38,514 nt of DNA from Gemmatimonadaceae bacterium. Lineage in GTDB: Bacteria; Gemmatimonadota; Gemmatimonadetes; Gemmatimonadales; Gemmatimonadaceae. Both the position numbers and the translations under genes were made by a program. Every line of letters starts with the position of its first letter. Position 1 is the stretch's first letter. The notes beneath the pieces are model-generated. The model saw nothing but the letters and a program-made list of their open reading frames with translations. It was not told the origin of the DNA and did not search any database. This document shows, piece by piece, positions 1 to 38,514 of the stretch. The stretch covers positions 1 through 38,514 of the forward strand of contig JACDDT010000019.1 of assembly GCA_013816855.1 (NCBI GenBank). Reading direction: 5' to 3'.

Positions 1-1238
1 GCTTTGGTGCGGGCACGGTCGCGTGAGAGATATTGGCGGAGCTCCTGGAGCACCCGGTCGCGGTTCCCCTTCGTTTCCATGTCGATGAAATCGCAGACGA
101 TAATGCCGCCGAGGTCGCGGAGGCGGACCTGGCGTGCGACTTCGTGCGCCGCTTCCATATTGGTGCGAAGAACCGTCTTCTCCGGATCCTTCTTTCCCGT
201 GTAGCGGCCCGAGTTCACGTCGATGGAGACGAGCGCTTCCGTCGGCTCGACAATCAGGTATCCGCCCGATGGGAGGTCGCAGCGACGCTTGAAAATGTCG
301 CGAATCTCCTGCTCGATGTCGCCCTTGTCGAAGAGCGGATCCTGCTCGGTGTGCAGCTTTACGCGGTCGATGAGATCCGGCGCGATTCCCTTTAGATACT
401 CGACGATCTCGTTGAAGACCTGGCGCGAATCGACGGTGAGGCTGTCGACCTTGTCGCTGAAAAGATCGCGCACGAGTCCGCGCGTGAGGCCCGTCTCTCT
501 GTGAATGAGAGCTGGCGCGCGCTTGAACGTCATGTTGCGCTTGATCTTCTTCCACATCGCCATGAGCGCCGTGAGCTCGCGCTGCAGCGCTTCGGGTGTG
601 GCGTCCTCGCTTACGGTCCGGACGATCACTCCGCCCGATTTCGGCGGGAGAATGCTTTGCACCTGCTGACGGAGACGGCTTCTGTCCGCGCCAATACCGA
701 TCTTCCGGCTGATGCCGACCTTCGACGAGTCCGGGATGTAAACGAGGAAACGGCCGGCCATCGAGATCTGCGCCGTGACGCGCGGGCCTTTGGTGGAGAT
801 CGGCTCCTTGGAGATCTGAACCAGAATCTCCTGCCCGCGCTTCAGCGTATCCTGAATCGGAGGCGCCTTCGCCATGCGTCGACTGGGCTGTTTGTGCCGT
901 CCCCGCCGCGGAAGCGGGTTCTCTTGAGCGAGCTGCGGCTCTTCAGCTTCAGCGGCCTCAACCTCTTCGTCAGCATCGTCCTCGTCGTCTTCTTCGCCTT
1001 CGTCGGCGGATTCACGAACGAGGTCGGACGCGTGAAGGAACGCGCTCTTTTCGGTACCGATGTCGACGAACGCTGCCTGAATGCCGGGGAGGACGGCTTC
1101 GACTTTTCCGAGGTATATGTCTCCGACCATTCGTCGGTTGTCAGGCCTGTCAACGAGGAGCTCTACGAGCTTCCCGTCCTCCAGAATCGCGATCCGCGTT
1201 TCGCGCGGGCCCGCGTTGATGAGGATTTCTCGTTTCAT
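1..1238 (-). CDS. rng: Ribonuclease G/E, 3' end cut by window edge
   Basis: Endoribonuclease of the RNase E/G family, which cleaves single-stranded AU-rich RNA in rRNA maturation and mRNA decay. About 412 residues are visible from the ATG at 1238; the reading frame runs off the left edge. The N-terminus (MKREILINAGPRETRIAIL) is typical of RNase G. The S1 RNA-binding region (about 36-160) includes GDIYLGKVEAVLPGIQAAFV and is split by an acidic, low-complexity insertion at about residues 76-128. The DNase I-like catalytic part is present, with both metal-binding aspartates in VSIDVNSGRYTG and VCDFIDME. The C-terminal zinc-link and dimerisation region lies outside the window. No clear Shine-Dalgarno sequence precedes the start. 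RNase G is preferred over RNase E because the start matches RNase G, but the missing end leaves this open. Confidence 0.93.
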   Translation of the reverse strand, partial: MKREILINAGPRETRIAILEDGKLVELLVDRPDNRRMVGDIYLGKVEAVLPGIQAAFVDIGTEKSAFLHASDLVRESADEGEEDDEDDADEEVEAAEAEEPQLAQENPLPRRGRHKQPSRRMAKAPPIQDTLKRGQEILVQISKEPISTKGPRVTAQISMAGRFLVYIPDSSKVGISRKIGIGADRSRLRQQVQSILPPKSGGVIVRTVSEDATPEALQRELTALMAMWKKIKRNMTFKRAPALIHRETGLTRGLVRDLFSDKVDSLTVDSRQVFNEIVEYLKGIAPDLIDRVKLHTEQDPLFDKGDIEQEIRDIFKRRCDLPSGGYLIVEPTEALVSIDVNSGRYTGKKDPEKTVLRTNMEAAHEVARQVRLRDLGGIIVCDFIDMETKGNRDRVLQELRQYLSRDRARTK

Positions 1239-1304
1239 TTATGACCGCACGCGAACGCACCGGCGACTCGATCGGTAGGTTCGGAACGGTTGAAAAATTG
1301 TTTA

Positions 1305-1325
1305 CGCGACGAACTACAGGTCGCG
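1305..1325 (-). terminator. Weak hairpin followed by T-rich stretch
   Basis: On the minus strand CGCGAC pairs with GTCGCG around a 9-base loop, followed by TAAACAATTTTT. It could end the upstream methyltransferase transcript before rng. The T run begins seven bases after the stem and the stem is only 6 bp, so it may instead be part of the rng leader. Confidence 0.25.
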
Positions 1326-1406
1326 CTTGTCTCTTTTGGTCCGTCAGGCCTTCGGTTGCCTCTCCGCGCATGGGGCCGACCCCGCGAGTCGCGCGGGTAT
1401 CGCATG

Positions 1407-1431
1407 CCTGGAAGGCAGCTGTCTTGTCAGG
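1407..1431. repeat. Imperfect 25-bp palindrome centred on CAGCTG
   Basis: The two arms match with three interruptions: CCTG/CAGG outside, AAG/CTT in the middle and CAGCTG at the centre. It has no loop, so it suits a protein-binding site in the rng upstream region better than an RNA hairpin. No regulator is suggested by the sequence. Confidence 0.25.
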
Positions 1432-1475
1432 TAATCTATGACTGGCGGTGTTGCTTCCGCAACGGGGACAACGAC

Positions 1476-2027
1476 TTACAAGCCTTGGCGCGCGCGGAAA
1501 AAGAGCCAGACCATCACCAACACATATGTGAGGCCGGCCTTCCATTCGCCGTGTTTCATGTAGAGGGCGCCGCTGAATCCCCCATCATCCACTGCCGTCG
1601 CCGGCCGCCAAGGAGTGGGACGAGGAGCGAACGCGGGGACGTTTCTCGAATACTGATCATACGCCTCCGGAAAGCGCTCGCGGATGTTCGCGCGCTCGCG
1701 CTCCATCGTCGGGCGATAGATGAGAAGCCAAAAGGCTACCACGACCGCGAGCAGGCTCCAGTGCGCGGCGACCGCGAATCCGGCGCCGATGAGAAAGCTT
1801 CCGAAGTAGAGCGGGTTGCGCGTGTGCGCATATGGTCCGCTCACGGCGAGCTTTTCATTCTTCACGATGTGGCCCGACGCCCACGCGCGGATAAGAACTC
1901 CGATGAGAGCGATTGCGCCGCCAACCCAAAGCCCAAGCGGAGTCGGACGGGCGAGTGCCAGGTAGAGAATTCCGAAAAGAAAGCCGAGCGGGAGCCTCAG
2001 CTTCTTTGCCGTTTCCGAATAGCTCAC
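1476..2027 (-). CDS. Isoprenylcysteine carboxyl methyltransferase-family membrane protein
   Basis: Small integral-membrane methyltransferase of the ICMT/phospholipid methyltransferase superfamily, 183 residues. Visible features are hydrophobic segments at about 12-28, 32-50, 74-105 and 165-180, and the family motif GPYAHTRNPLYFGSF, whose Arg-Asn-Pro-Leu-Tyr core contributes to S-adenosylmethionine binding. The substrate cannot be told from sequence; bacteria rarely have prenylated protein substrates, and related enzymes methylate lipids or small molecules. It starts with GTG at 2027, overlapping the TAG stop of the acyl-CoA dehydrogenase gene by one base, so the two are probably translated together. 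Whether it is linked to lipid or isoprenoid breakdown with its neighbour is inference. Confidence 0.75.
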   Translation of the reverse strand: MSYSETAKKLRLPLGFLFGILYLALARPTPLGLWVGGAIALIGVLIRAWASGHIVKNEKLAVSGPYAHTRNPLYFGSFLIGAGFAVAAHWSLLAVVVAFWLLIYRPTMERERANIRERFPEAYDQYSRNVPAFAPRPTPWRPATAVDDGGFSGALYMKHGEWKAGLTYVLVMVWLFFRARQGL

Positions 2028-3244
2028 TAGTCCGCCAGCTCGCGAAGGAGATTCCTAGCGATGACCATGCGCTGTATCTCCGACGTCCCTTCCCCGATCT
2101 CGCAGATTTTCGCATCGCGCATCATGCGCTCGACTGGATATTCTTTGGTGTATCCGTAACCGCCGTGGATCTGGATGGCCTTGATCGTCGTGCGCATGGC
2201 GAGCTCGGAGCAGTAAAGCTTCGCCATTGCCGCCTGCTTGGCGAACGGCTGCTTGTGCTCGGCGAGCCACGCCGCGTGAAACATGAGATGCTTCCCCGCC
2301 TCGATTTCCGTCGCCATATCGGCGAGCTGGAATTGCACGCCCTGGAATTCGGCGATCGCTTTCCCGAATTGTTTTCTAAGCGCCGAGTACTTGAGCGCGG
2401 CTTCGAAAGCCCCCTCGGCGAGCCCCAATGAAAGCGCGGCGAGACCGATGCGTCCGGCGTCGAGTGTCTTCATGAAATTCACGAACCCCATGCCTTCTTG
2501 GCCGAGGAGATTCTCGGCGGGCACTTCGACGTCATCGAGAATCAGCTCGCGCGTATCTGATGCGCGCCACCCGAGCTTGTCTTCCTTTTTCCCGGCGCGG
2601 AATCCCTTGAGATTCGGCAGCGCAGGATCGTGGCCGATGCCCGGCGCGGCAGCCGCGTCGAGATCGACGGCGTCCTTGGTGAGGATGAACGAGCTGATCC
2701 CTTCAGTTCCCTTCGACGGATCGGTGACAGCGGTAATGACGAAGACCTGACCGACGCCCCCGTGCGTGATGAAGATCTTCGAGCCGTTGAGCACGTAGTG
2801 GCCATTCTTCCGCACGGCCGTGGTCTTCGTGCCAGCGGCATCGCTACCCGCACTCGGCTCGGTCAGGCCGAACCCGCCGAGCACCCGGCCGGACGCGAGT
2901 GACGGCACGTACTTCTTTCGCTGCGCGTCGGTGCCGAAGTGAAAGATTGGTGACGTGCCGAGGGTGGTATGCGCGGAGATTGTAATCGCGTGGGAAGCAT
3001 CCGCCTTCGCCATCTCGTTGATGACGATCATGTAACTGAGGAGGTCGAGTCCTGCGCCGCCTAGCTCTTCAGGCCACGGAATGCCAAGCAAGCCAAGCTC
3101 GCCCATCCGCTTGATATTCGCCCAGGGGAACTTCGCTTCGGCGTCAAACTTTGCGGCGACGGGCGCGACTTCGCCCTGTGCGAATTCGCGTACCATGTTG
3201 CGCACGGCGAGGTGCTGCTCGGAGAAGTAGAGCGAGTCTTCCAT
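2027..3244 (-). CDS. Acyl-CoA dehydrogenase
   Basis: FAD-dependent dehydrogenase forming the trans-2,3 double bond in an acyl-CoA and passing electrons to electron-transfer flavoprotein. The 405 residues fit the short/branched-chain family. The N-terminal helical domain ends near residue 115; the FAD/substrate motif [17 protein letters not shown] follows, then the beta domain, and the C-terminal helical domain has [20 protein letters not shown] and [17 protein letters not shown]. The catalytic-base region reads [11 protein letters not shown], with Glu at the usual position. An extra loop of about 15 residues, rich in Ala, Pro and Gly, sits near residues 205-225 of the beta domain. Substrate length is not predictable. 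It lies 39 bases after recQ and overlaps the methyltransferase gene downstream. Reads from ATG at 3244 without an obvious Shine-Dalgarno sequence. Confidence 0.92.
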
Positions 3245-3283
3245 TAGGTCGATTGATTGCCGACTACAATATACTCGGACTCG

Positions 3284-5032
3284 TCACCGGCAATTGTCGC
3301 AGGAGGTGCAGCGGCGGCTGCGAGGCGTTTCGCCGAAATAACGAAGAAAGAATGCGCGGCGGCAGTGTTTCGTTTGCGCATATCGCTGCATCGTATCGAG
3401 CTTCGTTAGTTCGCCTTTTCGCCTTCGTTCGAGGGCGTCCCATCCGATCGGATACGCGCTGAGGGGTCGTCGCGGATTGGTAATGCGGATTCCGCCGCGA
3501 ACGCGCGCGTAGTGAATCAACTGCCTCGACTGGAGTGCATCCAGAAGCGGCGCGCAGAGTGAGGGACCGTTCAGCCCCGGCGGCAGACCGTTTAAGTCGA
3601 TGTCGGCGCCGTCGCTCATCTTTCGACCGACGCATTTCCACATTGCACGCATCAATCCGATCTCGATTGGAGAATCCGCGAGCACCGAAGAGACACGCTC
3701 AAACGTGGCGAGCAACCGCAGGCGCACCACTGCGGCACTCGGGTCGTCGATCGACACCGCGCCGGCGTTCGAGAGAATCCTGATTGCGCCCTCGAGCTGT
3801 CTCGGGGAGATCCGCACCGTTTTCGGCAGTGGAAGATCGCGGAGCTCGCCACGGAACAAACCGTTGGTCGAATGTCTTTGAAGCGCCGCATAGACTGCTT
3901 CGACCACGGACCGCGGCGGATTTGCGTTAGCGATGAAGAACTCGTGCGTGAAGCGATCGGCATAGGCGTGGAGCAGAAGCACGCGCGACTGTTTTCCATC
4001 GCGGCCCGCCCGGCCCGCTTCCTGGTAATACGCCTCGAGATTTCCCGGCATCGAGTGGTGCACCACCATTCGAACGTCGGGCTTATCGATGCCCATTCCG
4101 AAGGCGTTGGTAGCGACGATCGTGCGAACGCGTCCAGCCATGAAAGCGTCCTGCACCGTTCGCCGTCGCTCGGCGTCCAGACCGGCGTGATACGCTCCAG
4201 CTCGGACGCCGGCCGATTTCAATCCCGCAGCGATCCGCTCGACCGAGTTCTTCGTTGCAGCGTAGACGATGCTCGATCCCGATGAGCTCTGCACCGCGCT
4301 CATTATGAGCGGAGTTTTTACTGCGTCGTTTTTCGCCGACACAGATGCGTATGTGAGATTGGTGCGGTCGAAGCCGGTCACGATCAGCGTCGGATTATCG
4401 AGTGAAAGCTGCGCAGCGATGTCAGTACGCACATCCGGGGTTGCTGTCGCGGTCAGCGCGATGGTCGGAGGCCAGCCGAGACTGCGCCGCACGTCGGTGA
4501 GCCGTCTATAGCTGGGGCGGAAGTCGTGACCCCAATGGCTAATGCAATGGGCCTCATCGATAGCGAGGGCAGACACGCGAGGGCGGAGGCGCTCCGCGAG
4601 ATCGCTGGAGACGAAGCGCTCGGGCGCCACGTACAGCATTTTCAGTTCATTCGCCTGCGCACGGGCGATGACCTCGGAGGATTCGCTCGCGGAGATCGCG
4701 CTGTTGACGAACGCCGCAGCGACTCCCTTCTCCCGAAGCGCGCGCACCTGGTCGCGCATTAGCGAAATGAGTGGAGAGATCACGATGGTGAGTCCAGGGA
4801 ACATTACCGCCGGCACCTGATAGCAGAGAGACTTTCCTCCTCCGGTCGGGAGAATGACCACAGTGTCGCTGCCGCGCAGAATAGAGATCACAGCGGCACT
4901 TTGACCGGGGCGAAACGACGAATACCCGAACACGCGCTGGAGAGTTGCGCGCGCGTCGGCAATTGAGGCTGTCATCGCCGAACGATGCGCCCGGCGGCGG
5001 AGAAGGAGAGACTCGAACGACGCAGCGGACAT
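3284..5032 (-). CDS. recQ: RecQ-family ATP-dependent DNA helicase, zinc site at extreme C-terminus
   Basis: 3'-5' DNA helicase of recombination and repair, 582 residues from the ATG at 5032. A GTG lies directly upstream at 5035, and an internal ATG at 4975 would give a start closer to E. coli RecQ. Motifs in order: Walker A LPTGGGKSLCYQ (Lys near residue 67), DEAH with AIDEAHCISHWGHDFRPSY, motif III TATATP and motif VI QEAGRAGRDG. After the helicase core come about 170 residues with winged-helix character, and only then the RecQ zinc motif, HCRRAFFLRYFGE followed by CTSCDNC, at the very end. E. coli RecQ has the zinc module directly after the helicase core and an HRDC domain at the end; no HRDC domain is visible here. 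A similar order is remembered from some Bacteroidota RecQ proteins. Confidence 0.9.
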   Translation of the reverse strand: MSAASFESLLLRRRAHRSAMTASIADARATLQRVFGYSSFRPGQSAAVISILRGSDTVVILPTGGGKSLCYQVPAVMFPGLTIVISPLISLMRDQVRALREKGVAAAFVNSAISASESSEVIARAQANELKMLYVAPERFVSSDLAERLRPRVSALAIDEAHCISHWGHDFRPSYRRLTDVRRSLGWPPTIALTATATPDVRTDIAAQLSLDNPTLIVTGFDRTNLTYASVSAKNDAVKTPLIMSAVQSSSGSSIVYAATKNSVERIAAGLKSAGVRAGAYHAGLDAERRRTVQDAFMAGRVRTIVATNAFGMGIDKPDVRMVVHHSMPGNLEAYYQEAGRAGRDGKQSRVLLLHAYADRFTHEFFIANANPPRSVVEAVYAALQRHSTNGLFRGELRDLPLPKTVRISPRQLEGAIRILSNAGAVSIDDPSAAVVRLRLLATFERVSSVLADSPIEIGLMRAMWKCVGRKMSDGADIDLNGLPPGLNGPSLCAPLLDALQSRQLIHYARVRGGIRITNPRRPLSAYPIGWDALERRRKGELTKLDTMQRYAQTKHCRRAFFLRYFGETPRSRRCTSCDNCR

Positions 5033-5051
5033 CACAACGCTGCGGAAAGAT

Positions 5052-5954
5052 TTAAGCGATCAGTCTTGCGTAGAGGGCTGGATCAGCGTTCGCACCACTG
5101 ATTACGCAGCAGGTCCGCTTTCCTTTGAATCGGTCGGGCTCGGCGAGAAGGGCTCCGATGCTCAGCGCGCCAGTCGGCTCGGATTTCAGATTCGCGAGCA
5201 GGAAAAGGAGCTTCACGCCTTCGGCGATTTGCTCCTCGGAGACCTCGACAACGCCGCCGATGCCGTGCTCAAGAATTTTCCAGTTGTTCGCACCCAGCTT
5301 CATCATTCGCGCGCCGTCGGCGATGGTGGTGGATTCGTCGGGATCGCCGACGAGCTTCCCAGCGCGTATCGAGTCGGCGAAATCGTTCGAAAGAAGCGGT
5401 TCCGCGGCAATGATTCCAGTCTTCTTGCCGGCGCGCTGAGCTCCCTGCACCAAACCCGAGACAAGTCCGCCGCCGCCGATGGGCGCGACGATGTAATCGA
5501 ACTCGAGACCGAGGCCCAGCAGCTCGTCGAACAGCGTGGCATTCCCATCTATGACGAGCGGGTCATCGTACGGGCTCGCGACGTACGCATCCGGCAGTTT
5601 CGCGGCGAGCTCGGCGAGGCGGTCGAGACGGCTCTTCTTCGTAACATCCACCAGGTCTACCTCGGCGCCGTACTCACGAACCGCGTCGACTTTGATCTTT
5701 GGCGCGTTCTGCGGCATCACCACCGTGCACTTCTTTTTGAAAAGCGCGGACGCGTAGGCGATCGCCTGCCCGAAATTTCCCGAAGACGCGCAGATGATGT
5801 GATCGTTGGAAACGTTCCGCGCAACATTGTGCGCAGCGCGGAACTTGAAGCTCCCTGTGTACTGAAACGTCTCGCTCGCGAGCGTCAGGTCGAGCCCAAG
5901 GTGCTTTTTTAGCCGGGGCGCATCGATGATAGTCGTGGGGCGGGGTGAGATCAT
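5052..5954 (-). CDS. Threonine dehydratase-like PLP enzyme (fold type II)
   Basis: Pyridoxal-phosphate enzyme of the serine/threonine dehydratase family, 300 residues. The Schiff-base lysine is Lys37 in TGSFKFRAA; ASSGNFGQA binds the substrate carboxylate, and the phosphate-binding glycine loop is PIGGGGLVSG. The usual regulatory ACT domain of biosynthetic IlvA is missing, so it resembles catabolic TdcB or serine racemase. The N-terminus is about 15-20 residues shorter than usual. It starts at ATG 5954, overlapping the stop of the 54-residue membrane protein (ATGA), at the 3' end of the acyl-CoA cluster. Feeding 2-oxobutyrate toward propionyl-CoA would fit the mutase/carboxylase genes upstream, but that is inference. 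Confidence 0.85.
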   Translation of the reverse strand: MISPRPTTIIDAPRLKKHLGLDLTLASETFQYTGSFKFRAAHNVARNVSNDHIICASSGNFGQAIAYASALFKKKCTVVMPQNAPKIKVDAVREYGAEVDLVDVTKKSRLDRLAELAAKLPDAYVASPYDDPLVIDGNATLFDELLGLGLEFDYIVAPIGGGGLVSGLVQGAQRAGKKTGIIAAEPLLSNDFADSIRAGKLVGDPDESTTIADGARMMKLGANNWKILEHGIGGVVEVSEEQIAEGVKLLFLLANLKSEPTGALSIGALLAEPDRFKGKRTCCVISGANADPALYARLIA

Positions 5955-6115
5955 TCGCCTTCCACCGGCGGTTTTATGAATCTCAGAGCGAACGCGGCCA
6001 CGAGGAACGCTATTCCCACCCAGCGAAGTGTCGGGCTGTCCACGCGCATTCCGTAACCCACGAGAATGAGAGCTATTATCGTAAGCGCGATCTTGGAGAT
6101 GGTATTTGTGCTCAT
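5951..6115 (-). CDS. 54-residue two-helix membrane protein
   Basis: A short reading frame of 54 codons plus stop, starting ATG at 6115. It overlaps the gene before it (TGA at 6112-6114) and the gene after it (ATG at 5954) by four bases each. The protein starts [20 protein letters not shown] and has two hydrophobic segments at about 7-21 and 32-46, with a charged turn (RVDSPTLRW) and a short Pro/Glu tail. A GGAG sequence lies eight bases before the ATG. Start and stop fitting exactly between two real genes argues strongly for translation. The family is not recognised, and no function is proposed beyond a membrane location. Confidence 0.75.
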   Translation of the reverse strand: MSTNTISKIALTIIALILVGYGMRVDSPTLRWVGIAFLVAAFALRFIKPPVEGE

Positions 6116-6465
6116 TTGACCTCCGGTAACTTCAGGCGCGTCGCCTCGTCGTCGCTGACATCGAGGACCATCCTGAGAAGCGCCGTCGAATACACCTTTC
6201 CCTGCGCATCAGTCTTGAGCGAGAGCGTCCCGCCGCCGTCGAGCGCGCCATGAAGCAGGAAATTCAGCGCACTAAGATTGGGGAGGACGTACCGCTGCAC
6301 TCCGCCGTTGATCATTCCGTGAAAGTGGTCGGCGACGCGCTTTTCAGTAAGCTCCCGCTCCAGAATTGGAAACCATTCCGGCTTGAGCGCGATGACACCG
6401 ACATTGGCAGTGTCTCCCTTATCGCCCGAGCGGGCGTGCGCGATGTCGAGCAGGCGCACTTTCAC
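6112..6465 (-). CDS. AtuA C-terminal domain as a separate protein
   Basis: 117 residues matching the small alpha/beta domain that ends AtuA proteins; its hallmark is [20 protein letters not shown]. In Pseudomonas AtuA, as remembered, this region is fused to the main domain in one chain of about 590 residues. Here it is encoded alone, starting with GTG at 6465 and overlapping the stop of the AtuA main-domain gene by four bases (GTGA). The two are therefore expected to be made in equal amounts and to form a complex. The biochemical role of AtuA in acyclic terpene (citronellol/geraniol) breakdown is not established. Confidence 0.8.
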
Positions 6466-7823
6466 GAGAGAATCTCCACGTTAGTCTGGACGACGGTTTT
6501 GTCTACGAGAGCCGGCCAGTAGGCGACAATCTCTTCCACCTTCGGGCGTCCCCCCGCAAAGCCGGTTACGCTTGGCGGTCCATTCAAGACCAGCGGCGCG
6601 ATCTCGCGGGTGAAACGCTCGACGGTGGCGCGATCGTTCGAGCGAACGCCGAAGCGGAACTGAACTTCCGGCGCGTCGAAGGAATTGCCAGCGAGGTGTC
6701 CATGCGTCGCACCCGCGCCCACGAACTCCGTAAGAATCTTGTCGAACTTGAGACCGAGGCGGTCGAGACGCTCGCGAAGAATTCCGTCGGCGGCCTTTGC
6801 CTTGTCGAGCGCCTCGGGCCACGAGTACACAAGCGTCCCCACTGCCTTGTATCCCGATGAATAAGCAATTGAAACTTTGAGCTTGTCCGTCGACGGCGCG
6901 CCCGTTATCCCGCTGACCTTCACACGGTTCTCACCGTCGGCAGCGAGCTGGATGCTCGTGAAATCCGCGACGACATCGGGCGTGATGTATGAATGCGGAT
7001 CTCCCATCTCGTACACTAGCTGCTCGGTTACAGATGGAACGGAGACGCGCCCGCCGGTTCCCGCGTGCTTCGTAACGACGAATGTACCATCGGCGCGCGC
7101 TTCGACGAGAGGATATCCGACGTTCGCCATATCGGGAATGGATTTCCAATCATAGAGACAGTTCCCGCCGGAGCACTGCGCACCACATTCGATGATGTGG
7201 CCGGCGATGATTCCTGCGGCGAGCTTGTTCCATTCATCAGCCTTCCATCCGAATTCGTATCTGAGCGGCGCCATCGTGAGCGCGGTATCGGTCGAGCGGC
7301 CGGTGATTACTACGTTCGCGCCTTTTGTGAGCGCTTCGACTATTGGTGTGGAGCCGATGTAAGCGTTGGCGGATAGCACACGATCGCGCACGGTCGAGAG
7401 CGGCTCGGCGGTGTCCATGTTAGCGAGAGGATGCCCCTGGGCGATGAGCTCATCGATCCGCCCGAGAAGATCGTCACCGGTGACGACGCCAATCTTCAGC
7501 TTACCCTGTGCGCCCGCCTTTACTCCGATCTGCTTCACCGCCTCCGCGCACGCGACCGGATTCACGCCCCCCGCATTGGCGATGACCTTCACTCCACGGT
7601 CCACCACTGCAGGAAGCACAGCTTGCATCGCGCCGACGAAATCGCGGGCGTAGCCAAGTGAGGGGTCGCGCTCCTTCTGCTTCTGGAGAATCGACATCGT
7701 CACTTCGGCGAGATAGTCGAGCATGAGGTAATCGATCGGGCCGCCCTCGACCTGCCGTCGCGGTGCGTCGATGTCGTCTCCCCAAAACCCTTGCCCTCCA
7801 GCTACGCGAACGATGTCCTTCAT
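6462..7823 (-). CDS. AtuA-family protein, main domain (DUF1446)
   Basis: 453 residues of the acyclic terpene utilisation AtuA family. Diagnostic stretches are [13 protein letters not shown] near the N-terminus, [16 protein letters not shown]-like text around residue 75, [14 protein letters not shown], and [15 protein letters not shown] near 215. Family members occur next to acyl-CoA carboxylases and dehydrogenases, and an acyl-CoA carboxyltransferase gene lies directly upstream here, overlapping by four bases (ATGA at 7820-7823). The reaction catalysed is unknown. The chain stops where the C-terminal domain would begin, and that domain is the next gene. Location should be cytoplasmic, as no signal or membrane segment is visible. 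Confidence 0.88.
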
Positions 7824-9463
7824 TTTTCTCCGAGGTGCGCCGGCAGGACAAACGCGCCGAGGTGGGGTCCGGGGTTGTTGAGCGCAGCACGCAGAGCGAG
7901 TGAGAGGACTTCGCGCGTCTCTTCGGGATAAATGATCGCGTCGACGTATCCACGCGCAGCGGCGTAGCGCGCATCGAGCTGCTGCTCGTAGTCAGCGCGC
8001 ATTTCGCCGACGGAGGCGCTCACTTCCTTCGGAAGATCGCCACCGCTCTTCTTCGCCGCGTCTATGGCGGGCCCGTGCACTGCTTGGATGGCGGACTCGC
8101 CCTCCATCACCGCCATACGTCCTGTCGGCCAGCTGAAAATGAAATCGGGATCGAACCCCTGCCCTGCCATCGCGTAATAGCCGGCGCCCGACGCGTGATT
8201 GACTGTGAGCACGATCTTCGGCACACGCGTCGTCGCCATCGCTTCCACAAAGCGCGCGCCGGCGCGGATAATACCCGCGTGTTCGGCCTCCGCGCCGACC
8301 ATGAAGCCGGAGACATCCTGTACGAAGAGAATTGGAACTCCCGCGCGGTCGCAGCGATCGATGAAGTACGCGACCTTCTCCGCACTCTCAGCGTAGATGA
8401 TTCCGCCGAAGCGCGGCTTATCTCCCGGGCGCGACTTGATGAGTCCGCGTTGGTTCGCGATGACGCCAATGGAAACGCCATCGATGGACGCGTCTCCGCA
8501 GATCATCTCTTTCGCGAGCGATCCCTGAAATTCTTCCAGCTTGCCACCGTCAAGAATGGCGGCGAGCACGGCGTGCATGTCGTATGACATGCGATGATCG
8601 GTGGGAAGAAGATCGTAAAGCTGCTCCGCGCCCGCGTCGCGTTTTGAATTCTTTTTGAGCGGCGCTGAGGGAGAAGAAGACGGCGTTTCGACCGAAGCAT
8701 TATGAGCGCCGAACGGGAGCGCTTTCACCAAATCGCGGATCTTCGCGATGCAAGACTCGTCGTCGTCGAGCGCGTAGTGGGCGACGCCGCTGATTTCGGT
8801 GTGAGTGATCGCACCGCCGAGCGTTTCCGCATCGACGACTTCACCGGTCGCACCTTTAACCAGATTCGGCCCGCCGAGTCCCATGAAGGAAGTTCCCTTC
8901 ACCATGAGGATGACATCGGAAAGCGCCGGCAGATATGCTCCGCCCGCCACGCACTGCCCCATAACTGCTGCGATCTGCGGCACGTGAAGGTAGCGGCGCA
9001 TTATCGAGTTGTAATAGAAAATTCTCGCGGCGCCGTACTGCCCCGGGAAAACTCCGCCCTGATACGGAAGATTTACTCCCGCCGAGTCAACGAGATAAAT
9101 GATCGGGATGCGACAGCGCATCGCGATCTCCTGTGCGCGGAGAATCTTCTTGATTGTCTCGGGCCACCACGAGCCTGCTTTGACGGTGGCGTCGTTTGCA
9201 ACGACCACGCACTGACGGCCGCTTACGGTAATCAGTCCAGTCACTACTCCCGCAGCGGGCGCCTGCCCCTCGTACTGATCGTGGGCGACGAGAAGCCCGA
9301 TCTCGATGAACTTCGAGTCGGGATCTCGAAGCAGATCCACACGCTCGCGAGCGGAGAGCTTGCCCTGGTCGTGAAGTTTCTGGAGTCGCTTTGCCCCGCC
9401 GGCTTCGCGAAGGCGGTCCTCGAGTGCGCGAACTTCGGCGCTCAGCTCGCGCAGTCGGCTCAC
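7820..9463 (-). CDS. Acyl-CoA carboxylase, carboxyltransferase (beta) subunit
   Basis: Transfers carboxyl from carboxybiotin to an acyl-CoA. It has 547 residues starting at GTG 9463; this start follows the stop of the mutase small subunit by one base and has AGGAAG six bases upstream. The crotonase-like N half contains [17 protein letters not shown] and [16 protein letters not shown], and the C half contains [15 protein letters not shown] and [15 protein letters not shown]. These resemble methylcrotonyl/geranyl-CoA carboxylases more than propionyl-CoA carboxylase, but the substrate is uncertain. A Ser/Lys-rich linker (about 260-285) separates the halves. No biotin carboxylase or biotin-carrier gene is in the window. 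A longer frame upstream only re-reads the mutase subunit out of frame. Confidence 0.9.
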
Positions 9464-9464
9464 G

Positions 9465-9875
9465 CTACGCTTCCTGCTTCTCGCGCTCCGCGAACCAGCC
9501 CTTGATGTAACCGACCAGCTCGGAGGTCGGCGTTCCGGGACCGAAGAGCCGTCCGATGCCGCGCGCGGTGAGCGCCTCCATGTCTTCCTTCGGGATGATG
9601 CCGCCGCCGGTGATGAGGACGTCGTCACGTCCCTGCTCGCGGAGAAGATCCTGCACGCGCGGGATGAGCGTCATATGCGCGCCGCTGAGGATGGAGAGTC
9701 CGATGACGTCTACGTCTTCCTGAACAGCCGCGGTCGCAATCATCTCGGGCGTCTGATGCAGACCCGTGTAGATGACTTCCATGCCGGCGTCGCGTAGCGC
9801 GGCTGCGACGACCTTCGCCCCGCGATCGTGTCCGTCGAGGCCGGGCTTGGCGACTAGAACTCTGACTGGTCTCAT
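9465..9875 (-). CDS. B12-binding small subunit of acyl-CoA mutase
   Basis: 136-residue Rossmann-type cobalamin domain. The B12 signature [10 protein letters not shown] (Asp-x-His-x-x-Gly, with His as the lower axial ligand to cobalt) lies near residues 13-22, followed by LSILSGAH and ITGGGIIP. The length equals that remembered for Streptomyces IcmB. It should pair with the mutase large subunit at 10676-12400. Unusually, a methyltransferase gene lies between the two subunit genes, with 51 bases from the methyltransferase stop to this ATG. The carboxyltransferase gene follows one base after the stop. A methylmalonyl-CoA mutase small chain is the alternative; the large-subunit residues favour an isobutyryl-CoA mutase-type partner. 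Confidence 0.9.
9470..9475 (-). promoter_or_regulatory. Ribosome binding site deciding the carboxyltransferase start
   Basis: AGGAAG on the minus strand, six bases before the GTG at 9463 and inside the last codons of the preceding mutase subunit gene. It supports the 547-residue product over a version extended to 9628. Confidence 0.6.
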
Positions 9876-9926
9876 TTCGATCTCAAAGTTAGCGGACGCG
9901 GTGGGCGCGCGGGAAGTCGATCGGTG

Positions 9927-10679
9927 TCATTGGCGTCTCGCCACGAGTACCATTTCCGAGGATGTTCGCCTGAGTGGCCGATCCGCCCAACCGTCAAACG
10001 CCTGCTCGACGATCAGCCCCGCGTCAGAGCAGAGCTCGGCGAGGCGGCTGGCCGTGTATAAGCGGATGGAGTGAGAGCGCATCCCGTGTTTCGAGCCTCG
10101 CTTCCATTCGGAATGAACCGTGAGGAGCCCCGAGAGTGAATCGAATTCCCTTTCCTGTGCGATGAGGGTGCCATCACTCGTCGTCCACCAATCTTTGGAA
10201 AGAAATCGCGCCATCACACCGTCGCGGCTGCCGCCGTGCCAGACGAGTACTCCGCCGGGCTTGAGCACCCGCGCGAATTCCCCGATGACTTTCGCGTCCT
10301 CCTTCGGGTGGGAAAAGAATCCGAAAGAAGTGAAGAGATCGACCACTGCGTCGAATTTCCCTTTCCACTTTGCGGGAAGGTTCCGCATGTCGCCGCGCGT
10401 GTAGCGAAGATTCTTTCCCGTGCCGCGCTTTCTCGCAGTCGCAAGCAAGTGTGCCGAATAGTCGAGGCCGTCAACATCGTACCCCGCTTCTGCGAGGAGG
10501 TGCGCGTGGCGTCCCTGACCGCAGGGCACATCCAGAATTCGAGAGCCAACCGGAAGCTCCATTATCTCGATGAGGCGCCCGATCTCTCGTCTGTCGTTCT
10601 CGAGATCGAATATCGGCTCGTACTCCCGGAGATAATGGGAGTCGAATGCCGTCTCCCACCACTCCGGTGTCCGGCTCAG
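9927..10679 (-). CDS. SAM-dependent class I methyltransferase, probable CTG start
   Basis: Class I methyltransferase with SAM-binding motif [16 protein letters not shown], then GLDYS and [11 protein letters not shown]. The first ATG in frame (10562) would give 211 residues and discard a protein-like N-terminus ([19 protein letters not shown]) typical of this family. No ATG, GTG or TTG exists in frame upstream before a stop. The best start is CTG at 10679, which overlaps the mutase large-subunit stop (CTGA) and has AGGGAG eleven bases upstream; this gives 250 residues. The substrate is unknown. Its place between the two mutase subunits suggests a role tied to the mutase pathway or its cofactor, which is inference. 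Confidence 0.8.
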
Positions 10680-12400
10680 AAGAACACCGGCTCCCTGTAT
10701 GCGCCGAAGACTTCTTCCATTGCGGCGCGAATCTCATACAACGTGCAGTAGGCGCGTGCGCAGTCGAGAATGTGTGGAATGAGGTTCTCGGTCGTCTTCG
10801 CCGCGGCGCTAAGCTCGACTAACCGTTTCTTCACGAGATCTCCGTCACGTTCGGCGCGGAGCTTCGCGAGCCCCTCGCGCTGGTGCTGCTCTGTATCACC
10901 AATCTTGAGCAGCTCGATCTTAAGCTCCGGCTCGTCAGTGACGAATTCGTTCACCCCGACGATGACCCTGCGGTGCTGCTCGATCTCCCACTGCTGTCTC
11001 GCCGCCGACTCGTTGATCTTCCGCTGCAGCCAGCCGGTTTCCAGACCGCGCACCACGCCGCCGATTTCCTCGATCTGCTTGAAGAGCGATTCCGCCTCAT
11101 TCTCGAGCTGCGTGGTAAGTGCCTCTACATAATACGAGCCGCCGAGTGGATCGATGACGTTCGGCACACCGCTCTCGTACGCGAGGATTTGCTGCGTGCG
11201 AAGCGCGACCTGCACCGACTCCTCCGTCGGCAGCGCGAGCGTCTCGTCCATCGAGTTCGTGTGCAGCGACTGCGTTCCGCCGAGCACCGCCGCCATCGCC
11301 TGATAAGCAACACGCACGATGTTGTTCATCGGCTGCTGCGCAGTGAGCGTGACTCCTGCGGTCTGTGAGTGGAAGCGCATCATCCACGAGCGCGGATCCT
11401 TTGCGCCGTAACGCTCCTTCATATGCCGGGCCCAAATGCGTCGCGCAGCGCGGAGCTTGGAGATCTCCTCGAAGAAATCGTTGTGGATGTCCCAGAAGAA
11501 CGAGAGGCGTGGCGCGAAGCTGTCGACGTCGAGCCCGCGCGCGATGCCGCGCTCCACGTAAGTGAATCCGTCTGCGAGCGTGAACGCCAGCTCCTGCGCG
11601 GCAGTCGCTCCCGCCTCTCTTATATGGTAGCCGGAGATGGAAATCGTATTCCACTGTGGCGCGTGCGTCGCCGACCACTCGAAACAATCGACGATGAGGC
11701 GCAGAGCGGGCTCGATCGGGAAGCACCACGCGTGCTGCGCCATGTACTCTTTCAGAATGTCGTTCTGAATCGTCCCGCGCAGCTTGGTCGAATCGATGCC
11801 GTGCTTCTCGGCGGCCGCGATGTAAAAACAATAAAGGATGACGGCAGGACCGTTGATCGTCATCGAGGTCGAGACCTGGTCTAGCGGAATCCCGTCGAAC
11901 AATGTCTCCATGTCCGCCATGCTGGAGATCGCCACTCCGCATTTTCCGACCTCCCCTTCGCTTCGGGCATGATCGGAGTCGTAACCCATCAGCGTCGGGA
12001 AATCGAACGCGACGGAAAGTCCCGTCTGTCCTTGCGCGAGGAGGAACTTGTATCTCGCGTTCGTATCGCGCGCACTTCCAAACCCCGCGAACTGGCGCAT
12101 CGTCCAGAGGCGGCCGCGATAACCTGTCGGGTGAATGCCGCGCGTGTACGGATAAGAGCCCGGGGCGGGCAGCGCGTCCGCGCCGGTTTCCGCTGCATCG
12201 AGAGGTGTGTAGAGCGGCTGCACCTCGCGCGCGGAATTCGTGAACGCTATGTCGCGTAGCTCCGCTTTCGAGTAGCGACGGCGCCAATCCTCGACTTCAG
12301 CGCGAAGCTTCGCCATCTCGGCAGTGTCCTCGGACGCTCCGTTCTCCGGAGCATCGATCGAACCACCTGCCGATTTCGGGCCAGTTTTGACAGTCGTCAT
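10676..12400 (-). CDS. Acyl-CoA mutase large subunit, isobutyryl-CoA mutase-like
   Basis: B12-dependent acyl-CoA mutase substrate-binding subunit, 574 residues, close to remembered IcmA (566). A TIM barrel starts at the motif [18 protein letters not shown] (about 82-99). Residue 104 is Phe (TMRQFAGFG) and residue 222 is Gln (MAQHAW). In methylmalonyl-CoA mutase these are Tyr and Arg, which hold the free carboxylate; Phe and Gln are the pair known for isobutyryl-CoA mutase. The catalytic His is in [12 protein letters not shown] (His259). The B12 domain is missing and is supplied by the 136-residue subunit at 9465-9875. It starts at ATG 12400, overlapping the meaB stop by one base (TGATG). Whether it acts on isobutyryl/butyryl-CoA or another acyl-CoA is not settled by sequence. 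Confidence 0.93.
10691..10696 (-). promoter_or_regulatory. Possible ribosome binding site for the CTG-start methyltransferase
   Basis: AGGGAG on the minus strand within the last codons of the mutase gene, eleven bases before CTG 10679. The spacing is longer than ideal, so coupling to termination of the mutase may matter more than this site. Confidence 0.35.
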
Positions 12401-13473
12401 CAGCGTCCCTTCTCCCGTGGCTTGGCCATCAAATCCGCACTCTGCTCGAGAATCTGCTCCGCAGCATCGAACGGAGTCGTGGAGCGCTTCTCTACATCAG
12501 GCAGCATTTGTTCCAGCCGGCGCTGCGTTGCGTCGTCCGACCACACACGGCGCTTGAAGCCTGACTCCACCAGCTCCATCACGCGCTCGCGTGTCCGCCC
12601 ACCTCGGCGCTCAGCGAGCTTGGCGGTGCGTTCAAGATAAGCGAAGTGCCTGTCGAGCGCGTCGATCAGCTCCTGCATTCCCTTCCCCTCGCGGGCAATC
12701 GCGCTCAACACCGGCGGAGTCCACGAATTGGACTCGCTGGCGGCTGCATCGCGCGCAACTTTCGCAGGATTGACGCGCTTGAGGTCAACGCCGTGATGCG
12801 CCGGAATGTTTCCGAAGGAGACGCCTTTGCGAAGCCCGAGCATCAGCTCTATGTCGTTGCGAAGGCGATCGGCGCCCGGACGATCCGCTTTGTTGACGAC
12901 AAAGATGTCGGCGATCTCCATCACGCCCGCCTTCAGCGTTTGAATCGAATCGCCCGATTCCGGCACGAGAACGACGACAGTGGAATCAGCGGTGCGCGCG
13001 ACATCCAGCTCCGATTGGCCGACGCCGACCGTCTCGATGAGAATGCGATCGAACCCGAATGCGTCGAGAACGTCGGCCACTTCGCGTGTGGCGGCTGCGA
13101 GACCGCCGAGAGAGCCGCGCGTTGCCATCGAGCGGATGTAGACACCGCTGTCGAGGGCGATTGCTTCCATTCGCACGCGATCGCCAAGGAGCGCGCCACC
13201 GGTGAACGGCGAAGTGGGATCCACGGCGAGAACACCAACCTTGAGGCCGGCGCTTCGGTAATTCGCGACAAGCAGCGCAGTAACTGTGCTCTTACCCGCG
13301 CCCGGTGGTCCGGTGATTCCGATTCGCCGCGCGCGGCCGGTTCTTGAGTGAAGCGCGCCGAGCAGAGCGTCGTAGCCCTCGCGATGGTTTTCGACGACAC
13401 TCACGGCGCGAGCGAGCGCAGGAACTTTGCCGGCGTCGAAATCGCTCAGCAGCGTATCAGCGGAGCGAGGCAA
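12400..13473 (-). CDS. meaB: Mutase-associated GTPase chaperone MeaB
   Basis: G3E-family GTPase that guards B12 loading and prevents inactivation of acyl-CoA mutases, 357 residues. Walker [13 protein letters not shown] lies at about 52-63, followed by [18 protein letters not shown], the switch/G3 region ETVGVGQSE, and NKADRPGAD. It is first in the run with the mutase large subunit, overlapping by one base, which fits its role. The start is TTG at 13473, with a perfect AGGAGG six bases upstream inside the 3' end of ybeY. Gene and stop codons therefore overlap by 17 bases with ybeY, and the acyl-CoA block is likely cotranscribed with aspS-phoH-ybeY. Confidence 0.93.
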
Positions 13474-13861
13474 GGATCTCCTCCTGTCTGCGCCACATCG
13501 CCGAGTTGACCCTGCTTTCAGAATCCGGATGATCGTGACCGAGTGTGTGCAACACTCCGTGCACGACGAGGCGGAGAAGCTCCTGCTTTACCGGGACACC
13601 CTGCCGCCGGGCATGTCCGCGGGCCACTTCGGGGCAGATGTAGATATCGCCCACCGTCGCCGAGCCACCCGATGGATTTTGAAACGCGAACGCGATGACG
13701 TCCGTCGGGCGTCGTTTGCGGAGATACTTCGTGTTCAGCGACGTGATTGCGCGCGTCCCCACGAACGCGATCGAGAGCAGCGCTGAATCCGCGCCTTCGG
13801 TTTCCAGCGCAGCGATCGCGGCTCGTCGAATCTCGCTACCGCTGGCAGGCAGCTTCTTCAC
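13457..13861 (-). CDS. ybeY: Endoribonuclease YbeY
   Basis: Metal-dependent endoribonuclease for 16S rRNA 3' maturation and ribosome quality control. The zinc motif HGVLHTLGHDH (His-x3-His-x5-His) is near the C-terminus, and the substrate-side motif RRPTDVIAFAF is intact. With the GTG at 13861 the protein has 134 residues, slightly short for the family. Protein-like sequence continues upstream (RYWLAVSS), so the real start may be CTG at 13879 or another codon after the phoH stop at 13932. The frame also stays open to an ATG at 14092, but that stretch only re-reads phoH. The phoH-ybeY pairing is common in bacteria. Confidence 0.88.
   Translation of the reverse strand: MKKLPASGSEIRRAAIAALETEGADSALLSIAFVGTRAITSLNTKYLRKRRPTDVIAFAFQNPSGGSATVGDIYICPEVARGHARRQGVPVKQELLRLVVHGVLHTLGHDHPDSESRVNSAMWRRQEEILASLR
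13480..13485 (-). promoter_or_regulatory. Ribosome binding site for meaB inside ybeY
   Basis: AGGAGG on the minus strand, six bases before the TTG at 13473. It fixes the TTG start and places meaB initiation within the last codons of ybeY. Confidence 0.75.
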
Positions 13862-13931
13862 CGTGGAAGAGACTGCCAGCCAGTAGCGATCGGAGCGCGA
13901 GGTCTTCTTGCGCGCGCCGCCGCGGCTCCGC

Positions 13932-14891
13932 TTAGTCGCCGGCGTCTTTGGCGTAGGCCTTGATGATTTCGCGGACGAGGCGATGGCGAACGACGTCCGC
14001 TTCCGTGAGATAGTAGAAACCGATGCCCTCGATGCCCGGCAGGATTCTCTCCACCTGAACGAGGCCGGACTCTTCGCGCCGCGGCAGATCAATTTGAGTC
14101 TTGTCGCCGGTGATGACCGTGCGCGAGTTCACGCCCAGGCGCGTAAGAAACATCTTCATCTGCGCTGTAGTCGCGTTTTGCGCTTCGTCGAGAATCACGA
14201 AAGCATCCGAAAGCGTGCGGCCGCGCATGTAAGCGAGCGGGGCGATCTCAATAGTGCGCGTCTCGAGCGCCTTCTGCACGCGCTCCTGCGGCATCATGTC
14301 CTCGAGCGCGTCATAGAGCGGGCGCAGGTAAGGATCGACCTTCGCCTGCATGTCGCCTGGAAGGAAGCCAAGACTTTCACCGGCTTCGACTGCGGGCCGC
14401 GCCAGAACGATGCGACGCACGCGCTTCCTCGAGAGTGCGTCGACGGCAGCGGCAACGGCCAGATACGTCTTGCCGGTTCCCGCAGGGCCGATTCCGACGA
14501 CGATATCATTTTCAGCGATGAGTTTCATGTACTCAGCCTGACCCGTCGTCTTCGGCTGAATGATCTTGCGCACGCCGGGCAGAACGATGCGTGTGCCGGA
14601 GCCGTCGTCTGTGCCGTTGCCGTTCCGCCCGCCGTCGATGGCCATGCGAAGCACGTCGTCCGCAGTGAGGCCCAGCTGCTGCTTGGCGGTGTCGATCATT
14701 CGTTGGGCGACGGGCATCGCCTTCGCTACCGCGTCGTTTGATCCGGTGAGCGTCAGCGTATCCCCTCGAAGGGAAACGCGCGCACCGGTCTGCTTAGTGA
14801 GCTCGACGAGGTTCTCGTCGTTCACGCCAGCAAGCGTAAGCATGTCGGCGCCCTCGGTGGACAGCCGCTGAATCGTGGTATCGTCAGTCAC
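13932..14891 (-). CDS. phoH: PhoH-like ATPase
   Basis: 319-residue P-loop ATPase of the PhoH/YbeZ family. A short KH-like segment at about 14-60 is followed by a Walker A motif, GIGPAGTGKT (about 133-142). Other hallmarks are LARPAVEAGESLGFLPGD, Walker B FVILDEAQNAT and ITGDKTQIDLP. It is thought to work with YbeY in rRNA processing and is encoded just upstream of it. GTG start at 14891, overlapping the aspS stop by one base (TAGTG). The Gly/Asn-rich segment at 87-99 is a flexible insertion. Confidence 0.93.
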   Translation of the reverse strand: MTDDTTIQRLSTEGADMLTLAGVNDENLVELTKQTGARVSLRGDTLTLTGSNDAVAKAMPVAQRMIDTAKQQLGLTADDVLRMAIDGGRNGNGTDDGSGTRIVLPGVRKIIQPKTTGQAEYMKLIAENDIVVGIGPAGTGKTYLAVAAAVDALSRKRVRRIVLARPAVEAGESLGFLPGDMQAKVDPYLRPLYDALEDMMPQERVQKALETRTIEIAPLAYMRGRTLSDAFVILDEAQNATTAQMKMFLTRLGVNSRTVITGDKTQIDLPRREESGLVQVERILPGIEGIGFYYLTEADVVRHRLVREIIKAYAKDAGD

Positions 14892-16672
14892 TATTTCCGT
14901 TTCACCTCGATGTGTAGATCGCGCAATTCTTCGGCCGAGAGCGGCGAAGGTGCATCGTCGAAAAGAGATCTCGCGGTCGTTGTCTTCGGGAAAGCAATCA
15001 CGTCGCGCAGCGAGGGCGCGCCGGAGAGCATCATGGCGAGCCGGTCGAAGCCTATAGCGATTCCGCCATGCGGCGGCGCGCCGGACTTCAGCGCGTCGAG
15101 CAGGAATCCGAACCGCGCCCTCGCCATCTCATCGTTGATTCCGAGCGCCTTGAAGACGCGCGCCTGAACCATCGAATCGTGAATGCGGATACTCCCCCCA
15201 CCAAGCTCTGTTCCATTGAGCACGACGTCGTACGCAAGCGCGCGCACTTCCTCGGGTGCGCTCTCGAGGAGCTCGAGGTCATCCGGGTGCGGCGACGTGA
15301 AGGGATGGTGCACGGAAGTAAGAACGCCATTCTCGTCTTTCGCGAAGAGCGGAAAGTCCGTCACCCAGAGGAATGCGAGCTTTTTCTCAGGAATTATTCC
15401 GAGGCGCTGGGCGACATCCTGGCGCACGCGATCGAGCGATGTCGACGTGACGGTTTCCGAGCCGGCGACGAGAAGACAGAGATCACCTTCATTCAAGGCG
15501 AGGCGTTCTTTCGACGCGTCGCTAAGGAACTTCGCCGCCGGACCTTCGAGCCCCGTAGGCGAACGCTTGAGACGAAGAAGTCCACCTGCACCCCCGGTTT
15601 TCGCAATTGCTTCGACCTCATCCACCTGCTTCCTCGAGAGGGCGGCACCGCCGGGAATGCGGATGCCACGAACGCGACCGCCGCTGCCGAGCACAGACGA
15701 AGTGACCGTGAAGTCGGAGCCATCGAAGATTTCGCGCGCGTCGAAGAGCGTGAGGCCGTAACGAAGATCCGGACGGTCGATGCCGTACGACTCCATCGCA
15801 TCCGCGTACGTCATGCGCGCGTACTTCGGCTCGATCTCAAATCCGGCTTCCTTGAAAAGGGGACCGAACATGTCTTCCGTCAGCGACATGATGTCTTCCG
15901 CGCCGACGAAGGACGCCTCGATATCTATCTGCGTGAATTCCGGCTGCCTGTCTGCGCGAAGATCTTCGTCCCGGAAGCAGCGCGCGATCTGGAAGTATCG
16001 GTCGAAGCCACTCACCATCAGCAGCTGCTTGTACAACTGCGGCGACTGCGGGAGCGCGTAAAACTCACCGCTATGAATCCGGCTCGGCACGATATAATCG
16101 CGCGCCCCGGACGGCGCCGGCTTGCTAAGAATCGGCGTCTCGAGCTCGAGAAATCCGCGGGAGTCCAGGAACCGGCGCGTGACCTGCTGAAGCTTGTGGC
16201 GAAGAATCAGATTCGCTTGAAGGTCGGCACGCCGGAGATCGAGGTGGCGATGCTTGAGACGCAGCTCTTCTGATGCAAGCTTCTCACTCTTCCCAAGCGC
16301 AACCGGAATAGCCGGCGCATCTGCAAGTGAAAGTATCTTCAATGCGGTGCCCTGCACTTCGACGTCGCCCGTCCCCATCTCCGCATTTCGCATCTCGGCG
16401 GGACGAAGCTCGACACCGCCTGAAACTTCGACGACGGTTTCCTGGCCCAGCGTGGCGGCTTGCGCGATCAAATCGGCGGGCGCCCAGCGGGGATCAAACG
16501 AGACCTGCATGAGGCCGGCACGATCGCGGAGATCGACGAAGACGAGACCGCCAAGATTTCTGACGCGGTGAACCCAGCCGCCGAGCGTTACCTGCTCCCC
16601 TGCATGGGCAGCGCGAAGCTCACCGCAAAGGTGAGAGCGCTTTGAGGTGGCGAAGAGGGACGTGCTAGTCAG
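14891..16672 (-). CDS. aspS: Aspartyl-tRNA synthetase, no canonical start codon
   Basis: Class II synthetase charging tRNA-Asp. From the CTG at 16672 it is 593 residues, a normal bacterial length. The anticodon-binding OB domain includes LCGELRAAHAGEQVTLGGW and LGGLVFVDLRDRAGLMQV; class II motifs are FRDEDLRADRQPEFTQ (motif 2) and GGIAIGFDRLAMML (motif 3), and a GAD insertion lies between them. The first ATG in frame (16510) would delete the start of the OB domain and cannot be correct. Between the upstream in-frame TAA and that ATG there is no ATG, GTG or TTG. CTG 16672 is the best candidate, although no Shine-Dalgarno sequence precedes it. The family start is usually four to five residues before the Cys-Gly-Glu-Leu motif, so initiation nearer 16640 at another codon is possible. 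A sequencing error is the other explanation. Confidence 0.92.
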   Translation of the reverse strand: MTSTSLFATSKRSHLCGELRAAHAGEQVTLGGWVHRVRNLGGLVFVDLRDRAGLMQVSFDPRWAPADLIAQAATLGQETVVEVSGGVELRPAEMRNAEMGTGDVEVQGTALKILSLADAPAIPVALGKSEKLASEELRLKHRHLDLRRADLQANLILRHKLQQVTRRFLDSRGFLELETPILSKPAPSGARDYIVPSRIHSGEFYALPQSPQLYKQLLMVSGFDRYFQIARCFRDEDLRADRQPEFTQIDIEASFVGAEDIMSLTEDMFGPLFKEAGFEIEPKYARMTYADAMESYGIDRPDLRYGLTLFDAREIFDGSDFTVTSSVLGSGGRVRGIRIPGGAALSRKQVDEVEAIAKTGGAGGLLRLKRSPTGLEGPAAKFLSDASKERLALNEGDLCLLVAGSETVTSTSLDRVRQDVAQRLGIIPEKKLAFLWVTDFPLFAKDENGVLTSVHHPFTSPHPDDLELLESAPEEVRALAYDVVLNGTELGGGSIRIHDSMVQARVFKALGINDEMARARFGFLLDALKSGAPPHGGIAIGFDRLAMMLSGAPSLRDVIAFPKTTTARSLFDDAPSPLSAEELRDLHIEVKRK

Positions 16673-16732
16673 ATCGTATGCGTCATTCGCGAGTGGTTAA
16701 ATTTAGCGCTGACATACACTTGGTGGAAGAAG
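16673..16732. promoter_or_regulatory. Divergent aspS/rlmN promoter region
   Basis: About 60 AT-enriched bases separate the divergent genes. On the plus strand TACACT (near 16715-16720) could be a -10 element for rlmN. On the minus strand TACGAT directly precedes the aspS CTG. Neither has a convincing -35 element, so the assignment rests mainly on gene orientation. Confidence 0.35.
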
Positions 16733-17812
16733 TTGCAGCAGCCTGCGATCCCGGAAACGCCCCAAAAGACGAATCTTCTCAACCTGACGCCGCCCGCGGC
16801 GGAGCAAGCGCTGCGCGCCTTCATGAATGAAAGGGGCGAGCAGCCGTTTCGGGTTTCACAGATTGTACGGCATTTGTGGCACGCTCCGCTCGCCGAGTTT
16901 TCGGAGATGACGACGCTGCCGGCGGGTCTTCGCGAGGCCCTCGCCGAAAAGTTCTCGATGCCCCGCCTCGAGCTTTCTCTCCGTCAGAAATCCGCCGATG
17001 GCACCGAGAAGTTTCTCTTCCGTCTTGCCGACGGAGAATTCATCGAGACGGTGGCGATTCCGGAACGCGACCGGATGACACTGTGCATCTCGTCGCAGGC
17101 GGGCTGCGCGCTCCGGTGTGCGTTCTGCGCGACCGGTGCCATGGGATTCAGCAGAAATCTCGAGACATTCGAGATCGTCGGTCAGGTGCGAGAGCTCGCA
17201 CTCCTCGACTCACCAATCCGCGCGACCAACATCGTGTTCATGGGAATGGGTGAGCCGCTCATGAATTGGAAAGCGGTGGATCCCACGCTCACCATTCTCA
17301 ATTCACCAGCGGGAATCGGTATCGGCGCGCGGCACATCACAATGTCTACCGTTGGGGTGCTTCCGGGAATCGTCGCGCTCGGCGAGCGGCCTGAGCAGTT
17401 CAGACTCGCGATCTCCGTTCACGCCCCGAACGACGGACTCCGCCAGGAGCTGATGCCCATCAATACGAAGTATCCTCTGGCGAGCGTGATCGACGCCGCA
17501 AAAGTTTTCGACCGGCGTGTTACGTTCGAATACGTCATGCTCGGCGGAGTCAACGATAAAGTCGAGCATGCGGAGCAGCTCGCTGAGCTCGCGCGGGATT
17601 GCCGCGCATTCGTGAATCTCATTCCGCTCCATCCCGGAGGCGCGGGTGACTTCAGGCCTAGCACCAGGAGTGAGATCGCCGCATTTGAGAGGAAGCTGCG
17701 AAGCTCCGGTGTAGAAGTGGCGGTAAGAAAAAGTCGCGGCATCGACATCGCAGCGGCTTGCGGTCAGCTACGGGTGGAACGAGAGAACCGACGGCCGCCA
17801 GTTCCCGCCTAG
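16733..17812 (+). CDS. rlmN: Dual-specificity 23S rRNA/tRNA C2-adenosine methyltransferase
   Basis: Radical-SAM enzyme methylating A2503 of 23S rRNA and A37 of some tRNAs, 359 residues. The iron-sulfur cluster motif is CALRCAFC followed by ATGAMGFSRNL, the SAM motif is FMGMGEPLMNW, and the catalytic C-terminal Cys lies in AAACGQL. The N-terminal HhH-like RNA-binding domain covers about 15-100. The start is TTG at 16733, preceded by GGAAG at close spacing; no better start is seen. The 3' end overlaps the LytR_C-domain gene on the other strand by 45 bases. Confidence 0.95.
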   Translation: MQQPAIPETPQKTNLLNLTPPAAEQALRAFMNERGEQPFRVSQIVRHLWHAPLAEFSEMTTLPAGLREALAEKFSMPRLELSLRQKSADGTEKFLFRLADGEFIETVAIPERDRMTLCISSQAGCALRCAFCATGAMGFSRNLETFEIVGQVRELALLDSPIRATNIVFMGMGEPLMNWKAVDPTLTILNSPAGIGIGARHITMSTVGVLPGIVALGERPEQFRLAISVHAPNDGLRQELMPINTKYPLASVIDAAKVFDRRVTFEYVMLGGVNDKVEHAEQLAELARDCRAFVNLIPLHPGGAGDFRPSTRSEIAAFERKLRSSGVEVAVRKSRGIDIAAACGQLRVERENRRPPVPA

Positions 17813-18250
17813 CAGAACCGTCACATCGAGAAAGCGGGAGCTGTCAGGCCTGCTTTCCATTCGCGCATTTAGAGCGCGTGCCACGAGCCGGGCCCATTCC
17901 GAATGTCCTGAGCGATCGATGACTAGCGTCGAATCGCGGAGCGGCCGGGTCGTTCCACTGCCCACAACGTCGAAGCCGCGGTCGCGAAGAAACAGCGTAG
18001 CGCGGCGGGCGAGACCTTTCGTCGTCGTCGCGTTCATTACTTCGACTTTGATTCGCAGACCCGCAGGCGCGCTTGCGTCGGCAGGTGCATAGCCTGCGGG
18101 TGATGTTGGCTGCGACGGCGTCTGAGGTCCGCAACAACCTGGCTGACGCGATTGCCCGCGCGAGTGAAACAACCACCAACCGCCGTAGATCGCCGCGCCG
18201 AGGATTATCAGTGCGACGATGATCCTCCCCCAGCGGCGCTTCCGCTTCAC
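17768..18250 (-). CDS. Membrane-anchored LytR_C-domain protein
   Basis: 160 residues. A basic start (MKRKRRW) and one membrane helix at about 8-27 are followed by a Pro/Ser/Cys-rich linker to about 62 and a LytR/CpsA/Psr C-terminal domain (IKVEVMNATTTKGLARRATLFL to the end). The catalytic LCP phosphotransferase domain that normally precedes LytR_C is absent, so it is a stand-alone extracytoplasmic domain of unknown function. The GTG start at 18250 overlaps the yqeK stop (GTGA). The yqeK-lytR neighbourhood is typical of many bacteria, where lytR usually encodes the full protein. Confidence 0.75.
   Translation of the reverse strand: MKRKRRWGRIIVALIILGAAIYGGWWLFHSRGQSRQPGCCGPQTPSQPTSPAGYAPADASAPAGLRIKVEVMNATTTKGLARRATLFLRDRGFDVVGSGTTRPLRDSTLVIDRSGHSEWARLVARALNARMESRPDSSRFLDVTVLLGGNWRPSVLSFHP
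17830..17857 (+). terminator. Hairpin just after rlmN, no U-run
   Basis: GAAAGCGGG pairs with CCTGCTTTC (one G-U pair) around a 10-base loop, 17 bases past the rlmN stop. No T tract follows, so it is a weak candidate terminator or RNA-stabilising hairpin. It lies inside the opposing LytR_C gene. Confidence 0.25.
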
Positions 18251-18816
18251 CTAAGGCTGTTCCAGAGCTCTACGGTCTCGGGATAGATGTGGTTCCCTTC
18301 TCTCACCGACCAATCGAGACGGAACCGGACAACCTGCCGGAACACGCCGTCGAAATTGTGCGGGACCTGGCTGGCGAGAAAATTCCGGTCTTCGTTCAGA
18401 AACTTGCGGCCGGGCTCGAGGTAATCCGCAATGTAGAGCGCGCGCCCGGTCTGCTTCCACGAGGCAGAGCCGATGGTGTGATAGCGAATCGCGTCGAGCA
18501 CATCTTTTCGCTTTTCGCCCTCGGCCGCGAGACGAATTGCGGCGGCCGGGCCGTGCAGCAGTCCATAGGGAGACGTGCGGTCGCCCGTGATTTCGCGAAG
18601 TTGATCTTCGGGAGCATCTCGAAGCGCGTCGTGCCAGCTGCCTGCATCGATCCACGCGTTCGCTTCATCCGGCGACATGCGCATCGCGGTCGCCCACGCG
18701 CGCAGCAGCGAGGTCACCCTACCGATATGCGCCAACCGCTTTTCACCCACCTGCGCCCAGGAGGGGAGGCCGGTTCCGGCGGGATCGATAAGGTCTGCTG
18801 ATCTGGATTTTTTCAT
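18247..18816 (-). CDS. yqeK: YqeK-like HD-domain nucleotide hydrolase
   Basis: 189 residues of the YqeK type, which symmetrically hydrolyse diadenosine tetraphosphate to ADP. The HD motif is in AGSWHDALRDAP, LLHGPAAA gives a further metal-ligand His, and the family signature AIRYHTIGSASW ... IADYLEPGR is clear. ATG 18816, with AAGAG upstream, is preferred over the TTG four codons earlier. The gene follows folK after 21 bases and overlaps the LytR_C gene. The usual partners nadD and rsfS are not in this window. Confidence 0.82.
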   Translation of the reverse strand: MKKSRSADLIDPAGTGLPSWAQVGEKRLAHIGRVTSLLRAWATAMRMSPDEANAWIDAGSWHDALRDAPEDQLREITGDRTSPYGLLHGPAAAIRLAAEGEKRKDVLDAIRYHTIGSASWKQTGRALYIADYLEPGRKFLNEDRNFLASQVPHNFDGVFRQVVRFRLDWSVREGNHIYPETVELWNSLR

Positions 18817-18837
18817 ATCTCTTCGCAACGCGAAAAT

Positions 18838-19266
18838 CTAACCATCTCTAATTACCGTCCGGCGAAGGAATTCAAGCTCGCGTATCCAAAAGTCGCGATT
18901 GGGAAGCTCCGGGTGTGGAACGATTAGGCTCCGCGAATTAACAGTTTCACCTTCCATTGCTACTACATCCAGATCCAAAGTCCGCGGACCCCAGCGCGCG
19001 CCCCTCTTACGGCCGGCGGATTCTTCTATGAGCTGCAGCTCTTCCAATAGTGCCTGCGGCGCGAGTCGAGTTTTCACTGCGAGCATCTGGTTCAGGTAGT
19101 GGGGCTGCGCAATTGGTCCGAGAGGCGCCGTTTCCTCGACCGCGGTTTCCGCGATGCATTCAGTGCCCGGGAGCGCCGCGATCGCTTTGCGTGCTTCCAG
19201 CAAATACTTCTTACGATCTCCGATATTCGACCCCAGCGCTACGTAGAAGACTTTCGCCTTAGCCAC
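18838..19266 (-). CDS. folK: 6-hydroxymethyl-7,8-dihydropterin pyrophosphokinase
   Basis: Transfers pyrophosphate from ATP to 6-hydroxymethyl-dihydropterin in folate synthesis. 142 residues with all HPPK hallmarks: VALGSNIGDR, ETAPLGPIAQPHYLNQ and the GARWGPRTLDLDVV signature with its metal-binding aspartates, then IVPHPELPNRDFW. GTG start at 19266, overlapping folB by eight bases. Together with folB it converts dihydroneopterin to the activated pterin; folP and folE are not present here. Confidence 0.95.
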   Translation of the reverse strand: MAKAKVFYVALGSNIGDRKKYLLEARKAIAALPGTECIAETAVEETAPLGPIAQPHYLNQMLAVKTRLAPQALLEELQLIEESAGRKRGARWGPRTLDLDVVAMEGETVNSRSLIVPHPELPNRDFWIRELEFLRRTVIRDG

Positions 19267-19636
19267 GTGAGCGCTCGAGTTTGACCTCGGCGAATGCGAG
19301 CGGGCCGGGCAGCGCGACCTTCATTTTTCTGATCGCGACTGAAACACTATCCACGAGTGGCAGCGCCAGCGCGTCAGTGGCGATGCGCTCGGCAGCTTCC
19401 TCGAGATAATCGATATGTCCTGCGGTGATCACGCCTGCTGCGAGATCGTACGCGTGGCGATAATCCAGAATCTTGTGCATGTCGATTTTTCCAGTTGCCG
19501 CGGTCACGCTGAGCGAAAGATCGACCTCAATCGGCTGTGGGATTTCGGCTTCGTGCGGGAGTACCCCGATAAGTGCGTCGAACTTCATTGCGCGCAGAGT
19601 GATCACCGTCGCGCGACGCGGCGAATCAGGAGTCAA
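19259..19636 (-). CDS. folB: Dihydroneopterin aldolase
   Basis: Converts 7,8-dihydroneopterin to 6-hydroxymethyl-dihydropterin and glycolaldehyde, 125 residues. The N-terminal strand region ITLRAMKFDALIGVLPHE, IEVDLSLSV and the segment ending VSVAIRKMKVALPGPLAFAEV match FolB. The catalytic Lys is probably in IRKMKVALPG. The start taken is TTG 19636, with GAGGAC five bases upstream and overlapping the trpA stop by 11 bases. GTG at 19606 would give a start closer to most FolB proteins, but has no ribosome binding site. Confidence 0.9.
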   Translation of the reverse strand: MTPDSPRRATVITLRAMKFDALIGVLPHEAEIPQPIEVDLSLSVTAATGKIDMHKILDYRHAYDLAAGVITAGHIDYLEEAAERIATDALALPLVDSVSVAIRKMKVALPGPLAFAEVKLERSRG

Positions 19637-20420
19637 TCGCCGTCCTCAGCTCTTGGGTTAACCTGGACACTGACTCCGGAGAGACCGCCGCGGCCGACAC
19701 CAACGCGCTCCCGACGACACTGCCGTCCGCGAGCTGCGACACGTGCTTGGCCTGCTCCGCGGTCGAGATTCCAAATCCCGCACAAATCGGAAGTTTTGTC
19801 GCAGAGCGCAAACGGCCCACAGTCTCCGTCAACCCTTCCGGAGCAGTCGTCCTTGCACCCGTCACGCCAAGCCGGCTTATGAGATACACAAAGCCGCTGC
19901 CGTGCCGTGCTATCTCCGCCATCCGCTCCACCGGAGTTGTCGGCGCGACGAGCCGGATGAACGACAGCGGTCCGGACGAGAGCCATTCCTCGCGCGCGCT
20001 ATCAGAGCCAACGGGAAGATCTGTGAGAAGAATTCCACTCACACCGGCCGCGGCCGCGCGCTCGAGTATATCCGGCCCGCCCGCAATTACCGGATTCAAG
20101 TAGCTGAACAACACGATCGGCGCGCGCAGCTTCGCGGCGGAAGCGATCTCCAGCGTGCGCTCCAGAGTCATGCCGAGCTCCAGCGCACGCTGCGAGCTTG
20201 CCTGAATCACCGGCCCGTCAGCGATCGGATCGGAGAACGGAACTCCGAGCTCGATGATGTCCGCACCGCCCTCGTCGAGAGCGCGGAGGCATTCAATGGA
20301 ACGGGCGGCGTCTGGAAAGCCGGCGGTGAGATATCCTACGAGAGCGCGTTTCTTCTTCTGACGAAGCGCTGCGAAGGTCTCGTCGACGTTACTGGAGATA
20401 GTCGTTGATGTTGAGGCCAT
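19626..20420 (-). CDS. trpA: Tryptophan synthase alpha chain
   Basis: Cleaves indole-3-glycerol phosphate to indole and glyceraldehyde-3-phosphate. 264 residues from ATG 20420, the usual length; the frame stays open further upstream only over the HD gene. Catalytic Glu is in IIELGVPFSDP and catalytic Asp in PIADGPVIQ. The phosphate-binding region CAGFGIST and GSALV are intact. It overlaps the HD phosphohydrolase gene by 32 bases and folB by 11. It is separated from its partner trpB by two signalling-like genes, although the two chains form one complex. Confidence 0.95.
   Translation of the reverse strand: MASTSTTISSNVDETFAALRQKKKRALVGYLTAGFPDAARSIECLRALDEGGADIIELGVPFSDPIADGPVIQASSQRALELGMTLERTLEIASAAKLRAPIVLFSYLNPVIAGGPDILERAAAAGVSGILLTDLPVGSDSAREEWLSSGPLSFIRLVAPTTPVERMAEIARHGSGFVYLISRLGVTGARTTAPEGLTETVGRLRSATKLPICAGFGISTAEQAKHVSQLADGSVVGSALVSAAAVSPESVSRLTQELRTAIDS
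19642..19647 (-). promoter_or_regulatory. Ribosome binding site for folB TTG start
   Basis: GAGGAC on the minus strand, five bases before TTG 19636 and inside the 3' end of trpA. It supports this start over GTG 19606. Confidence 0.5.
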
Positions 20421-21861
20421 ACCGGTCTGCTTCGGCAGTTTTGATGATGGTGCGAGGGTATTCACCGCCCGCGTCCGGGATGGCGAGATCGGCAGTGAGC
20501 GGAGGATTCATCATCACACCTGTCGCATCGCACACGACGCGCACGATAGGCCGCGACAGCGCTTCCGGGTTCGGGTTCGCCGCGTACACCACCGCGAGCT
20601 CGAACGTATCGAGCACGACGAGAGTGCCCACCGGATAAATCCCGAGGAGGTTAATGAACGCCTTTACGACCACCGGATCCATTCCACGCTTTGGATTGTC
20701 GCGCATCTCCTGCAGAACGGCCGGCGGCGGAAACGGAACAGTCTGATACGCGCGTCTGGAGGTAGCGGCATCGTAGCCGTCCGCGACGGCGACGATTTTG
20801 CTCGTCATGCTCAGAGTGCGCGGGCGAAGGGACTTCGGGTATCCGGTGAGGTCCTGCTTCATGTGGTGCTCGTACGCAACCGTCATTGAGCGATACGACA
20901 GCTGCTCCTGCTGGCGGCGGAATTGGAACAACGCCAGGACGCCGAGCCAGGGATGTGAAGCCACCCAGCGCCATTCGTCCTCCGTGAGATCCCCCGATTT
21001 CTGGAGGAGATCGACCGGCACTCGCGATTTTCCGATGTCGTGCATCAAGCTCGCCAGTCCGAGCTCGTAGAGCTGCAGCTTCGTCATTCCAAGCCGGCGG
21101 CCCAATGCGACGGCGAAGATGCAGACGTTCACGCTGTGCGTGAACGTGTACTCGTCGTAATCGCGAATGGCGGTGAGACCGATGAGGGAAGTTTCTTCAT
21201 TCAGAATTTGGTCGACGATTCCCTGCACCACTCGCTTGATCTTCCGCATACTCGGCGTTTTACCCATGCGCACCGAGTTGATGACATCCTTCGTAACGGC
21301 AACGGATTGGGAATATGTCCGATTCGCAGCCGCCTTCGTCTGCTCTGCGAACTGTCGATCACTCTCGTTTTCGAGAGGGGGCCCGAGCTCGAAGGCCGTA
21401 ATCCCGGCGTCGGACAATGCCTGCGCGATTTTGTCATAACGCTCGTCGGGTGACTCCTTCGCCTGCGAGTCGAGGCGCGTGATGAAGACCGTCCAGTCGC
21501 GGGGAGTCGTTGTGCCCGTGACCGTTATCGCGCCGATCCCCCCTGCTTTGCAGAGAGTGAGGAGATGGCCGAAGCTCGCGTAGTTGCTGAGATCGAGCCG
21601 GAGGCGCGTTTCGTTGATGAAGATGAACTCGCCGGAAATTCGGAGCTCGAGCTCGCCTTCCTCCTCGCGAATGTCGCTCGTAATCTGCGAGAGCTCGCCG
21701 AGCGTCTTCTGCACCGCGCTGTGCTCCAGCGGGTAGAGCTTCATCGCTCGAAGCGCCGCGTAAAAAGAAATGATGAAATTCCTGCCTGCGCGTCTCACAT
21801 TGGCGGAGCCCGCGTCACCGGCCCTGTCCTCCGCGCGAATCTGGGCTTCGCCTGACGTCAT
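20389..21861 (-). CDS. HD-GYP-like phosphohydrolase with N-terminal partner module
   Basis: 490 residues. An N-terminal alpha/beta module (about 29-130) resembles the N-terminus of the HEAT protein encoded just upstream. The HD domain follows: His242, His274-Asp275 in LMHDIGK, His303, His332-His333 and Asp361 in AVADGYDAATS. The GYP loop reads EHHMKQDLTGYP, so the metal ligands and Gly-Tyr-Pro are kept but the usual HHE and DG are changed. HD-GYP enzymes hydrolyse cyclic di-GMP or related nucleotides; whether this one does is unclear. ATG 21861 overlaps the HEAT gene stop (ATGA), and the 3' end overlaps trpA. The 60-residue tail has no recognised domain. Confidence 0.82.
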   Translation of the reverse strand: MTSGEAQIRAEDRAGDAGSANVRRAGRNFIISFYAALRAMKLYPLEHSAVQKTLGELSQITSDIREEEGELELRISGEFIFINETRLRLDLSNYASFGHLLTLCKAGGIGAITVTGTTTPRDWTVFITRLDSQAKESPDERYDKIAQALSDAGITAFELGPPLENESDRQFAEQTKAAANRTYSQSVAVTKDVINSVRMGKTPSMRKIKRVVQGIVDQILNEETSLIGLTAIRDYDEYTFTHSVNVCIFAVALGRRLGMTKLQLYELGLASLMHDIGKSRVPVDLLQKSGDLTEDEWRWVASHPWLGVLALFQFRRQQEQLSYRSMTVAYEHHMKQDLTGYPKSLRPRTLSMTSKIVAVADGYDAATSRRAYQTVPFPPPAVLQEMRDNPKRGMDPVVVKAFINLLGIYPVGTLVVLDTFELAVVYAANPNPEALSRPIVRVVCDATGVMMNPPLTADLAIPDAGGEYPRTIIKTAEADRYGLNINDYLQ

Positions 21862-23549
21862 GTGGTAGGCGCTCCTCTAATGGCGCGTGAGACGGCGTTG
21901 CGAACGATGATCTCCTTGTCTGCCGATGCCTTATTCAGAGAATCAAGCGCGCGCTGCGATCCAATCTTCCCCAGCGCCATAGCAGCGCATGCGCGCATCT
22001 CGATGTCTTCCTTTTTGGCGAGGAATCCTTTCGCGTGAAGCAGACCATCGAGGAGCGGGATGCCCTGATCGCCGCACAAAGTCCCGTACGCTTCGAAGAA
22101 TGCCATCTTCTCGGTGAGATTCGCTTCGCGGATTTCCTTTCCCTTCACCGTCGTCTCGATGCGCGGCAGCGCGGGTTTGGAGCCGCGCGCGCCAAGTGCC
22201 CGCACAGCAGCAATGCGAATGTCTCGGTCTTCGTCGGAGATTGCGCGCTCGAGTACTTGAAGCGCGCCCGGGGATCCGATCTCCGTAAGCGCGGTCACCG
22301 CCGCGATGCGAATCTCCGGCGCCGCCACCGTAAGCAGCCGGCCGAGCGCGGGAACAGCAGCGGGCGTCTTGAGAGCGGCAGCTCTCCTAATGGCTTCCGT
22401 GACGACGACATCGTCGTCTGACCCGATCAGGCGAATGAGCTCGCCGGTATGTGACGCGGCAAGCCGCGACGCGGCATTCTCAAGGAGCGCACGGAGCTCC
22501 GCGTTATTGCTTCGGCCGATCCAACCGAGGACAGTCTCCAGCGCGCGTGGCTTTAGCTGGAGGAAAAGCTCGTTCAGCTCGACTTGAGGTGGACGAAGCG
22601 CGGTGTCTTCGAGCGCTTGGAGAAGTTGTGAAAGCGCGGAAGGATCGCTCAGCAGCTCGGCGAGGTCGGTGAGCCGCTGGCGCTGCGGCTGGAGAATCTC
22701 GGCGGCACGCTCCGCGGTGGTGCTTGCCTCGCGCAGCAGATAAGCGGCTGTACGGAATTGTGTCGTGGACAACAGAACCAGCAGGAAATAATCGAGAATG
22801 CCGCAGATCTCCTCGCGTACAGTCGGATCGCTCTCCCGCTCGAACGTGTCAAAGAGCGATGCGAGAACGGGACCGCGAAGATCCGACGAGAAATCCCGCT
22901 TGATCTCACCCTGGAGGTATTCGATCTCGCGGTCGTCGAGGAAATAAAGGGTGGAGTCGTAATCCTCCATCTTGGCGAGGGAAGACTTGAGCGGAGTATC
23001 CGCCTCCGCCTGCGCGGGCGCCATAATCCGTTCGCGAGTCTCGCTTGGCTCCATTCCCTCGAGCTCGCTCATCCCCTCCGATCCGATATCGACGTACTTG
23101 TACTGCAGCGCCGAGAATTCCGCCTCCCAGAGCATGGTGAGAAGATCATCATCATCAGCGGACGCTTTGCGCACGCGCTGAAGAATGTCGAGCAGGAGAT
23201 TGAGGTCCGCGCCCTCGAAGCCCTTCTCCATTCGCAGCTCGCGAATGCCGTCCTTGTAGAAGGTCCACGGCAAGCTGTCCGTCGCGCGATCGGCCTCTTC
23301 GAATACCGGGCGCTTTTCCCAAAGGAACTCCGTCTCCGACATCTGAAGCTCGATTGAGTCCGTTTGCGTCCAGAGCGCAACGAACGATTCGCGCACCGCA
23401 TCGAGAGCGCGGGCGTGCATCGGATTATTCGGCAGATAAAGCTGATAGGCGCGTACCGCTTTGCCGAACGCCTTCAGCGCCTCCAACACGAAGCTCTGCG
23501 GAAACGGCGGCTCGTCGAGTTCTTCGGCGGGCGCGAGGGGAATCGTCAC
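21858..23549 (-). CDS. HEAT-repeat protein with N-terminal module shared with the HD protein
   Basis: 563 residues from GTG 23549, which overlaps the trpB stop (GTGA). Residues about 20-126 form a helix-helix-strand module ([20 protein letters not shown] ... [17 protein letters not shown] ... [16 protein letters not shown]) that parallels residues 29-130 of the HD protein. The middle is mostly helical. From about 330 to the end there are HEAT-like repeats, for example [40 protein letters not shown] and a last one ending in [12 protein letters not shown]. No signal peptide is visible, so it is probably a cytoplasmic scaffold. Its function is unknown. Pairing with the HD enzyme is suggested by the shared module and the translational overlap. 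Confidence 0.78.
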
Positions 23550-24730
23550 TGGGCGGTAAGACCAAGCGTCGTAAGCTGCGCGACGTCTTTGTCGCCGCGT
23601 CCGCTCACGCAGATCAGCACGGCATCGTCCGGCGACCACCGCTCGCGGTTCGCATCAACCCACGCGATTGCATGCGCCGTCTCAAGCGCGGGAATTATTC
23701 CTTCAAGCCTGCTCAGCAGCTGAAGCCCTTTCAGGGCGTCGTCGTCGCTGATTGCGACGTACTCTGCTCTTCCCGAATCTTTCAGGAACGAGTGCTCCGG
23801 GCCGACGCCGGGGTAATCGAGCCCCGCGGAAATGGAGTGCGCCGGATGCACTTGCCCATCTTCGTCCTGAAGCAAATAGCTGAGCGCTCCGTGAAGGACT
23901 CCCGGCTCACCACGCTGCAAGGACGCAGCATGCTCTCCGGAATCCAAGCCGCGCCCCGCCGCTTCGACGCCAACGAGCTCGACATCGCGGTCTTCTACGA
24001 AGGGATGAAAAATGCCCATCGCGTTTGAGCCGCCGCCAACGCAGGCAACCACCGTCTTCGGAAGCCGCCCGGCGCGCTCCATCATCTGCGATTTCGCTTC
24101 ACGACCAATGATCGACTGAAAGTCGCGCACCATTCTCGGGTAGGGCGCCGGACCAACTACTGAGCCTATTATATAGTAGCTGTCGCCGACGTTCGTCACC
24201 CAGTCGCGAATCGCTTCACTCGTCGCGTCCTTTAATGTGCGCGTCCCGGACGTGACGGGAACGACCTTCGCGCCGAGGAGCTTCATGCGGTATACGTTGA
24301 GCTCCTGACGGCGAATGTCCTCCTCGCCCATGTACACGGTGCAGTCCAATCCAAACCGCGCGCAGATCGTCGCCGTAGCTACTCCGTGCTGACCCGCGCC
24401 AGTCTCGGCGATGATGCGTAGCTTCCCCATCCGCCTTGCGAGAAGTGCTTGACCAACGGTGTTGTTGATCTTGTGGGCGCCGGTGTGATTGAGATCTTCG
24501 CGCTTGAGGTAAACCTGGGCGCCAACACGCTTCGAGAGTCTCGGCGCATCGCTCAGTGGAGACGGCCGTCCGACGTAATTCTCGAGCAGCCCGTCCAGCT
24601 CGGCGCGAAACGTCTCATCGGCCATCGCCTCGTCGAACGCTGCGTCGAGCTCGTCGAGAGCGGGGATCAACGTCTCAGGGACGTAGCGCCCGCCGAAAAC
24701 ACCGAAGCGACCGGCTTCGACGGTGCTCAA
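23546..24730 (-). CDS. trpB: Tryptophan synthase beta chain
   Basis: PLP enzyme condensing indole with serine, 394 residues. Lys87 in [10 protein letters not shown] is the Schiff-base lysine, at the same number as in the Salmonella enzyme. [24 protein letters not shown] and the C-terminal CVSGRGDKD are intact. The start is TTG at 24730, overlapping the trpF stop (TTGA), so translation is coupled. It is a TrpB1-type chain expected to pair with TrpA. Confidence 0.97.
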
Positions 24731-25377
24731 GCGAACCGCTCCATGCCGCCTACCGAATCCGCGAAGTCACGCATCAGCTGGTGATCCTTCGCTCCGGGGG
24801 ACTCCTCGACGCCTGAAGAAACGTCCACTACATCAGGAGCGAGATCCCGCAAAGCAATGCCAACGTTCTGCGGCGTGAGTCCACCGGCGAGAATGATGAG
24901 GCTTCCTGTGCGTGCGCGCGTGATTTCCGGCGCGAGCTCATGCCACGGGAGCGTTTTTCCGGATCCGCCGAGCTTGCCGGGAGTTTTCGCGTCGAGCACG
25001 ACTCCGTCAGCAGCGTCCACGAGCTCTTCAATCGAATTCGAAACCGACGAGCCTTCGATTCGAAGCGCAGCCCACACGTCTCCACCGAAGCTACTGCGCA
25101 CGGCGTGGACGTCGTCCGGGGTTGGATCGGCGTGAAGCTGCACGACGTCGAGCTCCACCGCGTCCGCGACGCGACCGATCTCACGCACGTCATTCGTTCC
25201 AAAAACTCCAACGCGCAAGGCGCCGCCGATCGAGTCGAAAATCTTGCGCGCTGAGTCGACCGTCACCTGCCGCGGCCCCTGTGCGAAGACGGCGCCGATG
25301 TAGGACGCTCCGATCTCGGACGCGAAGCTGGCGTCAGCGTGGCGGGTCATGCCACAGAATTTAATTCGCGCGTGCAT
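24727..25377 (-). CDS. trpF: Phosphoribosylanthranilate isomerase
   Basis: Third step of tryptophan synthesis, an Amadori rearrangement. 216 residues with the N-terminal signature IKFCGMTR (catalytic Cys), [12 protein letters not shown] and the C-terminal [26 protein letters not shown] (catalytic Asp region). It starts at 25377 and overlaps the trpC 3' end by 17 bases. It is encoded separately rather than fused to trpC as in enterobacteria. Confidence 0.96.
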
Positions 25378-26221
25378 TCCTGGTCCGTTTTACCGAGGCG
25401 AGCTCTTCGAGAAGTGAAGCCGGTGTTAACGATACTGAAAGCTCGGAGCCAATGAGCACGGCATCTGCCCCTATGCTTGCCGCGCGCATTACATCGTCCC
25501 GTGTACGGTAACCGCTCTCGGCAACGGCTATGCATTTCCGCGGAATTAGTGGCAGCACGTGTTGCGCAGCGTCGTCCATCTCCAGCGTTTCGAGGTTTCG
25601 GTTGTTTACTCCGATTATCGTCGCGCCGATGGAGACGGCCGTCTCGAGCTCCGCCCCATCGCGTACTTCCACGAGCGCGTAGAGGCGGCTCTCGACCGCA
25701 CACCGGAAGAGCTCCTTCAACTGCGATGGATCCATCGCGCGGGCGATGAGTAGTACGGCCGAGGCGCCGGAAGCTCTCGCCTCCAGAATCTGCAGCTCGT
25801 CAACGATGAAATCCTTGCGAAGGAGCGGGAGGGCGCACGCCGTGCGAGCGGCCACGAGATCTGCAACTTTTCCGGCGAATCGCGCGGGCTCGGTTAGAAC
25901 GGAGATGGCTGCGGCACCGCCTGCTTCATAGGCGCGGCATTGTTCTCCAACATCGAGCGCCTCATTGATCGCCCCCTTCGAAGGAGATGCGCGTTTCACC
26001 TCCGCGATCACTGCCACTGTGTCCCCCGAGAGCGCGTCGAGAAAACTCGGCGCCGGCGGGGCAGACGAGACGCCTGCGCGGAGGTCACCTGCCGACGGGC
26101 GCAGCGCTTGTGCCCGTGTTTGCGCCGCCGCGACCAGCTCCCCCAGCACGCCTCCCGGTGGCGTCCACTTTTTCGAGCCTTGCACTTCGGTGGTTCTTCG
26201 GCTTATCTTGGAATTCGGCAA
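25361..26221 (-). CDS. trpC: Indole-3-glycerol phosphate synthase
   Basis: Closes the indole ring in tryptophan synthesis. 286 residues from TTG 26221; GTG 26185 (274 residues, starting just before WTPPGGVLGEL) is equally plausible. The catalytic motif IAEVKRASPSKG, LLRKDFIVDELQI, ALVEVRDGAELE and GVNNRNLETLEMD are intact. It is the first gene of the trpCFB-HEAT-HD-trpA run. It is divergent from lexA, and its 5' end overlaps the proposed lexA promoter. No clear trpC promoter of its own was seen in the 55 bases to the lexA ATG. Confidence 0.95.
   Translation of the reverse strand: MPNSKISRRTTEVQGSKKWTPPGGVLGELVAAAQTRAQALRPSAGDLRAGVSSAPPAPSFLDALSGDTVAVIAEVKRASPSKGAINEALDVGEQCRAYEAGGAAAISVLTEPARFAGKVADLVAARTACALPLLRKDFIVDELQILEARASGASAVLLIARAMDPSQLKELFRCAVESRLYALVEVRDGAELETAVSIGATIIGVNNRNLETLEMDDAAQHVLPLIPRKCIAVAESGYRTRDDVMRAASIGADAVLIGSELSVSLTPASLLEELASVKRTRNARAN
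26180..26209 (+). promoter_or_regulatory. Candidate lexA promoter
   Basis: TTGCAC (26180-26185) and TATCTT (26204-26209) are spaced by 18 bases and each matches four of six sigma-70 consensus positions. Transcription would start near 26216, giving a leader of about 60 bases before lexA. The site lies within the first codons of the divergent trpC gene. Confidence 0.4.
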
Positions 26222-26227
26222 ATGTTC
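26213..26227 (+). promoter_or_regulatory. Candidate LexA operator, ATTC-N7-GTTC
   Basis: A direct repeat with the 11-base period of the alphaproteobacterial SOS box (GTTC-N7-GTTC), differing in one base. It sits across the predicted lexA transcription start, where autoregulation would be expected. It also overlaps the trpC TTG start, so LexA binding could affect trpC. No Gram-positive type (GAAC-N4-GTTC) or E. coli type box was found. Confidence 0.4.
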
Positions 26228-26245
26228 GGTTCCGGTGAAGTCCTA

Positions 26246-26264
26246 CCGGTTCACCCCCAACCGG
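26246..26264 (+). repeat. Hairpin in lexA leader
   Basis: CCGGTT pairs with AACCGG around a 7-base C-rich loop, 12 bases before the lexA ATG. It would form in both the lexA leader and any transcript toward trpC, and may affect ribosome access or bind protein. No ribosome binding site stands between it and the ATG. Confidence 0.35.
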
Positions 26265-26276
26265 CCGAGTTATCTA

Positions 26277-26885
26277 ATGTCGTTAACGAAACGCCAGCGT
26301 GAGATTCTGACCTACCTTGGGGAGTATTCCGAGGGAAACGGCTATGCCCCGAGCTTTGAGGAGATTGCGGCGAAGTTTAACTATAACTCGCTCGCGACGG
26401 TGCACGAACACCTCACCAACCTCGAGCGCAAAGGGTACATCAAGCGCGCATACAATGAGAGTCGTGGGATAGAGGTTCTCCCCTCTGACATCCATCCCCG
26501 CGCCACTTCGCTCCCGCTGCTTGGCTCCGTCGCCGCCGGCATGCCGATCGAGGCGATTCAGACGAATGAGATGATTGGAGTTCCCGAGGACTTCGTGCGC
26601 CGGAGCGGAAGCCACTACGTTCTGCGCGTTCGAGGGAACTCCATGATCGACGAGCAGATCAGGGATGGAGACTTCGTCATCGTTAACGAACGACACGCAG
26701 CTGACAACGGAGAGACGGTTATCGCGCTCGTCGACGGAAACTCAGCCACGGTGAAGAAGTTTTATCGTGAGCGCGATGGCCGAATCCGCCTCCAGCCCGC
26801 GAACGAAACGATGGCGCCGATCTACGTGCACGAGAACGACATTTCCATCCAGGGAGTGGTCGTCGGGGTATTGAGAAAGTGCTAG
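26277..26885 (+). CDS. lexA: SOS repressor LexA
   Basis: Repressor of the SOS DNA-damage regulon, 202 residues, the E. coli length. Winged-helix N-terminus (MSLTKRQREILTYLGEY to about 70) and S24-type autoprotease: cleavage site Ala87-Gly88 in SVAAGMPIE, nucleophile Ser122 in RGNSMIDEQI, and catalytic Lys160 in SATVKKFY. ATG 26277 is chosen; the frame stays open upstream only because it runs antisense through trpC. The gene stands alone on the plus strand between trpC and trpD of the minus strand. It has its own candidate promoter, operator and strong terminator. Confidence 0.96.
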   Translation: MSLTKRQREILTYLGEYSEGNGYAPSFEEIAAKFNYNSLATVHEHLTNLERKGYIKRAYNESRGIEVLPSDIHPRATSLPLLGSVAAGMPIEAIQTNEMIGVPEDFVRRSGSHYVLRVRGNSMIDEQIRDGDFVIVNERHAADNGETVIALVDGNSATVKKFYRERDGRIRLQPANETMAPIYVHENDISIQGVVVGVLRKC

Positions 26886-26913
26886 AGGAGTGAAGCGCTA
26901 AGTCTTTCCTTGA

Positions 26914-27951
26914 TCACGTCTTGGCATAGGCGCTCCGGAGCTTCTGGAGCGCCTTTTTTGCGCTGCCGGTTTCGATTGACCGCGAGGCAAGAGCGACAGC
27001 GTCGGCGAACGTCTTCTCGGCGCCGCCGACGTAGATCGCTCCCGCGGCGTTGAGGACGACAGCAGCCCGAGCGGCTTCCCTTCCCTTGTTGTCGAATATC
27101 TCCTCGATAATCCTGGCATTCTCTTCGGAGCTTCCGCCGGCAAGATCCGACTCCTTACCGCCCCCGAGTCCGAAACTCCTCGGCTCGATAGTCCACTCCG
27201 TAGTCTTCCCGCCGCCAACCTCGAGCACCTGGGTCGTGCCAAGCGGAGAAATCTCGTCCAAGCCGGGCTCTCCGTGAACGACCAGGGCGTGCTTGGTGCC
27301 GAGCGAGAGGAGCGCATCAGCGAGTATCGGGGCGCGGTCGAAGTCCGAGACGCCGACCACTTGCTTCCCCGCCCTTGCCGGGTTGGCGAGCGGGCCGACG
27401 ATGTTCATAACGGTAGGAATGGCGAGCTCGCGCCGAACCGGACCCACGTGACGCATGGCCGGGTGCATCAGCGGGGCGAACATGAAAACCATTCCGGTGT
27501 CCTCGAGCGCCTTCTCCATAACCTCGATCGGAACCTCGATCTCGATACCGAGCGCCTGCAGAACGTCCGCGCTGCCGCAGCGAGTGGTGAACGATCGATT
27601 TCCGTGCTTCGCGATGCGCACGCCGGCGCCCGCAGCGACGAAAGCCGCAGCGGTCGAGATGTTGAAGGTCGGGACAGTTCCCCCGCCGGTGCCGCACGTG
27701 TCGACGAGCGAGTCGGGATCCCTCGCGGGAAGGACGACCATCGCTCGACGAAGCGCGCGCACCACACCCGCTACCATTTCCGAGGTTTCACCGACGGCCC
27801 GCATCGCGGCGAGCAGCGCCGCAACCTGCACCTCGGTGCCCTGCCCCCGCATGATGACGTCGAACGCTTCTTCCGTATTCGCCGAGGTAAGAGGCTGATG
27901 CGCAGCCAACTTTTGAATCGCGCCGTTCAGCGCATTCGCCGCCGGCTGCAT
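26914..27951 (-). CDS. trpD: Anthranilate phosphoribosyltransferase
   Basis: Second step of tryptophan synthesis, joining anthranilate to phosphoribosyl pyrophosphate. 345 residues with the glycine-rich PRPP loop DTCGTGGGTVPTFNIST, then KHGNRSFTTRCGSADVLQALG (Phe replaces the usual Val/Ser), FAPLMHPAMRHVGPVRREL and GPLANPARAGKQVVGV. ATG 27951 directly follows the TAG of the GAF/coiled-coil gene. trpE and trpG are not in the window. lexA separates it from trpC, so trpC needs either its own promoter or readthrough antisense to lexA. Confidence 0.96.
   Translation of the reverse strand: MQPAANALNGAIQKLAAHQPLTSANTEEAFDVIMRGQGTEVQVAALLAAMRAVGETSEMVAGVVRALRRAMVVLPARDPDSLVDTCGTGGGTVPTFNISTAAAFVAAGAGVRIAKHGNRSFTTRCGSADVLQALGIEIEVPIEVMEKALEDTGMVFMFAPLMHPAMRHVGPVRRELAIPTVMNIVGPLANPARAGKQVVGVSDFDRAPILADALLSLGTKHALVVHGEPGLDEISPLGTTQVLEVGGGKTTEWTIEPRSFGLGGGKESDLAGGSSEENARIIEEIFDNKGREAARAAVVLNAAGAIYVGGAEKTFADAVALASRSIETGSAKKALQKLRSAYAKT
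26929..26959 (+). terminator. Rho-independent terminator of lexA, inside trpD
   Basis: GGCGCTCC and GGAGCGCC form a perfect 8-bp GC-rich stem with a 9-base loop, directly followed by six T. It lies 43 bases after the lexA stop. The whole element is inside the last 16 codons of trpD, where the opposite strand encodes KKALQKLRSA. On the minus strand the hairpin is preceded, not followed, by the homopolymer run, so it should not stop trpD transcription. Confidence 0.9.
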
Positions 27952-28863
27952 CTACTGCGCCTCGGCTGACGGAGTCGAGCTGACTACCGCCAACAGGTCT
28001 TCGACGAGCTTGTGCGAGTCGCCCGCTGAGCTGTCACGCAGCATCCGCTCGACACGGTAAAGAAGATTCCGCTGCTGCGTGATTGCTTCATTCTGCTCAT
28101 ACAGCTGGCGATGTGCCTTCTCCAGCCGCCCGACGGCGGATTCGACCTGTTCCTCGACAGCGCCGAGGCGCTGAGCAGTGGCTCGCGCATCGACGCGCGC
28201 CTTCTCAGCGGCTGCCTCCAGCTCTGCGATCCGTTTTTCTGATTCGGTCTCGTCGCCGCTCGCGGCGGCCCGTGCGAGCGCTAGCTTCCGTTCGAGATCG
28301 GCGATGATGCGTGAATGCTCTTCATGGAGCTGACGGGTCAACTGCTCGAGGCGCGTCGTCGCCTCGATGCGGGCCTCACGCTCCGAGACCCTTTCAAAGG
28401 CAAGTGCGAAGAGATCGACGGCGGGCGAAATCCTCTCGGATACTCGCGCCCCGAATACACGCTTGGGCTCCTGCAATGCCACGATCCCGGCTAGCTCCCC
28501 GTCAAGCGTACACCCGCGAAGTAGAAACGCGCCGCTTTCCTGTGCGGCGGGAAAGCCGAGTAGCTTCATGTAGTCGTCGGATTGCGCCCCGAGATCGGAG
28601 AATTGCTTCGACAAAAGCAGCGCTTTTCGAATGGGCCCGGGGAAATGATCGAGTGACACGCCAAGCTCGGAAGCCTTCGGGATACCGTCTACGATGGACG
28701 TGCGACGACAAAGCACCGCACGCTGCTGATCGTACTCGAACACAGCCAGCTGGGCAGCGCGATCGACCTCGGCGAGCTCCTGCGCGAGCGCCGACAGCGC
28801 TTCAGGCAGAGAGCGGGCAGCGCTAAGTACCGCGGACAATCCGGCGAGGGTGCGTGATGCCAT
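27952..28863 (-). CDS. GAF-like/coiled-coil protein of unknown function
   Basis: 303 residues. The N-terminal half (about 5-155) has GAF-like features, ending with a strand pattern GAFLLRGCTLDGELAGIVAL and VDLFALAFERV. From about 160 to 275 there is a long charged coiled coil (for example LEQLTRQLHEEHSRIIADL and RIAELEAAAEKARVDA). The C-terminus is short and Ser-rich. No catalytic, DNA-binding or membrane segment is visible. It ends with TAG immediately before the trpD ATG, so the two are probably cotranscribed. A sensor or scaffold role is inference. Confidence 0.65.
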   Translation of the reverse strand: MASRTLAGLSAVLSAARSLPEALSALAQELAEVDRAAQLAVFEYDQQRAVLCRRTSIVDGIPKASELGVSLDHFPGPIRKALLLSKQFSDLGAQSDDYMKLLGFPAAQESGAFLLRGCTLDGELAGIVALQEPKRVFGARVSERISPAVDLFALAFERVSEREARIEATTRLEQLTRQLHEEHSRIIADLERKLALARAAASGDETESEKRIAELEAAAEKARVDARATAQRLGAVEEQVESAVGRLEKAHRQLYEQNEAITQQRNLLYRVERMLRDSSAGDSHKLVEDLLAVVSSTPSAEAQ

Positions 28864-28883
28864 GAAAGCAGGTGGGCTGAGGC

Positions 28884-28904
28884 GATGCGGACAGGCGTCG
28901 CATC
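28884..28904. repeat. Inverted repeat upstream of the GAF gene
   Basis: GATGCG and CGCATC are separated by nine bases, 20 bases upstream of the minus-strand ATG at 28863. It could be an operator or a leader hairpin of the GAF-trpD transcript. No regulator is implied. Confidence 0.3.
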
Positions 28905-28953
28905 TTCATCACTTGCGCTGGGAAAGTCAATCATCGGCAACGCTTTGCGTTCC

Positions 28954-28981
28954 TTGACACCCCCTCTGTCGAGGATAATTT
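28954..28981 (+). promoter_or_regulatory. Candidate truA promoter, possibly leaderless
   Basis: A perfect TTGACA (28954-28959) is followed after 16 bases by TAATTT (28976-28981); GATAAT at 28974-28979 is a better -10 match but at only 14 bases. With the first choice transcription would start at or next to the truA ATG at 28988. GAGG 13 bases before the ATG is a distant Shine-Dalgarno candidate if the transcript is longer. Confidence 0.45.
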
Positions 28982-28987
28982 CTCGCT

Positions 28988-29764
28988 ATGCCGTCACGCA
29001 GCATTCAGCTTGTGTTGCATTACGACGGATCACGCTTCTCGGGATGGCAGCGCCAGCCGGCGGACCGCACTGTTCAGGGCGTGATGGAAGCGGCGATAAG
29101 CAGAATCTGCAACGAGCCGGTAACGGTGGTCGGCGCAGGAAGAACAGATGCTGGGGTTCACGCGCGCGGGCAGGCGGCGGGCGTGAGGGTGCCGGATAAA
29201 TGGCGTGCAGGCGACCTTCGCCGCGCCATAAACGCGATTTTACCGGAAGACGTATGGGTGCGCTCCGCGTTCGAGATGCGTGACGATTTTCATCCGCGCT
29301 ACAGCGCGACTTCGCGCACATACCGGTACTTCGTCGCCACCGACGCCGAGGCCTCGTCTCCCTTCCGCTCACGCACCGAGCTCGCGTGGCATCGTCTTCT
29401 CGAGGTGGAGCTACTGAGTGACGCGGCGGCGCGCGTGCGAGGCGACCATTCGTTTCGCGGATTCGCCGTTAAAGGAACCGCGCCGGAAGACGACAATCAC
29501 CGGTGCACCGTGAGCCGGGCGGAATGGTCAAACCGCGAAGGCGGACTGCAGTTCGAAATTCAGGCGAACCGCTTTCTGCATCACATGGTGCGATTCCTCG
29601 TCGGAACGATGCTCGACATCGGCAGCCGGAAGCGCGGCGTCAACGACATCGCCACCATTCTCGAGAGCGAGGACAATTCGCTAGTCTCACCTCCCGCGCC
29701 CGCACACGCCCTCTATCTCGAGCGTGTCGAATATCCTTCCGAACTTTATCTGGACCCAAAATGA
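28988..29764 (+). CDS. truA: tRNA pseudouridine(38-40) synthase
   Basis: Forms pseudouridine at positions 38-40 of the anticodon arm, 258 residues. Catalytic Asp54 is in AGRTDAGVHARGQ; LHYDGSRFSGWQRQP at the N-terminus and FLHHMVRFLVGTMLDIG near the C-terminus are family hallmarks. ATG 28988 begins the long plus-strand run. Its TGA overlaps the next gene's ATG (ATGA at 29761-29764). Confidence 0.96.
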   Translation: MPSRSIQLVLHYDGSRFSGWQRQPADRTVQGVMEAAISRICNEPVTVVGAGRTDAGVHARGQAAGVRVPDKWRAGDLRRAINAILPEDVWVRSAFEMRDDFHPRYSATSRTYRYFVATDAEASSPFRSRTELAWHRLLEVELLSDAAARVRGDHSFRGFAVKGTAPEDDNHRCTVSRAEWSNREGGLQFEIQANRFLHHMVRFLVGTMLDIGSRKRGVNDIATILESEDNSLVSPPAPAHALYLERVEYPSELYLDPK

Positions 29765-30426
29765 ACATTTACCTCGAGAGCGTTGATCTCGATGAGATAC
29801 AGAAAGCCGCGGCTTCGGGAATTGCCGATGGCATTGCTTTCTCCCACGCAACTCTCTCTGCGGACGCACCGGACGCCGACGCGAATGAGCGGCTGGCGGA
29901 GATCGCACGCGCATTTGCCCTTCCCGTGTGTGCCGCCGTCGGCTCGGTGAGCAGCGGAGATATCTATCGCGAAGGGCGCGAGTTGGCGAAGCTCTCCGAC
30001 CACATCATCGTCGAAGTGCCCCTCATAGAGGACGCGCTGGACCCGATGCACCGGCTCAATGCGGAAGGCGTCACGGTGTGCGCGGCGTTCGTATACACGG
30101 GGGCGCAGGCGCTGCTTGCGGCAAAGGCTGGAGCGTCCATCGTCCGGGTGATGGTCGACGACCTGGATGCGCACGGGCAATCCGGCAGTGGCGCGCTCTC
30201 CGAGATAAAAACAATTCTCGAATCGGCCGGCGAGGAATGCGACGTAATGGTGGGATCACCTTCGAACGCAAGCCAGTTCTCCGAAGCAGTGCTCTCGGGT
30301 GCCGATATTGTTTGCGTTAAGCCAAGCGTTCTTCATTCCCTCATCACTCACCCGCTTACCGATCGAGGAGTGGACAAGTTCCTGAACGAGCTGTCGAAGC
30401 GTCCGAGAGGGCGGACACAATCCTGA
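29761..30426 (+). CDS. Transaldolase/FSA-like protein lacking the Schiff-base lysine
   Basis: 221 residues, the size of E. coli fructose-6-phosphate aldolase (220), and alignable to it by eye along its length. Examples are MNIYLESVDL at the start, VEVPLIEDAL, AGASIVRVMVDDLDAHGQSG and HPLTDRGVDKFLNEL. The lysine that forms the Schiff base (Lys85 in FSA, VVKVP) is Glu85 here (IIVEVP). The TTNPS-like motif reads AFSHAT, and Asp6 is Glu6. Ordinary aldolase chemistry is therefore unlikely; a non-catalytic or altered role is inferred. It overlaps truA by four bases and the HtrA gene by one, so it is part of the same run. A longer frame starting at 29503 only re-reads truA. Confidence 0.85.
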   Translation: MNIYLESVDLDEIQKAAASGIADGIAFSHATLSADAPDADANERLAEIARAFALPVCAAVGSVSSGDIYREGRELAKLSDHIIVEVPLIEDALDPMHRLNAEGVTVCAAFVYTGAQALLAAKAGASIVRVMVDDLDAHGQSGSGALSEIKTILESAGEECDVMVGSPSNASQFSEAVLSGADIVCVKPSVLHSLITHPLTDRGVDKFLNELSKRPRGRTQS

Positions 30427-31802
30427 TGAGATTCGGTATCGCGCTTCTCTCCGCAGCGACGATCGTTGCCTGCGAGGGCACGCCGTCCGCGTCTTCCGCC
30501 CAAACTCTCCCCAGCTCCGAGGCGATCTCGGCTTCGCGGCGCACCGCTATCACGGACGCCGTTGCGCGCGTCGCGCCGTCCGTCGTCACAGTGCAGACGG
30601 AAGTAATCGAGCGTGTTGCAGCCGACGTATTCGAGCAATTCTTCGGCGGACGGTCTGGCCAGCGCGCGGCGGCAGGCCTCGGCTCGGGTTTCATCATTCG
30701 CTCCGACGGAACGATCGTCACCAACGCGCACGTCATCAGCGGCGCCTCGAAGATTTCCGTCGCCCTCCGCGACGGCACCACCTACCCCGCGAAACTCCTC
30801 GGGTCGGACGAAGCGAACGACTTAGCCGTGATCAAGATCGATGCGAAGAATCTTCCCGTCGCTCCCCTCGGCAGCTCTTCCAAACTCATCGTCGGAGAAT
30901 GGGCGATCGCCATCGGCAATCCTTACGGATTTTTGCTCGCGAACTCGGAGCCGAGCGTAACCGCTGGCGTCGTTAGTGGCACGGGACGGAATCTCGCAAC
31001 CGAGAGCGAAGGCGCCGGCGTCTACGTGGATATGATTCAGACCGATGCCTCGATCAATCCGGGGAACTCCGGTGGACCGCTGGTCAACGCAGCAGGCGAA
31101 GTGATCGGAGTGAACAGCTCGATCTTCTCGCCCAGCGGCGGGTCGATTGGGCTCGGCTTCGCGATTCCGATCAACCGCGCGAAGCGGGTGGCGGACGATC
31201 TGCTGGCCCACGGCGTCGTGCGGCGGCCCTGGATCGGGATTCAACCACAGCTTACGGCGCGCAACACAAGCAGCGGCCCAAGTGCCGGCGTTACTGTCGC
31301 CTCGGTTGTGCCCGGCTCCCCTGCGGCCCGGGCAGGAATTCGCGCCGGCGACGTTCTCGTTCGTTCACGTGAGCGCGTGCTGCATAACGCGTACGATTGG
31401 TTCGCCGAGCTTCTAGAGCTTCGCGTGGGTGAGCGCGTCAACCTTACGGTTCGCCGCAACGGGCATGACATGCCGATGCAAGTCTCGGTAGAAGATCTGC
31501 CCGACGTCAATGCGCCCCGGGTAACGGTGCTCAGCGAGCTCGAGCTCCTCTCGGTTACGCCGGCGATCAGGGGCGAGCGGCAAATCAGGAGCACGCAGGG
31601 CGCGCTCGTTGGGAAAGTCACCGATAGGATAAGAACACAAATTGGGCTCGAGCCCGGCGACGTCATCGTTCAGATCAACCGCACTCCGGTCACCGACGCA
31701 CCATCGGTGGAACGAATTCTGAATGCGTACGGACGCGGCATCATCAGACTTTATTTCGAGCGCGGCGGGCAGATTTACTCCACTGAATTCGGACTGCAGT
31801 AA
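30426..31802 (+). CDS. HtrA/DegP-type serine protease, predicted lipoprotein
   Basis: Envelope quality-control protease, 458 residues. A short signal sequence ends in the lipobox-like TIVAC (Cys16), so membrane anchoring by lipid is predicted. The catalytic triad is His102 (VTNAHVI), Asp132 (NDLAVIK) and Ser215 (NPGNSGGPLV). Two PDZ domains follow: PDZ1 at about 265-345 (VVPGSPAARAGIRAGDVLV) and a shorter PDZ2 at about 385-458 (QIGLEPGDVIVQINRTPV). ATG 30426 overlaps the stop of the transaldolase-like gene. purB follows after three bases, so the protease is likely cotranscribed with purine genes. Confidence 0.93.
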   Translation: MRFGIALLSAATIVACEGTPSASSAQTLPSSEAISASRRTAITDAVARVAPSVVTVQTEVIERVAADVFEQFFGGRSGQRAAAGLGSGFIIRSDGTIVTNAHVISGASKISVALRDGTTYPAKLLGSDEANDLAVIKIDAKNLPVAPLGSSSKLIVGEWAIAIGNPYGFLLANSEPSVTAGVVSGTGRNLATESEGAGVYVDMIQTDASINPGNSGGPLVNAAGEVIGVNSSIFSPSGGSIGLGFAIPINRAKRVADDLLAHGVVRRPWIGIQPQLTARNTSSGPSAGVTVASVVPGSPAARAGIRAGDVLVRSRERVLHNAYDWFAELLELRVGERVNLTVRRNGHDMPMQVSVEDLPDVNAPRVTVLSELELLSVTPAIRGERQIRSTQGALVGKVTDRIRTQIGLEPGDVIVQINRTPVTDAPSVERILNAYGRGIIRLYFERGGQIYSTEFGLQ

Positions 31803-31805
31803 CCC

Positions 31806-33233
31806 GTGACCGAGACTTATAGCTCCCCTCTCGTCGAGCGCTACGCATCGGAAGCGATGCTCGCCCTGTGGTCTCCGCAAACGCGGTACAGTCTCTGGCG
31901 GAGCCTCTGGCTCGCTCTCGCCGAAGCCGAGCGCGATCTCGGTGTAGCGATCCCGGAGAGCGCCCTCAAGCAAATGAAGTCCAAAGTCGACGACATCGAT
32001 TTTGCTTCTGTCGCATCCTACGAAAAGAAGCTGCGCCACGACGTGATGGCTCACGTTCACGCTTTCGGTGACGTCGCGCCCGACGCGCGGCCATTCATTC
32101 ACCTCGGCGCGACGAGCGCGTTCGTCACGGACAACGCCGATCTCATTCTCATGAGGCGCGCGTTGTGGCTGCTGCGCGATCGCGTGACGGAAGTATTGCG
32201 ATCGCTCGCTGATTTCGCGCTTCAATGGCGGGCAGAGCCGACACTGGGATACACGCATCTTCAGCCCGCGCAGCTAACAACCGTTGGGAAGCGCGCAACG
32301 CTGTGGATGCAGGATTTGGTGCTGGATCTCAAAGACATCGATTACCGTCTCGAGACGCTGCCCTTTAGAGGAGTGAAAGGCACGACGGGAACGCAGGCGA
32401 GCTTTCTCGAGATTTTCGAAGGCGATCACGCCAAAGTTCGAAAGCTCGACGCGATGGTCACGGAGAAGATGGGATTCAGCTCGCATCTCGCGGTTACCGG
32501 GCAGACGTATTCGCGAAAGCTGGACGCGGGCATTCTTGGTGTGGTTGCCGGCGTCGCGAGCTCTGCGGCGAAATTCAGTGGTGACATTCGCATGCTCCAG
32601 TCGTTCGGCGAGATCGAAGAGCCCTTCGACAAATCGCAGATCGGCTCGTCAGCGATGGCGTATAAGCGGAATCCAATGAGATCGGAGCGGATCGCTTCCC
32701 TGACGCGATTCGTGCTTTCGTTGGAGCCAAACGCGAACCAGACACACTCCGTTCAGTTCCTGGAGAGGACTCTCGACGATAGTGCGAACCGCCGCCTGGT
32801 CATACCCGAAGCATTCCTCGCTACCGACGCAATACTGCTTCTAATGCTGAACGTGGCTTCGGGGCTGAGCGTGAACCGCGAGGTGATAAAGCGCCGTGTC
32901 GCCGACGAGCTGCCGTTCATGGCGACAGAGAAGCTGATCATGCGAGCGGTCCGCGCAGGGGGCGACCGCCAGGATGCGCATGAGACAATCCGCCGACACA
33001 GCATGGAAACTGTAAAGGCGATGCGTGAATCCGGAAAGCCGAACGATCTGCTTGACCGCCTCGCGTCGGACAAATCACTTGGAGTATCAAGCGGCGAATT
33101 GAAAAAGGAGCTCGCCGCTGAAAGGTTCACTGGCCGAGCGGCAGAGCAGGTCGATGAATTCTTGACAGAAGTTGTTACTCCGCTTCTAAGCCAGAAGCGC
33201 GCAAGAGTGTCCGCCGAAGACCTGCGAGTCTGA
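31806..33233 (+). CDS. purB: Adenylosuccinate lyase, human-type
   Basis: Cleaves SAICAR and adenylosuccinate, releasing fumarate, in purine synthesis. 475 residues from GTG 31806. The fumarase/ASL signature is [15 protein letters not shown] (Ala where most enzymes have Pro), and [14 protein letters not shown] is present. By eye the whole chain follows human ADSL rather than the 430-residue B. subtilis form: the start [54 protein letters not shown] and [11 protein letters not shown]. It overlaps purC by one base (TGATG). Confidence 0.95.
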
Positions 33234-34162
33234 TGCTCATCGGGACCACTGCCCTACCGCTCCAGACAATTCGACGAGGAAAAGTTCGCGATGTGTACGC
33301 GGTCGACGCGGAGACGGTGCTTCTCGTGGCGACCGACCGCGTGAGCGCGTTCGACGTTGTCATGCGCGAGACGATCCCGGACAAAGGCGTGGTTCTTACT
33401 CAGCTATCGGCTTGGTGGTTCGAGAAGCTCGGCGGTGCGGTGAAGCATCACATGATCTCTGCCGATACAGCGGAGATCCTCGCACGAGTGCCCGAGCTCG
33501 CTCCCCATGCCGACGAACTCAGCGGGCGGTCGATGCTCTGCCGCCGCGCCGACATTTTCCCCGTTGAATGCGTCATCCGCGGGTACCTGAGCGGCTCCGC
33601 CTGGAAGGAGTATGCTCAGCAGGGGACGCTTGCCGGCGAAAAGCTAAAGACGGGGATGCGCGAGTCGGATCGCTTCGATGCACCAGTATTCAGTCCGGCC
33701 ACGAAAGCGGAGGAAGGCCACGACGAAAACATCACCATCGTGCGAATGAATGAGGTTGCCGGCCAAGCGGCCGTAGAGCTCGAGGGTTTGACGCGGCTCG
33801 TGTATGAGTTCGGACGCGAAATCGCGGCGGATCGCGGGATTATCATCGCCGATACCAAGCTCGAATTCGGCCGAGCGCTCGCGAGCGACGGCGAAGAAGA
33901 GATTATATTGGTGGATGAAGTTCTCACGCCCGACAGCTCGCGATTCTGGCCCGCTAACAGGTACGTCCCGGGTGGTCCGCAGCCGAGCTTCGACAAGCAG
34001 CCGCTCCGTGATTATCTCGACTCCGAGCGCGCAGCGGGCCGCTGGGACGGAAACGCGCCCCCTCCGCCGCTCCCTCCAAAAGTGATAGTTGAAATGAGCG
34101 CCCGTTACCGTTCGATATTCGAGATGCTGACCGGCTCCTCCCTTTCACTGGTGAGCATATGA
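33233..34162 (+). CDS. purC: SAICAR synthetase
   Basis: ATP-dependent ligase joining CAIR with aspartate, 309 residues, the longer form as in yeast and many bacteria. Hallmarks are [48 protein letters not shown] and [16 protein letters not shown] 33233 overlaps purB, and the TGA overlaps the psd ATG (ATGA). The Pro-rich segment near residue 280 is a flexible loop. Confidence 0.96.
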
Positions 34163-34806
34163 CCTTCGCCCGCGAGGGATTCCCGTTCATAGCTATCGCG
34201 AGCTTGCTCGCTGCGGGCGCGTTCGCCCTCGCGGTGAATCGCCGCTCCTGGGGCTTCTGGCTCATCGCACTGGTGCTGCTCATTCTCGCGCTGTGGGTCG
34301 CGTATTTCTTTCGCGATCCGGAACGCAGCGGTCAGCGTGGACCAGCCCTCGTCATATCTCCCGCCGACGGCAAGCTGATCATGATCACTGAAGTCGACGA
34401 GCCTTCATTCATTGGCGGCAAGGCGATGCGCCTTTCCATCTTCATGAATGTCTTCAACGTCCACGTGAATCGTTACCCGACCGACGGCGTCGTCAAATAC
34501 CTGCATTACAACAAGGGGAAGTTTTTCAACGCCTCATCGGAGAAATCCAGTCTCGAGAACGAGCAGCAGTCGGTCGGGCTGGAGACGGCGCACGGAAAGA
34601 TTCTTGTGCGCCAGATCGCCGGTCTCATCGCGCGACGAATCGTCACTTACAGCAAAATAGATGAGAGCGTGCGTCAGGCAGATCGCATGGGCATGATCCG
34701 GTTCGGCTCGCGCGTCGACGTCTTTATTCCGATGAATGCGAAGATCGTCGCCAAAAAGGGCGACATCACCAGCGCGGGCGTAACCCTTCTCGCAGAGCTG
34801 CCCTAA
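34159..34806 (+). CDS. psd: Phosphatidylserine decarboxylase proenzyme (short type)
   Basis: Makes phosphatidylethanolamine. 215 residues of the archaeal/short PSD type. Two membrane segments at about 8-25 and 33-51 are followed by the core with SPADGKL and [12 protein letters not shown]. The self-cleavage site that forms the pyruvoyl group is Gly183-Ser184 in RFGSRVDVF. It overlaps purC by four bases and pssA by one (TAATG), so lipid and purine genes are in one transcript. Confidence 0.94.
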
Positions 34807-35729
34807 TGCTTCCGCCCGATCACACCCGGGTAGTCGCGCGCGACAACGGCGAGCGCGTTTCGCGTCGCAGCATCGTGGTGCTTCCGAACGGATTTACGCT
34901 TTTCAATTTGCTTTGCGGAATGTTCGCGATCGTCAGCGCCTCGCGCGGCGATTTCAACATCGCCGCCTTCGCAATTGTCTCCGGCGGAGTGGCCGATGCT
35001 CTCGACGGCAGAGTTGCGCGGGCGACAGGTACCGGCTCGCGATTCGGATCCGAGCTCGATTCACTCGTCGATGCCATATCGTTCGGCCTGGCGCCGGCGC
35101 TCATCATGTACTTCGCGGTCTTCAACAAGGGCCGCTGGGATTGGCTGTTCTGCTTTTTCTTCACCGCCTGCGCAGTAATCCGCCTCGCCCGATTCAACAT
35201 CGAGCAAGCCGGCCGCGAAAAACGCTATCACCACGGGTTGCCGAGCCCTGCCGCCGGACTCACGCTCGCGACCTACTACTGGTTCAGTCAGACGCCGCTG
35301 TACAACGAGACGATGCTCGGCGACCTGAACTGGACCGTTGCGCTCACGATACTGATGATGCTGCTCGCGTTCTTGATGATAAGCAACGTCTCTTATCCTG
35401 CGGTCCCCACTATCGGGTTCAGGAAGCTCAGCGAGATACTGGGCACGATTGTCGTGGTGGCGGCGGTGCTCGGAGTGTTTTTCCTGCGGAAGGAGTTCTA
35501 CTTCCCGGCCCTCGTGCTTTACGTGCTTTATGGCATTGCGAAGACGGTCATATTCGGCCTGCTGGGGCGTGGTCCGAAAGACGACGCGCCGGTCATCAGT
35601 GACGACGAGCCGTTGTTGGATGAGGCCGACTTCGATGAAACGCCGCACCGGAGCTCGAGACGGCGCCGCAAGCGGAAACACCGTCCCTCCACGCCGCTCG
35701 GGAACCCGCTGCCACCCGGAGAAATGTAA
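34806..35729 (+). CDS. pssA: CDP-diacylglycerol-serine O-phosphatidyltransferase
   Basis: Makes phosphatidylserine, the substrate of Psd encoded just upstream. 307 residues and about eight membrane helices. The CDP-alcohol phosphatidyltransferase motif is complete: Asp64, Asp67-Gly68, Ala71-Arg72, Gly81, Asp85 and Asp89. The basic C-terminal tail after about 270 (SSRRRRKRKHR) is cytoplasmic and of unknown use. It starts at ATG 34806; purS begins one base after its stop. Confidence 0.95.
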   Translation: MLPPDHTRVVARDNGERVSRRSIVVLPNGFTLFNLLCGMFAIVSASRGDFNIAAFAIVSGGVADALDGRVARATGTGSRFGSELDSLVDAISFGLAPALIMYFAVFNKGRWDWLFCFFFTACAVIRLARFNIEQAGREKRYHHGLPSPAAGLTLATYYWFSQTPLYNETMLGDLNWTVALTILMMLLAFLMISNVSYPAVPTIGFRKLSEILGTIVVVAAVLGVFFLRKEFYFPALVLYVLYGIAKTVIFGLLGRGPKDDAPVISDDEPLLDEADFDETPHRSSRRRRKRKHRPSTPLGNPLPPGEM

Positions 35730-35730
35730 C

Positions 35731-35988
35731 GTGGCCCGCTTTCGCGTCGCCGTTCACATCACCCCGCGAAAGGGATTGCTCGACCCGCAGGGACAGGCCG
35801 TTGCCGGCGCGCTTCATTCGCTCGGCTTCAGTGGTGTCAGCGCTGCGCACGTTGGCCGCTACATCGTGCTTGAAACGGAAGCCGAAAGCGCGTCTGCGGC
35901 AGGCGCGGAAGTGAAGGCGATGTGTGGAAAGCTTCTCGCCAATCCGGTCACCGAGGATTTCGAGATCGAGCCCGCGACACCGCTGTGA
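35731..35988 (+). CDS. purS: FGAM synthase subunit PurS
   Basis: Small bridging subunit of the three-part formylglycinamidine ribonucleotide synthase, 85 residues. [20 protein letters not shown] and [19 protein letters not shown] match PurS. The GTG at 35731 follows the pssA stop by one base; upstream sequence in this frame is pssA read out of frame. Its stop overlaps the purQ GTG (GTGA). Confidence 0.94.
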
Positions 35989-36650
35989 AGTTTGCGATAG
36001 TCACCTTCCCCGGATCGAACTGCGATTACGACGCGTACCGCGCTATCGTGGATCATCTCGGATGCGAAGCCGAATACGTCTGGCACAAGGAGACCGGGCT
36101 TCGCGGAGCTGACGTCGTCATTCTCCCCGGCGGTTTCAGCTACGGGGATTATCTGCGCTCCGGTGCGATCGCGCGTTTCAGTCCGGTGATGCGCGAAGTC
36201 ATAGCGCACGCCAAACGGGGCGCCCCCGTGCTGGGCATTTGCAACGGTTTCCAGATTGCCTGTGAAGCGGGACTTCTCCCCGGCGCTCTGATGCGCAACC
36301 GGTCGCTGCAGTTCGTTTCCGCGGCCGTGAGGATCCGAGTCGAAAAAGCATCGACGATGTTCACCAATCTCTATCGCGAAGGCGAAGAGCTACTGGTTCC
36401 CGTCGCGCACGGCGACGGACGTTACGTTGCGGCGACGGAGACTCTCGATCGGATCGAGGGAGAGGGGCAAGTTGTTTTTCGGTACGTAGAGAATCCGAAC
36501 GGCTCCGAGCGCGACATCGCGGGCATAATGAATGAAGCCGGCAACGTCGTCGGCTTGATGCCGCATCCAGAGCGCGCGATGGAGCTCGAGCTCGGGTCAA
36601 CTGACGGTCTCCGATTCTTTGAATCACTGCTCGCTGGCGTAGCGGCCTGA
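35985..36650 (+). CDS. purQ: FGAM synthase glutaminase subunit PurQ
   Basis: Class I glutamine amidotransferase supplying ammonia to PurL, 221 residues. The nucleophile Cys86 is in VLGICNGFQ; the oxyanion region is [15 protein letters not shown] and the His/Glu pair is in [13 protein letters not shown] 35985 overlaps purS by four bases. A start further upstream only re-reads purS. purL begins two bases after its stop. Confidence 0.96.
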
Positions 36651-36652
36651 TC

Positions 36653-38514
36653 ATGACGCGGGTGGAGCCTCGTCCGGGCGATCCCGTCATTACACCGGCG
36701 CTAGTCGCCGAGCATGGCATCACACCGTCCGAGTACAAGACAATCGAAGCGATGCTTGGGCGCGCGCCGACTTTTACAGAGCTCGGAATTGTAAGCGCGC
36801 TTTGGAGCGAGCACTGCTCATACAAGCATTCGCGTCCGCTCCTCAAGGATCTTCCCACCAAAGCGCCGTACGTGCTTCAAGGCCCGGGCGAAAACGCGGG
36901 AGTCATATCGGTCGGCGATGGATTGGCCATCGCCTTCAAGATCGAATCGCACAATCACCCGTCGGCAGTGGAGCCATACCAGGGCGCAGCGACGGGCGTT
37001 GGCGGAATTCTTCGCGACGTCTTCACGATGGGTGCCCGTCCGATCGCGATGCTCAACTCGCTTCGCTTCGGGAGTCTCGAGGACCCGCACGTGCGCTACC
37101 TCTTCGCTGGCGTAGTTAAAGGAGTCGGCGACTACGGCAACTGTGTCGGGATTCCCACCGTCGCGGGCGAAATTGTCTTTGACGAGGCGTACACCACAAA
37201 TCCGCTCGTGAACGCGATGTGTGTCGGCCTCCTCAAGGAAGAAGAGCTGATCCGAGCCAAAGCCGAAGGTGTCGGCAACCCTATAATCGCGGTTGGTGCG
37301 CGCACCGGTCGGGACGGCATTCACGGCGCATCATTCGCGTCGGAAGATCTGACATCGGCGAGCGAAGCGAAGCGCCCCCGCATTCAGGTCGGTGACCCGT
37401 TCACCGAGAAGCTTCTCCTCGAAGCCAGCCTGGAGCTGATCAAGAGCGGACACATCATCGCCATTCAGGACATGGGTGCCGCTGGACTCACGTCGTCCAG
37501 CGCGGAGATGGCTGAGCGTGGAGATGTGGGTGTGACGATCGACGTGACCAAGGTGCCCACGCGCGAGAGCGGCATGTCGCCGTACGAGATTCTTCTCAGT
37601 GAATCGCAGGAGCGGATGCTTGTCGTGGCGAAGCGCGGACACGAACAGGATGTCGCCGCCATTCTCGAGAAGTGGGACCTCACGTCAAGCGTCATCGGCG
37701 AAGTGATCGCGGAGCCGGTGTACCGCGTGACGGAAGGCGATAGAGTAGTAGCGGAGTTCCCCGGCTCGAGGCTCGTCACGGATTGCCCGCGATACACACC
37801 GGTGGCGGAGGAATCCGCGGTGATAAAACAGCTTCGCGCTACCGATCCTTTCTCAATTAAGGAGCGCGCTGAGGAAAAGAATCCAGCTTGGACACTCCTG
37901 CAGCTCCTTTCATCTCCGAGCATTGCGAGCAAAGCCTGGGCGTACAACCAGTACGACTCGACGGTCCGCACCAACACTGTCATCGGCCCGGGCGGCGATG
38001 CGGCAGTGCTTCGCCTTCGCGGGACGCGAAAGGCAATCGCCGTGAAGGTGGACGGCAACGGACGCTACGTCCACTTGGATCCGCGCGTGGGCGGGCGCAC
38101 TGCCGTCGCTGAATGTGCGCGCAACGTCGCATGCACCGGCGCACGACCCCTGGCCATCACGAACTGTTTGAACTTCGGGAATCCGACAAAGCCATCCGTC
38201 TATTTCCAGCTCCGTGAAGCGATTTCCGGCATAGGCGAGGCGTGCACCGCCCTCGGGACGCCGGTCACCGGTGGCAACGTGTCTCTCTACAACGAGAGCT
38301 CTACGGGCGCGGTCTTCCCCACTCCGGTTATCGGAATGGTAGGGCTGATAGATGATTTGGCTCACGTCACACGCGCGACGTTTTCGAAAGCCGGCGATGA
38401 CATCGTGCTACTCGGCGATTGCACCGCAGAGCTAGGCGGGAGCGAATACCTGGCGCGAGTACACAACCTCACCGCGGGCGCGCCCCCCGAGTGTGATCTT
38501 GGTAAAGAGCGCTC
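36653..38514 (+). CDS. purL: FGAM synthase large subunit PurL, 3' end cut by window edge
   Basis: ATP-dependent synthase subunit of the small (PurSQL) type. About 620 of the usual ~740 residues are visible from ATG 36653; the frame is open to the right edge. Hallmarks are [19 protein letters not shown] near the N-terminus, [20 protein letters not shown] (catalytic His region), [23 protein letters not shown] and [11 protein letters not shown] with [13 protein letters not shown]. No frameshift is seen. With purS and purQ it completes the enzyme in one transcript. Confidence 0.96.

Follow-up and report, generated by a model that had tools for sequence, protein, structure and literature searches.

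The part of Woodard and Wood's study drawn on here describes convergent genes of Rickettsia, most of whose transcripts show no termination, or no site-specific termination, between the two genes (PMC3027695). In Staphylococcus aureus, menE-menC-MW1733-ytkD-MW1731 is given as a noncontiguous operon in the portion of a review cited here (PMC7154746), and lexA antisense RNA arises in that species by read-through of the sbrB terminator, according to the section of the report used (PMC8745188). In contigs from the Sargasso Sea, lexA has been placed after trpC, as an excerpt of that paper states (PMC2395257). Among the open-access matches listed, nothing decisive concerned terminators inside facing genes, and no paper on the Gemmatimonas trp operon was found in the open-access literature. 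Here we analyse a window, meaning the whole stretch of 38,514 nucleotides of contig JACDDT010000019.1 from a Gemmatimonadaceae bacterium, in which lexA faces trpD and a terminator-like element occupies the end of the trpD reading frame.

A terminator-like element in the last codons of trpD

The lexA gene (26277-26885, plus strand) encodes an SOS repressor of 202 residues that matches TIGR00498 with 203 bits (cut-off 110.95), as well as PF01726 and PF00717. Facing it on the minus strand, trpD (26914-27951) encodes an anthranilate phosphoribosyltransferase of 345 residues (TIGR01245, 378 bits, cut-off 199.05; PF00591) whose stop codon occupies 26914-26916, and the convergent pair spans 26277-27951. 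Directly before trpD lies a minus-strand ORF of 303 residues (27952-28863) that had no Pfam or NCBIfam match at 0.001. The genome under study (G000) also carries a second, distant LexA-like protein (L119, G000:C99:1285-1875; 37% identity), and such a distant copy is likewise present in many members of the genus and family.

On the plus strand, the element reads as a 5' stem arm, AGGCGCTCCGGA (26928-26939, read from the sequence and found by the hairpin scan), a GCT loop of 3 nt (26940-26942) and a 3' stem arm, TCTGGAGCGCCT (26943-26954; loop and 3' arm by hairpin scan and fold), followed by a T6 tract (26954-26959, read from the sequence), the first T of which is also the last base of the stem. 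The sequence-only reading had described a perfect 8-bp stem plus T6; this core is indeed perfect, but the full stem is longer, with 12 bp including one G-U pair, and is G+C-rich, with a folding energy of -21.9 kcal/mol. The T6 abuts the hairpin with zero gap, and 42 nt separate the lexA stop codon from the stem. Three sequence hallmarks of an intrinsic terminator are found together here, namely a stable, G+C-rich, short-loop hairpin, an adjacent T-run and a gene on the same strand shortly upstream.

Hairpin and T6 lie entirely within trpD codons 331-342 of 345, as had been claimed from the letters: the trpD frame on the minus strand (26914-27951) encloses 26928-26959 completely. The T6 had been read as two lysine codons; on the trpD strand it takes up the whole of Lys332 (AAA) and two bases of Lys333 (AAG), but also one base of Ala331. 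These codons come after the catalytic domain that Pfam gives for TrpD (residues 81-331), yet the TIGR01245 model (residues 12-339) covers part of them. No T-tract follows the stem on the trpD strand, which indicates that a terminator at this site would work one way only. In a search for exact copies, the core palindrome, with its 8-bp arms and a spacer of 9 nt, has a single site in the 2.47-Mb genome assembly, which rules out a repeat element, and a known RNA family was ruled out because Rfam gave no match in the window at gathering scores.

Codon choice in the TrpD tail and conservation among relatives

Over the whole window and both strands, this is the strongest terminator-like site, the runners-up reaching -14.1 and -13.6 kcal/mol, which bears out the earlier description of a strong terminator-like signal. 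We then held the TrpD protein fixed and redrew its last 20 codons by the codon usage of 24 ORFs of the window. Only 1 of 20,000 synonymous recodings carried a hairpin and T-tract as strong, and a hairpin as strong appeared in 3 of 3,000 when the T-tract was ignored; T6 alone turned up in 2,512 of the 20,000, and 1,228 of the 20,000 had a T-tract together with a hairpin of -10 kcal/mol or stronger. Synonymous codon choice in the TrpD tail is bent towards the hairpin and T-tract. The feature was singled out for being striking; for something as rare as 1 in 20,000, about 0.007 occurrences would be expected over 131 genomes.

A simple pattern scan of positions 19000-38514, half the window, gave 13 terminator-like sites against 17.0 expected from shuffles, that is, no excess, and the fold of 66 nt stands out only to a moderate degree (z = -2.36; 6 of 200 shuffles equally stable). 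In the 70 genomes that have both neighbours, a smaller set than the later set of loci, the stretch downstream of lexA is enriched in terminator-like sites on the lexA strand: 8 of the 70 have one within 180 nt (12.6 kb in total), against a background in the same genomes of 1 match in 51 kb antisense inside trpD and none in the 40.5 kb occupied by lexA itself.

The first search gave LexA matches for 98 of 99 genomes, our own genome counted; some of these matches are fragments or represent the distant second copy alone. All 19 genomes of the genus search had a match, which for G006 was the second copy alone, as did 148 of 150 in the phylum search. We compared 173 lexA loci, leaving out the LexA matches of G103, G104, G154 and G178, and scanned the downstream region in 169 of them, one lexA stop lying beyond the contig and three loci having too little sequence after the gene. 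At -12 kcal/mol or better, no terminator-like site was found in 148 of these 169 regions. When 4 or more T of 8 were required, sites lay inside trpD in three genomes (G000, its congener G003, and G015), straddled the trpD stop codon in two (G017 and G147), preceded trpD in nine, and occurred at seven loci without trpD within 800 nt; at 5 T of 8, only G000 and G003 retained a site inside trpD, with G017 straddling the stop. In most relatives, no intrinsic terminator can be recognised downstream of lexA. The trpD stop codon overlaps or passes the lexA stop codon in 30 of 131 genomes, which means that any lexA terminator there must be inside trpD; no site at -12 kcal/mol or better was found in the stretch scanned in those 30.

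Within the last 24 trpD codons, 126 of the 131 genomes with a readable trpD end showed no hairpin with T-tract, and 14 of 17 genus members with such an end, G000 included, had no 5-T-of-8 site at -10 kcal/mol or better. When the recoding test was applied across the 131 genomes, p <= 0.01 was reached only by G000 (0 of 2,000) and G003 (14 of 2,000), and p <= 0.001 by G000 only. The three terminator scans, which use the same kind of scanner, agree on these two genomes. The TrpD tail motif is widely kept, its anchor being present in 108 of the 131 tails; the other 23 were without it, and stem pairs were counted in fixed columns on the 108. All 12 pairs form in G000 only, while the other 107 tails keep 1 to 9, and a conserved, covarying stem was rejected on this ground. 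The sequence-only reading had raised covariation of the two arms among trpD 3' ends: the arms do not covary, and relatives keep TrpD and lose the stem, an outcome that this reading had itself named as refuting it.

At the same codons, G003 has a different hairpin and T-run (-17.3 kcal/mol), shifted in register by 3 nt and retaining 5 of the 12 pairs of G000. In a tree of 21 rows built from LexA and part of TrpD, G000 and G003 are successive branches outside a clade of nine genomes, with supports of 89/90 and 92/89. These values fall under the program's 95/80 mark; either two gains or one gain with drift and loss may lie behind this order, and the hairpins of G000 and G003 are possibly one terminator drifting between the two. 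Among the species compared, the terminator looks peculiar to that of G000.

Readings of the element

The stretch 26928-26959 is very probably the intrinsic (Rho-independent) terminator of lexA, one-directional and lineage-specific, with termination in the cell, and selection for it, inferred from the sequence. RNA polymerase leaving lexA would transcribe 42 nt past the stop codon, and the 12-bp G+C-rich hairpin with U6 would then set it free once the 3' UTR had reached about 74 nt, so that it would not go deep into trpD in antisense; codon choice in the TrpD tail would have been shaped to let one set of bases do both jobs. The loop of only 3 nt, the lack of conservation of the stem in relatives and the pattern scan of half the window, with its lack of any excess of such sites, count against this. 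A chance origin is unlikely in comparison: the C-terminal motif of TrpD, Ala-Leu-x-x-Leu-Arg-x-Ala, readily yields palindromes when its codons are rich in G+C, and the two lysines would supply the T-run; lexA would in that case end by Rho or have no terminator. The frequency with which recodings gave T6 alone, or a weaker hairpin with T-tract, would fit such an origin, as would the many relatives in which no terminator was found after lexA and the genomes G012 and G015, which have a similar protein motif but no such stem. What speaks for a terminator of lexA instead is the single recoding in 20,000 that equalled the hairpin with T-tract, the three in 3,000 that equalled the hairpin alone, and the isolation of G000 at p <= 0.001 among 131 genomes.

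The trpD transcript contains the same palindrome close to the stop codon, and there it could act on that mRNA, by protecting the 3' end or by coupling to trpC, and not on lexA; with no T-tract on that strand, the stem within translated codons and the T-run on the lexA side, we regard such a role as very improbable. Slightly less probable still is a dual-use element of the convergent lexA-trpD pair that is conserved and kept by covariation. The hairpin and T-run of G003 at the same codons, rare under recoding, and the G017 hairpin straddling the trpD stop would agree with it, but the G003 stem stands in another register with 5 of 12 pairs kept, most genus members have no comparable site, and across genus and class the great majority of tails (126 of 131) and downstream regions (148 of 169) are without one, the complete set of pairs being confined to G000. 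The comparison thus lends no support to a dual-use element under conservation. The dual use that the sequence-only reading had called clear holds in so far as the codons of the TrpD C-terminus appear to form a textbook terminator; its evolutionary maintenance is not supported. A lexA terminator restricted to this lineage would be a neat example, confined to one species, of how the choice of codons at the end of a facing gene can make room for a strong regulatory signal.

lexA within the trp cluster and its probable operator

The gene order on the trpD strand is trpD, reversed lexA, trpC, trpF and trpB (trpF and trpB named by eye), with trpC (25361-26221, minus strand, PF00218) divergent from lexA; a tentative start of the trpC frame is a TTG (26221) that falls within the operator described below. 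Between trpB and trpA (20389-23639) lie two long minus-strand ORFs that by eye are HD-GYP-like and HEAT-repeat-like. An antisense lexA between trpD and trpC (25361-27951 here) was found in 127 of 170 genomes of the class, comprising 15 of 18 at genus rank, 51 of 59 at family, 25 of 41 at order and 36 of 52 at class rank, and in 0 of 3 outside the class. The remaining 43 divide into 14 loci cut by contig ends on a side that matters, 14 with trpC only, 14 with neither gene and 1 with trpD only.

The 14 genomes with trpC beside lexA and no trpD within 800 nt have room for it in their loci, which extend to about 2 kb. By a rough criterion, the lexA strand carries the longest ORF nearby in 6 of them, and G021 has a trpD-like match starting 1.7 kb on. 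That trpC stays by lexA without trpD suggests that lexA is more closely tied to trpC than to trpD and that a separate promoter may serve trpC there. A gene on the opposite strand, lexA, lies between two genes of one pathway, trpD and trpC, as in a noncontiguous operon, and this placing invites a reading of trpD-trpC as a putative one. An obligate noncontiguous operon is weakened by the same 14 genomes, where no trpD lies within 800 nt. In keeping with such an operon, terminator-like sites of the intrinsic kind on the operon strand between trpD and trpC amounted to 1 (in G026) in 54 kb from 70 genomes, and a trpD-side terminator was rejected on this count together with the lack of a T-run on the trpD strand here.

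Upstream of lexA and on its strand, TTCGG-N6-TTCGG occurs as a direct-repeat pair at 26186-26201 and again at 26214-26229 (together 26186-26229; from the genus alignment and from genome and class scans), around a probable lexA promoter (26180-26208) with TTGCAC (26180-26185), a 17-nt spacer and TTATCT (26203-26208). The promoter was read by eye from the genus alignment; the pattern scan of 19000-38514 did not pick it up. With 3 of the 173 loci omitted for too short an upstream region, the repeat, with a period of 11, is present within 160 nt before lexA in all 167 class genomes, in 148 of them in at least 2 copies, and in 0 of the 3 genomes outside the class; as a control, 2 such sites occur in 1.36 Mb of the same loci on both strands. 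A frame homologous to trpC reaches an operator site in 94 of 146 genomes. Outside the class (G101 and G100; L212 and L213), a similar repeat with TTCGC halves and a period of 11 precedes lexA, as seen by eye.

Our genome has 14 TTCGG-N6-TTCGG sites against 4 for a reversed control pattern. Two are at lexA, one precedes a DnaE-type polymerase (PF07733, PF02811), one an ORF whose Y-polymerase domain is marginal (PF11799, 21.0 bits, cut-off 20.7), one an ORF with an ImuA match far below the cut-off (33 of 150 bits), one a DUF5131 protein and one a radical SAM protein; the genes after these five sites away from lexA, among them translesion-polymerase-like ones, we take to be SOS genes, and the other 7 of the 14 sites have no clear SOS gene. 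The repeat is probably the LexA operator of Gemmatimonadetes. The operator of Alphaproteobacteria is GTTC-N7-GTTC, to which the period of 11 is similar.

One tentative, rather doubtful possibility is that the nesting of lexA antisense in the trp cluster throughout the class Gemmatimonadetes couples the DNA-damage response to tryptophan synthesis: trpD-trpC transcription would cross lexA in antisense, LexA bound at TTCGG-N6-TTCGG would block or time it, and the terminator would here shield trpD from lexA read-through. We see in this neighbourhood a more notable lead than in the terminator; it makes a possible link between DNA damage and amino-acid synthesis directly testable. By title, the open-access literature on LexA in Gemmatimonadetes or Gemmatimonadota held nothing on this operator or placing, and no title among the open-access matches listed concerned a LexA-binding motif of the phylum; for the probable operator combined with the class-wide antisense placing of lexA, we found no description for the phylum in open-access titles.

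Compared with the systems described elsewhere, the probable lexA terminator shares with intrinsic terminators at convergent gene pairs a G+C-rich hairpin followed by a T-run after the stop codon; in the part cited of the Rickettsia study, the two predicted terminators are called bidirectional and lie between the genes, whereas that of lexA would be one-directional and lie inside the codons of the facing gene (PMC3027695). The S. aureus noncontiguous operon, in the review's account as cited, likewise has an opposite-strand gene amid others, the place taken here by lexA between trpD and trpC; by contrast, 14 genomes keep trpC at lexA with no trpD within 800 nt, and trpD-trpC is a candidate for co-transcription across lexA (PMC7154746). 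Like S. aureus lexA, as characterised in the relevant section of that study, the lexA gene of this locus faces an opposite-strand neighbour whose transcription may enter it in antisense; in S. aureus it is the neighbour's terminator that governs lexA, whereas here lexA's own putative terminator was found and none on the trpD side in this genome (PMC8745188). In the Sargasso Sea contigs, as far as the excerpt goes, lexA adjoins trpC as it does here, with the difference that in our genome lexA stands before trpC and on the opposite strand (PMC2395257).
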